Source of the DNA: an uncultured Rubritalea sp.
GTDB taxonomy: Bacteria; Verrucomicrobiota; Verrucomicrobiia; Verrucomicrobiales; Akkermansiaceae
Assembly (NCBI GenBank): GCA_937132085.1
Contig: CAKZNV010000117.1
Coordinates: 1-48,702 of the forward strand
Reading direction: 5' to 3'
DNA: 48,702 nt
Both the position numbers and the translations under genes were made by a program. The notes beneath the pieces were generated by a model. That model was not told the DNA's origin, ran no database searches, and was given only the letters and a program-made list of their open reading frames with translations. How positions within the stretch are numbered: position 1 is the stretch's first letter; each line of letters begins with the position of its first letter. Shown one piece after another: positions 1 through 48,702 of the stretch.

Positions 1-980
1 AGACTGATGTCTTCTTTGCTAAGATGCTGGAACACGTTCTGCTCTTCTTCTGACAGATTCATACTCGTTCTAGGCATGGGTGCGTTCTGTGGAATTTCAA
101 ATAATGGCAGCGTCGAAAAGTCATCGAGAATGTCTTCTGCCTTGGTAATCAATGTTGCTCCCTGCCTGATCAAGTGATTACAGCCAGCAGAAGTTGGTCG
201 GTCTATCGGTCCTGGAACTGCATAAATCGGCTTTCCCATCTCAGTCGCCAGATTAGCAGTAATCATGCTTCCGGACCATTGAGGACACTCGACAACTAAG
301 GTCGCATTCGACCAGCCAGCGACGATCCTGTTACGCATAGGAAATGTCTTTTTGTCTGGTGTGGTATTGAGTGGGAATTCTGACACCACAGCCCCATAAC
401 CGCCTGCGATTTTCTCCGCTAGTGCCATGTTCTCTGGCGGATAAATCTGCCCTAAACCAGAGCCGATCACTGCGATCGTTCTGCCATTTCCAGCGATCGC
501 TCCCTCATGAGAATAGGTGTCTATGCCTCTAGCCATCCCTGAAATAATCGTGAATCCTGCGGAAGCTAGCTGCAGAGCTAACTTGCGTGCTGTTTCTCTA
601 CCGTAGTTCGATGTTTTCCTAGACCCCACCATAGAAATCGAGTGTTTATCCATCTCACTGAGAGTCCCCCAGACATAGAGTGCGAGTGGAGGATCATACA
701 TGTTGCGCAAGCTGGATGGATAATTATCATCTGACTCAATCACTATCTTAATGTCTCTGGAACTAGCTTCATCGAGCTCCTTACTGAGATCGATATAGTT
801 CTCCCAACCCGTAAGAATCTTAGCTGTCTCATTGCCGATTCCCTGAACCTGGGTCAGCGCATTGTTAGATGCTTTTAGTATCGCCTGAGCCGAACCAAAA
901 CACTCTAACAATCTACGCACCCTCACAGGACCTATCTTAGGCAACATGTTAAGAGCAATGACAGCTTCACGATTTTCCAT
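1..980 (-). CDS. dprA: DNA-processing protein DprA (partial, 3' end outside window)
   Basis: DprA/Smf loads RecA on incoming single-stranded DNA during natural transformation. I read 326 codons on the minus strand from the ATG at 980 to the window edge. The N-terminus has a helix-hairpin-helix-like region (PKIGPVRVRRLLECFG, then VQGIGNETAK). The Rossmann-like core follows with the family hallmarks MVGSRKTSNYGRE, SGMARGIDTYSHEGAI, AVIGSGL, YPPEN, FPLNTTPDKKTFPMRNRI and the SGSMITANLA segment. Near the edge the chain enters a C-terminal winged-helix-type region (NLSEEEQNVFQHL). Nothing suggests it is broken; only its stop lies outside. No other competence gene is visible nearby. The family assignment is very secure, while an actual role in transformation is inferred. 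Confidence 0.95.
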   Translation of the reverse strand, partial: MENREAVIALNMLPKIGPVRVRRLLECFGSAQAILKASNNALTQVQGIGNETAKILTGWENYIDLSKELDEASSRDIKIVIESDDNYPSSLRNMYDPPLALYVWGTLSEMDKHSISMVGSRKTSNYGRETARKLALQLASAGFTIISGMARGIDTYSHEGAIAGNGRTIAVIGSGLGQIYPPENMALAEKIAGGYGAVVSEFPLNTTPDKKTFPMRNRIVAGWSNATLVVECPQWSGSMITANLATEMGKPIYAVPGPIDRPTSAGCNHLIRQGATLITKAEDILDDFSTLPLFEIPQNAPMPRTSMNLSEEEQNVFQHLSKEDIS

Positions 981-987
981 TGCTATA

Positions 988-1015
988 AGTATTGCCAATT
1001 TCAACTCGTTAGCAA
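988..1015 (-). promoter_or_regulatory. Candidate dprA promoter (leaderless)
   Basis: On the minus strand TTGCTA (1015-1010) and AATACT (993-988) are separated by 16 nt, each matching 4 of 6 sigma70 consensus positions. Only 7 nt separate the -10 box from the ATG, so transcription would start at or next to the start codon. Assigned by eye. Confidence 0.35.
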
Positions 1016-1108
1016 GAACTTGAGATAATATTAAACTATTCTTACTAAGTTCTAGCGTATGAGAGCATCACGAAGTCAGTCTTTTTTTCGTATGCAATTT
1101 CTCCATAC

Positions 1109-1117
1109 TGGTATAAC
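1109..1117 (+). promoter_or_regulatory. Extended -10 promoter of the LolD-like gene (leaderless)
   Basis: TGGTATAAC is an extended -10 element (TGn plus TATAAC) whose last base lies 8 nt before the ATG at 1126. No good -35 box is seen, as is usual for extended -10 promoters. It implies a transcript with essentially no leader. Confidence 0.4.
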
Positions 1118-1125
1118 TAGTAAGC

Positions 1126-1791
1126 ATGAACAAGGTAATCATCACCGCTCAAGAGCTGCATAGAGGCTACAAAGTCGGCAAAAAAACTGTCGAAGTCCTC
1201 AAAGGAATCGACCTAGAGATCCTCCAAGGAGAAAAGGTATTCCTCTGTGGTCCGAGTGGTGCAGGAAAGACCACGCTCATGTATACGCTCGCGGGTCTAG
1301 AAGTTCCTGACCGTGGTGAAGTCCTCATCGAAGACCAAAACCTCTACACTCTTTCCAAGCGCAAGCAATCTAAGCTACGTAATGCGAAGATGTCCTATAT
1401 CTTCCAAAACTACTACCTACTACCTGAGCTCACGGCTATTGAGAATGTGCTAGTCCCTGCTCTCATCGGAGGAAAAGATCGCCAAAAAGAAGCGAAAGAA
1501 ATTCTCACTCGTGTAGGCCTAAGTCACCGACTCGATCACCTCCCTGCCGAACTCAGCGGAGGCGAGCAGCAACGTGTTGCCATCGCTAGAGCACTGGTCA
1601 ATGACCCACAAATCATCTTCGCCGATGAGCCAACAGGAAACCTAGATTCCAAAAACGGCAGCGAAGTCATGAACATGCTGTTAGAACTATCGGATGAATA
1701 CAACGCAACACTCGTAGTAGTCACTCACGACCCAGAACTAGCCAAGCTAGGCGACCGTGTCCTCACTGTCACTGATGGAAAAATCGACTAA
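1126..1791 (+). CDS. LolD/MacB-type ABC transporter ATP-binding protein
   Basis: This 221-residue nucleotide-binding domain has all ATPase motifs: Walker A GPSGAGKTT (42-50), Q-loop Q94, signature LSGGEQQR (143-150), Walker B IIFADE (163-168) with the following PTGNLDS, and switch His201. Length and the GEQQRVAIARALVNDP stretch fit the LolD/MacB/FtsE-like group, which powers lipoprotein release or efflux from the inner membrane. No permease gene lies on either side: upstream is divergent dprA and downstream a secreted protein of unknown function. The membrane partner must therefore be encoded elsewhere, and the transported substrate cannot be named. LolD is the most likely specific identity, but MacB-type ATPases are hard to separate by eye. 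Confidence 0.88.
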   Translation: MNKVIITAQELHRGYKVGKKTVEVLKGIDLEILQGEKVFLCGPSGAGKTTLMYTLAGLEVPDRGEVLIEDQNLYTLSKRKQSKLRNAKMSYIFQNYYLLPELTAIENVLVPALIGGKDRQKEAKEILTRVGLSHRLDHLPAELSGGEQQRVAIARALVNDPQIIFADEPTGNLDSKNGSEVMNMLLELSDEYNATLVVVTHDPELAKLGDRVLTVTDGKID

Positions 1792-1830
1792 AGCATCGCA
1801 CTAATCTCACTCAACATTAAAAAACCACTT

Positions 1831-3090
1831 ATGAAAATTACTCTTATACTTTCACTTTTCCTTACATCATTCCTTTCTGCTGTAGAATTACTACCCAAGG
1901 ATATTCACGGGATTTGGAAAATAGAGCTCGGACCAGAAGTAAAAGAAGAAGGTTTCACCATTAAGTCTGAAATTATCTCTTACTTGCTCGAAGATGGTTC
2001 CTGCTATGAAGAAGCCCTTTTTAACATCTACCTTGATGAGGCCGACACCAAGATCCTCACCTATGGAGGGATTGAAACAGCTAGCTGGACAATCAAAGAC
2101 GGCAAACTAATCTCTAAGACGGTCAAAAGCGCTGATAACATCTTATTTTCCAGCCTAGATCCAGCTGTATTGAAAGAAGTTATGGCGGTAATGAAAGAGG
2201 ATGAAGATGACGAATCAAGCTACTCTTTAGTCTCCAAAACCGCCGACAAATTGGTGTTCAAAGACGATGAAGGAGAGTCGACTTTGATTTATACTAGATG
2301 CACAGATGAAAAGTATCAATCATTGCTGGCGCTGAAGAACAAAAAAGATCTAGAACCTCTGCTCAAGTCTCCTGATAAGCTAGAAAAAGAAGAACGACCT
2401 CTTGTTGACCTCCAGCTAAGACGCTTCTCACGTTCTGTTTTAAAAACGGAAGGATTCCGCTCCGCTCCTCATTTACCAACCTTCTCGAAACGCTCAGAAG
2501 AAACAATGACTCTACGTCCTCGTAGAGAGATATTAGACCGATTGTTTTGTAACTATGTTGTCAGTTTCTGGATAACGATGCCTGAAGAACAATTACCTAG
2601 TAAGAAATTAAAAACCTTAATTGAGAAGCTTGGGCTCACAGAAAAGCTGACTCAAAAAGAAAAAGACATTCTCGCAATGAGCCGAAAAGATGCGAACGCA
2701 AGACACATGGACGGAGTCGGCTGGAAAATGGAGAATATGTTCGCTCTCGCATGGATACTAGGAATGGAGATGTGCCCTGAAGTAAATGACGCCCAAGCAG
2801 GAGATGCCGTGGCAGGAGCGTTGATACCATTTATCACCAAAGAGCTGCAATCTCTAGTAGGTGGAAACCCTCTTAAATTTACCCGATCTCCACTGGAAGT
2901 CATCCAGCTTGAAGACATCTTCTACTGCGCTCACAATGCCGTTCGCTCTGCCCAGACTAGAGCTAAAAATACAGTCCCTAAAGGCTTTCATCCTATTCTG
3001 AATGGTGGTGTCATTAGTGAGAAGCGTCATGCCCTCACATGGGCTTTATCTCCTAAGGTGAAGTGGGAGGACACAGATCTAAGCACTTAA
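1831..3090 (+). CDS. Secreted protein of unknown function
   Basis: A 419-residue protein with a short signal peptide (hydrophobic 4-17, probable cut after LSAVE region). Residues about 24-170 look like a beta-rich lipocalin-type module (HGIWKIEL near the start, GGIETASWTIKDGKL in the middle), a pattern common in small 'does it differ from expected composition' secreted domains, but I cannot name the family. The C-terminal part is helical, charged and rich in Lys/Glu, and resembles nothing I recognise. The gene follows the ABC ATPase by 39 nt on the same strand and could be co-transcribed. The ATG at 1831 is chosen because it begins the signal peptide directly. No Shine-Dalgarno sequence precedes it. 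Confidence 0.7.
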   Translation: MKITLILSLFLTSFLSAVELLPKDIHGIWKIELGPEVKEEGFTIKSEIISYLLEDGSCYEEALFNIYLDEADTKILTYGGIETASWTIKDGKLISKTVKSADNILFSSLDPAVLKEVMAVMKEDEDDESSYSLVSKTADKLVFKDDEGESTLIYTRCTDEKYQSLLALKNKKDLEPLLKSPDKLEKEERPLVDLQLRRFSRSVLKTEGFRSAPHLPTFSKRSEETMTLRPRREILDRLFCNYVVSFWITMPEEQLPSKKLKTLIEKLGLTEKLTQKEKDILAMSRKDANARHMDGVGWKMENMFALAWILGMEMCPEVNDAQAGDAVAGALIPFITKELQSLVGGNPLKFTRSPLEVIQLEDIFYCAHNAVRSAQTRAKNTVPKGFHPILNGGVISEKRHALTWALSPKVKWEDTDLST

Positions 3091-3211
3091 ATTCTGCTAA
3101 TAACCCATCTATTGAATTTGATGTAAATTGATTAATTTAAGGTCATTAAATGGCATGTATTTTATCAATTTACCTATTGTGTAATACAAAATAAACATTA
3201 GCGTATTACTC

Positions 3212-4801
3212 ATGTTTAAAAATTCAATTAGATTTGCTGCCTTAGCTCTCGCTAGCTGCGCTAGTCTCGCCACGGCACAGACCGACAAGCCCAACATCGT
3301 TTTCATCTTAGCGGATGATCTCGGCTATGGCGAAGTAGGCTGCTACGGCCAAAACAAGATCAAGACTCCTCACATTGACAAGCTCGCCACTGAGGGAATG
3401 AAATTCACTCAGCACTATACTGGAGCTCCAGTCTGCGCCCCTGCTCGCTGTGTCCTCATGACTGGCCAGCACCTCGCACACGCTGAGATCCGTGGTAATC
3501 GTGACTCGGGTAATGGCCAGAAATTCCCAGGTCAGTGGCCAATGACAGCAGACGCACTTACCATCGCAGAGGTGCTCAAGGATGCGGGCTATGTGACTGG
3601 CGCCTTTGGTAAATGGGGACTCGGTCCGTCTGACTCATCAGGCTCACCAATCAAGCAAGGCTTTGACCGCTTCTATGGCTATAATTGTCAGCGTAATGCA
3701 CACAGCTTCTATCCTCCTTTTCTAGATAGTGATGAAGCAGAAGTTACTATCAACAAAAACCCGATTCCTGGACATGCTCAAAAGAGAAAAGGTCCAGTAA
3801 GTGCTGATGACTATCGTGCAGAAAACTACTCAGCTGATTTCGTTCTAGAAGAAGCCGTCAAGTTTATCGATAAGAACAAGGATAAGCCATTCTTCCTCTA
3901 CCTACCATTCTTAGAACCCCACGTTTCTATGCAACCACCAAAGGTTTGGGTCGATTACTACCCAAAAGAATGGGACGACGAAAAGCTCGGCGGAAAAGGT
4001 GTTTACCGTGGTCAGTGTGGATACCTTCCTCATGACAGACCTCGTGCAGCGTATGCAGCAATGATTTCAGATCTGGATGAGCATGTAGGAACTATCGTAG
4101 CTCGATTAAAGAAACATGACCTAGAAAAGAACACCATCATCATCTTCACATCAGACAACGGAACAACTCACCAAGGTGGCGACCCTAAGTTCCACATCGG
4201 TGGTTGTGATGCTGAGTTCTTTAATTCTACTGCTGGTCTAAAAGGCTATAAAGGCAGCTGCTACGAAGGTGGAATCCGTATCCCATGTGTCGTCAAATGG
4301 CCAGGTATCATCAAGCCAGGCACGACAGCTACTGAACCAACATACTTCCCTGATTGGTTCCCTACTTTAGCTAAGATCGGCAACGCAAAGGTCCCTGCTG
4401 AGATTAAACTAGATGGCATCGACATGAACCCAGTATTCAAAGGTGAGACTGCTCCTAAGCGTCATGAACTAATGATCTGGGACTTCCATAACTACGGCGG
4501 AATCATCGCTATCCGTGACGGAAAGTGGAAAGCTCTTCGTAGAAACCTTCTCAATACCAAGCGTGGTTCAAAGTGGGAACTCTATGATCTCGATACCGAT
4601 GCTGAGGAAAAGAATGACCTCGCTGAAAAGCATGGAGACATCGTCAAGAGACTCGAGAAAGCATGGCTTGATACGAGAACCGTCGAAGACGACTTCAAGA
4701 TCCCATTCGTAGACGGCAAAGAAGAAATCCCAGCTAAAGTCGAAAAACAAAAGCCAACGAAGAAGCCAGGTAGAAAACCTGCTAAGAAGACAGCTAAATA
4801 A
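3212..4801 (+). CDS. Arylsulfatase-type sulfatase (formylglycine-dependent), secreted
   Basis: Sulfatases of this family hydrolyse sulfate esters, in Verrucomicrobiota often on algal or animal polysaccharides. The 529-residue protein has a signal peptide (1-22, AxA-like site ATA), metal-binding Asp35-Asp36 (ADDLGYGE), and the signature CAPAR at 75-79. Cys75 is therefore the residue converted to formylglycine. Further family features are GKWGLG, the FTSDNGTTHQGG metal-site segment and the LKGYKGSCYEGGIRIP stretch before the C-terminal subdomain. The last 25 residues are unusual, being very rich in Lys and Pro (KPTKKPGRKPAKKTAK). No maturase or carbohydrate-utilisation genes flank it, so the substrate is unknown. 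A terminator follows at 4854. Confidence 0.93.
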   Translation: MFKNSIRFAALALASCASLATAQTDKPNIVFILADDLGYGEVGCYGQNKIKTPHIDKLATEGMKFTQHYTGAPVCAPARCVLMTGQHLAHAEIRGNRDSGNGQKFPGQWPMTADALTIAEVLKDAGYVTGAFGKWGLGPSDSSGSPIKQGFDRFYGYNCQRNAHSFYPPFLDSDEAEVTINKNPIPGHAQKRKGPVSADDYRAENYSADFVLEEAVKFIDKNKDKPFFLYLPFLEPHVSMQPPKVWVDYYPKEWDDEKLGGKGVYRGQCGYLPHDRPRAAYAAMISDLDEHVGTIVARLKKHDLEKNTIIIFTSDNGTTHQGGDPKFHIGGCDAEFFNSTAGLKGYKGSCYEGGIRIPCVVKWPGIIKPGTTATEPTYFPDWFPTLAKIGNAKVPAEIKLDGIDMNPVFKGETAPKRHELMIWDFHNYGGIIAIRDGKWKALRRNLLNTKRGSKWELYDLDTDAEEKNDLAEKHGDIVKRLEKAWLDTRTVEDDFKIPFVDGKEEIPAKVEKQKPTKKPGRKPAKKTAK

Positions 4802-4853
4802 AACCCTACTTAGTTTACTAGATAACAGATCTAGTGAAGTAACTATTTAACGT

Positions 4854-4889
4854 AAAAAAGCTCGATCTCTAAAGAGATCGAGCCTTTTT
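4854..4889. terminator. Bidirectional terminator between sulfatase and pseudopilin genes
   Basis: A 10-11 bp perfect stem (CTCGATCTCT at 4861-4870 pairing with AGAGATCGAG at 4873-4882, plus G4860-C83) is flanked by an A-run on the left and a T-run on the right. It can stop transcripts from both convergent genes. Confidence 0.85.
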
Positions 4890-4914
4890 ATAAGAAGTTC
4901 TAACTAATAAGTTC

Positions 4915-5529
4915 TTATGGCTTTTCCCAGGTGCGCACATCGTCTTCTGTGCCGAGCTCTCCATCTGCTCCAGCACTGACACCTACTACGCTTGCTTGAA
5001 TATTTTCATCAATTCCTTCTAGCTTCATTCCATCTGGCTTAAAGTCGTAATCGATCGCTAAATAGATAGGATTACCCCAAGAGTCTACTAGAGCCACTGG
5101 CACATCACTGGCGTCAACCTTCATTCCATTTATCTGATTTTTCTTAGCCTTGTTAACATCTAGAAAACGCCTCTGATTCGTGTTAAATTCATCTTCTTCG
5201 CCTGTGAGTATAAGAATGAATTTTTGCTCTGCGCTATCAAGAGCGAAAAACTTATCAGCCGTAGGTGATAAAGATTTAGGATAATATCCATACTCTTCCT
5301 TGAAGTCTTCACATGCTTTGACTGCTGTCTGAGCTAACAGATGAGACTCACTTTTACGGCCATTTTCTAAATACCTTGTTATCGCTCCATATGAAATCGA
5401 AGCAAGTGTAGCAATAATAGCGAGCACGACTAGTAGCTCAACAAGTGTGAAGCCCTTTCTTTGGGAGCGATTGACTCGTGAAAATTTAGGTCTGGATAGT
5501 CGGCTATCTTGAGTAGGATGAAGTTTCAT
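4915..5529 (-). CDS. Type II secretion/type IV pilin-like pseudopilin (PulG/GspG-like)
   Basis: The 204-residue protein has a class III prepilin signal: a basic leader ending RSQRKG, cleavage expected between Gly26 and Phe27, then FTLVELLVVLAIIATLA with the conserved Glu at position +5 (Glu31). The C-terminal half has the GspG-type fold cues DSWGNPIYL and a late Gly/Asp-rich segment (GADGELGTEDDVRTW) matching the calcium-binding region of major pseudopilins. The leader is longer than usual. It stands alone here, convergent to the sulfatase, with no secretion ATPase, inner-membrane platform or prepilin peptidase gene beside it. Such solitary pseudopilin genes are frequent in Verrucomicrobiota and Planctomycetes. 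A true secretion role is inferred only. Confidence 0.88.
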   Translation of the reverse strand: MKLHPTQDSRLSRPKFSRVNRSQRKGFTLVELLVVLAIIATLASISYGAITRYLENGRKSESHLLAQTAVKACEDFKEEYGYYPKSLSPTADKFFALDSAEQKFILILTGEEDEFNTNQRRFLDVNKAKKNQINGMKVDASDVPVALVDSWGNPIYLAIDYDFKPDGMKLEGIDENIQASVVGVSAGADGELGTEDDVRTWEKP

Positions 5530-5636
5530 GGAATGTATGGTTATAAGTTTGTATCTATTATGTATGTAGATTTATCCTTAAAATCTCGCATATTCAGAAC
5601 CGCAAATCTAGCAGTAAATTAGCAATTCTCACTCAC

Positions 5637-5658
5637 TCTGACTAAATATAAAGTCAGA
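5637..5658. repeat. Perfect inverted repeat upstream of the aldehyde dehydrogenase gene
   Basis: TCTGACT (5637-5643) and AGTCAGA (5652-5658) form a perfect 7-bp inverted repeat with an 8-nt AT spacer, between two divergent genes. It lies just upstream of the -35-like TTGACA and could be an operator. It lacks a T-run, so a terminator is unlikely. Confidence 0.35.
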
Positions 5659-5690
5659 CATACGAGAATAGCACATCTAGTCCCCTCCTC

Positions 5691-5718
5691 TTGACACTAG
5701 TTAGATCACCACTACAAG
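5691..5718 (+). promoter_or_regulatory. Candidate promoter of the aldehyde dehydrogenase gene (leaderless)
   Basis: A consensus TTGACA (5691-5696) is followed after 16 nt by TACAAG (5713-5718), which matches 4 of 6 -10 positions. The -10 box ends 7 nt before the ATG at 5726, again implying a leaderless transcript. Confidence 0.4.
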
Positions 5719-5725
5719 TATCTCC

Positions 5726-7285
5726 ATGCTTACAGGAAAATCATTTATAGGGAACTCACGCGGTGCTGGATCAGACATCTGTGGATCAGGAATTAACCCA
5801 GCCAATGGAGAAAAACTCTCTCCAGATACCATCGCAGCAACGAGTCAAGAGGTGCAATATGCTCTCAACATAGCAGAGGAAGCATTCTTCGTTTACAGAC
5901 AGAAATCTGGCGCTGAAAAAGCGACATTTCTCCGAGCGATAGCGACTAACATCGAAGCTAGAATCGAAGAGATAGTAGCACGTGGACCACTAGAGTCAGG
6001 ACTGCCTGAAGGCCGCATGAGAGGAGAAACTGGACGCACTACAGGTCAGCTCCGCATGTTCGCAGACCTTCTTGATGAAGGTTCATGGCTAGACGCTCGC
6101 ATCGACACAGCACAGCCAGACCGTGCTCCTATTCCTAAAGTAGATCTCCGCTCTATGCTCACAGGCCTCGGCCCAGTAGCAGTGTTCTGCGCATCGAACT
6201 TCCCTCTCGCATTTTCAACAGCTGGAGGCGATACAGCATCAGCATTAGCGGCTGGTTGCCCAGTCGTAGTCGTTGCTCACTCAGCGCATCCAGGTCTCGC
6301 TGAAATCGTCGCCGAAGCTATCACTGAAGCTGCAAACCAGACAGACATGCCAGAAGGCGTCTTCTCTCTACTCTTCAGCGGTGGATACTCAGTTGGCCAG
6401 ACCGTGGTAGCCGCACCTGAGATCAAAGCTGTCGGCTTTACAGGATCACTCAAAGGAGGCAGAGCACTCATGGATATCGCCGCCGCTCGTCCAGAGCCTA
6501 TCCCAGTTTTTGCTGAGATGAGCGCTATCAATCCGGTAGCGATTCTCCCAAGCGCCCTAGGCGACAACAGCGAATCACTCGCTACGGCAGCATCAGGCTC
6601 ACTCACACTAGGCGTAGGCCAGTTCTGCACGAACCCAGGACTATTCTTCATCCCATCTGAAGGCGCAGAAGCATTCACAGAGAAATTTGTAGAACTCACT
6701 AAGCAGGTCGCACCAGCCACTATGCTCCACGGTGGAATTTGCGACTCCTATAAAAACGGAATCTACGCACTGAACGATCAGCCAAACGTCGAGACACTTC
6801 TTCTCGTAGAGCACGATCAGTTCGGAGCTGCAGCCCCTGCGATCTTCCGAGCTACTACACAAGAATTCGTTAGCAACAAAGTTCTCTCTAGCGAAGTCTT
6901 CGGACCAGCGACACTCATCGTTACCTACCAAGACCACGACGAACTCCTCGCACTTGCTGAGTATATTGATGGCCAGCTCACCACATCCATTTTCGGAAAT
7001 GAAACTGATGACATCGCGGAGCTCATTAGCGTTCTTGACCGTAAATCTGGTAGAGTGATCTTCAACCAGTTCCCAACTGGCGTCGAAGTCTGCCCATCCA
7101 TGGTTCATGGAGGCCCATACCCTGCCACATCGGACGGTCGCAGCACCTCAGTAGGCACTATGGCAATCTTCCGCTACACCAGATCAGTCAGCTACCAAAA
7201 CTTCCCTCAGTTAGCACTCCCAGCAGAGCTACAAGACCAAAATCCACTCGGCATTAAACGCCTAGTAAACGGCAAATCTGAGTGA
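5726..7285 (+). CDS. 2,5-dioxovalerate (2-oxoglutarate semialdehyde) dehydrogenase
   Basis: An aldehyde dehydrogenase of 519 residues. The catalytic Cys is Cys301 in GVGQFCTNPG and the general base Glu is Glu264 in VFAEMSAINPV. The cofactor region includes ASNFPLAFSTAGGDTASALAAGCPVV and the FTGSLKGGRAL segment. The stretches SNFPLAFS and FCTNPGL are characteristic of the NAD(P)+-dependent 2-oxoglutarate-semialdehyde dehydrogenases. These enzymes oxidise 2,5-dioxopentanoate to 2-oxoglutarate at the end of non-phosphorylating pentose, hexuronate or hydroxyproline degradation. None of the upstream pathway enzymes is adjacent, so the physiological substrate route is unknown. The gene is monocistronic, with its own likely promoter and a terminator at 7305-7338. 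Subfamily is likely but not proven. Confidence 0.87.
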   Translation: MLTGKSFIGNSRGAGSDICGSGINPANGEKLSPDTIAATSQEVQYALNIAEEAFFVYRQKSGAEKATFLRAIATNIEARIEEIVARGPLESGLPEGRMRGETGRTTGQLRMFADLLDEGSWLDARIDTAQPDRAPIPKVDLRSMLTGLGPVAVFCASNFPLAFSTAGGDTASALAAGCPVVVVAHSAHPGLAEIVAEAITEAANQTDMPEGVFSLLFSGGYSVGQTVVAAPEIKAVGFTGSLKGGRALMDIAAARPEPIPVFAEMSAINPVAILPSALGDNSESLATAASGSLTLGVGQFCTNPGLFFIPSEGAEAFTEKFVELTKQVAPATMLHGGICDSYKNGIYALNDQPNVETLLLVEHDQFGAAAPAIFRATTQEFVSNKVLSSEVFGPATLIVTYQDHDELLALAEYIDGQLTTSIFGNETDDIAELISVLDRKSGRVIFNQFPTGVEVCPSMVHGGPYPATSDGRSTSVGTMAIFRYTRSVSYQNFPQLALPAELQDQNPLGIKRLVNGKSE

Positions 7286-7304
7286 TATCTGTTAGAGAAA
7301 ATCG

Positions 7305-7338
7305 ATTCGCCTGTTAGCCATTAGCAGGTGAATTTTTG
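7305..7338 (+). terminator. Rho-independent terminator after the aldehyde dehydrogenase gene
   Basis: ATTCGCCTG (7305-7313) pairs with CAGGTGAAT (7325-7333) through 9 bp including one G-T wobble, followed by a T-run. Confidence 0.7.
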
Positions 7339-7443
7339 TTACCCATATCTGAAATACTTAGCAATCTACACAAAACCTCTTGCCAGCTTTTTCTATCTGG
7401 TCTAGTATATTGTTAGAAATAGATTTTTTTATTTTGCAAACGA

Positions 7444-8592
7444 ATGTCTGACAAAACCTGTAATAACTTCAAAGATGAACAAAGGCGCCTGCCAAAATGG
7501 TTGCGCCGAGTCACTGGTTATATTCAAGAAAAGATCCAAGAACCAGAAGATGATCTCATCGTTGAACTTGAAACAGTAGACCCAAAACCAGAGATTCTAA
7601 CAAGACCACCTAAGATAGGTCTCGCTCTCGGATGTGGTGGAGCTAAATCCCTCGCTCACATGGGCGTCTTGAAAGTCCTAACAGAACACAACATCCCCAT
7701 CCATGCCGTAGCTGGAACTAGTATGGGTGCATACATCGGAGCACTCTGGGCCACTGGCCATACTATCGATGAAATGTATGATCTCGCTGCAGAGATGATC
7801 GATCCAGACTCGCTAAAAAAGCTAGCCGACCCGATCATTCCACCGATCAAAGGCATCTACTATGGTAACAAAGTAAAAGAGCATCTTAGACGCTCCATCG
7901 GTGATGTCACCTTTGAAGAACTAGACAGAAAACTCTATATTATTTCAGCCAATCTCAACAACTTTGAGCGAATCGTGTTCCGTTCTGGCAGTGTCTTAGA
8001 TGCTGTTCATGCCAGCTGCGCTATGCCTGGCATCATCGCTCCTGTAGAGATCGATGGCAAACGCTGTGTCGATGGAGGTGTCGCTGACCCAGTGCCAGTA
8101 GGCTCACTACGTAAATTCGCAGACGTAGACAGAATCATCGCCGTCAGCACAACGACTACTTTAGAAGATATCGACACTTTAGCGAAAGCCACTGTCACAG
8201 CCGAACGTGAAGAAGCGCTCAACCGCTCTTGGTGGCAGAACAAGATGTCTAGCCTCAATAAAAAGCTCAACCCAGCGGCGAAGGGCAACATTTTAGACAA
8301 CCTAAGCCGTAGCCTTACCATCTCACAGATACGCATCGCCTATGATGCCTGTAAACGAGCAGACCTTGCCATCCAGCCAGTCTGCCACGGATGCCATTGG
8401 CATGAGTATTCCAACTTTGAAAAATTTATCGACCTAGGAGAAGAGACAGCACTCAGCCAGATCGGCTCCATCAAAAAACTGTTAGAGCCTATACCTGTAG
8501 AAACACCTGTTACTACTCCACCAGATATAACTACCAATCATGAAGCCACCAAAAAATACATGGTGGGAGAAAGCGTCGCCAAGCGAAATTAA
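7444..8592 (+). CDS. Patatin-like phospholipase / lipid acyl hydrolase
   Basis: A 382-residue member of the bacterial patatin (RssA/NTE-type) family, Ser-Asp dyad hydrolases that release fatty acids from phospholipids or other lipids. The oxyanion-hole glycine loop is GLALGCGGAKSLAHMG (59-74), the nucleophile elbow GTSMG gives Ser93, and the dyad Asp is Asp210 in CVDGGVADPVPVG. It has no signal peptide, so it is probably cytoplasmic or peripheral. The 55-residue N-terminus and about 150-residue C-terminus are extra to the core. It is the first gene of a five-gene fatty-acid degradation operon; its end overlaps the next gene by 53 bp. This supports a role in freeing acyl chains for beta-oxidation, which is an inference from context. 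Confidence 0.88.
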   Translation: MSDKTCNNFKDEQRRLPKWLRRVTGYIQEKIQEPEDDLIVELETVDPKPEILTRPPKIGLALGCGGAKSLAHMGVLKVLTEHNIPIHAVAGTSMGAYIGALWATGHTIDEMYDLAAEMIDPDSLKKLADPIIPPIKGIYYGNKVKEHLRRSIGDVTFEELDRKLYIISANLNNFERIVFRSGSVLDAVHASCAMPGIIAPVEIDGKRCVDGGVADPVPVGSLRKFADVDRIIAVSTTTTLEDIDTLAKATVTAEREEALNRSWWQNKMSSLNKKLNPAAKGNILDNLSRSLTISQIRIAYDACKRADLAIQPVCHGCHWHEYSNFEKFIDLGEETALSQIGSIKKLLEPIPVETPVTTPPDITTNHEATKKYMVGESVAKRN

Positions 8593-9988
8593 AAAACGTC
8601 AAGCATCACTACTCCACACCTTCCTAAAGACTCGAGTCATTCCATTCGTGTCTCACTACCGGGATTTGTTCGAGAAAGAAGGTCTAACAGCTGATGATAT
8701 TCGTAGCACCGATGACTTGGTGAAATTACCCTTTAGCTCAAAAAAAGATCTAGGAGAAACCAAAGACTTTGTTGTTATACCTGATGAAGAAGTTCTCAAA
8801 AAACAACCATCCACATGGCTCAAAATCCTACGCCACGGACCGAGAGGTGTGAAGCAAGCACTCGCTGAGGAGCTCAGACCTATTCACATGACCTCCACCA
8901 CGGGTCGTTCCTCTGAACCAGTCCCCTTTCTCTATACCAAACAAGATTTAGCAAACCTCGAAGCTGGAGGATTACGCCTCATGCAGCTCTCTGAGACAGA
9001 TGCTGATTTCCGTTGTATCAATGCCTTCCCTTTCGCTCCTCACCTAGCATTCTGGCAAGCTTGGTATGCAGGCATAGCCAACACATGCTTCTGCCTAGCA
9101 ACTGGTGGAGGCAAGGTAATGGGCACTTCTGGAAATGCTAAAATGATCGATAAAATCCAGCCAGATGCAGTCATCGCCATGCCCACGTTTTTCTACCATT
9201 TAGTGAACTACGCCAAGACTAAGAACATGCGCTGGCCCAACCTCAAACGCATCGTCCTAGGTGGTGAAAAAGTTCCAGAAGGAATGCGCAAGAAGCTCAG
9301 AAAACTATGCGCTGAACTAGGTTCTCCAAACGTCGACATCATTTCCACCTACGGCTTCACTGAGGCCAAGTTAGCCTTTTCTGAATGCAAAGTTCCTCAA
9401 GGCCATGAATCCACTGGTTTCCACCTCTACCCTGACCTCGCTTTTGTAGAAATCATCGACCCGGAAACTGGAGAACGTGTCCCAGAAAGAACCAGAGGAG
9501 AGATCGTCTTCACCCCACTCCAAGCTCGTGGCTCAGTGGTGATCAGATACCGCACTGGCGACATCATCGAAGGTGGCATCACCTACGATCCTTGCCCCTG
9601 CTGCGGTAGAACCTGCCCACGCTTGTTAGGTAGAATTTCACGTGTCTCAGATATCCACAGACTCAACATCGATAAGCTTAAAGGCACACTCGTTGACTTC
9701 AACGCTCTGGAAAATGTTCTCGATGACACCGAAGGCGTAGGTGCTTGGCAAATAGAGCTACGCAAACACAACGACGACCCACTAGAAACTGATGAAATTA
9801 TCATCCACCTCGTCTCCATGGATGGTGCTAGCGAAGACCTAGAAAACATCATCCGCCAAACGCTCAAATCAGCTACAGAACTCAGCCCTAACAGAATCGA
9901 GTTCCACAGCTGGAAGGAAATGCGAGAAATGCACGGAGTCGGACAAGAACTGAAAGAAAAGAAAGTCATCGATAACCGCCCAAAATAA
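8540..9988 (+). CDS. PaaK-type AMP-forming acyl-CoA ligase
   Basis: An adenylate-forming enzyme of 482 residues resembling phenylacetate-CoA ligase and coenzyme F390 synthetase. Evidence: the Thr/Gly-rich ATP loop MTSTTGRSSEPVPF (after about residue 115), the adenine-binding STYGFTEAK, the RYRTGDII aspartate motif, and the Cys pair cluster CPCCGRTCPRLLGR before the small C-terminal domain, as in PaaK proteins. It would activate a carboxylic acid to its CoA thioester with ATP. Its position between a patatin lipase and beta-oxidation enzymes suggests that the substrate is a fatty or aryl-substituted acid, in place of a FadD-type synthetase. The ATG overlaps the end of the lipase gene, suggesting coupled translation; no other in-frame ATG lies close to it. 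Confidence 0.85.
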   Translation: MKPPKNTWWEKASPSEIKKRQASLLHTFLKTRVIPFVSHYRDLFEKEGLTADDIRSTDDLVKLPFSSKKDLGETKDFVVIPDEEVLKKQPSTWLKILRHGPRGVKQALAEELRPIHMTSTTGRSSEPVPFLYTKQDLANLEAGGLRLMQLSETDADFRCINAFPFAPHLAFWQAWYAGIANTCFCLATGGGKVMGTSGNAKMIDKIQPDAVIAMPTFFYHLVNYAKTKNMRWPNLKRIVLGGEKVPEGMRKKLRKLCAELGSPNVDIISTYGFTEAKLAFSECKVPQGHESTGFHLYPDLAFVEIIDPETGERVPERTRGEIVFTPLQARGSVVIRYRTGDIIEGGITYDPCPCCGRTCPRLLGRISRVSDIHRLNIDKLKGTLVDFNALENVLDDTEGVGAWQIELRKHNDDPLETDEIIIHLVSMDGASEDLENIIRQTLKSATELSPNRIEFHSWKEMREMHGVGQELKEKKVIDNRPK

Positions 9989-9997
9989 CTCCTCACT

Positions 9998-11269
9998 ATG
10001 AAACAACCACTCTTCATCTACGACGCCATCCGCACACCATTTACCCGAATGGGATCAAGCCTCGCATCACTGAGCGCAGCGGACATCGGCACCTCTGCAG
10101 TTAGTTCATTACTGCACAGCTCTGGAGTAGATCCAGCTCGTATCGATGAAGTCATCATGGGCTGTGTCTGCCAGCCTGTCGACTCAGCCAACATCGCTAG
10201 AGTCATCGCATTAAGAGCTGGAGTGCCTGAGAATGTCATCGCTAGCACAGTGCATCGTAACTGCGCATCTGGTATGGAATCTATCACCACAGCCTATGAG
10301 CGCATGCTTGCAGGTAGAGGTGAGCTATTCGTAGTAGGAGGCACTGAGAGTATGAGTAATGCTCCTTTCCTCTATAATTCTAGTGCAGTAAAAAAGTTCA
10401 CTAAGCTCAGTAAATCAAAATCTGCACTGCAAAAAATCTCCTCACTCCTCAAATTTAGACCCAAAGATTTCTCTCCTATCGTAGCCATCCGACTCGGTCT
10501 AACAGATCCAGTCGCCGGCATTAACATGGGACAGACGGCGGAAATTCTCGCTCGCCAGTTTAAGATAAGCCGTGAAGAGCAAGACGCCTTTGCCGCTTCA
10601 TCTCACACCAAGGCGCTAGCGAATTTAGAGCTATTAAAAGAAGAGATTCACCCCATCTACCATCAAGGATCTGCTATCATTTGCGACAACGGAATCCGTG
10701 AAGACTCAACACCTGAACGACTCGCTAGGTTACGCCCAGTTTTTGAAAAAGCCACAGGCACTGTGACCGCTGGCAACAGCTCACAAATCACCGACGGAGC
10801 TGCAGTTCTACTAGTAGGAAGCGAAGCCAAAGGCAAAGAACTAGGCTTAGAACCCATCGCCAAAATAAATGCCTACGCCTACGCAGGCTGTGACCCTAAA
10901 CGTATGGGTATCGGCCCACTACATGCCATGGAAAGGCTCTTCGCTGAGTCTGACTACAATCTCGGAATGGCCGACATCATCGAGATCAACGAGGCATTCG
11001 CCGCCCAAGTCCTAGCCTGTGTCAAAGCCGCTCCATCAGACGAACTCGCTCAGAGCATCGGTCTACACAAAGCTCTCGGAGAGATCCCTCTAGAGAAGCT
11101 CAACGCACGAGGTGGATCCATCGCCCTAGGTCACCCAGTAGGAGCTTCTGGCGCAAGACTCGTTCAGACAGCGATCCATCAGCTTCATCAGCAAAATAAA
11201 CAACATGCGCTCACTTCACTCTGTGTAGGCGGAGGTCAAGGTGCAGCCATCTGGATAGAAAAAATCTAA
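9998..11269 (+). CDS. Acetyl-CoA acyltransferase (thiolase)
   Basis: A complete 423-residue thiolase. It has nucleophile Cys89 in HRNCASGMES, the NEAFAAQ motif, general-base His379 in ALGHPVGASGARL and second catalytic Cys409 in LCVGGGQGAA. It performs the last beta-oxidation step, splitting 3-ketoacyl-CoA with CoA to acetyl-CoA and a shortened acyl-CoA. A long insertion-like loop (about residues 130-165, rich in Lys/Ser) resembles the FadI/trifunctional beta-type loop that contacts membranes or partner subunits. It is 4 nt upstream of the FadB/FadJ-like gene, and the two products would be expected to form a complex. Whether it belongs to the FadA or FadI group cannot be settled by eye. Confidence 0.92.
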   Translation: MKQPLFIYDAIRTPFTRMGSSLASLSAADIGTSAVSSLLHSSGVDPARIDEVIMGCVCQPVDSANIARVIALRAGVPENVIASTVHRNCASGMESITTAYERMLAGRGELFVVGGTESMSNAPFLYNSSAVKKFTKLSKSKSALQKISSLLKFRPKDFSPIVAIRLGLTDPVAGINMGQTAEILARQFKISREEQDAFAASSHTKALANLELLKEEIHPIYHQGSAIICDNGIREDSTPERLARLRPVFEKATGTVTAGNSSQITDGAAVLLVGSEAKGKELGLEPIAKINAYAYAGCDPKRMGIGPLHAMERLFAESDYNLGMADIIEINEAFAAQVLACVKAAPSDELAQSIGLHKALGEIPLEKLNARGGSIALGHPVGASGARLVQTAIHQLHQQNKQHALTSLCVGGGQGAAIWIEKI

Positions 11270-11273
11270 CATT

Positions 11274-13244
11274 ATGTCACACCTCAAACTAAACATCATC
11301 AACACCACTGCTCATCTGATCTTCGATCGAGAAAACAGTGCTGCTAACATTTTTGACGGCGACACTCTCGATCAGTTAGATAAAATGCTCGATGAGATCC
11401 AATCTAACAACGACCTCACTGGTCTAATCATCAGTAGCGCGAAACCTAGTATTTTCATCGCTGGTGCAGATCTTAAATCACTTTCTTCATCAGCTCCAGA
11501 CGCTCTAGAGAAGCTCATCAGTAAAGGCCAATCGGTCTTTGATAAACTAGAAAGCCTCTCTATCACCACAGTCGCAGCCATTCATGGAGCCTGTGTGGGC
11601 GGAGGCTTCGAGCTTGCTCTTGCCTGTGATTACCGAGTAGCCAGCGATGCTAAAGCCACTCGGATAGGACTACCAGAAACTCAGTTAGGCATCATCCCAG
11701 CATGGGGAGGATCTACTCGACTCCCTGCCCTGCTAGGACTCACCAATGCCTTACCACTCATTCTCTCAGGAAAACTTCTGAAAGGAATCGTCGCCTTCAA
11801 AAAAGGTCTAGTCGATGGACTCTGTCCGGCTGAAAACGTCGTCAGCTATGCAGAGACATTTCTTAAAAAAGGATCTCGAGAAGACGAGCTACATCTGATG
11901 ACGCATAACCCAGTCAGCGTCGGTTTAATCAAAGCCAAAGTCGGCAGCGATCTTGAAAAGAAAACCAGAGGCCATTACCCAGCCTTACCGAAAGCTCTAG
12001 AAGTAGCGTGCAAAGCAGTAAGATCTAGTCACGAAGAAAGCCTCAAGAACGAACGTGATGCTATACTCGAACTAGCACATGGACCTAACAGTTCAGTCGC
12101 CAAGCATCTGATAAACATTTTCTTCCTAACAGAACGATCCAAGAAACTGCGACCAAACAACATTGAATGCATTCCAAAAAGAATCAACAATGTCACTGTG
12201 TTAGGTGCAGGCGTCATGGGTGCAGGCATCGCCTACTGGCTAAGCACAAAAGGTATTCAAGTTACGCTTAAAGACATCAATGACGATGCCATAGCGAAAG
12301 GGATGCAGACCATCCAGAAGCTCTATGCAGGCAGTGTCAAAAAACGTATCTTCACCAAAGCGGAAGCCACTGCTGGACTTGATCACATCTACCCTACCAA
12401 GGATTTCCCAGACATGGCTAACTGCGACATGGTGATAGAAGCGGCCGTGGAAAACCTCGAACTAAAGAAGAAAATCTTCGCCGAGCTTTCTGATATCGTC
12501 CCAGAAGACACGATTCTAGCGACTAACACATCTGCGCTTCCGATCACTGAAATTTCTAAATCGATCAAAAATCCAGAACGCCTCGTGGGCATCCATTTCT
12601 TCAATCCAGTGCCACGGATGAAACTAGTCGAAGTGGTGAAAACTGATCTTACATCAGAGCAAACGCTCGCCACTGCAGTCAAATTTACTCAAGCAATAGG
12701 CAAGCTGCCAGTAGTCGTAGCTGACTCACCAGGCTTCCTCGTGAATCGTATCCTCATGCCCTATCTCGTAGGAGCAGGTGAGCTGATGAGCAAAGGCGTA
12801 GACATGGAGCAGATAGACAATGCCATGCTCGACTTCGGAATGCCAATGGGGCCACTGCGCTTGTTAGATGAAGTTGGACTTGATGTTTCCTGTCATGTCG
12901 CCAGCACCCTCAGCGAAGCCTTCCCAGAACGCATGCACATCCCAGACATCCTAAGCACCCTAGTAGAAAAAGGCTGCTTAGGCAGAAAATCAGGCGAAGG
13001 ATTCTATGTCTACAAAGATAAAGATCATAGTCCGAACCCTCAAGCTATCGCTCTTCAAGATACTCCAACTGAAGAAACGCGTAAAACAAACATCCAAGAG
13101 CATCTTGCGGATCTAATGAAGCAAGAAGCCCAGCGTTGTCTCGATGAGAATGTAGCAAGCTGCGCAGAAGATGTGAACTTCGCCATGATCATGGGCACTG
13201 GCTACGCCCCATTTAAAGGTGGCCCACTACCTAAAGAACTTTAA
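11274..13244 (+). CDS. FadB/FadJ-like enoyl-CoA hydratase / 3-hydroxyacyl-CoA dehydrogenase, short C-terminus
   Basis: A bifunctional beta-oxidation protein of 656 residues. The N-terminal crotonase domain has the oxyanion motif IAGADLKSL and both catalytic glutamates, Glu113 (GGGFELALACDYR) and Glu135 (GLPETQLGI). The C-terminal dehydrogenase has the NAD loop VLGAGVMGAG (about 308-317), TNTSALPITEI, catalytic His441 in GIHFFNPVPRMKLVE and the PGFLVNRIL segment. E. coli FadB has 729 residues. Here the chain stops right after GYAPFKGGPLPKEL, where family members continue for roughly 45-60 more residues, and the next gene begins 17 nt later. Both active sites are intact, so the enzyme may still be functional. 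It sits between thiolase and acyl-CoA dehydrogenase genes in the same operon. Confidence 0.92.
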   Translation: MSHLKLNIINTTAHLIFDRENSAANIFDGDTLDQLDKMLDEIQSNNDLTGLIISSAKPSIFIAGADLKSLSSSAPDALEKLISKGQSVFDKLESLSITTVAAIHGACVGGGFELALACDYRVASDAKATRIGLPETQLGIIPAWGGSTRLPALLGLTNALPLILSGKLLKGIVAFKKGLVDGLCPAENVVSYAETFLKKGSREDELHLMTHNPVSVGLIKAKVGSDLEKKTRGHYPALPKALEVACKAVRSSHEESLKNERDAILELAHGPNSSVAKHLINIFFLTERSKKLRPNNIECIPKRINNVTVLGAGVMGAGIAYWLSTKGIQVTLKDINDDAIAKGMQTIQKLYAGSVKKRIFTKAEATAGLDHIYPTKDFPDMANCDMVIEAAVENLELKKKIFAELSDIVPEDTILATNTSALPITEISKSIKNPERLVGIHFFNPVPRMKLVEVVKTDLTSEQTLATAVKFTQAIGKLPVVVADSPGFLVNRILMPYLVGAGELMSKGVDMEQIDNAMLDFGMPMGPLRLLDEVGLDVSCHVASTLSEAFPERMHIPDILSTLVEKGCLGRKSGEGFYVYKDKDHSPNPQAIALQDTPTEETRKTNIQEHLADLMKQEAQRCLDENVASCAEDVNFAMIMGTGYAPFKGGPLPKEL

Positions 13245-13261
13245 CCCCAGTCTATAAAACT

Positions 13262-15085
13262 ATGAATAAGGAAGAGAATAATCAATCCGTCATCGACACC
13301 TCTAACATGTCCGAAGGTCAAAGAGCCGCTTTAGAAATGGCTGAAAGCTCGCGTGACTCTAGAGAGATTTCAGGTTTCGCTGGCCCCCTCTTCATGGGCA
13401 ATCCAGATTACGCAAAGCTTAATCCATTCCCTCACCAGTCAGCCGAAGACAAAAAGCAAGGTGATGAATTCATTGATAAACTAAAGACATTTCTCGATAA
13501 CGAAACTGATCCTGACCAGATCGATAAAGACGGAGAGATCCCAGATGCAGTTCTAGATGGTCTAGCCAAGATGGGAACCTTCGGTATCAAGATTCCTAAA
13601 AAGTATGGAGGTCTAGGCTTATCTCAAACGAACTATTCAAGAGCCGCCATGGTGCTAGGTGCGCACTGCGGCAGCATGACAGCGCTCGTCTCCGCTCACC
13701 AATCTATCGGAGTCCCCCAGCCCTTGTTGGTATTCGGAACTGATGCGCAGAAGGAGAAATTCCTGCCAATTTTCGCTGAAGGAGGAATCTCAGCCTTCGC
13801 CCTAACAGAACAAAACGTAGGCTCAGACCCAGCGAAGATGTCTACCATCGCTGAGAAAGATGCTGAAGGAAATTTCATCATCAGTGGAGAAAAGCTATGG
13901 TGCACCAACAGCCTCAAAGCGAGTCACCTCATCGTCATGGCGAAGACGCCTACACCTGAAAAACCTTATGCCACCACTGCATTCATCGTAGAAATGGCAA
14001 TGGAGGGAGTAGAGATCGTGACTCGATGTCACTTCATGGGACTCAAAGCTCTCTACAATGGCGTCGTCAAATTCACCAACGTCAAAGTTCCAAAAGAGAA
14101 CATCGTCCTAGCAGAAGGCAAAGGGCTCAAGGTCGCTCTAACAACACTGAATACGGGAAGACTCACCCTTCCTGCTGCTTGTGCAGGCATGATGAAGCGC
14201 TGCTTAGACATCGTCACTATCTGGTCATCTCAGCGAGTTCAGTGGGGACAAGCTATTGCTAAACATGCTGCCATTGCAGGCAAGATCGCAGACATTGCTG
14301 CGGACACCTATGCGACAGAATCTCTGGTGCTCTACGTCTCTGCCTTGGTGGATCACGATAAGAAAGCAGACATCCGAATCGAAGCTGCTATGGCGAAGCT
14401 CTGGGGAACAGAAGCAGCCTGGAAGAGCGTCGACCAGACAATGCAGATCAAAGGCGGCAGAGGCTACGAAACTGAAAGCTCTCTCAAGAACCGTGGCGAA
14501 GCTGCAGACCCCATTGAGCGCATGATGCGTGACTGCCGTATCAACACAATCTTCGAAGGCTCCACAGAAATCATGAAGCTCTTTATTGCACGTGAAGCAC
14601 TAGATCCACACCTCCGCAAAGGTGCCGCGGCTATTGACACAAGAAACTCAATGAGTGTGCGTGCTAAAGCGGGATTCAAAGCCGGCCTCCACTACTCCGT
14701 CTGGTATCCTACACGCTGGATTCCTTGTAGCAAAGGCATCCCTTCTGACATGAGTTCAGGTCTGAAGAAAAATCTTCGCATCATCTCTAAATACAGCCGT
14801 AAGCTCTCAAGAGCACTCTTCCTATCCATGGTGACTCAAGGCCCTAAACTAGAGAAGCAACAGCTTCTGTTAGGCCGCTACGTGGACATCGCTACCGAGC
14901 TCTTTGCTATGGCAACTTCCGTCTCCCGTGCTCACCAAGAGCAAGCAGATGAGAAGACACTACTAACCGTAGACTACATCTGTAAACGCGGCGAACAACG
15001 CGTAAAAACCTTCTTCAAAGAATGCGGAACCAGCGCAGACAAATCAGGCTACAACCTCACTAAGTTACTCATCATCAAAGAGTAA
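13262..15085 (+). CDS. Acyl-CoA dehydrogenase (VLCAD/ACAD9-like)
   Basis: This 607-residue flavoprotein catalyses the first beta-oxidation step, making trans-2-enoyl-CoA with FAD. Its length exceeds the usual 380-400 residues and matches the very-long-chain/ACAD9 group with an extra C-terminal helical domain. Visible family segments are GTFGIKIPKKYGGLGLSQ, FALTEQNVGSDPAKM, the ISGEKLWCTNS strand, QWGQAIAKHAAIAGKIAD and KGGRGYETES. The catalytic base is expected to be Glu432 in NTIFEGSTEIM. It is the last gene of the operon and is followed by a terminator at 15091. Electron acceptor genes (ETF and ETF:quinone oxidoreductase) are not in the window. Confidence 0.92.
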   Translation: MNKEENNQSVIDTSNMSEGQRAALEMAESSRDSREISGFAGPLFMGNPDYAKLNPFPHQSAEDKKQGDEFIDKLKTFLDNETDPDQIDKDGEIPDAVLDGLAKMGTFGIKIPKKYGGLGLSQTNYSRAAMVLGAHCGSMTALVSAHQSIGVPQPLLVFGTDAQKEKFLPIFAEGGISAFALTEQNVGSDPAKMSTIAEKDAEGNFIISGEKLWCTNSLKASHLIVMAKTPTPEKPYATTAFIVEMAMEGVEIVTRCHFMGLKALYNGVVKFTNVKVPKENIVLAEGKGLKVALTTLNTGRLTLPAACAGMMKRCLDIVTIWSSQRVQWGQAIAKHAAIAGKIADIAADTYATESLVLYVSALVDHDKKADIRIEAAMAKLWGTEAAWKSVDQTMQIKGGRGYETESSLKNRGEAADPIERMMRDCRINTIFEGSTEIMKLFIAREALDPHLRKGAAAIDTRNSMSVRAKAGFKAGLHYSVWYPTRWIPCSKGIPSDMSSGLKKNLRIISKYSRKLSRALFLSMVTQGPKLEKQQLLLGRYVDIATELFAMATSVSRAHQEQADEKTLLTVDYICKRGEQRVKTFFKECGTSADKSGYNLTKLLIIKE

Positions 15086-15090
15086 AAATT

Positions 15091-15123
15091 AAAAACCTGT
15101 GAGCTAACCTCGCAGGGTTTTTC
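15091..15123 (+). terminator. Terminator of the beta-oxidation operon
   Basis: AAACCTGTGAG pairs with CTCGCAGGGTTT around a short loop (one bulge, one wobble), followed by T5. It lies 6 nt after the acyl-CoA dehydrogenase stop codon. Confidence 0.75.
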
Positions 15124-15163
15124 ATGGTGTGTAGAGAATACATGATGGATCTTTTTAGGAGCT

Positions 15164-15301
15164 TTAGAAGCTATAACGTAGAGAGATCGTAGCGGATAAA
15201 CCTTCTTCAACTACGAGATTAACTGAACCTACATTCACCTCAGAGTCGCTGTAGTTAACTCCTAAGTTTGCAGTGAGTCCACGTGCAATATCGTATCGCA
15301 T
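15164..15301 (-). pseudogene. 3' remnant of an outer-membrane beta-barrel gene
   Basis: Reading the minus strand from 15301 gives 45 residues starting MRYDIARGLTANLGVNYSDS and ending SATISLRYSF. Alternating polar/hydrophobic strands and a terminal Phe are typical of the last strands of an outer-membrane barrel, where the final Phe is the BAM signal. In the same frame a stop codon lies a little upstream (near 15340) and no barrel sequence precedes it, so only the end of the gene survives. It could instead be a very small expressed protein, but that is less likely. Confidence 0.5.
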
Positions 15302-15370
15302 CCCTGGACAGACCATACAAGACATACAGAGAGATAGGCCTCTTTAATTTGTTTTAATTCCTCATAAGCC

Positions 15371-16060
15371 CTACTTCACTTCTTTCTTATCTTTCAGCTT
15401 CACCCATTTCAAAGCTGTTACGCAGTAGATACCTTGTTCCACATACTTTAGATTCACAGCGAATAGTTCTAAGCCATCAAACATCACAATACATGGAGCT
15501 TCACCGTCATTTCCAACACGGTAAAATAATGGTGAGTTATACTGCTCCACAAACTTCCTACGCTCTATATCATTAGGTTTCAAATGTTCATTATATGCTA
15601 GCTCACGCACAGTTTTAACTACTTTCTTAGGACTCCACCATTGAGTAGATAAAACGTGTCGATCAAATGGAATATTTCCATAACCTGATTTATCAAACAT
15701 GAGCGTTAAATTTTCTAATCCTGTTTTAACTAGGCTATGATCTATTACATCACCTTTTACAAATTTAGAATTCTCAATCCAAGCAATCTTCTCTTCATTT
15801 TTTAACTCTGTGAATGTCAACTCAGGTAAAGCTAAGTAATCTTTTACTGCCTTTTTATGAAGCGTTTCTTTATTCTTAAATAAGTGCTTTTTCCCAAGTT
15901 CCTCATACTTTTTCAAGATACCATCCATGCTACCTAGCTCCCCAGGATTTTTAGCTATCTTCAAACCAACCTCTTTATAATAATCGGCAAGAATTTCATC
16001 AGCACTTGGTTGAGCCAAAACAAAGGAAACAAGAAAAGGGAATATTAATAAGCATTTCAT
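15371..16060 (-). CDS. Secreted protein of unknown function
   Basis: A 229-residue protein with a clear signal peptide (KCLLIFPFLVSFVLAQP, likely cut after position 16). The mature part is lysine-rich, with mixed helices first (about 17-110) and a more beta-rich end carrying APCIVMFDGLELFAVN and YCVTALKWVKL. I recognise no domain. Composition is more AT-rich than in the fatty-acid operon next door, in keeping with an accessory region. It is flanked by a barrel-gene remnant and a transposase remnant. The chosen ATG starts the signal peptide immediately. Confidence 0.65.
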   Translation of the reverse strand: MKCLLIFPFLVSFVLAQPSADEILADYYKEVGLKIAKNPGELGSMDGILKKYEELGKKHLFKNKETLHKKAVKDYLALPELTFTELKNEEKIAWIENSKFVKGDVIDHSLVKTGLENLTLMFDKSGYGNIPFDRHVLSTQWWSPKKVVKTVRELAYNEHLKPNDIERRKFVEQYNSPLFYRVGNDGEAPCIVMFDGLELFAVNLKYVEQGIYCVTALKWVKLKDKKEVK

Positions 16061-16302
16061 AATAGACTATTCAGCATCTTAGATTTAAACTCATAGCGCA
16101 ATGACTAATCATAGATTTATTTATTTCGTTTCATTCCAAAGTCACACTACAAATTGACAGTCGATTAGAGATCTGTGATGACCTACATATGAAATCTATA
16201 TTCTTGCTTATTACTACAGCGAGAATTCTATCCACCCCTGTCACATCCTTTGGACAAGGATCTATCTCCGCAGTCTCCACAGAGGGACAGGCCTGATTGG
16301 CA

Positions 16303-16611
16303 CTACAAAGCAGCATAGGCTTGCATCTTTTTCACTACCTCTTTGCATCCACCATCAGCATCGATGGATTGAGAGAAGAAGGCCCAGAAGGTGTTACGCT
16401 TGCTGTATAATCGATGTCTTGAATGCTCCTTTTCTTGAGATTTTTTTAACACTTTGTGAGGTATAAAATCATTGAAACAATGTGATAATTGAGTGAGATT
16501 TTTTTGTTTCAGGGCAGATACTTCAGCAGCTACTTTTTGAGCTGAAGTTTGACGTTTTTTATTGAGTGTTCTGATGTTTAAACCAGCGAATAAAGGCGTC
16601 TCTAATTTCAT
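16303..16611 (-). pseudogene. IS4-family transposase, N-terminal remnant
   Basis: The 102 residues match the conserved N-terminal region of IS4-type DDE transposases: FNDFIPHKVLKKSQ, SRHRLYSKRNTFWAFFSQ, then DADGGCKEVVKKMQAYAA. A full IS4 transposase has about 350-450 residues and carries its catalytic D-D-E beyond this point. Here the frame stops just after MQAYAAL, and I could not find the rest in any frame toward 16060. The element therefore lost most of its body and is inactive. No clear terminal inverted repeats were found. Confidence 0.75.
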
Positions 16612-16676
16612 GCTCTAATCTAACAGATCGGCAAGATTAGTGCAGCTAAATCTCTCTTCAAACAGGTCTTAACTTA

Positions 16677-16707
16677 GTGCCATTCCGGACTGACCTCTTT
16701 GCTTTTT
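16677..16707. repeat. GGACTGACC-type repeat motif, copy 1
   Basis: CGGACTGACCTCTTTGCTTTT near 16687-16706 recurs with one change at 17380-17399 (copy 2). On the opposite strand it reads AAAAGCAAAGAGGTCAGTCC. Motifs of the AAAGGGGTCAGTCC type are familiar from mobile or repeat-rich bacterial regions, often near REP-associated transposases. It lies beside the IS4 remnant. Confidence 0.5.
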
Positions 16708-16847
16708 CAATATCTGCTCTTAAATCGATTTCTAGACATTTTAAGAGAATCTGAGGCTGATACAGATGAAACCTCTAAACTCATCTCTGGTGCCCCCTGT
16801 CGCCTCTTTAATGATACAATTACAAGCTGGACACCAACTACGTAAGA

Positions 16848-17105
16848 TCAATCAATCTGATACTTAACAACCAAATCACCACTATCCTTCATATCCCTCA
16901 AAAACAAATGGAAGTTACCCAATTCAGAAATCATCATTCTATATGCGGATTCTTCTAAAGCTTCTTCCTTTGTTTTAAATCTAACAATCTCATTTTCAAT
17001 AACATCATCCAAAATCCAGTAATCATTATCTAAGTATATCGAGATGAAACCATCCTCTGAGATAATCTTACTTTCTTTGGATAAATATTTGAAAGTTTTT
17101 GTCAT
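16848..17105 (-). CDS. Small orphan protein of unknown function
   Basis: An 85-residue acidic protein (MTKTFKYLSKESKIISEDGF... ending VVKYQID), predicted alpha/beta, without signal peptide or membrane segment. I prefer the ATG at 17105 over an upstream TTG because an extended -10 box (TGTTATACT on the minus strand, 17122-17114) ends exactly 8 nt before it, as for other genes here. The size, AT-rich composition and position downstream of an RHS toxin-like locus would suit an orphan immunity protein, but there is no sequence proof. I recognise no family. Confidence 0.5.
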   Translation of the reverse strand: MTKTFKYLSKESKIISEDGFISIYLDNDYWILDDVIENEIVRFKTKEEALEESAYRMMISELGNFHLFLRDMKDSGDLVVKYQID

Positions 17106-17113
17106 GTGGTGAG

Positions 17114-17122
17114 AGTATAACA
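17114..17122 (-). promoter_or_regulatory. Extended -10 promoter of the 85-residue orphan gene
   Basis: On the minus strand TGTTATACT forms a TGn-TATACT extended -10 element ending 8 nt before the ATG at 17105. Confidence 0.4.
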
Positions 17123-17211
17123 CCAATTAGCAAACAAGGTCGTATATACCGTATCTACCACACCTACGACCAACCTTGCAAAAATTACGATATCAAATTG
17201 GATACCACTCC

Positions 17212-17278
17212 AAAAAACACCCCAAATCACCCGACGTCAATTCGGCCGAACGACCCGACAACAATTCGGAAGATAACA
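17212..17278. repeat. 67-bp direct repeat, copy 1
   Basis: This block and 17494-17560 are identical except at two positions (17223/17505 and 17270/17552), 282 bp apart. Each copy contains the 10-bp palindrome TTCGGCCGAA flanked by two related arms, CCGACGTCAATTCGG and CCGACAACAATTCGG. It is richer in GC than its surroundings. The 17127-17569 gap holds this repeat pair, the second GGACTGACC motif and no convincing gene. Confidence 0.9.
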
Positions 17279-17379
17279 CTCATCACATGGTAAAATGCTC
17301 CTGCATACTCAATCCTTATTTGTCGTGCCATTTAACACTAATAAACAATCAAAGATCCTACGTCAATTCACAATTCACG

Positions 17380-17400
17380 GACTGACCCCTTTGCTTTTAC
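17380..17400. repeat. GGACTGACC-type repeat motif, copy 2
   Basis: CGGACTGACCCCTTTGCTTTT, one base different from the copy near 16687. It is preceded by ACGTCAATTCACAATTCA, which shares CGTCAATTC with the 67-bp repeat, so the two repeat families may be related. Confidence 0.5.
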
Positions 17401-17493
17401 GACTAGTCGTTGCAAAGGCTAAATTGCAAAAAACGCAATCAAAAACCAACACCCTTCACCGAACGCTTACGATAACAAAGTGGAAGAACAGCA

Positions 17494-17560
17494 AAAAAAC
17501 ACCCTAAATCACCCGACGTCAATTCGGCCGAACGACCCGACAACAATTCGGCAGATAACA
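17494..17560. repeat. 67-bp direct repeat, copy 2
   Basis: Second copy of the 17212-17278 block. It ends 9 bp before the end of the small gene at 17570, so it marks the 3' border of the RHS locus. Confidence 0.9.
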
Positions 17561-17569
17561 ATATAGCCT

Positions 17570-17944
17570 TCACGGGCGTGCTGGTTGAATATTGTCTATA
17601 GGTTGTTCTATGATTTTTATGTATTTCAAATATATCATCCCTCTATTATTTTTTTTTCCGCTAATTTCATCATATAAATGCAAAACATTACTTTTACGGT
17701 CAAAGTCATACTTAACCAATACTTTACCATCTATAGAATATGAAAAGATAACCTTATTCTTAAATTTTATATCCACATACTTTCTAATATCACCCGTCCT
17801 AAGATTCTTATGATAGACTGTTGAAATGATCATGTCACTGTCAGGTATTTTTTCAGCCTTAACCCAGACCTCCACTTCATCTGCGCAAAATGAAAGGCCG
17901 CTTGAAATCAGTAGAAAAAATAATATAGTAAATAGTCTATTCAT
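17570..17944 (-). CDS. Small secreted protein following the RHS gene (possible cognate partner)
   Basis: A 124-residue protein with a signal peptide (FTILFFLLISSGLSFCADE, probably cut near residue 20; a Cys at 20 also allows lipoprotein-like processing). The mature part is beta-rich with many Lys, Ile and Tyr. Its ATG begins one base after the RHS stop codon, so the two are almost certainly translated from one message. Genes in this position behind polymorphic RHS/YD proteins often encode immunity proteins. A periplasmic export signal would suit protection against a toxin acting in the periplasm, but I recognise no immunity family. Base composition is as AT-rich as the RHS tip. Function is inferred only. 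Confidence 0.7.
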   Translation of the reverse strand: MNRLFTILFFLLISSGLSFCADEVEVWVKAEKIPDSDMIISTVYHKNLRTGDIRKYVDIKFKNKVIFSYSIDGKVLVKYDFDRKSNVLHLYDEISGKKNNRGMIYLKYIKIIEQPIDNIQPARP

Positions 17945-17945
17945 C

Positions 17946-20900
17946 TTATGGTTTTTTAGGTTCTGTGCCTGTGGCCCAAGGGTCTGCCAAATCTTCTTTA
18001 CCTGTTTTCATACTAGCAGGTGTAAATGATATTGTGACTATTTTACCGTCTTTAATTTGAGAATAAGTATAGGCTTGAACAATTTCGTAAACTAATTCCA
18101 TGTGTTTACCATCTTGAAAGCAAGATAATAATTTAGCAGGGTCTCCCACTTCTTTAACAATAGTCTGAATTTCTGTCAATTTATGTTGCTTCTTTTTTAT
18201 TTTCACATAGCCGGTTGGAAACCACCACTTCACTATAGGTTTAGCTCTTCCTCTAGAGTTTTCAACATCTATCTCTCCTTCATAAATACCATGAAGGGCA
18301 ACAATTAATTGATCATCTTTGGACAAATCAGCGTTTAGTTTCTCAGATGCCTCTTTCAACTTTAGCTTCAACTCCTTAACATTATTAATTACTATGACTT
18401 CACTCAACAATTCACGCTTAACAAGCTTAATATAATCGTCCTTAGTTCCAATGAAATCTTGAGCGTTACACCTCACCTTCTTGTCTTTAACTAAAATAGC
18501 AAACTCTTCAACTGTTATTTTGGTTTCGATTTCTTTGATATGTTTTTCCAATTTCTCTAAGCTTTTTTTCTTAATTTCGATTTTCTTTTTATCAATTTGG
18601 AAAACTTCATCAGATATAAATATTACAGCAAGCCCCAAAACATCCACCCCATTAATCGGATCTCCCCTAAATGCATTATGCACATTCATTCCCCCATCTT
18701 CTTTGATCGGGTCTCTGTTGATCCAACGTCCGTTACTTGCATCATACCAACGGTAGCCGTAGTAGTGGAGGCCGGTGATGGTATCTAGGGGTTTGGTGCT
18801 AAATTGGTATTCGAAGTCTCCAGCTTTGGCTCCGGTGCTTAAGTTGATTTTACCAAATGGGTCGTATTCGTAGTGAGCTACAATTGCGCCTGTGCCGTCT
18901 AGGTATTCGGTGATGTTGCCGTTGCCATCGTATAACGGATAGTAGCTGGTGGTGGTTCCTCCTGTGATTTGGTTCTCGGCTAGTAGTCCACCGATTCCGC
19001 CTGCGCCTTGTTCAGTGCCACTGATGTCGAGGCCCCAGGTGCGGGTAGTTGCAGCTGTCCATGTTGTTGCGCCGTTGGTTTGCTCATACTCAGCGATTAC
19101 GTTCCAGCTGTTGTAGAGGTATTGGACGGTGTCGCCATTGGCTACGGTGCGTTGGATTCTTCTGCTGTAGGCATCGTAGCGGTAGCTGACGAGGAGGTTG
19201 TCGCTTAGGTCGGTGACTTTGGTCAGGCGATCTTCGGCGTCGAAGGTGTATTTCTTATTAGCATCTTGGGTGGTGTTGCCGTCTTCATCGTGGTTTTTAG
19301 CCTGGGTGGTAGGTGCTCCACTGGTCGGTGTGGTGGTGATGCTGTTGTATTGGTTAAGGGCGTTGCTGACGTAGTTGCTGCTGCCGTTGTTGTCAGTGAT
19401 GCCGATACGGTTACCAATTTGGTCAAAGTTAAAGGTGCGTGTGAGGGTGGCTACTGCGGCGTTGTCGCTTGTGGCGTTTGCGGTAGCGAGCTCTCCTTTG
19501 TCGTTGTAGGTGTAGTCCCAAGTGAGTGTGCTGTTAGCGAGGCCGTTGTCAGTGATGGCTTTGCCACTGAGGATCATCTGAGTGCGTTTGCCGATGCTGT
19601 TGACGGTGTAGGCGAACTTACTAACAGTTTCGATTCCGTTTGTGGCAGTGGTGTTTGTGCTGTTGGTTTTGCTGAGTAGCACTCCACGGTTTGTCTCGTA
19701 GGCGTTGACTACTTTGTGGATCGGTGAGGTTAGCTCATCGAGTAGGTTTCTGCTGTTCGGGTTGTAGTTGTAGCCGAATGTTTTGCTGTTGAGCTGGTCA
19801 GTGATGGAGATGAGTCTACCTTCTGTGCCATAGCCGTAGCCTAGGTTGTAATCGTTACCAGTTCCGTTAGTAGCGTTAGGGACGTTGATACCATCGACTC
19901 TGAGTAGGGTGTCGTAGTTGGTAGCGAGCGTTTTGTCGAAGGTGACTGAGTTGTCTGTTAGGTAGTCTTTAGCAAGGTCATTGATGAAGATTCCGTCACG
20001 GGTTCTTTCTGCAGTTTGCAGGAGAGTGGCGGCATCGTATGTGTAGTCGATGACTCGTGTGTTTTGTCCTGCTGTAGTTCCTTGGACACTGTGGGTCTGG
20101 CGACCTAGGCGGTCATAGACGTTGTTGGTGTGTTGGGTGAGGGTGTCGTTGTAGAGGGTGGATTTATGCTCTCCCCATGCTGTGTAAAAGTATTGTGCTT
20201 CAAGTCTGCTGCCTGATCCCGGTGTGGTTTCACGAGCGAGGGTCTTGGTGATGGTGCGGCCTGCTGTGTCGTAGGCGTAGTCGGTGCCTTTGTCGTCTGC
20301 GTAACGTTTGTTGAGGAGCAGTCCTGTGGCTTGCTCGTAGTTCCAAGTTGTTGTCGCTGCGCTGTTCGCTGGGTCGAGTGGGATGCTTGGCTGAGCTTTC
20401 CAAGTATGGAGTTTGCTTAGCTGGTTGTAGCTATCGTATTCGTATGCTCTTGGATACATTTGGCTACCCCACTGGCTAGTGACGTTGCCGAGGATATCGT
20501 AGCTTACGTGTTGGGTAGTGCTGTCTGGGAGTGTGACTTGGCTGACTGCTCCTGCTCCGAGGAGGCCATTGCCGTAGTATTGGTAGGCGGAGGTGTCTCC
20601 GTTGGCATTGGTGGTGGATGCTACGAGGGTTTTGTTGGCCTGGTAAATGATGGTGGAGTAGGCGCTGTGACGTGGGTTCTTGGTCTGGCGCACTCTTCCT
20701 AGGGCATCGTAGTCGACGAGTGCCATGTTACTTTCACCTGGAGTGAGTGTGGTTTCAAGTCTGCCGTAGTAAGAGGTAGCAATGCTGTCTGAGGCTATTC
20801 CTGGTGCACTGCTGGTAATCTGAGTGATGCCTGTGCTGCGATCGAGTGTGGCTTTACCGCTGCTGAGATTACCTGCGATGTCTGTGCTTTCTGCGTAGGC

Positions 20901-23900
20901 GATGTCGAGGCCGCTGTAGCCTGTGGCCTTGGAGCGTGAGCTACCGAGTAGTTTACGAGTAGCGCTGCCTGCTTCTGGGTAGATGTAGGTTTTGCTGAAT
21001 GACCAGATTCCTGTGGTATCTTTTTCAATTCCTGTTTCTACGTCAACGATGCGGTCATCGGAGTCGAGTGTGAGTGTGTTGTTATCGATGCTGATTCCTG
21101 TGCGGATAGGAACTCCGATGCTGTTGTATTGGACGATGCTGTTAGGAGTGTTCGCGGCGGTGGAACTGCTGCCTAACGCTCTGCCTGTGCCGAGTTCGTA
21201 GGTAGTGGTATTGACTACGGTAGCGCCATTGTAGGCTGGTGAGATACAGCTAATGGTCTGACCTAGCATGTTGGTGCTGCAGGCTACTTTTCTTGGGTTA
21301 CTAGCAGTAACTACGGATTTCTCCATGGTCATTCCTCCTGTTGGGTTGACGGTATAGTTGTAGAAGCAGTCTACTAGGGCTGAGCCTGTTTGAGATTTGA
21401 GTCTTCCATCGATGTGGTAGGTGCTGGTGACGCTGCCTGTGTTAGGAGCTGTGACGGTAGCGATGGTGCCTTCTAGGTTGTAGACAGCGGTGGTGATGTA
21501 GCCGTTTTCGTCTTTGACGTAGTTGACTCTGCCACGGTAGTCACGTTGTTGTTCGCTAGTGAGGTTGATGCCGCCTGCGTTGACATTACTCACTGAGTCC
21601 ATCCAGCCGAAGTTTGTGCCTGAGCGGATTGTGGAGCCTGAAATTGTTGAGACGATTGCTGATTGTGCTTCGTAGTCTGCACTTGCAGCTACTGCTTCAC
21701 GTTCGATTCTTGTTGCTCGGTAGAGGTCATCGTAAACGACGTTGGTAGTGACTCCGAGTTCATCAGTCATGCTTGTCTTTTGGCCGTTGGTCCAGACACA
21801 TTCCATGAGGATACGCTCACGGTTAGTGATCGGATCAATTTCAACGGTTTTGACAGGGTAGCCCTGCTCGTTATAATACATGCGGTTTTCAGCGACGTCT
21901 GTCCAAGCTGCGGTGTCGTTGTTAGTGCGGTCGATAGCATAAGCTTCGCTTGTGACTTTCTGGATCAGTCCAGTGAGGTCGATCACGCTAGTAGAGCGGA
22001 CACTGTAACCAGCTACTGGGTTTTCATTGATGTCGAGGTTACCTGTTGCGGTGATGTTAAAATTTGCTCCTGGGAGAGTGGTTGCGGTTCCGCCTGGGGC
22101 GATGGTGTAGAGGAAGCCTGATGGGTTGTCATCGTAGCTATAAAGTGTCACTACTTTGTCCACTGAGATGCTTTTACGGATACGTCCTGCATTGGTTGCT
22201 CCTGTGTTTGGTGCGTAGTAGAAGGCTACAGAACGGAGATTAGCGGCGTCACCAAAGCTTGCTGTCTGGCTGTTGGCTACTTCAGAGATGACGGTGTATT
22301 CACCTGTAGAGCCATCAAAGTAAGCGGCAAGGAAAGTGCGTGAAGCAACTGTGCCATTGAGAGTCACTGTAGTGGTGCGGGGGCGGAAGTCACCTATATC
22401 TAATGTGTCAGCTGCTAGGTGTGGTGTGTAGTCGTAGCTGATGACTTTTCCGGTAGGATTATCTAGATACGCTTCTGTCGCTGTGAGTAGGTGACCAGTG
22501 ACTTCGTCATAGGTGTATTGACGAGTAATTCCTCTAGAAAGAGTGTGGGATTTGATTTTGCCATGGCTACCACGCTTGTTGATATCATCATAGAAAGTGT
22601 AGCTACGCTCGATTGGAGCTTCGCTGCGATCACTTGTCTCGTAGACTTGTGAAGTTGAGGCCTTTTGCCCCCACATTGAACGGCCAAAGTTTACCGTCTC
22701 ACGTGAAATTTCAGGAACTGTTTCACTCGGGATTTCAGTCACACGAGTAATGCTTGTGCTTTCAGGGCTAACAATGTCGATAATCGGGTTAGTCGGAATA
22801 ACGTAGGGTTTAGATGCTCCAAAAGCAGGGACATGCTTCTGAATTATTACCACATTATCATTTGCGTCGTAGCGAGTTCTTGTCCAGTTGTCACCTGTTT
22901 TTTCAAACACTACTTTTTCTCTTCGTGTGCCGTAGTAGCGAGTTTGGATGACTTTATTAGCTCCGTCTTGAGCGACGATGAAACGTGTTTCAGGATCACC
23001 TGTTAGATTATAGATTCCGTTGACCTTAGCTCCCACCTGACCCGGCTGGTAGCGTTTGACTTCAAATGAGGTTGCTGTGAGTTCTGTCACATCAAGTAGT
23101 CCCGCTTCTGTTTTTACTTGGCGAATCACATCGCCCACTTTGACGATGTCTATGACGCTAGTTAGATCTGTCACTCTACCAGCACGAGTCACGAAAGTCT
23201 GAACCACTCCAGTGCTACGGTCATAATCCACATAGCTGCCTGCTTGGCGGTATTGACGGATAATGGTGCAGCTGGCTAAATTACTTGTTGGCTGCTCATT
23301 CACATCGAGTAGTTGGATACGCGCTTGTGAGTGAACATTAAGGCCAATAGGCAAACCAGTCTCGTCGCCTGTTTTAACCTCGAAAGTAATATCAAAACCT
23401 GAAGCTTGACGAATCACAGCTTGATAGTGAGCCACTGCCTGAGTCGAGCCCTCAGCTCCAGGAACATACTCAGTCACAATCTTCATCGTAGGAACTGAAG
23501 CATAGATGAGCTGATCAGCCTTTACTGGTGCAGATGCTCCTAGATGACTACGGTAAAGCAATAAGCGTCCTGCGCTAAGACCTGGCTTAGTCGGAGCTGC
23601 TGGTAGTTCTTGCTCAATGTGCATACTTCCAAGCTTTGAAATCATATCCATCACTGTCCCATAATCTGGTTTAGGGCTCTTACATTCACAACCACACTCA
23701 GAACTAGTCTGACTAGTATCACAACCAGCTTTACCTTCCGCCGTTTGAGTAGTATCACTGAAATATTCTTTAAAATAATCATATGTTTCTTTATCTCCGT
23801 GGCGATCTACATAGATATACCAAGTGCACTCACAGGCTTCATATTGATCAGTCTCGGGAATTTCCAAAGTGATTATAATTCCATAATTATTAACCTTATC

Positions 23901-24380
23901 ATCTATATCCAACTTCAATTTCCCATTTCCATTCCCTGCTGCGGGTAAAACGAATGCGACCGGTGCTATTGGCTCTTTATCTTGACCCGCGATGTTTATT
24001 TTCCATGTCGCCCCAGCTGGAATATCCGCTTGGGTAAAATTAAACTCCAATGAGTCTAGCGTCACCTTTCGATCAACCGAAATTAAATGCCCTTTCTTAT
24101 CAACAACCTTGTCATCCCACTTCAAATCAATCGTCCCACATGGACATTTCTTAGGATCTAAATTCTCATGTGGATTCGTTGAACTATCTACCACTTCTGT
24201 CAGAGCTGCCCCAGGATCAGTCGCTTCTGTTGGAGCCTGTGCTGACACCATGCCGCTCAGACCAAAGCCTAACACCATCAACAAACTTAACACACAGAAC
24301 TTACGCATTTTTGTAAGAGTGTTGCTTGCGGCTAAAGATGATGCTTTCGCACGATTGGGAAATTCAGTTTTAGTTTTCAT
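17946..24380 (-). CDS. RHS/YD-repeat secreted giant protein with variable C-terminal tip
   Basis: A 2144-residue protein. A long basic N-terminus precedes the signal peptide proper (MRKFCVLSLLMVLGFGLSG, from Met25 at 24308, cleavage after VSAQ), so the real start may be 24308. Residues about 50-650 are a non-repetitive beta-rich part with a Cys cluster (CGCECKSPKPD). Residues about 650-1850 hold many YD repeats, for example YDDLYRATRIERE, YDALGRVRQTK, YEYDSYNQLSKL and YDAYSRRIQRT. The core ends with the RHS signature YYGYRWYDASNGRWINRDP and NGVDVLGLA at about 18630. The final ~227 residues form a different, lysine-rich, AT-rich tip. In RHS proteins the repeats form a shell around such a tip. 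Export to the surface or periplasm is supported by the signal peptide; toxicity is inferred. A terminator was not seen directly after the locus. Confidence 0.92.
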   Translation of the reverse strand: MKTKTEFPNRAKASSLAASNTLTKMRKFCVLSLLMVLGFGLSGMVSAQAPTEATDPGAALTEVVDSSTNPHENLDPKKCPCGTIDLKWDDKVVDKKGHLISVDRKVTLDSLEFNFTQADIPAGATWKINIAGQDKEPIAPVAFVLPAAGNGNGKLKLDIDDKVNNYGIIITLEIPETDQYEACECTWYIYVDRHGDKETYDYFKEYFSDTTQTAEGKAGCDTSQTSSECGCECKSPKPDYGTVMDMISKLGSMHIEQELPAAPTKPGLSAGRLLLYRSHLGASAPVKADQLIYASVPTMKIVTEYVPGAEGSTQAVAHYQAVIRQASGFDITFEVKTGDETGLPIGLNVHSQARIQLLDVNEQPTSNLASCTIIRQYRQAGSYVDYDRSTGVVQTFVTRAGRVTDLTSVIDIVKVGDVIRQVKTEAGLLDVTELTATSFEVKRYQPGQVGAKVNGIYNLTGDPETRFIVAQDGANKVIQTRYYGTRREKVVFEKTGDNWTRTRYDANDNVVIIQKHVPAFGASKPYVIPTNPIIDIVSPESTSITRVTEIPSETVPEISRETVNFGRSMWGQKASTSQVYETSDRSEAPIERSYTFYDDINKRGSHGKIKSHTLSRGITRQYTYDEVTGHLLTATEAYLDNPTGKVISYDYTPHLAADTLDIGDFRPRTTTVTLNGTVASRTFLAAYFDGSTGEYTVISEVANSQTASFGDAANLRSVAFYYAPNTGATNAGRIRKSISVDKVVTLYSYDDNPSGFLYTIAPGGTATTLPGANFNITATGNLDINENPVAGYSVRSTSVIDLTGLIQKVTSEAYAIDRTNNDTAAWTDVAENRMYYNEQGYPVKTVEIDPITNRERILMECVWTNGQKTSMTDELGVTTNVVYDDLYRATRIEREAVAASADYEAQSAIVSTISGSTIRSGTNFGWMDSVSNVNAGGINLTSEQQRDYRGRVNYVKDENGYITTAVYNLEGTIATVTAPNTGSVTSTYHIDGRLKSQTGSALVDCFYNYTVNPTGGMTMEKSVVTASNPRKVACSTNMLGQTISCISPAYNGATVVNTTTYELGTGRALGSSSTAANTPNSIVQYNSIGVPIRTGISIDNNTLTLDSDDRIVDVETGIEKDTTGIWSFSKTYIYPEAGSATRKLLGSSRSKATGYSGLDIAYAESTDIAGNLSSGKATLDRSTGITQITSSAPGIASDSIATSYYGRLETTLTPGESNMALVDYDALGRVRQTKNPRHSAYSTIIYQANKTLVASTTNANGDTSAYQYYGNGLLGAGAVSQVTLPDSTTQHVSYDILGNVTSQWGSQMYPRAYEYDSYNQLSKLHTWKAQPSIPLDPANSAATTTWNYEQATGLLLNKRYADDKGTDYAYDTAGRTITKTLARETTPGSGSRLEAQYFYTAWGEHKSTLYNDTLTQHTNNVYDRLGRQTHSVQGTTAGQNTRVIDYTYDAATLLQTAERTRDGIFINDLAKDYLTDNSVTFDKTLATNYDTLLRVDGINVPNATNGTGNDYNLGYGYGTEGRLISITDQLNSKTFGYNYNPNSRNLLDELTSPIHKVVNAYETNRGVLLSKTNSTNTTATNGIETVSKFAYTVNSIGKRTQMILSGKAITDNGLANSTLTWDYTYNDKGELATANATSDNAAVATLTRTFNFDQIGNRIGITDNNGSSNYVSNALNQYNSITTTPTSGAPTTQAKNHDEDGNTTQDANKKYTFDAEDRLTKVTDLSDNLLVSYRYDAYSRRIQRTVANGDTVQYLYNSWNVIAEYEQTNGATTWTAATTRTWGLDISGTEQGAGGIGGLLAENQITGGTTTSYYPLYDGNGNITEYLDGTGAIVAHYEYDPFGKINLSTGAKAGDFEYQFSTKPLDTITGLHYYGYRWYDASNGRWINRDPIKEDGGMNVHNAFRGDPINGVDVLGLAVIFISDEVFQIDKKKIEIKKKSLEKLEKHIKEIETKITVEEFAILVKDKKVRCNAQDFIGTKDDYIKLVKRELLSEVIVINNVKELKLKLKEASEKLNADLSKDDQLIVALHGIYEGEIDVENSRGRAKPIVKWWFPTGYVKIKKKQHKLTEIQTIVKEVGDPAKLLSCFQDGKHMELVYEIVQAYTYSQIKDGKIVTISFTPASMKTGKEDLADPWATGTEPKKP

Positions 24381-24423
24381 GGATAAAATGGATGAGATTT
24401 GGAAAAGTGTTATTAATTAAGAA

Positions 24424-25365
24424 TTAGTTAGAAGCAGATTGTTTGATTCTTTTAAGAGCTGCCGATGCGGCGTATTTGTATTTTGAGTCTTTAGAGATGA
24501 TATCCTCTAACAGGCTAGCGTCTTCTGCACTGCCGAGTAAGCCAATGGATGAAATGCTAGTAAGACGATGTGATGGATGTGCCATCGCATCTGTTGCGAT
24601 CATTCGCAGAGAGGCTAGATGTTTACTATCACCTAACATGCCCACAGCATTGATAGCATCCGCACGTAGCGTCACTGACTTGGACGAAGAAATTTGTTGG
24701 TCTAGCCAAGTATCTAAATTCTCTTTGACTGAGCTAAGGTCAACACTCGATTGCTGAGCGTAGACGAGCATCATCAAGGATGTGCCAGCCATTGATTTAT
24801 CTTCGTTCGCTGGATCAGTCACACTCTCAGTCAAGGTTTGAAGAGCTGTATTTATATTCTCGAGATTTGTTTCAGATGGATAATTACTTTGCTGTGGTGC
24901 GATCCATCCGCCTAGATATTGCGCTGCGTAATCTCTAACAACATCATGTAGACTCGTGTCCTGAACGATAGCAGTTAGTCGTCTAGTGAGTTCATCTGGC
25001 TTGAGGCCGTTTTGAACTATCTTACCCATCACGTCGTTCAAAACGACAAGATCGTCAGACGTCGTAGCTTGAGTAAGTCGATCCATAAGCTCAAACAGTT
25101 CATCGACCTCAGATTGATTCATCTGTGATAAATTCATCGCTCTCAAAGTATTGATTCGCTTACGCCAATTGAGTTTAGAGTCTTCTACCCTCTCGATAGG
25201 CTTAGTTGAATCAGTTTTAAGCGTTGAACTTGGAGTCGTTGGTGGAGTCACTACTCCAGAGCTAGCATTATCAGCAGGCAGTTCACTTTCCGATTTGATG
25301 ATCTCATAACCTAAGTAGCCAATGACCCCCAAGGCGATGGGCAAGACGAAGTGAATAGCTTTCAT
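24424..25365 (-). CDS. Membrane-anchored HEAT-like repeat protein
   Basis: A 313-residue protein with one N-terminal transmembrane/signal-anchor segment (IHFVLPIALGVIGYLGYEII), a Ser/Thr/Pro-rich linker (about 30-60) and a helical body. The C-terminal half has repeated ~30-residue helical hairpins such as LRADAINAVGMLGDSKHLASL and LTSISSIGLLGSAEDASLLEDI, which look like HEAT/PBS-lyase-type repeats. These usually mediate protein-protein contacts. It lies between the PA14 gene (40-nt gap) and the RHS gene (43-nt gap) on the same strand. It may act as a periplasmic scaffold for one of these large secreted proteins; this role is inferred from position. Confidence 0.7.
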   Translation of the reverse strand: MKAIHFVLPIALGVIGYLGYEIIKSESELPADNASSGVVTPPTTPSSTLKTDSTKPIERVEDSKLNWRKRINTLRAMNLSQMNQSEVDELFELMDRLTQATTSDDLVVLNDVMGKIVQNGLKPDELTRRLTAIVQDTSLHDVVRDYAAQYLGGWIAPQQSNYPSETNLENINTALQTLTESVTDPANEDKSMAGTSLMMLVYAQQSSVDLSSVKENLDTWLDQQISSSKSVTLRADAINAVGMLGDSKHLASLRMIATDAMAHPSHRLTSISSIGLLGSAEDASLLEDIISKDSKYKYAASAALKRIKQSASN

Positions 25366-25405
25366 AATTGAATCAGTGAACTAGTATATCTATCTAAGAA
25401 CAGTT

Positions 25406-28400
25406 TTAAAGTTGGTTACCGTTTCTGTCGAAGTATGAGTAGGTGTGACAGAAGCCTCCCTGCATATTTTCAGGGAACAAATACTGAGCATCGTATCTAC
25501 CATTCACAAAATCAGCGGCGGTAAGAATCTTAGTTTTAGAGCCATCTAAGAAAGTAACGCCTGCACGGAAGATGCTGATCTTCACTGATCCACCAGCAGG
25601 TAGCCCAATCGCAGTCACTGGAGAAGTAACCACGTAGTATCCTGGCCAATCTGATGAAAGAGTAGCACTCGCACTGTCATTTCTAAATGAACCTGCAACA
25701 TCAAAGACATTAATTGATTTAGTAGAGATAATAGGTCCGTCAGTATAGAGACGAACGGCTACTTTACTCTCGCCTGCTGCTCTCGTGGCAAACGCTACAT
25801 TCAAATTGTCATAGTCTAGATTTCTCGCTATATACTCCAAATGTGATCCACCATCAAAACTTACACCGTAACTAATGTCATAACGATCAAATGCAAGACG
25901 TTCTACTCCACCAAGAATGAAATCCTTAATTTGGACATCAGTATCAGCCTCTTTAACGATTACTCTTAGATTAGCGACTTGATTACCATCATCAGATGCT
26001 ACGATGAAAGTTCCGGCTTCAGTAAATTGATGAACTTGGTAGTCAGCATCACTAGCGAGTGGGTAGCTTACTTCATTGAATGCTGAGTTATTAGGATCAA
26101 GGCTAACTGGAGATTCTGCAATATCACTAAATGTGATATGGTCACAATTAATCCAGCCATAACTTCCATAATAACTGTCTTCAATTTCGATTTTCACTGA
26201 TCTTCCTTTTAACGCAATGACGTCCCATAGATCATTACGTGAAACTGTGGTATTTAAGCCAGTGGCTGTTCTTAGTATTTCATTCGTAGTAGCATCGAGT
26301 AATTTCACTCTTTCTAGCTTAGGATGTTTACCACCAGATATTCTAAAGTGAATGTAGTTTTGAGTGATCGTAAACTCAGGGCTAGTGAGCTTACCTAAAC
26401 CTAAATCAGAGTTACCCGCTGAGATGTATGAATTAGCAGATTTGTTACCAATAACATTCCAGTTATGGCCAGTTGCAGATGCTAGTGCGGGAGCAACACC
26501 GAATGCATCACCTTCCGCAGTCCATAAACCATAATCAGCACCTTGAAAGTCTGCAAATTCTGTGTATGCCGTGTCTTTATTGATAGTCAGGGCCACAGCA
26601 TTGCCAGTCGATCCATTCAGCGGTGTCGCATTAAGTTTCAGACTATCGTTCTTACGAATCACAATGGAATCCATCGCATGTAAATTAGTAACATCCCAAG
26701 TGATGGCTCCTGACTCAATCATTCCATTTGCGAAATCAATATCAAACGAAGTAGCTCCAGTTTCACTGAGAGTTAGGTTTGTATAATAATGGTTAACCCC
26801 AACCGATGATTGAACAGCAACAGCATTAAGTATTGTTTGATCAACTAAATCTGACTGGCCCTCCAAAAAGGCCGGTGAAGTCAACGAAGATGGACTGTAA
26901 ACATTAACAAAATTACGTTTCTCCAAAGTGTTTTCTAACCAATCAGGAATATTGTTACCGTCTAGATCATCGCCAGATGGATCAAGCAACTCAATTGACT
27001 GAATCGCTATAGATCTGTGAGATAAAATATTATTGATTTCGATTGTCACCGTATGAGGTCCAGCAGCAAGGTCTTGTGAAAGCACGTTAACAAGTTTGCT
27101 AGATGTAGATCCGAAATCTAGCTGGAAGTCACCTCTGAGAACACCGTCTATTAGAACCCTAACAGGAACCTTTTCAGTAGAGAGTGAAGTCTGTAGAAGT
27201 TTTGTATCTATTCTTAACAACCAATGCCCAGAGTGTGGTGCATCAAATGACCACTGAGCTGCGCTCACTAGGCTATCAGATACAATTCCAGATGAGGAAG
27301 GGTTCCACTCACCTGCTATATTTGAGAAAGAATGAATATTCAGGTTATTAACAAATGTTCCTACAGGATAATCCTGAACAGAGTCCCCGCTTCCAGAGTT
27401 ATCATATTGACTACCATCAAAAACACCGTTGCCGTCTGAGTCTGCACTCGTTGGGTCTGTGCCAGCTAGATATTCTAATCTATTCGTCAGGCCATCACTA
27501 TCAAAATCACCGTTTTCACCTTCATGGAGTCTATCAACAGCTCCATTATCCGTGATACTCAGTCCATACTGAGCCTCCCATGCATCTGGAAGATAATCAT
27601 CATCAGAATCTTCCGATTCTACACCATAAGAGCTAATTGCACTCAGTGGTAACACTACTCTAGCTTGTCCAGGCGGAGCCCAAGCTGCACTCACATGAAA
27701 ACCACCAGCATGACCTTGCTGAGTTAGCATTTCTAGGAAATACTTTTGACCAGCTTCAAGATAAATCTCTTCACTCATCTGACCTGCATAGTTATCCCAT
27801 AGATTTGAACTCCAAGAAACAATCCCGTGACCAGTTCCTAGAGCTGGTCCCATTGCGGCAATCTTGCGTTTCTTATACTTAGAATCATCACTACTGATCC
27901 ATAGTTCAGATCCGTCGCTAGAGCTTAACCAAAATCTATAATTACCACTAGTTGGAGCTGTCACATAGCCTCTTAACCTAGCGCCTGAATAGGCTCCGAT
28001 CTCAGTAAAATGTGCGGTTGAAACTGTTTTTCGCTTTTCAGGCTGACCGTAGAACGCGTCAGACGCTAAAAGTTCAGGAACATTATATTTCTGAATCCCC
28101 GTCCAGCGTTCCATCGTTAAATGTCCATCAAGTGAATCGCTCTCAAATGGATTAAATGAGTAACCAGCTTCTTCTAAATTCGTGATTCCATCCTTATCTG
28201 AATCAGCGAAGGGAGCGAAAACAACACCTTGATACTGTGTAGGATCAAACCCATGCTGAACTTCCCAGTCATCAGGTAATTCATCATTATCTTGGTCATT
28301 AAGACTACCTGCATAACTCTCTAGAACAGCTCCTGGAACGATTTCACGTGCTTGGTAAGCATCCGCAGAATTAGCTCTACCCAAGACCTGAACCTCACCT

Positions 28401-29338
28401 AAACATAAAAATTGCACTCCGCTAACGCTAGGACCGATAAGCTCTACTTTCACAGTGCTTCCTATAACGCCACCAGTCTCCCAAAACTCGCTCGCTTTCA
28501 CGTGAGTTCCATTAGTATGGAAATCCTGGCTAACAACAACAGCACCTGAGGCATCTAAAACGCTAACACGAAAATTACTAAGGCGATGTGCGTGGGAATT
28601 ACGATTGAAAAGCTCAACACGATCAATAAGTCGATCTTGCCCCAAATTCACCTGCCACCAGCTACCAGCTTCGTTCAGAGTGTGGGTGATAGCTCCATTT
28701 TCACCGCTGATACTACCATCTATAGCTCGACTTGCCGCTCCGCCCCACCCCGTGGATGACTGAGAAGCAGCTGCACTCTGATCAAGAGCCCAGTTAGTAA
28801 GACCAGCACCACCTGCATAAGACCAGCTTACACTAAGGTGGTCTCCACCTCCGCCTTCTTTATTCTGAGCCTCAACATAGTAACGCTGTCCAGCCTGTAA
28901 AATTACTGGAGCACTAGCTTGGTCACGACTTGTGCCGAAATCTCTGAAAGAGGTATAACCTTTATAATGAATCAACTCCTCCTTATTAAACTTACTTTCC
29001 CCATCGCTTAAAAACAAAGCGAAATGATCATCACCACTAGCCCAAAATCTATACTCACCCGTAACTGGGGCGACGATATATCCGCGAAGTCGCTGACTAT
29101 ATTGCTCAGCAACATTTTGTGGAGCTTCCAACGAAGTCAAATCACTTTGCAAACTAGAAGCTTGATAAAATGCATCTTGAGACCATGAGTAATCCAAATC
29201 ATTTCGAGCCGACATATTATACCATATATCTCTAGTCACCTTACCAGCAACACCGGCGGGCTCGCTAGATTGAGAAAATCCAGTTTGGCATAACACTGGC
29301 GTAAAAGCAAAAGTAAGGAATAGTTTTTTGTGTGACAT
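25406..29338 (-). CDS. Large secreted PA14 / discoidin / Ca-repeat adhesin-like protein
   Basis: A 1310-residue protein with a signal peptide (1-22). Domains in order: PA14 (about 30-178; RLRGYIVAPVTGEYRFWASGDD), F5/8-type C discoidin-like (about 182-325; GGAASRAIDGSISG, WWQVNLG, IDRVELFNR), a Ca-binding thrombospondin-3-like linker (NDELPDDWEVQHGFD, SDKDGITNLEEAGY), a second PA14 (about 405-570; RLRGYVTAPTSGNYRFWLSSSD), more Asp-rich repeats (DSDDDYLPDAWEAQYGL to DSDGNGVFDGS), then beta-sandwich modules to the end. PA14 and discoidin domains bind carbohydrates, so a glycan-binding surface protein is likely. No C-terminal sorting motif is seen. It is the first gene of the four-gene RHS locus. 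Confidence 0.88.
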   Translation of the reverse strand: MSHKKLFLTFAFTPVLCQTGFSQSSEPAGVAGKVTRDIWYNMSARNDLDYSWSQDAFYQASSLQSDLTSLEAPQNVAEQYSQRLRGYIVAPVTGEYRFWASGDDHFALFLSDGESKFNKEELIHYKGYTSFRDFGTSRDQASAPVILQAGQRYYVEAQNKEGGGGDHLSVSWSYAGGAGLTNWALDQSAAASQSSTGWGGAASRAIDGSISGENGAITHTLNEAGSWWQVNLGQDRLIDRVELFNRNSHAHRLSNFRVSVLDASGAVVVSQDFHTNGTHVKASEFWETGGVIGSTVKVELIGPSVSGVQFLCLGEVQVLGRANSADAYQAREIVPGAVLESYAGSLNDQDNDELPDDWEVQHGFDPTQYQGVVFAPFADSDKDGITNLEEAGYSFNPFESDSLDGHLTMERWTGIQKYNVPELLASDAFYGQPEKRKTVSTAHFTEIGAYSGARLRGYVTAPTSGNYRFWLSSSDGSELWISSDDSKYKKRKIAAMGPALGTGHGIVSWSSNLWDNYAGQMSEEIYLEAGQKYFLEMLTQQGHAGGFHVSAAWAPPGQARVVLPLSAISSYGVESEDSDDDYLPDAWEAQYGLSITDNGAVDRLHEGENGDFDSDGLTNRLEYLAGTDPTSADSDGNGVFDGSQYDNSGSGDSVQDYPVGTFVNNLNIHSFSNIAGEWNPSSSGIVSDSLVSAAQWSFDAPHSGHWLLRIDTKLLQTSLSTEKVPVRVLIDGVLRGDFQLDFGSTSSKLVNVLSQDLAAGPHTVTIEINNILSHRSIAIQSIELLDPSGDDLDGNNIPDWLENTLEKRNFVNVYSPSSLTSPAFLEGQSDLVDQTILNAVAVQSSVGVNHYYTNLTLSETGATSFDIDFANGMIESGAITWDVTNLHAMDSIVIRKNDSLKLNATPLNGSTGNAVALTINKDTAYTEFADFQGADYGLWTAEGDAFGVAPALASATGHNWNVIGNKSANSYISAGNSDLGLGKLTSPEFTITQNYIHFRISGGKHPKLERVKLLDATTNEILRTATGLNTTVSRNDLWDVIALKGRSVKIEIEDSYYGSYGWINCDHITFSDIAESPVSLDPNNSAFNEVSYPLASDADYQVHQFTEAGTFIVASDDGNQVANLRVIVKEADTDVQIKDFILGGVERLAFDRYDISYGVSFDGGSHLEYIARNLDYDNLNVAFATRAAGESKVAVRLYTDGPIISTKSINVFDVAGSFRNDSASATLSSDWPGYYVVTSPVTAIGLPAGGSVKISIFRAGVTFLDGSKTKILTAADFVNGRYDAQYLFPENMQGGFCHTYSYFDRNGNQL

Positions 29339-29470
29339 ATTAAAGCTGACTGAATTAACAAATTAAATCGATGAGTGAAAAAACGAAATATCCACAACTT
29401 AGTCAATAATAATTTATCAAAACACACTCAAATATCTAATACATCCCCACAACCTATATCTTAACTACAC

Positions 29471-29500
29471 AAAAAAGCCTGCGAAGTTAATCGCAGGCTT
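29471..29500 (-). terminator. Terminator of the respiratory operon
   Basis: A perfect 10-bp stem, AAGCCTGCGA (29475-29484) with TCGCAGGCTT (29491-29500) and a 6-nt loop. Read on the minus strand it is followed by a T-run (A-run at 29471-29476). It lies 29 nt after the coxB stop codon. Confidence 0.9.
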
Positions 29501-29528
29501 ATTTTGTAAAATTGGTATGTGCTTAGGC

Positions 29529-30335
29529 TTACTTGTCGTGGCCTTTTAGCTTGAGTGACTTCTTGCTTTCCTTGTTGAGGAAGTCGTTGAAGTCTTTTTG
29601 AGAGATGACCTCCATCATGGCTTTCATGTTAGCGTGGTCACTTCCACAGAGCTGGCCACAGACTACTGATGTAATCATCTCTTCTTTAGGGATGAACCAC
29701 ATTGGGATGTCCTTACCAGGGATGGCATCCTGCTGGATACGCATTGGGATGATAGAGAAGTTATGGATCACGTCAGTAGAGGTCACCTGAAGGATCACAG
29801 GGCGTCCTACTGGGATCTTAAGAGTAGATGAAGTGAAGTCATCATATCCGTAAGGATCTGTAGGGTCAAGGCAAGGGTCACCTTTTACTTTAGCAAGTGT
29901 GCGGTCGATGAAGCCAAACTTTTTGTCTGTGCCTGCGTAATGGAAGTTCCATGCGAACTGGTTACCAATGGCTCTTACACGCACTGGGTTCTGGCCTTTT
30001 ACATCTGCGTAATCATTGGTGCGCTCAGCCCATAGCGGGAAAGCGAATCCGAGTAGTAGAACTGCCTCAATGACAACCACACCGATTTCTAGGTGAGTAG
30101 AAACGTGGTTCTCAACTCCATGGTAAGAAGCTGTAGGGTTCTTCTTATGCCAGAACTTGAAAAGACTGATGAGGAAGAATAGAGTCCAACCTACGAATAG
30201 GGCAATCATGAGCCAAGTCACAACGTCGATCATATGGCCGACAGTGTCACCGTGAACAGAGTAGTTCTTAGGCATTCCCATCCACTCTGCAGGTGAGAAT
30301 GAAGCTAAGGTGTTTATAATGCTAGATGATAACAT
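29529..30335 (-). CDS. coxB: Cytochrome c oxidase subunit II with CuA site
   Basis: A 268-residue subunit II. Two transmembrane helices (about 35-58 and 83-102) are followed by a periplasmic cupredoxin domain. All main CuA ligands are present: His191 (DVIHNFSI), Cys226 and Cys230 (CGQLC), His234 and Met237 (SDHANM). A Gln replaces the usual Glu between the two Cys; that residue binds through its backbone, so the centre should form. No haem-binding C-terminal extension exists, so this is aa3-type rather than caa3-type. It accepts electrons from cytochrome c and passes them to haem a in CoxA. Unusually, it is the last gene of the operon, behind coxD and two tiny membrane-protein genes, whereas coxB often comes first. 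Confidence 0.95.
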   Translation of the reverse strand: MLSSSIINTLASFSPAEWMGMPKNYSVHGDTVGHMIDVVTWLMIALFVGWTLFFLISLFKFWHKKNPTASYHGVENHVSTHLEIGVVVIEAVLLLGFAFPLWAERTNDYADVKGQNPVRVRAIGNQFAWNFHYAGTDKKFGFIDRTLAKVKGDPCLDPTDPYGYDDFTSSTLKIPVGRPVILQVTSTDVIHNFSIIPMRIQQDAIPGKDIPMWFIPKEEMITSVVCGQLCGSDHANMKAMMEVISQKDFNDFLNKESKKSLKLKGHDK

Positions 30336-30356
30336 GAGATTAAAGGTGAGTATGAA

Positions 30357-30581
30357 TTATTGATTAGAGTTAAGAAATGGATCGTCGTAAGTAGAGTCAG
30401 CGTGAGCTTTCTGGCGCTTAGCGATGCGGTAGATGAAGAAACCGATCATTCCCAATACTGGGATGATGATCATGAGCATGAAGAAAATAGCCCAGCCAGC
30501 AGCGTCCTTGCCGCCACCAAATTCAAAAGCGCCCCTGCATGCTTGGCAGGCGACTATTGGATCGATTGTGAGAAATTTCAT
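30357..30581 (-). CDS. Small single-pass membrane protein with CxxC motif
   Basis: A 74-residue protein with one transmembrane segment (about 30-52: AIFFMLMIIIPVLGMIGFFIY), a basic stop-transfer (RIAKRQK) and a short cytoplasmic tail. The N-terminal part before the membrane carries a Cys pair, VACQACRGAF. The predicted orientation places the Cys pair outside. It sits directly between coxB (21-nt gap) and another small membrane gene, so it is probably a tiny oxidase subunit or a copper/haem assembly helper. The CxxC makes metal handling thinkable, but no family is recognised. Confidence 0.75.
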   Translation of the reverse strand: MKFLTIDPIVACQACRGAFEFGGGKDAAGWAIFFMLMIIIPVLGMIGFFIYRIAKRQKAHADSTYDDPFLNSNQ

Positions 30582-30602
30582 GATGAGTTAGAGTTTAGGT
30601 TG

Positions 30603-30809
30603 CTAGTTACTAGGAGAGGCAAAGTTCTTGCGGTAAAACACAGTGCCGTAAATTGGTAGTATGACGGCAGCAGTAGCGCATATCCAGCCAATGATCTTGA
30701 TCACCGAGTCAGTAGAGTTTACATTGAAGTAGAGCGCCCACACCGCCACTGCGATACAAAACAATGTAGCGATAGTGATGAAGATGACGTGGAAGCTTTT
30801 CAGTGACAT
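30603..30809 (-). CDS. Small two-helix membrane protein in the oxidase operon
   Basis: A 68-residue protein with two hydrophobic helices (about 7-28 and 36-58) joined by a short polar loop and ending in a basic tail (YRKNFASPSN). It lies between coxD and the CxxC small protein with short spacings. Likely an accessory or structural subunit of the aa3 oxidase. No family recognised; reality is supported by operon position and the fit of membrane topology. Confidence 0.7.
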   Translation of the reverse strand: MSLKSFHVIFITIATLFCIAVAVWALYFNVNSTDSVIKIIGWICATAAVILPIYGTVFYRKNFASPSN

Positions 30810-30841
30810 GGTGATTAGTGGTATTGAGTTACTATATTGGG

Positions 30842-31192
30842 TTAACCTTTGCCGAATTCAGGCATCATTCCCTCAAATGTAATCGGGTCTAGGAATGCAA
30901 ATGCGAAGAGCAGAATGAGAACAACTCCGAAGAATAGCGCTCCGAGGAAAATCCAGTAGATTGACTTCTTCTCGTGGTTAAGGTGCATGAAGATCAGTGC
31001 TACTAAACTAGCCTTGAACGCTGCAATAGCAATACCGATGATCGCATCCACGTAGTCAAATCCATGCCCACCGAAGTCGAGTATAGGTTGTGTCGCTACG
31101 AGATACGTTATTACGGTGAAAACAAAGAGTAGAGCTCCAATGTATGTGTAGAGCTTTACTGCTTTCTTAATTTCTTCTGGTGAGTTAGCCAT
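30842..31192 (-). CDS. coxD: Cytochrome c oxidase subunit IV (CoxD-type)
   Basis: A 116-residue membrane protein with three predicted helices (about 14-31, 43-65 and 72-97). The second and third enclose the family-like stretch GIAIAAFKASLVALIFMHLNHEKKSIYW, typical of small prokaryotic subunit IV proteins. It supports assembly or stability of the oxidase and has no redox cofactor. It follows coxC by 41 nt. Confidence 0.88.
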   Translation of the reverse strand: MANSPEEIKKAVKLYTYIGALLFVFTVITYLVATQPILDFGGHGFDYVDAIIGIAIAAFKASLVALIFMHLNHEKKSIYWIFLGALFFGVVLILLFAFAFLDPITFEGMMPEFGKG

Positions 31193-31233
31193 AATGTTAA
31201 ATTGTTCTTAAACTGTGTTAGATAAAATGAGGA

Positions 31234-32949
31234 TTACATGAGGTAGAAGATCGGGAATACGAAGATCCAGACTAGGTCAACAAAGTGCCAGAATAGACCA
31301 CCGACTTCTACGCGGTTTGCAAGCCACTCAGGATTGCTCTTGAACATCCCGTATCCGAAGAAGAGATAGTAACCGAGAACTAGCGCACCACCGATAACGT
31401 GTAGTCCGTGAAGACCAGTGATGGTGAAGTAGATTGCGTAGTAGTTATTCATCTTCGGTGAGAATGCTGACTCAAATCGAATCTGCTCACGTGGAATGAT
31501 AACGTTAGGAAAAACTCCTGGGAAAGCCTTATGGTTCGCACCAGAAAAGCCTTCGATCAGAGTAGGAGCATTGTTCTCCACATCATCCCAGCTCTCTACC
31601 TTGTAGTCGAGTCTCTCGTAAGCAACCATCTGCTTCCAAGTCACACGATAGAGGTCAACCTCTGTAGGAACACGATTTGGCTGTCCTTCTTCGTCTTCTC
31701 CATACTTTTCAGTAAGATGTGCAGTGAACAAGTCTCTCCACACTTTATGCGTTGCCCAGAGCTTACGGATCTTATCTCCGCCTTCTCCTTTGATATGTAG
31801 AATTGGTGACTTCTCGATTTCAACATCAACATCGAGATCTCTCTCTTCTGCCTTCATCACGAGGTGACGGAAATCAATCGCATCTACATCGATTTCGATA
31901 CCTGAATCACCAGCGACTCCGCTAAGAACGGTGCTGTCTTTCAGCTTAAGTGATGTTTTCGTTCCTTCTTTAGTATTCTTAGGATCGCCTTGTCCAAATC
32001 TGCCCCACTCTGGGTCTAGCTTGATCGTTGTTCCATCAAGAGCAACAACAAGACTATCTGCATCATTTAGAAGAATACCTGTAGCATTTTCTTTAATGAG
32101 CTTAGTGTGAAGCTTAGCAACGGCAACTTTCATTGCGTCGTCATATTGGTTTAATCCAACGAGCTCATTGTAATCTCCAGCATCCTTTGATTTGATCGCT
32201 GTGCGGATCTTAGTCCATGCCAAACGGAGAGCTTCTGTTCTGACCTTTTGGTTATGAGTTCTTGCAGAGATGTAATACTCTTTCGCTTCTGCTAGGACTA
32301 CTTTAAGCTGCTCAGGAGTGACAACGTCACCTGCTTTAGCAATGATCTCTTCTTGATACTTATCACCATTCACACGAGTAACGATGTAGTTATCCTTGAA
32401 TTTAATTTCGTGATCACCATTACGCTTTAGAATTTCATCTAGGTAAGGCATGTAGTAGCTAGCGAGAGCAAATTTGATTTCGTTAGTTTGCAATACGAAA
32501 AGGTTACCGCCATGTGTGTGCCCATGCTCATCAGGAGCAGACTCTTTATGCAAGTGACCCTCTACAGTAGTAAACTCTGTAGTCTGGACTGCATGGTGGT
32601 GGAACTTGTGGTAATACTCGATTCCCTTGAACACCATGAATACACCAGCACAGACGATGGTGAATGACATGTAGCCAACAAACTTCTTCCAGTTACCTAG
32701 TTTCAGCGCAGCCCATGCGAACACGACTGTTACTGAAGAAGCAATTAGGATGAATGTGTTTACTAGACCTGGTAGCACTGGAAGCGCACGCTCTGGCCAT
32801 GGGTAATCTGCGAAGATACGCAAGAAGATGTAGGATGAGAAGAGACCTCCGAAAAGCATCACTTCTGACGCTAAGAAGAGCCAGATGGCGATCTTAGAGT
32901 TATTCAGACCAGTGTCCTTACGTGGATTGACGATATATGGAATTTCCAT
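31234..32949 (-). CDS. coxC: Cytochrome c oxidase subunit III with a ~380-residue insertion
   Basis: Subunit III proteins usually have 190-300 residues; this one has 571. Residues 1-113 give the normal first three helices (IWLFLASEVMLFGGLFSSYIFLR, LVNTFILIASSVTVVFAWAA, then SFTIVCAGVFMVFKGIEYYH), and residues 500-571 give the normal end (YYAIYFTITGLHGLHVIGGALVLGYYL, VEVGGLFWHFVDLVWIFVFPIFYLM). Between them, about 115-498, lies a soluble, highly charged region. It begins His-rich (YHKFHHHA, EHGHTHGG), continues with helices and ends near FPNVIIPREQIRFESAF. No stop or frameshift breaks the reading frame and codon use looks normal. Subunit III binds no redox metal but stabilises the active site of CoxA. 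The insert may dock partners of the supercomplex. Confidence 0.93.
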   Translation of the reverse strand: MEIPYIVNPRKDTGLNNSKIAIWLFLASEVMLFGGLFSSYIFLRIFADYPWPERALPVLPGLVNTFILIASSVTVVFAWAALKLGNWKKFVGYMSFTIVCAGVFMVFKGIEYYHKFHHHAVQTTEFTTVEGHLHKESAPDEHGHTHGGNLFVLQTNEIKFALASYYMPYLDEILKRNGDHEIKFKDNYIVTRVNGDKYQEEIIAKAGDVVTPEQLKVVLAEAKEYYISARTHNQKVRTEALRLAWTKIRTAIKSKDAGDYNELVGLNQYDDAMKVAVAKLHTKLIKENATGILLNDADSLVVALDGTTIKLDPEWGRFGQGDPKNTKEGTKTSLKLKDSTVLSGVAGDSGIEIDVDAIDFRHLVMKAEERDLDVDVEIEKSPILHIKGEGGDKIRKLWATHKVWRDLFTAHLTEKYGEDEEGQPNRVPTEVDLYRVTWKQMVAYERLDYKVESWDDVENNAPTLIEGFSGANHKAFPGVFPNVIIPREQIRFESAFSPKMNNYYAIYFTITGLHGLHVIGGALVLGYYLFFGYGMFKSNPEWLANRVEVGGLFWHFVDLVWIFVFPIFYLM

Positions 32950-32990
32950 GTCTTGAGATTGTTAGTTGTAAAAGTTTGAGTGTATTAGAA

Positions 32991-34853
32991 TTAGTGCTCT
33001 TTTTTCTCTGCGATACCTGCGTCGAGATCAGCAGAGGTATCTGCCTTAGGCTCATGCCACTGTGGGTAGTAGTCTTCCTCACAGTCAGGACGGCTGTATT
33101 CGTATGGTCCACGGTAGACAGCCACATCGAATGTGAAGTTACCATGTCCAGGAGGCGTTGGTGTAGCCCATTCGAGAGTTGTTGCATTCCATGGGTTATC
33201 ACTTTCCACTTTCTTGCCCATTTTCCAAGCAGTGAAGAGGTTGATGATGAAGGGAACTTGTGCAAGTGCTAGAAGGAATACTGATACAGACATGAGCTCG
33301 TTGAGTCCAATGTATTCTCTAACAGTGTTACCGAATACGTCCTCAGAACCTTCAGGAGCCATGTAGGCATCACCACCATTATACCAACGACGGTGGAATC
33401 CAGCCATACCCTGAATGAGCATTGGGAAGAACACGAGATTGATGAAGATGAGTGATGGCCAGAAGTGGAGATGACCGAGCATTCTGTTCATGTAACGGCC
33501 AAACATCTTAGGATACCAGTAGTAGATACCTGCGAAGAGTCCGAAGAGAATACCAGGAGCTACCACATAGTGGAAGTGACCGATCACGTAGTAAGTATCG
33601 TGAAGGTGAAGGTCAACAAGGTTGAATGCTAGTGGAAGACCAGTGAGTCCGCCGATACCGAACATCGGGAGGAACGCACATGCCCACATCATTGGCATCG
33701 TGAAACGGATGGATCCGCCCCAGAGTGAAATTAGCATCGCTGTGATCAGCACCACGGATGGCACCGAGATCAGCACTGTAGTCGTCTGGAAGAAGGTAGA
33801 AACTGAGCTACCCATACCAGTGAGATACATGTGGTGAGCCCATACGATGAATGAAAGGAATCCAAGAACGAGCACCGCGTAGACCATGGACTTGTAGCCC
33901 CAGAGTGGTTTACGTGTGTTAGCAGGGATAATTTCCGCCACACATGCGATCGATGGTAGTAGGAGAACATACACCTCAGGGTGACCGAGGAACCAGAAGA
34001 GGTGCTGGAACAGTAGTGGAGAACCACCACCTGCAAAGCCTTCGATACCTTCGCCACTGACTAGACCAGTAGGCTGGAAGAATGATGAACCGAATGTGCG
34101 GTCAACTACCTGCATGATACCAGCTACTTCGAGTGGTGGGAATGCGAGAAGGAGAAGGAAACCAGTGACAAGCATTGCCCATACGAAGAACGGTAGGCGC
34201 ATCCATGTCATGCCCTTAGCACGAAGGTTAATAATGGTGGTGATAAAGTTCACCGATCCGAGAAGTGATGAGGAGATCAACATCACGAGGCCGAGTAGCC
34301 ACTGAGTCTGTCCTGTGAAGAATTGGTTCGGATGCTGAGCGTCTGCTAGTGAGGAAAGCGGCGGATAGTTCGTCCATCCTGACTTCGCTGTTCCAGACTC
34401 TAGGAAGAATGATCCACACATCATGATACCACCGATGAGGTAGAGCCAGTATGAAGCACAGTTCAGCTTAGGGAATGCCATATCTGGCGCACCAATCTGA
34501 AGCGGAGTCACGTAGTTACCAAAGGCACCGAAGCCTAGTGGCACAACACCGAGGAAAACCATGATAGTTCCGTGCATAGCACCGAACATGTTATATGTCT
34601 CACCAGTGACTTTACCGTCAGTGAGCCAGCGGCCCTGCCAGTTGTCACTGAATACCCAGCTCATCCAGGTCGGAACTGGCTCATTTGGATAGGCAATACT
34701 CCAGCGCATCATCATCATGAGGAAGAATCCAAAGAGGAGGAAGAGTAGAGCAGTAATACCATACTGCAGACCGATCATTTTGTGGTCAGTCGAGAAAATA
34801 TATTTCTGCCAGAATGGCGGATTGTGGTGATCGTGATGTTCGTCAGCGCTCAT
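32991..34853 (-). CDS. coxA: Cytochrome c oxidase subunit I (A-type haem-copper oxidase)
   Basis: The catalytic, proton-pumping subunit, 620 residues with at least 12 helices. All six ligand histidines are present: His94 (haem a, AMHGTIM), His291 with cross-link Tyr295 (GHPEVYVLLLP), His340-His341 (WAHHMYL) for CuB, and His426 and His428 (IGHFHYV) for haems a3 and a. The HDTYYV segment precedes them. Reduction of O2 to water is therefore expected here. The chain is longer than the roughly 530-550 of simple A-type enzymes because of periplasmic loops (about 50-85 and 485-515) and a hydrophilic C-terminal tail. It follows the monohaem cytochrome c gene by 47 nt. Confidence 0.97.
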   Translation of the reverse strand: MSADEHHDHHNPPFWQKYIFSTDHKMIGLQYGITALLFLLFGFFLMMMMRWSIAYPNEPVPTWMSWVFSDNWQGRWLTDGKVTGETYNMFGAMHGTIMVFLGVVPLGFGAFGNYVTPLQIGAPDMAFPKLNCASYWLYLIGGIMMCGSFFLESGTAKSGWTNYPPLSSLADAQHPNQFFTGQTQWLLGLVMLISSSLLGSVNFITTIINLRAKGMTWMRLPFFVWAMLVTGFLLLLAFPPLEVAGIMQVVDRTFGSSFFQPTGLVSGEGIEGFAGGGSPLLFQHLFWFLGHPEVYVLLLPSIACVAEIIPANTRKPLWGYKSMVYAVLVLGFLSFIVWAHHMYLTGMGSSVSTFFQTTTVLISVPSVVLITAMLISLWGGSIRFTMPMMWACAFLPMFGIGGLTGLPLAFNLVDLHLHDTYYVIGHFHYVVAPGILFGLFAGIYYWYPKMFGRYMNRMLGHLHFWPSLIFINLVFFPMLIQGMAGFHRRWYNGGDAYMAPEGSEDVFGNTVREYIGLNELMSVSVFLLALAQVPFIINLFTAWKMGKKVESDNPWNATTLEWATPTPPGHGNFTFDVAVYRGPYEYSRPDCEEDYYPQWHEPKADTSADLDAGIAEKKEH

Positions 34854-34900
34854 AGGTTCACTTAGTAAAAGTTAAAAAATTGTATTGGTTGTGTTGTAAA

Positions 34901-35668
34901 TTATTCTGCTTCGATGATCTCGCCAGTCTTCTTGTTGATGACTGTGCCAGCTGCGAAGAAATCTCCTGTAACTTGCTTCTTTTTGAGAGGTTCTAGTTCA
35001 GCGGCGGTGCATGCACCTACTACTGATCTACCTTCACTTGCTTCATTGATCGCAGCTATCTGCTCCAATGTGTAGAGTTTGCCCACTTCATTACCAAAGC
35101 TGTTCTGGATGTAGTAGATGATAGAAGCCGTTTCGAGATCGCTGTATGAACCGCCTACAGCAGGCATTGTTCCAGTGGATGCTTTACCTTTCACTATGAT
35201 CTCACCGCCAAGGCCGTTTTTAAGAATAAATGCAGGAACATATGGTGAATCTACGACCCATGATGAACCAGCTAGTGGAGGACAGCTTGCACCGTTACCA
35301 TCAGCACCGTGACAACCGGCACATGAACCACTATAGAGCTCTTTACCCTTAGCCATGTAGACTTGCTCTACAGGTCCCTGAGGCACTGGTGGTGGGCCAC
35401 CTTCCCCTTCAGCTTGGATGTAACCAGACTTCACAAACTCATCGTATCCGAAAAGGTTGTTGCTCTTGAAGAGAACACTACCAGCGATGATAGCAATGAT
35501 AGAACCTGCAATGAAGAGCCAGACTGAGACTGGCTCTAGGCCGTTCTCTCTGAGCTGTTGCTCACGTGATGCAGCAGACGCAGAGCGTGATACCGCAGCA
35601 TGTTGCTGAGCCACATTGGTGGATTCCTCCAGATCTGGTTTCTTAGGATCTATTGGTTGGACAGACAT
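34901..35668 (-). CDS. Membrane-anchored monohaem cytochrome c (CcoP-position)
   Basis: A 255-residue protein: a hydrophilic cytoplasmic start, one transmembrane helix (about 47-67) and a periplasmic class I cytochrome domain with the haem motif CAGCH (116-120) and likely Met ligand in TGTMPAVGG. It follows the CcoO-like gene, the place of ccoP in cbb3 operons, but true CcoP carries two haems and this has one. A late C-terminal extension (about 205-255) contains a further Cys. It could pass electrons from the CcoO-like protein or alternative complex III to CuA of CoxB. It may be the physiological donor to the aa3 oxidase; direct evidence is lacking. Confidence 0.88.
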   Translation of the reverse strand: MSVQPIDPKKPDLEESTNVAQQHAAVSRSASAASREQQLRENGLEPVSVWLFIAGSIIAIIAGSVLFKSNNLFGYDEFVKSGYIQAEGEGGPPPVPQGPVEQVYMAKGKELYSGSCAGCHGADGNGASCPPLAGSSWVVDSPYVPAFILKNGLGGEIIVKGKASTGTMPAVGGSYSDLETASIIYYIQNSFGNEVGKLYTLEQIAAINEASEGRSVVGACTAAELEPLKKKQVTGDFFAAGTVINKKTGEIIEAE

Positions 35669-35735
35669 TATCGTGTTGATTCGTTATTGGTTAGCTTAAA
35701 AATTATTAATAGAGCTAGCGGAAAGTCGAGTTTCC

Positions 35736-36500
35736 TTACTTGCTCCCCTTCTCCTTGTCACGCCCATATTGCATGGATGCTGGAACTTCTCCATCGCGCT
35801 TTAAATTTATTAGGTAGCTCATGATTGCTCTACCTCTGTCGTTAGGGACTACTTCTACTCCATCGACCACTGCAACTGCTAGGTCTGACTCTTGCCCCAT
35901 CACACCAGCTTCATCGAAGAAACGTGAGTTAGAAGGACAGTTAGTCTTAAGCATGTGCTTCTTTGCATTGATTTGTGGATCGAAAAGGTGTCTATAAACG
36001 GCTAGTTCAATATTGAAAGCGTGCTCACCGAGCTTATCGATGTCGAGCCCGAGCTCTTCAGCCTTCGCTTTGTTATAAGCTGCTGCTTTCACTTCGAGCC
36101 TGCGTCCGTAGTTACCAAGATCTGGTCCGATGCGAGACTCACCGATGTTAGCGTAGTCTTCACCATTGTAATCGAAAGGCATTGAGATACGACGTGTGTC
36201 ACCTCTCACTTCGTCTTTAGCAAATCCACCTTGGCCTTCACGGAAAACATCGTTTCCTGCGTAAGTCGGGCGAGTCACCTGAGTGTGGCATACTGCACAG
36301 CCTTCTTGACGATAAATAAGTGAACCTGTTCCGCGTCTTCCGCTATACATAGGCTGGAATACTCCAGTCTTTTCGTCTTTGGATTCGTCGAACTGAGGAG
36401 CCTCTTGGCTACGCATAGATGCGAATGGCACAGCGAGCATGATGAGCCATGGGATTCCAAAGCTGGCAATCAGTCCGTAAAAGAATGTTTTAACTGTCAT
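35736..36500 (-). CDS. CcoO-like membrane-anchored cytochrome c
   Basis: A 254-residue protein with one N-terminal transmembrane helix (5-25) and a periplasmic monohaem domain. YRQEGCAVCHTQVTRPT places CAVCH at 68-72 and matches the YxxGCxxCHSQxxRP pattern of CcoO/FixO. Further CcoO-like cues are RIGPDLGNYGRR and a HLFDPQ segment; the axial Met may be the one in KKHMLKTN, which differs from the usual MPxYPWL. The gene lies 30 nt behind the CcoN-like gene, the normal ccoNO order. With the CcoN-like protein unable to reduce oxygen, its likely role is electron relay within the respiratory assembly. Confidence 0.9.
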   Translation of the reverse strand: MTVKTFFYGLIASFGIPWLIMLAVPFASMRSQEAPQFDESKDEKTGVFQPMYSGRRGTGSLIYRQEGCAVCHTQVTRPTYAGNDVFREGQGGFAKDEVRGDTRRISMPFDYNGEDYANIGESRIGPDLGNYGRRLEVKAAAYNKAKAEELGLDIDKLGEHAFNIELAVYRHLFDPQINAKKHMLKTNCPSNSRFFDEAGVMGQESDLAVAVVDGVEVVPNDRGRAIMSYLINLKRDGEVPASMQYGRDKEKGSK

Positions 36501-36530
36501 CTGTTTTAATTAAATGGTTAGCGGTGAAAA

Positions 36531-38042
36531 TTAGTGAGTTGAAAGATTTGAATCTAGGTTTTCTAGCTTATCAAGATCTCCTTCAGGTCCGTGTGGACTA
36601 CCGTGAGCGTGGCGCACGAGGAGTGTAGGATGACTGCTACGGCGGCCAAGTCTGAGCCACATGAGTAGTAGGTGACAGCAGAAGAAGAATGTAGCGATGA
36701 GAATAAAGATAAAGCCAGTCGTCAAACTTACAGCGTAAGGGAACAGACGAGTGTAAGCACTGTCTTGTGACTCATTCACATTCTCAAGAATCTCACCGTG
36801 GAGGAAACCACCACCGAGTGTGTAGAAGATAGCGATGAAGAGCACACCGTAGACTGTGAGCCAGAAGTGCTGACGGATAAGACCTACTGAGATCCACTCA
36901 CGGTTCGTGATACGTGGAACGATAAAATAGATAGCTCCATACATGCACATGCTGAAGAATCCGAGTAGACCAGTGATCTCAAGACCATACTGAGCTGTTG
37001 AGAACTGTGTGTATTTCATCACACCAGGAACTGACATCAAAGCACCGAGGGCAGCGAAAACGAGAAGTCCTACTACACCTGCCACTGTGAATCTGAGTGA
37101 TGGTGAGTGAGCCATTGCATCTTTCTTAGCAGAGGCTGTTTTGAGAATGTTGATCGCTACTGCTATCGCTGGGATGAGCATAAGAATCGCGGCACCTGCT
37201 GAGAGGAACTGCATGAACGATGGGATAGGTGCACCCATGAGACGCTGGAATCCTGTCCAAGGTCCAACAATCGCCAATGCCCAGAATCCGAATAGAGCGA
37301 GATTGTATGAGTAGACTGGACGGCCAGTTACTTTAGGAGCGATGTAGTAAGCACTAGCTATAGCTACTGGAGTGAAGAAGAGGAACATCAGCGCTGAACG
37401 ATACCAAGCTGAAGCTGCTGTCGCCATCATTTCATGACCTTCGCCAAGATAACCGATAGCGAAGAGGTGACCTGAGATAAATACCCATGGGAACCAGAAA
37501 AGTGTGGCCATTAGATACCACTGAGAAATATAGATGTGACCACCACGGCGAACACGGAAGGCAATCACTGCCCAGATGCCGATGAAAAAGTAGATAGCAA
37601 GAAGAACTGGCCAGATGAACTTAGGGAAATACATCCATGCTACACCAGAGCCTTCGCCCATAAGAATACGGATTGTGCCGATAGCAATACAAGCATTCCA
37701 GACGTGACCTGCTGTAAGGATGAGTCCTGATGCCTTACACTCCTGACGTGACAGTCTAGACATGAGCCAGATAATCACACCGAAGGCAGCTTGAGCTCCC
37801 CATCCGTAGATCATTGTGCTCAAGTGAGCCTGATAGAGAACACCTGTGTTTAAGAATGAGCAACCATCAAGGAAGCCAGGTGAATGCACTTTTGCTGAGA
37901 AAAGGATGCCGAGCACGAGCGATACCGCTAGCCATGCTGCTCCACTAGTGAAGAAGAACATCACAGGGTGGCGCAATGAGCGGTCAATATCCGCTCTAAG
38001 CTGGGTGTCTTCTAGATAAGGACTGTTAGTTTCCGTTGACAT
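36531..38042 (-). CDS. CcoN-like (cbb3 subunit I-like) protein lacking metal ligands
   Basis: A 503-residue, roughly 12-helix membrane protein that aligns well with cbb3 subunit I: GGHIYISQWY, then AWYRSALMFLFFT, PKVTGRPVYSYNLALFGFWAL, KYTQFSTAQYGLEITGLLGF, YFIVPRITNREW and GLIRQHFWLTVYG. CcoN has six key histidines. Only the first (His73 in YQAHLSTMIYGWG) is kept. The CuB His of the WYGHN motif is Ser216 (AWYRSA). The HH pair of the GPHHLHY motif is replaced in VGPWTGFQ (about 260-265). The HVH triplet before the GALGW motif is LEI (354-356, LEITGLLGF). It therefore should bind neither CuB nor haem b3, and low-spin haem is doubtful. A structural or electron-bridging role is inferred. The C-terminus is His-rich and cytoplasmic. 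Confidence 0.93.
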   Translation of the reverse strand: MSTETNSPYLEDTQLRADIDRSLRHPVMFFFTSGAAWLAVSLVLGILFSAKVHSPGFLDGCSFLNTGVLYQAHLSTMIYGWGAQAAFGVIIWLMSRLSRQECKASGLILTAGHVWNACIAIGTIRILMGEGSGVAWMYFPKFIWPVLLAIYFFIGIWAVIAFRVRRGGHIYISQWYLMATLFWFPWVFISGHLFAIGYLGEGHEMMATAASAWYRSALMFLFFTPVAIASAYYIAPKVTGRPVYSYNLALFGFWALAIVGPWTGFQRLMGAPIPSFMQFLSAGAAILMLIPAIAVAINILKTASAKKDAMAHSPSLRFTVAGVVGLLVFAALGALMSVPGVMKYTQFSTAQYGLEITGLLGFFSMCMYGAIYFIVPRITNREWISVGLIRQHFWLTVYGVLFIAIFYTLGGGFLHGEILENVNESQDSAYTRLFPYAVSLTTGFIFILIATFFFCCHLLLMWLRLGRRSSHPTLLVRHAHGSPHGPEGDLDKLENLDSNLSTH

Positions 38043-38083
38043 GAAATTTGGTGTGTTAAATCGTTTTGAAAATGATGTCCTGA

Positions 38084-38533
38084 TTATTCAGGGTTAGTTG
38101 GGGCTACTGGCTCAGCTGGTGCAGCAGGAGCGGGTGTTACTGGTGCAGGAGCGGGTGTTACTGTCGGAGCCTCTGCTGGTGCTTCTTCTACTGGAGCTGC
38201 CGGAGCAGGAGCGGGTGTTGGTTCCGCTGCTGGAGCCATTTCAGCTGCTTCAGGTGAAGCCACTGCTGATGCGGCTGGTGCTGCGTTCAGAGTATTCTGT
38301 AGTTTATCGAAGACGCTAGTAGGATCTACTTTAAGTGCAGCTGCTTGAGCAGCCTCTACTTTATCCTTTTTCACGAGTCTCTCTTGTCCACGCTCTTTAT
38401 CTACATCAGTCATCTCGTCATTGACGAATGTTCTGAGGAAGAAGCATGCTATTCCGAAGACTACGAAAAGTGCGAGTCCCCACCAGAAGGTGTTGAAGCG
38501 GCGTAGTGGTGTGTCACGTAGATTAGGTTCCAT
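38084..38533 (-). CDS. Single-pass membrane protein with Pro/Ala-rich tail
   Basis: A 149-residue protein: short N-terminus, one transmembrane helix (about 16-34: WWGLALFVVFGIACFFLRT), a charged stretch, then from about residue 80 a low-complexity tail of Pro, Ala, Val and Glu (PTPAPAPAAPVEEAPAEAP). Three exact 15-nt DNA copies of GCAGGAGCGGGTGTT (38124-38138, 38145-38159, 38205-38219) encode part of the tail, so it grows or shrinks by repeat slippage. It lies between actF and the CcoN-like gene. Some alternative complex III operons encode a small one-helix subunit (ActG) near this place, and this could be a counterpart, but I see no sequence proof. The tail may span the periplasm as a flexible linker. 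Confidence 0.75.
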   Translation of the reverse strand: MEPNLRDTPLRRFNTFWWGLALFVVFGIACFFLRTFVNDEMTDVDKERGQERLVKKDKVEAAQAAALKVDPTSVFDKLQNTLNAAPAASAVASPEAAEMAPAAEPTPAPAPAAPVEEAPAEAPTVTPAPAPVTPAPAAPAEPVAPTNPE

Positions 38534-38561
38534 GATGTGAGATGAGTAGTTTGTTAAAGGA

Positions 38562-39959
38562 TTAGTTATGAAGGTTAGCAGACTCTAGAAGACGTGGGTC
38601 ACGGTTCGGGTAGAGGTTTGCACTGCTGATGTTTCTGAGGAACATGAAGACGAAGAACGCTCCTACTGTGATGAATGCTACAATGTCGCCAAGATAAGCT
38701 GCATGATCTACGAAGAGCTCAGGGTGTCCAGCCTTAGTAGTAAGTGATGGTCCACGCTCTGCGATCACTGCGATGTAGAGATCTACGATGTGCATGATGA
38801 GAATGTAGATACAGATAGGCACTACGATCTTGGTCACCTTCTTCGCATAGTGTGGAAGAAGTAGCACGAAAGGAACAGCGAAGTGTAAGAATGGAAGTGA
38901 CAGACTCCATACCCACCATTGATCAGAGTTTCTGAGGAGGAAGTAAGAAGTTTCCTCTGTGATGTTCGCATACCAGATTAGCATGAACTGAGCGAATGAT
39001 ACGTATGCCCAGAAGATAACGAAAGCATGCATGAGCTTGCCCATGATGTGGTAGTGTTCCTTGCTCGTCACTGTCTTAAGGTAGCCCTTAGAGCGTAACC
39101 AAGTCAGTGTAAGAATGAGGACTGCCATTGAGTTCAGCGCACAACCTGCGAAGAAGTAAACTCCATACATTGTTGAGAACCACTTGTAATCAAGCGCCAT
39201 CATGAAATCCAGAGCGATGAATGTAGCGACTACTGCGAAGATCGGCATGATGATACATGAATACTGTCTCGCCTTGATCAGACGCTCACAGCCAGGATTA
39301 GGATCAGTGTCCTGAGCGATAGAGATCTTACGGAGAATGTAGATACCACCACCAAGAAGAACGAAGAAACCAATCACTCGGCCAAGCCAGAATGGAAGGT
39401 TCATATACCAATACTTCACATGAAGTAAGTGTGCGTAGTGATCAGACTCAACGCCATTTGCATGAGTCACCTCAGCTTCGTGATGAAGAGCGTGTCCAGC
39501 ACCTGCGTAGGCAGAAGGAGCTACGTATTCTTCACCAGATACTTCTGCGTTATGCTTCACATCCGCAGCTGTGATGTCACGGTGCATATCCATCCACTCA
39601 TACAGATCGTTCTGCACGCTTGGGATCATTAGCGGGATCGCGATGATTGCGAAGAATGGGAATACAAATCCTAGGTTTTCCATCAGACGACGGACAGATA
39701 CGCCCCAGCCTGAGTTAGTCACATGGTGAAGGATCATCCAGAATGCACCACCAAGGGTGATCGAGATGAAGAACATGAACGCAAATACCCATGAGTAAGC
39801 AAAGCCACCCTTCCAAGTATCGTTCATGAATAGGAATGCACTAGCTACAGCTCCAATGATGAAGATGATGAGTGCGATGAATTTAGGTCGATTGATGTGT
39901 TTAGCATCGATCTTCTCCCCGTTTAGAGGGATGTCCTTTGATGTGACGTTGTGTGCCAT
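38562..39959 (-). CDS. actF: Alternative complex III subunit ActF
   Basis: A 465-residue integral membrane protein with about ten helices, belonging to the ActC/ActF (NrfD/PsrC-like) family. It starts with a charged N-terminus, then IALIIFIIGAVASAFLFMN. Between helices 3 and 4 is a periplasmic, His-rich insertion (GHALHHEAEV, about 150-175). The segments PFWLGRVIGFF and FVLLLPHYAKKV follow. In ACIII, ActF sits next to ActC as a second membrane subunit without cofactors and may contribute to proton handling. It is positioned after actE, the standard order actABCDEF. Confidence rests on operon order and topology more than on motifs. Confidence 0.9.
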   Translation of the reverse strand: MAHNVTSKDIPLNGEKIDAKHINRPKFIALIIFIIGAVASAFLFMNDTWKGGFAYSWVFAFMFFISITLGGAFWMILHHVTNSGWGVSVRRLMENLGFVFPFFAIIAIPLMIPSVQNDLYEWMDMHRDITAADVKHNAEVSGEEYVAPSAYAGAGHALHHEAEVTHANGVESDHYAHLLHVKYWYMNLPFWLGRVIGFFVLLGGGIYILRKISIAQDTDPNPGCERLIKARQYSCIIMPIFAVVATFIALDFMMALDYKWFSTMYGVYFFAGCALNSMAVLILTLTWLRSKGYLKTVTSKEHYHIMGKLMHAFVIFWAYVSFAQFMLIWYANITEETSYFLLRNSDQWWVWSLSLPFLHFAVPFVLLLPHYAKKVTKIVVPICIYILIMHIVDLYIAVIAERGPSLTTKAGHPELFVDHAAYLGDIVAFITVGAFFVFMFLRNISSANLYPNRDPRLLESANLHN

Positions 39960-40011
39960 GGGACTGTGATTAGTATTGAGTTAAATGAATGTTTTGAAAA
40001 TTGATTACGAA

Positions 40012-40644
40012 CTATTTCGCAGCCTCTGTCTTAGAAGCTTCCTGAAGCGCTTTCACGTAGGCCACTGTTGCCCAGCGGTCATAGAGAGTCATGTCTGAGC
40101 CCATCTGACCCATTAGCCCTCTACCTTTGTTGAGCACGTAGTAAATATTGCCTTCACCGAGTGTCGATGTTGTGAGACTTGCCACTGTATTGAAACCATA
40201 TTCGGAAACGATGCCTTTGCCGTCGCCGGACTCACCGTGACAGATAGCACACTTGTAGCCGAACACTTCTTTTCCTCTAGTAAGGAAAGCTGTCTGGTTT
40301 TCTAGGTCATTCTTAAGCTCAAGCTCCTCAGGGAAACCTGTGCCGTAGTTAACACCGTCAATAAGTCCAGTGTGGAGATAAGTAGTCTTGTTACCGTAGC
40401 CGCTTAGCTCAGACTTAGCATCTGGAGACAGAGTGTGACCGAAAGGAACAGTGTGATCAACAGGCTTCTGTGAACCCATGTCGTTCCTGAAGAAGTCATT
40501 TGCAGACTGCGGATTGATACGATCTTGATCATCCATGTCTGGGAAGACGCGGATTGGTGTTTGCTTGAATTTATCACCACGGAATCCGAAGACGCTGATG
40601 ACGAAGACGATTACGAGTAAGTAGGATAGAAAGAAATAGCGCAT
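40012..40644 (-). CDS. actE: Alternative complex III monohaem cytochrome c subunit ActE
   Basis: A 210-residue cytochrome with an N-terminal signal/anchor helix (3-20) and a class I haem domain: CAICH at 132-136, followed by GESGDGKG and a likely axial Met in GRGLMGQMGSDM. ActE is the exit point for electrons from quinol oxidation in alternative complex III, handing them to a soluble or membrane cytochrome c or directly to an oxidase. The lipobox Cys known for some ActE proteins is not visible. It follows actD by 21 nt. Confidence 0.93.
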   Translation of the reverse strand: MRYFFLSYLLVIVFVISVFGFRGDKFKQTPIRVFPDMDDQDRINPQSANDFFRNDMGSQKPVDHTVPFGHTLSPDAKSELSGYGNKTTYLHTGLIDGVNYGTGFPEELELKNDLENQTAFLTRGKEVFGYKCAICHGESGDGKGIVSEYGFNTVASLTTSTLGEGNIYYVLNKGRGLMGQMGSDMTLYDRWATVAYVKALQEASKTEAAK

Positions 40645-40665
40645 GATAATTTAGTGTCTAAAAGT

Positions 40666-41220
40666 TTAGTCTTCTTCCTCCACGAGTTCGATGTTTTTAC
40701 CACCAGCTTCTTCGAGAAGAGCCTTGGTATCTTCTGCCGAGAAGTTCGGGTCACGTGCTTCCACAGCGATGAAGAATCCATCATCTGTAGAGCGGTGGAA
40801 CTGACGACTTGCGAACAGTGGGTGGTTCAGTCTAGGAAGACCCATGAGGCCTAGTAGACAGAACAGAACCGTGAAGCCTGAGAATAGAATCGTAAGCTCA
40901 AACATGATCGGGAAGAACGCCGCGGTGGTGAAAATGTTCGCCGGCTTAGCCTGAACGATCGTTGGGTAAATGATTACCTGTGTGATGTAGGCCAAGCTGA
41001 ATCCAGTCAGAAGACCAGTAGATCCACCGAAGAATACGAAATAAGGGAGGATAGAACGGCGAAGTCCCATCGCATCATCCAGTCCGTGGATTGGATAAGG
41101 TGAATAGCAGTCCCATTTCTTGAATCCGGCATCACGCACTTTCTCTGCACCCTTGTAGAGTGCTGATGCGCTTTCGAATTCGGCTAGATAACCGTAAACT
41201 CTTTTTACTGATGTGCTCAC
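40666..41220 (-). CDS. actD: Alternative complex III subunit ActD (DUF3341)
   Basis: A 184-residue protein with the ActD pattern: an N-terminal alpha/beta part (RVYGYLAEFESASALYKGAEKVRDAGF, followed by YSPYPIHGLDDAMGLRRS), then two transmembrane helices (about 59-82 and 96-128) and a C-terminal FFIAVEARDPNF strand region. The N-terminal domain lies in the cytoplasm and binds beside ActC; no cofactor. The start codon is GTG at 41220. It sits 43 nt behind actC. Confidence 0.93.
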   Translation of the reverse strand: MSTSVKRVYGYLAEFESASALYKGAEKVRDAGFKKWDCYSPYPIHGLDDAMGLRRSILPYFVFFGGSTGLLTGFSLAYITQVIIYPTIVQAKPANIFTTAAFFPIMFELTILFSGFTVLFCLLGLMGLPRLNHPLFASRQFHRSTDDGFFIAVEARDPNFSAEDTKALLEEAGGKNIELVEEED

Positions 41221-41263
41221 TGTGTTGTGATTGGTTAGATTTTAAATGATTTGAATTGATTGA

Positions 41264-42757
<1,494 letters not shown>

Positions 42758-42813
42758 CGTATTAAATGATTATATGAGTTTTTCTAAAATTTGTCTGAAT
42801 CCGTAGTCCTAGA

Positions 42814-45800
42814 TTAGTGCATGTGGATCGTTGCTCTACCTACCTTAGTTGCTGACTTCATAGCAGGGTTCGGGTTCTTCACACGTGCCATGTAAGAGGT
42901 GCGTGGTCGGGTGCCGATGTAGTTAAGTAGGTCGTAAGTTCTTGGATTTGCGTAAGTCCCTTGGATGTTAGCTTCAAGATTCTCCTCCTTGATCTTCTTA
43001 GTCTTCTGAATGTCATCATCAGGGTTAAGAATGTTACCAAAGACGATCGCTCCAGCTTCACAAGCATCCTGACAGGCTACCTTCACGCTGTTCGCAGGTG
43101 CCATGAGCATTTTGTTCATGTCTTGCTTGCCATCAGCATTGAATTCATAAGATGGCTTGCCTGACTTCTGCACAGCCTTCTTAACATTCGCTTTAGCATC
43201 GATCTTAGCTGACTGGAGTCTCTGCACACAGTATGTGCACTTCTCCATCACACCACGCATACGAACTGTTACGTTCGGGTTACGCTGGAGTGACTTAGAG
43301 TCTCCTACCTGCTTCTCACCGAGAGGTCCTTTGTAGAGGTTCTTGTGAAGAAGTGGGTTACGCTTGTTGTAGTCAAAGAAGTTGAATCGACGTGCCTTGT
43401 ATGGGCAGTTATTCGCACAGTAACGTGTTCCAATACAACGGTTATAAGCCATTGAGTTGAGTCCGTCTTCTGTGTGAACTGTTGCGTTCACTGGGCAAAC
43501 TGTCTCACATGGAGCGCTCTCGCACTGCACACATGCTACCGGGTTAGGAATCACTTCTAGAGGAGTATTCCAGTCCTGAGATGGGTTAGAAGGAGCTTCT
43601 CCGAGCTTAAGATCGTCTGCATGATCAGCATGACCTGGCTCAGCAAAGTAACGATCCATTCTGATCCAGTGCATCTCACGGCCCATTGCCACCTGAGTTT
43701 TACCCACAACTGGGATGTTATTCTCAGCCTGACAAGCCACGAGACAGGCACTACAACCTGTGCATGTGCTCAAATCGATAGACATTGCCCACTGATGAGA
43801 CTGATCCCAAAGGTGCTTCTTGCCATCACGGTCTTCAAACTTGTAGAGCGAGATATTCTGTGGAACGTGTGAATCAAGTCCCTGCTTAGCAACATTGTCT
43901 AGCTGCTTAGCGTAGTCTTGAGTGTGGCCACCAGTTTTCACTGCTGGCAATGTAGAAATCTCTCTTGCGAGCGCACGTCCATACATTGAGTGGTGCTCCT
44001 GAGTTCTCGCTAGCTTGTAACGCTTGTCCTCGATCTTCTCAACAGTCACCTCAGTGTTTGCTGCGAAGTAATCTTGGCCATTTCTCAATGGATAAGCATC
44101 AAATCCGGTATTCACACCGACACTTGAGACATTCTTAGAGCTGTCCTTATCGTAGTCGATCGCTCCACCTCTGAATTCTTCAGCCCAGTGTTCGTCATAG
44201 CCTTGGCCATATCCGAGTGGCAGCGAGATCACATTATCAGCCATGCCGAATGCTACGATCACTACTGCGTCTACTGATTTACCTCCTACGGAAACTTTCA
44301 CCATAGGACCGAAGAGACTAGGTCCGCCTCCGTCTTGTGGCACTGGAGTAGTTTTTACACCTGTCTCAGTTGCGATTCCTAGGTTTGCCCACCATGCTTT
44401 TTCTAGCTTCTCTAGTTCTACGAGATCTTCGTAGAGGCCGAGGTCTTTAGCTGTCTGTGGTGACATGTAAGCCGCGTTATCCCATGTCAACTTAGACATT
44501 GGATCTGGCGCTTCTTGTAGCCATGAGTTGTTGATATAGCGTCCGTCGTAGACAGAATAGTCAGTCACGAACACCACGTCTGGTTTAGCCGGTGAAGTTG
44601 GCGCCGCTACTACTGTGAGAGCTGCTGCCACACCACTGCCGTTACCAGCTGTTGCGTATTTGTAATCAGCTGTGAACCCTGTTCTTACTAGATCCTTAAA
44701 GTTTGTCTTATTAGCAAATGCATCGCTAGATACCTTAACCTTCTTTTCAAACGTAGTCTTCACTGCTGTGTAAGCTGGTGAGACTGCTTTGTCGTCTGAC
44801 AGTGAGTTATGAAGCTCGATCTTATCGCCAAGTAGGCCAGTCAAAAGCTCGAATTCCTGGATACCACCGTAGAGCGGAAGGATGAGTGGCTGAACCAATG
44901 TGTAGCGACCTTCGTCACCACTAAATCCGTCACTCCAGCTCTCTAGGTAGTGAGCTGCTGGGATGTGAAGATCCGCAGCATTCGCAGAAGCATTCACATG
45001 AATCCCCCACTGCACTACGTTCTTGCTCTTCACGATCTCATTGAAATCTTTACCACCAAGTGATGGATTCTCATACACTGGGTTTGCTGGTGTTGCGAGG
45101 ATCACTGTATCGAGTGAACCTGCATCCTTAGCGAAATCTTCGATAGATCCGAGTTGCGCATGCTTCTTCTCAGTGCGTGCTACCAGAACTCCTGTCTGAT
45201 AAGCGCCAATCTTGCTGTTGATTGCATAAACTGCATCGTGTAGCTCTTTGTCATATCGACTACCGAGAAGCACTACGCCTCCGCCAGTTTTAAGATCTGC
45301 TGCACATGCTTTGATCCATGCTGTTTTATCTGCATCGAATTTACCACTAGCTGCACCACCACTGATCTCAGCTGCGAGATCCTGAATGAATGCTGCGATC
45401 TGACTAGGAGCCAGAGGTGCTCGGTGATCCGCCATACCACCTGTGACAGTGTAAGTCGGCTCTACGGAATAAAGTCTGTTGAGCTCTTTAGCGTATTTGA
45501 TTGGATCTTCGTTGTAGTCAGCACCTTCTGGGCGACGTCTATCGTAGAATCCTTTTGTGTCTCCCTGCTTATCTAGATCTAGGAAATCACTATCGAGTGA
45601 AAGAATACGCTTCGCCTTAGAAAAGTCTGCTTTTACTACAGCATGCTTACCAAAGATCTGAGCTGCTGACGCCCTGCGTCCTGCACCTGCTAGAGCTTCG
45701 TAGCCGTAGAACTTAGCGTTAGTATACTTCGCTCTAAGTTGAGTGATGAGCTCAGTTCTTGTTAGTGAGTCGTCCTCACCAAATACGAAACCGATTTTAC

Positions 45801-46347
45801 CGCTCTTAGTAAACTTCTCTAGCTTCTCGATTGCCGCCGCCTTCGTGATCTTCTCACCTTTAGCGAGGAAATTACGTGAACGAGCAGGATCGTAAAGATC
45901 AAGAATGCTTGCCTGTGCCATTGAACCAACACCAGCTGTCCCAGCTAGCTTGTTTGGCTCTAGCTTAGTAGGGCGACCTTCGTGATACGTAGCTACTAGT
46001 GAAAGCGCTCCATTTGCTGAAGGCATTGCAGTCGCGTAGTAAGATGGCTTACCTGGGATGCTCCACTCTACCGAGTTGATGTAAGGGACGATCAGCGCCT
46101 CTGGACGACGACATGCAGCAAGGCCGAAACCTGCTAGAGCAGTCGACGCTCCCATAAGCTTTAGGAAACTACGTCTTGTAGTCTCCTGATCTTCTTCGTC
46201 TCTCATCTGCTCTGATGCTCTAGGGAACTCTCTGTCTACCCACTGGCGAAGGCCAGGAGTATCTTCTAGTTCTCCAGCGCTACGCCAGACTTTATTGCCT
46301 AAGTCCTCTGCTGGGACTTCAGGGTGATTCCATTTACGTTTACTCAT
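42814..46347 (-). CDS. actB: Alternative complex III iron-sulfur subunit ActB
   Basis: An 1177-residue fusion of a molybdopterin-oxidoreductase-like domain (about 80-780; it binds no Mo in this family) and a ferredoxin-like domain (about 800-1177). The N-terminus has a Tat-type motif RRSFLKLMG (58-66) followed by GFGLAACR, where LAAC looks like a lipobox with Cys79. The ferredoxin part carries CTGCSACLVAC (about 860), CVQCESAPCETVC (about 938), CIGTRYCANNC (about 969), CTYC (about 1034) and CQDAC (about 1090). That totals 15 Cys, as needed for three [4Fe-4S] and one [3Fe-4S] cluster. It carries electrons from ActC to the haem subunits. It follows actA after a 55-nt gap. Confidence 0.96.
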   Translation of the reverse strand: MSKRKWNHPEVPAEDLGNKVWRSAGELEDTPGLRQWVDREFPRASEQMRDEEDQETTRRSFLKLMGASTALAGFGLAACRRPEALIVPYINSVEWSIPGKPSYYATAMPSANGALSLVATYHEGRPTKLEPNKLAGTAGVGSMAQASILDLYDPARSRNFLAKGEKITKAAAIEKLEKFTKSGKIGFVFGEDDSLTRTELITQLRAKYTNAKFYGYEALAGAGRRASAAQIFGKHAVVKADFSKAKRILSLDSDFLDLDKQGDTKGFYDRRRPEGADYNEDPIKYAKELNRLYSVEPTYTVTGGMADHRAPLAPSQIAAFIQDLAAEISGGAASGKFDADKTAWIKACAADLKTGGGVVLLGSRYDKELHDAVYAINSKIGAYQTGVLVARTEKKHAQLGSIEDFAKDAGSLDTVILATPANPVYENPSLGGKDFNEIVKSKNVVQWGIHVNASANAADLHIPAAHYLESWSDGFSGDEGRYTLVQPLILPLYGGIQEFELLTGLLGDKIELHNSLSDDKAVSPAYTAVKTTFEKKVKVSSDAFANKTNFKDLVRTGFTADYKYATAGNGSGVAAALTVVAAPTSPAKPDVVFVTDYSVYDGRYINNSWLQEAPDPMSKLTWDNAAYMSPQTAKDLGLYEDLVELEKLEKAWWANLGIATETGVKTTPVPQDGGGPSLFGPMVKVSVGGKSVDAVVIVAFGMADNVISLPLGYGQGYDEHWAEEFRGGAIDYDKDSSKNVSSVGVNTGFDAYPLRNGQDYFAANTEVTVEKIEDKRYKLARTQEHHSMYGRALAREISTLPAVKTGGHTQDYAKQLDNVAKQGLDSHVPQNISLYKFEDRDGKKHLWDQSHQWAMSIDLSTCTGCSACLVACQAENNIPVVGKTQVAMGREMHWIRMDRYFAEPGHADHADDLKLGEAPSNPSQDWNTPLEVIPNPVACVQCESAPCETVCPVNATVHTEDGLNSMAYNRCIGTRYCANNCPYKARRFNFFDYNKRNPLLHKNLYKGPLGEKQVGDSKSLQRNPNVTVRMRGVMEKCTYCVQRLQSAKIDAKANVKKAVQKSGKPSYEFNADGKQDMNKMLMAPANSVKVACQDACEAGAIVFGNILNPDDDIQKTKKIKEENLEANIQGTYANPRTYDLLNYIGTRPRTSYMARVKNPNPAMKSATKVGRATIHMH

Positions 46348-46402
46348 TTCAGATGAAAAAGTTCGAGTTTAAATTGTTATAAAATTGGTTTTGAAAAAGC
46401 GA

Positions 46403-47158
46403 TTAACGGTGACAAGTAAAGCAGCTCTCCTTAGGGCGAACATTCCAGCGTTCCTTAAGCATCAGACCCATAGCCTTCTGCGCATCGTCTTCTTTACTTA
46501 GATCTAGATCTTCCGTCTCTGCGCTACCTGCGATGAACTCCTGAATCGAGCTCTTAGCGCTCGGGTTCTTCTCGATGAACTTTCGGACATCATACTCTAG
46601 GTTGAAAACTTCTTCTAGCGGACGCAGAGCGTCTTCTGGAGCACGGTGACAATCAATACATTGCCCCATACTTAGTGGCTTAGCGTGGAATACAACACGC
46701 ATCTTATTCACTTCACCGTGACACTCGATACATGAAACACCTCTGTTCAGGTGAGCTGAGTGATTAAAGTAAACATAATCAGGAGCCTTAGTGACTCTTA
46801 CCCACTGAACCGGCTTATCATTATCGATCGCATCCATCAAAGGAGCTAGTCTAGGGCTATCAGATTTGATGTTCCCCTTAGTTTTGTGGTGACAGTTAGC
46901 ACAAGTGTTAGCGCTTGGAATATTCGCATGACCAGACTTCTCTACGAAGCTGTGACAGTGACGACAATCTAGACCTAATTGGTTCACATGAAGCTCGTGA
47001 TCGTAAGGAATCGGCTGATCTGGCATATAGCCAACTCGCTGAGCCTTAGGCGTAGCATAGTAAGTAACTGCCAATACTACCCCGATAGCAAGTGCGCCGA
47101 TACATACTGCGATCTTTAGGGGTAAAAAGTTTGTGTAACGTGGGAAAATGTTAGCCAT
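46403..47158 (-). CDS. actA: Alternative complex III pentahaem cytochrome c subunit ActA
   Basis: The first gene of the 17.6-kb respiratory operon. From the ATG at 47158 it encodes 251 residues with one N-terminal transmembrane helix (about 14-34) and five haem motifs: CRHCH (65-69), CANCH (86-90), CIECH (143-147), CIDCH (167-171) and CFTCH (246-250), the last one residue from the C-terminus. This matches the pentahaem ActA family. A longer reading frame from TTG at 47173 adds five residues, but the ATG is the more natural start. Promoter and palindrome lie 40-70 nt upstream. Confidence 0.95.
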   Translation of the reverse strand: MANIFPRYTNFLPLKIAVCIGALAIGVVLAVTYYATPKAQRVGYMPDQPIPYDHELHVNQLGLDCRHCHSFVEKSGHANIPSANTCANCHHKTKGNIKSDSPRLAPLMDAIDNDKPVQWVRVTKAPDYVYFNHSAHLNRGVSCIECHGEVNKMRVVFHAKPLSMGQCIDCHRAPEDALRPLEEVFNLEYDVRKFIEKNPSAKSSIQEFIAGSAETEDLDLSKEDDAQKAMGLMLKERWNVRPKESCFTCHR

Positions 47159-47199
47159 ATGGTTTCGTTGCAAGTCGTTGCTGTCAGTGCTGTGAGGTG

Positions 47200-47228
47200 C
47201 TTATAATCGCTTGTGAAATTTTTCACAA
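47200..47228 (-). promoter_or_regulatory. Promoter of the respiratory operon
   Basis: On the minus strand TTGTGA (47228-47223) and TATAAG (47205-47200) are exactly 17 nt apart, giving 4-5 of 6 consensus matches each. Transcription would begin near 47193, about 35 nt before the actA ATG. The -35 box forms one arm of the palindrome at 47210-47229. Confidence 0.55.
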
Positions 47229-47229
47229 G
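47210..47229. promoter_or_regulatory. CRP/FNR-family operator-like palindrome
   Basis: CTTGTGAAATTTTTCACAAG is a perfect 9-bp inverted repeat with a 2-nt centre. It contains TGTGA-N6-TCACA, the exact half-sites known for E. coli CRP. Its position overlaps the -35 box and spacer, centred near -26, which fits repression better than classic class II activation. Which regulator binds is unknown. Confidence 0.6.
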
Positions 47230-47366
47230 ACATATTTGAGACTTCTTTGGAGGTGCGGAGTATGCTAAAAAACTCTCATTTTGCAACTTGAAAAACTCAA
47301 ACCTTCAGTATTTTTTAAAAAAAGATTAATAAATAATTTGCAAACCCCTCAAAATGAACAGTCAAA

Positions 47367-47405
47367 ACAAAAAATCCACCTCCAGACAAATACTGAAGAT
47401 GGATT
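47367..47405 (-). terminator. Terminator of the two-gene membrane-protein unit
   Basis: On the minus strand a 13-bp stem (plus arms 47373-47385 and 47393-47405; two G-U wobbles) with a 7-nt loop is followed by a T-rich run. It lies about 40 nt after the stop codon at 47447 and separates that unit from the respiratory operon. The rest of the 47159-47446 gap is AT-rich promoter DNA. Confidence 0.85.
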
Positions 47406-47446
47406 GTAAGTTACTTTAATAGGCTCATTTACCTCATTAGATTACC

Positions 47447-47899
47447 CTATAGTTCATTCAGGGTTTGGATCAGATCGATCACAGCATAAATAATAGAAAT
47501 AATTGCAGCTAAGCGCCAAAATCTCATCTGAGCCACCATCGCTGACTCCAGATCTATAGGATGACTAGTTATCGCCAACCTCGAAATTGCGCTAGCATAG
47601 TTGGACAAACGCAGCGCCAACATAAACACCACAATAGCGATAACTAACATAATGAGAAAGACAAAAGCCCCAAAACCACCACCCAAATAGGAAGCCATAG
47701 CCATGAGATAAAGACCACCACCCAGAATTATCGCAAAATAGATATAACTGACTACACTAATTAAACGCACCCAGCCCTTCGCGTTCATCATCGATTGTTG
47801 AGCTACCTGAGTCGCCACTAGACTATTTGAGCCAGCCTGCTGATTACTCTGTGGAGTCGGATTAACCACTGAACTTTGATATGGATTATTTTGATTCAT
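47447..47899 (-). CDS. Small membrane protein, DUF5362-like (paralog of next gene)
   Basis: A 150-residue protein with a Gln/Asn/Ser-rich soluble N-terminus containing NNPYQSS, then four predicted helices (about 43-66, 74-95 and 128-147, with one weak). The conserved-looking end YASAISRLAITSHPIDLESAMVAQMRFWRLAAI is shared with the neighbour: both have a 'xYxxAIxRLA...QxRFW+' pattern. This pattern resembles DUF5362-type membrane proteins, but the assignment is tentative. Function unknown. It is 23 nt behind the second copy and ends at the terminator 47367-47405. Confidence 0.75.
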   Translation of the reverse strand: MNQNNPYQSSVVNPTPQSNQQAGSNSLVATQVAQQSMMNAKGWVRLISVVSYIYFAIILGGGLYLMAMASYLGGGFGAFVFLIMLVIAIVVFMLALRLSNYASAISRLAITSHPIDLESAMVAQMRFWRLAAIISIIYAVIDLIQTLNEL

Positions 47900-47922
47900 A
47901 ATAAAATTTGTTCCGCGCTAGC

Positions 47923-48423
47923 TTAGTAACTTGAAAGACCCGATACGACCCCAAAGCCAAAGATAAGGAGAACTATCACAAGCATCACAGCCGTCATAAT
48001 GCCAGCCATCTTCCAAAACCTAGCTTGGACATCTATTGCTCGCTCAAAATCTGCAGGCTGATTACTAGCCGCTAGCCGCTCAATCGCCTTACCATACTTC
48101 ATCAACTTAATCCCCAAAATCACGTGAAGAGCTAAGACCCCGGCAACGATCAACAAGCCAATAATAACTCCAAAATTATATGCTCCATTCCCTGGACCTG
48201 ACAAGAGATCACCACTTAGCCCATCTTCACCCCATATAATCGATAACACAGCCAACGCAACGACCACAAAAGTCACCACCCCGACAATCTGCACCCAGAT
48301 CTTGGTTTGTATTATAGCTGCCAGAGCGACAGGTGTCACAGGCACAGCTCCATAAGAAGAACCGCCTCCATTTTGTAAAACTGGCGACACCTGCGACGCC
48401 GCATAAGGATTTATTTGTTCCAT
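47923..48423 (-). CDS. Small membrane protein, DUF5362-like
   Basis: A 166-residue paralog of the downstream gene. Soluble N-terminus with INPYAAS, then hydrophobic helices at about 43-63, 83-105 and 138-160, with KYGKAIERLAASNQPADFERAIDVQARFWKMAGI between the last two. I choose the ATG at 48423 over the TTG at 48429 because a promoter places the transcription start right there. The pair probably arose by tandem duplication. No role can be given; the 'NPY' N-terminus is frequent in uncharacterised PVC membrane proteins. Confidence 0.75.
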   Translation of the reverse strand: MEQINPYAASQVSPVLQNGGGSSYGAVPVTPVALAAIIQTKIWVQIVGVVTFVVVALAVLSIIWGEDGLSGDLLSGPGNGAYNFGVIIGLLIVAGVLALHVILGIKLMKYGKAIERLAASNQPADFERAIDVQARFWKMAGIMTAVMLVIVLLIFGFGVVSGLSSY

Positions 48424-48431
48424 AGCCAATT

Positions 48432-48460
48432 TGCTAAACTATTACCGACAGCATTGTCAA
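48432..48460 (-). promoter_or_regulatory. Promoter of the DUF5362-like pair (leaderless)
   Basis: On the minus strand a consensus TTGACA (48460-48455) is 17 nt from TTAGCA (48437-48432), a weak -10. The -10 box ends 8 nt before the ATG at 48423. Confidence 0.35.
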
Positions 48461-48520
48461 TGCTTGATAGTGGTGAGGGCTCAGTATTGAGTAGTTAGTA
48501 GTTAGTAGATAGCACAACTA

Positions 48521-48610
48521 CCCCCAGCTCCAAAGGGGCAAACTATGCCAGCCTACGGGCAACGCCCTAGGAACAAACAGCCTATCAAGCCCACCAGCAC
48601 TGAAAGTGCG
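48521..48610. repeat. REP-like cluster of three short hairpins
   Basis: Three adjacent stem-loops in gene-free DNA: CCCC...GGGG around AGCTCCAAAG (48521-48539), GGGC-AAC-GCCC (48557-48567) and GCACT-GAA-AGTGC (48597-48609). The recurring 'GCxCT-GAA-AGxGC' shape next to a 'GGGCAACGCCC' core is a pattern I associate with interspersed repeat elements in bacterial genomes. The 48430-48702 stretch holds nothing else recognisable apart from a TAGT-type microrepeat at about 48490-48510. Confidence 0.55.
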
Positions 48611-48702
48611 ACCTAAACCACATCCCTATCCAACAAGGAACCTTTGATCGATCGAGCCAGAAACTACCAATTGACTGTAGCCTGTGATTATTTACCATGG
48701 CT

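Follow-up and report, generated by a model that had tools for sequence, protein, structure and literature searches.

A cbb3 oxidase subunit I homologue without its catalytic ligands in alternative complex III operons of Verrucomicrobiota

The operon and its oxidase-like subunit

The window, by which we mean the whole stretch of 48,702 nucleotides of an uncultured Rubritalea sp. that we analysed, carries on its minus strand an operon with the gene order ActA-ActB-ActC-ActD-ActE-ActF-small TM protein-CcoN*-CcoO-like-mono-haem cytochrome c-CoxA-CoxC-CoxD-CoxB (Table 1), where CcoN* stands for a ligand-less homologue of cbb3 oxidase subunit I. The ActA-F gene set of alternative complex III (ACIII) is complete, and the genes of an A-type oxidase are co-located with it. 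As the cytochrome c in the CcoP position (CytcP) has one CXXCH, there is no di-haem CcoP in this operon. Two very long open reading frames (17946-24380, 2144 aa; 25406-29338, 1310 aa) lie downstream. In five other loci (L072, L074, L077, L078, L081) the small protein encoded between ActF and CcoN* is fused to an additional cytochrome c domain with one or two haems.

Table 1. Genes of the operon in the window, listed in the order of transcription.
Feature	Position	Strand	Evidence or remarks
ActA, multihaem cytochrome c	46403..47173	minus	
ActB, iron-sulfur subunit (4Fe-4S)	42814..46347	minus	
ActC, NrfD-like	41264..42757	minus	match 6f0k_C, E 7e-175
ActD	40666..41220	minus	PF11821
ActE, mono-haem cytochrome c	40012..40644	minus	
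ActF	38562..39959	minus	match 6f0k_F, E 3e-50
Small one-TM protein with Pro/Ala-rich tail, ActF/CcoN* interval	38084..38533	minus	
CcoN*, ligand-less cbb3 subunit I homologue, 503 aa	36531..38042	minus	ORF with ATG start, phmmer, PF00115, TIGR00780, AlphaFold2
CcoO-like membrane-anchored mono-haem cytochrome c	35736..36500	minus	CXXCH at 68-72; Cys188
CytcP, membrane-anchored mono-haem cytochrome c, CcoP position	34901..35668	minus	
CoxA, A-type oxidase subunit I	32991..34853	minus	histidine motifs intact
CoxC, 571 aa, COX3 domain interrupted by a soluble insert of ~365 residues	31234..32949	minus	
CoxD (COX4_pro)	30842..31192	minus	
CoxB	29529..30335	minus	CuA motif CGQLCGSDHANM

In the ACIII-aa3 supercomplex of Flavobacterium johnsoniae no CcoN/CcoO/CytcP module has reportedly been described. 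That supercomplex (6btm; Sun et al. 2018) and the window have ActABCDEF and an aa3 oxidase in common, the association in the window being predicted from gene order.

Residues 31-464 of CcoN* align by phmmer with the solved CcoN chains 9g6b, 8smr and 3mk7 (E 6.5e-31 to 1.2e-26), which bears out the homology that an earlier note on this DNA had claimed. The protein scores 122 with PF00115 and 114.8 bits with TIGR00780 (ccoN), the cutoff of which is 583. In 3mk7 numbering, the phmmer alignment retains one ligand histidine of the six, H60 (H73 in CcoN*), whereas H207 is replaced by S216, H257 and H258 by Q266 and R267, and H345 and H347 by L354 and I356; the active-site Tyr251 of helix VII is G260. 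The earlier note had counted five of the six histidines as replaced, with Ser216 in place of the WYGHN histidine and LEI in place of HVH. This count is exact, the catalytic tyrosine is absent in addition, and alignment with CcoN structures and homologues revealed no conserved set of six histidines. Its remark that the neighbours keep their ligands holds as well, as the CcoO-like protein retains its CXXCH and CoxA its histidines.

The AlphaFold2 model of CcoN*, for which the input alignment included 38 relatives, is a confident CcoN fold (pLDDT 87.6, pTM 0.88), and its top match in the PDB is 3mk7_A (TM 0.83/0.89). With this cbb3 CcoN of P. stutzeri it shares the fold, the length, the order of the 12 helices and a CcoO-like mono-haem cytochrome c partner; unlike the cbb3 oxidase, the CcoN* module is devoid of five of the six histidines, of the catalytic tyrosine and of ccoS, and has a mono-haem rather than a di-haem CcoP-like subunit. 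A different contig of the same genome encodes an ordinary fused CcoN-CcoO in which all seven residues, i.e., the histidines and the tyrosine, are present.

Two states of CcoN in the operons of the class

When one genome per species was scanned with an alignment of 8 rows, at least 80 loci came back; all those listed are Verrucomicrobiales-like, and from Verrucomicrobiota wherever the titles tell (Rubritalea, Roseibacillus, Haloferula, Persicirhabdus and Akkermansiaceae MAGs). Contigs of these Verrucomicrobiales that are long enough have the order ActABCDEF-CcoN*-CcoO-cytochrome c-CoxACDB, and histidine is absent from the positions of H258, H345 and H347 in all 81 sequences, those of the window and its 80 relatives. 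A phylum-wide search added members, and alignment revealed that some of these have every ligand. Across the class, ACIII-linked CcoN exists in two states: in 21 genomes all seven residues (H,H,Y,H,H,H,H) are retained, whereas in the full-length copies of 38 genomes at least four of the seven are lost. Both states share the order ActABCDEF-CcoN-CcoO-CytcP. The ligand-keeping C-type oxidases of the same class (L034-L046, L177-L182, L184, L185) occupy the operon position of CcoN* and are 33-39% identical to it, yet differ in that the six histidines, the tyrosine and ccoS are all present. One of these loci, L185 (G258), combines ligand-keeping CcoN, ccoS and CoxB-CoxA-CoxC in a single ACIII operon, possibly an intermediate state. 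At L065:9431-10468 (G078) a CcoN* of 346 aa is found with CcoO and cytochrome c, in a genome in which ActC was not found.

Among 53 ligand-less sequences Y251 is retained in none, H345 in one, H257 in two and H347 in three, and the replacement residues vary by family. W115, W213, G67, D20, W37, Y232, K237 and H392 are retained in 89-100% of the ligand-less copies. It is specifically the cofactor positions that are no longer conserved; the structural tryptophans and glycines still are, as are further residues of CcoN.

The states also differ in ccoS, the product of which is needed for insertion of b haems into the cbb3 oxidase of R. capsulatus (PMC10588857) and for an active cbb3 oxidase (PMC7558416). 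In ligand-keeping operons a frame of 65-122 residues directly upstream of ccoN matches FixS/CcoS, and this gene is additional to that of the small ActF/ccoN protein at the same place. An adjoining ccoS was detected in 13/13 ligand-keeping and 0/17 ligand-less cases of the first set, in 8/8 and 0/22 of a held-out set of 30 additional loci linked to ACIII in new genomes, and over both sets in 21/21 and 0/39 genomes; in the Verrucomicrobiales set it accompanies CcoN* in 0 of 81. As the held-out loci follow the pattern and seven of seven independent phylogenetic pairs agree (p 0.016), the haem-loading factor disappears together with the ligands. Judged by its sequence, CcoN* cannot build a haem b3-CuB centre, as the ligands and, in parallel, ccoS are gone.

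How often this happened depends on which genes are consulted. In the CcoN tree the ligand-less copies unite in one clade (90/92), with long branches and a program warning, which would agree with a single ligand loss and subsequent transfer of the altered ccoN-ccoO-cytochrome c block into the ACIII operons of other families. We give this history little credence, as long branches meet in that tree, the CcoN data leave the unity of family f5 unrejected (p 0.052), every transfer would have had to target the same operon place and remove ccoS, and, in a set of 40 genomes, a single ligand-less clade is strongly rejected by the ACIII genes that share these operons (delta lnL 278, p 7e-31); after this test a single origin was rejected as the main reading. 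Quick tree methods applied to ActA+B+C require 5 changes of state among 40 genomes and 8 among 68 genomes, 7 of the latter on well-supported branches, and these parsimony counts carry no direction. As the ligands are present in the outgroups of canonical CcoN, and repeated regain of seven residues and ccoS is implausible, the changes were most probably losses. Since the ACIII tree needs 8 changes and rejects one ligand-less clade, ligand loss appears to be recurrent across lineages. A tie between ligand loss and the gain of a neighbouring CoxA was likewise rejected, as no association was seen in independent pairs.

Terminal oxidases in genomes with and without the ligands

A COX1 of A type is present in 38/38 ligand-less as compared to 17/21 ligand-keeping genomes (Fisher p 0.013, uncorrected for relatedness). 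As two small ligand-keeping genomes, G001 and G146, encode neither a further COX1 nor a bd subunit I, their ACIII-linked protein is presumably the sole terminal oxidase. Two other kinds of COX1-like genes were encountered: closely spaced pairs of a degenerate protein of ~477 aa and one of 570-600 aa that looks like a NO reductase (G075, G091 with L146 and L147, and G275), and a CcoN-like protein of 444 aa with HH and HxH motifs that adjoins ABC transporter genes (L148:3947-5278, G099).

In reviews and genome papers the ACIII-adjacent gene of verrucomicrobial methanotrophs has been called a cbb3-type oxidase and tied to high O2 affinity (PMC8498564; PMC6688271; PMC10205796), and the published "cbb3-type cytochrome c oxidase" beside ACIII of these methanotrophs and of Opitutaceae (PMC8498564, PMC6688271) has the same gene place as CcoN*. 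Unlike the working high-affinity oxidase of the publications, the family f4 protein is devoid of the ligands, and its genome encodes no second protein of CcoN type: in G042, G054 and G072, which we take as verrucomicrobial methanotrophs by the marker pmoA, the ligand-less gene is the sole COX1 of CcoN type. In G042 a COX1 of 476 aa is of NorB type and lies beside a NorC-like gene, and the remaining ones are of A and B type by score and length. As no second CcoN-type gene is there to play the part, it is very probable that the published methanotroph "cbb3 oxidase" is no oxidase. Provided that the identification, which relies on pmoA and gene place, is correct, the statement on cbb3 and high O2 affinity in methanotrophs needs correction.

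Genus g2, a member of the same family as the window with genomes of 2.2-3.5 Mb, we infer to be Akkermansia. None of its 22 genomes has a PF00115 match, i.e., a haem-copper oxidase, and 13 of the 22 encode a fused CcoN*-CcoO-cytochrome c (L207, L208, L216-L228), in which an N-terminal membrane part precedes a CXXCHTQ of CcoO type and a cytochrome c domain. As the AlphaFold2 model of the fusion is poor (pLDDT 44), the homology of its N-terminus to CcoN* is concluded from an hhalign match (prob 96.9, E 1.4e-10, 106 columns) and from gene position: in each of four genomes that were compared (G021, G024, G111, G232), no more than a few kb separate the fusion from ActC. A bd oxidase subunit I is present in 12 of the 13 fusion genomes. 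These genes indicate that a genome can retain the CcoN*-CcoO-cytochrome c module while encoding no haem-copper oxidase, and nothing argues more strongly for a role of the module in ACIII rather than in the neighbouring aa3 oxidase. The placement between ACIII and the aa3 oxidase, as suggested in the earlier note, is not general, as CoxA is missing from most ligand-less operons outside Verrucomicrobiales and the methanotroph family, and genus g2 has its fused version and no haem-copper oxidase.

Function of CcoN* and its meaning for ACIII

We propose that CcoN* is probably a non-catalytic structural subunit of the ACIII assembly, likely to be free of haem b and copper, that carries a haem c electron-output module. 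In a working cbb3 oxidase electrons pass from the haems of CcoP to that of CcoO, then to haem b and finally to haem b3-CuB (PMC7876108). In the CcoN* module the haem b and haem b3-CuB stations would be unable to form and the c-type stations would stay; CXXCH is present in 111/111 CcoO and in every CytcP copy. The 12-helix body would be the membrane platform that anchors CcoO and CytcP, which would carry electrons outward from the menaquinol-oxidising ACIII, an assembly predicted from gene order. In the window the most likely acceptor would be CuA of the aa3 oxidase whose genes follow in the operon; in other genomes an unlinked oxidase of A type would take this part, and in genus g2 an acceptor that is not an oxidase. 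The ancestral module would have been a functional ACIII-linked C-type oxidase, whose active site may have been lost many times where an alternative terminal oxidase existed. Of the roles offered previously for a subunit that does not reduce oxygen, scaffold or electron bridge is still the best class, as no b3-CuB centre is possible, whereas we found no evidence for a quinone bridge.

One point that counts against this explanation resides in CcoO. The only Met that is invariant in canonical and ligand-keeping CcoO, presumed to be the axial haem ligand, is Cys188 in the window; Cys occupies this position in 72/80 Verrucomicrobiales and 13/13 g2 fusions, as compared to Met in 21/21 ligand-keeping copies. 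This exchange is the least expected point of the analysis. The Cys can be likened to the His/Cys haems of sulfur-oxidising cytochromes and suggests an altered haem potential, with possible repurposing; the potential may be too low for a simple relay to CuA. As the g2 module in addition exists without a haem-copper oxidase, it is conceivable, though rather unlikely, that CcoN*-CcoO*-CytcP is a repurposed periplasmic redox module of ACIII instead of a relay to an oxygen reductase, exchanging electrons between menaquinol and a non-oxygen acceptor or donor, e.g. sulfur compounds or peroxide.

Alternatively, CcoN* could be a cytochrome b that has no oxygen site but transfers electrons or reacts with quinone, its b-type haem still being bound by H73 together with a newly acquired partner. 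The histidine at the H60 position is retained in 75 of the 81 Verrucomicrobiales sequences, and family f6 (L033, L183) retains both low-spin haem histidines with the oxygen site gone. Yet in the lineage of the window the second low-spin ligand is replaced by a non-ligating residue in 81/81, H60 is retained in just 47% of the ligand-less copies overall, the Arg preceding its motif in 4 of the 53 ligand-less sequences, the H337 position is altered and ccoS is absent, making such a cytochrome improbable.

In place of the HH pair the 81 sequences have Q266 in 72 and K/R267 in 70, and together with the conserved H73 these residues also count against the proposed explanation, hinting that some specific function is left in Verrucomicrobiales. 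Charged and polar residues at the former CuB site could make CcoN* a proton- or ion-conducting subunit that couples ACIII redox chemistry to ion movement, and Y232 (Y223 of CcoN) is retained in 94% of the ligand-less copies. We consider this role quite improbable, as the replacements differ between separate losses (S-H, R-H, S-R, A-Q, A-T and others), which weakens the proton-handling unit of the earlier note as well, the Ser at the S240 position is retained in 25%, and ACIII already has membrane subunits in ActC and ActF.

That CcoN* is a pseudogene on its way to loss, to which the lost ligands, a rate of evolution somewhat above that of ligand-keeping copies (3.2 versus 2.3 within groups, relative to ActC) and the reduced G078 copy could point, is hardly credible and was rejected, as no internal stops occur among the ligand-less matches of the phylum searches, the operon position is common to 80 relatives, and dN/dS is well under 1, at 0.03-0.08 in close Verrucomicrobiales pairs (dS 0.05-0.85) and 0.15-0.19 in one pair each from families f4 and f5. 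The evolution of CcoN* is slightly relaxed yet far from neutral. The earlier note had held the gene to be intact and not decaying, and with a whole reading frame, purifying selection, a state common to 80 Verrucomicrobiales relatives and neither frame breaks nor neutral drift among them, we agree.

In the open literature we found no description of ACIII-linked CcoN copies that have lost their ligands. With CcoN* as a non-catalytic structural subunit, these operons amount to an experiment that nature has performed repeatedly, in which the core subunit of a redox enzyme was deprived of its active site yet remained part of the complex. This suggests that within ACIII assemblies CcoN has a structural role that is separable from oxygen reduction. 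When genes of Verrucomicrobiota, methanotrophs included, are annotated by family (ccoN, PF00115), too many are called high-affinity oxidases; the six histidines, the tyrosine and an adjoining ccoS provide simple markers of live and dead CcoN. Where the electrons of ACIII go if no oxidase gene is present thereby becomes a testable question.
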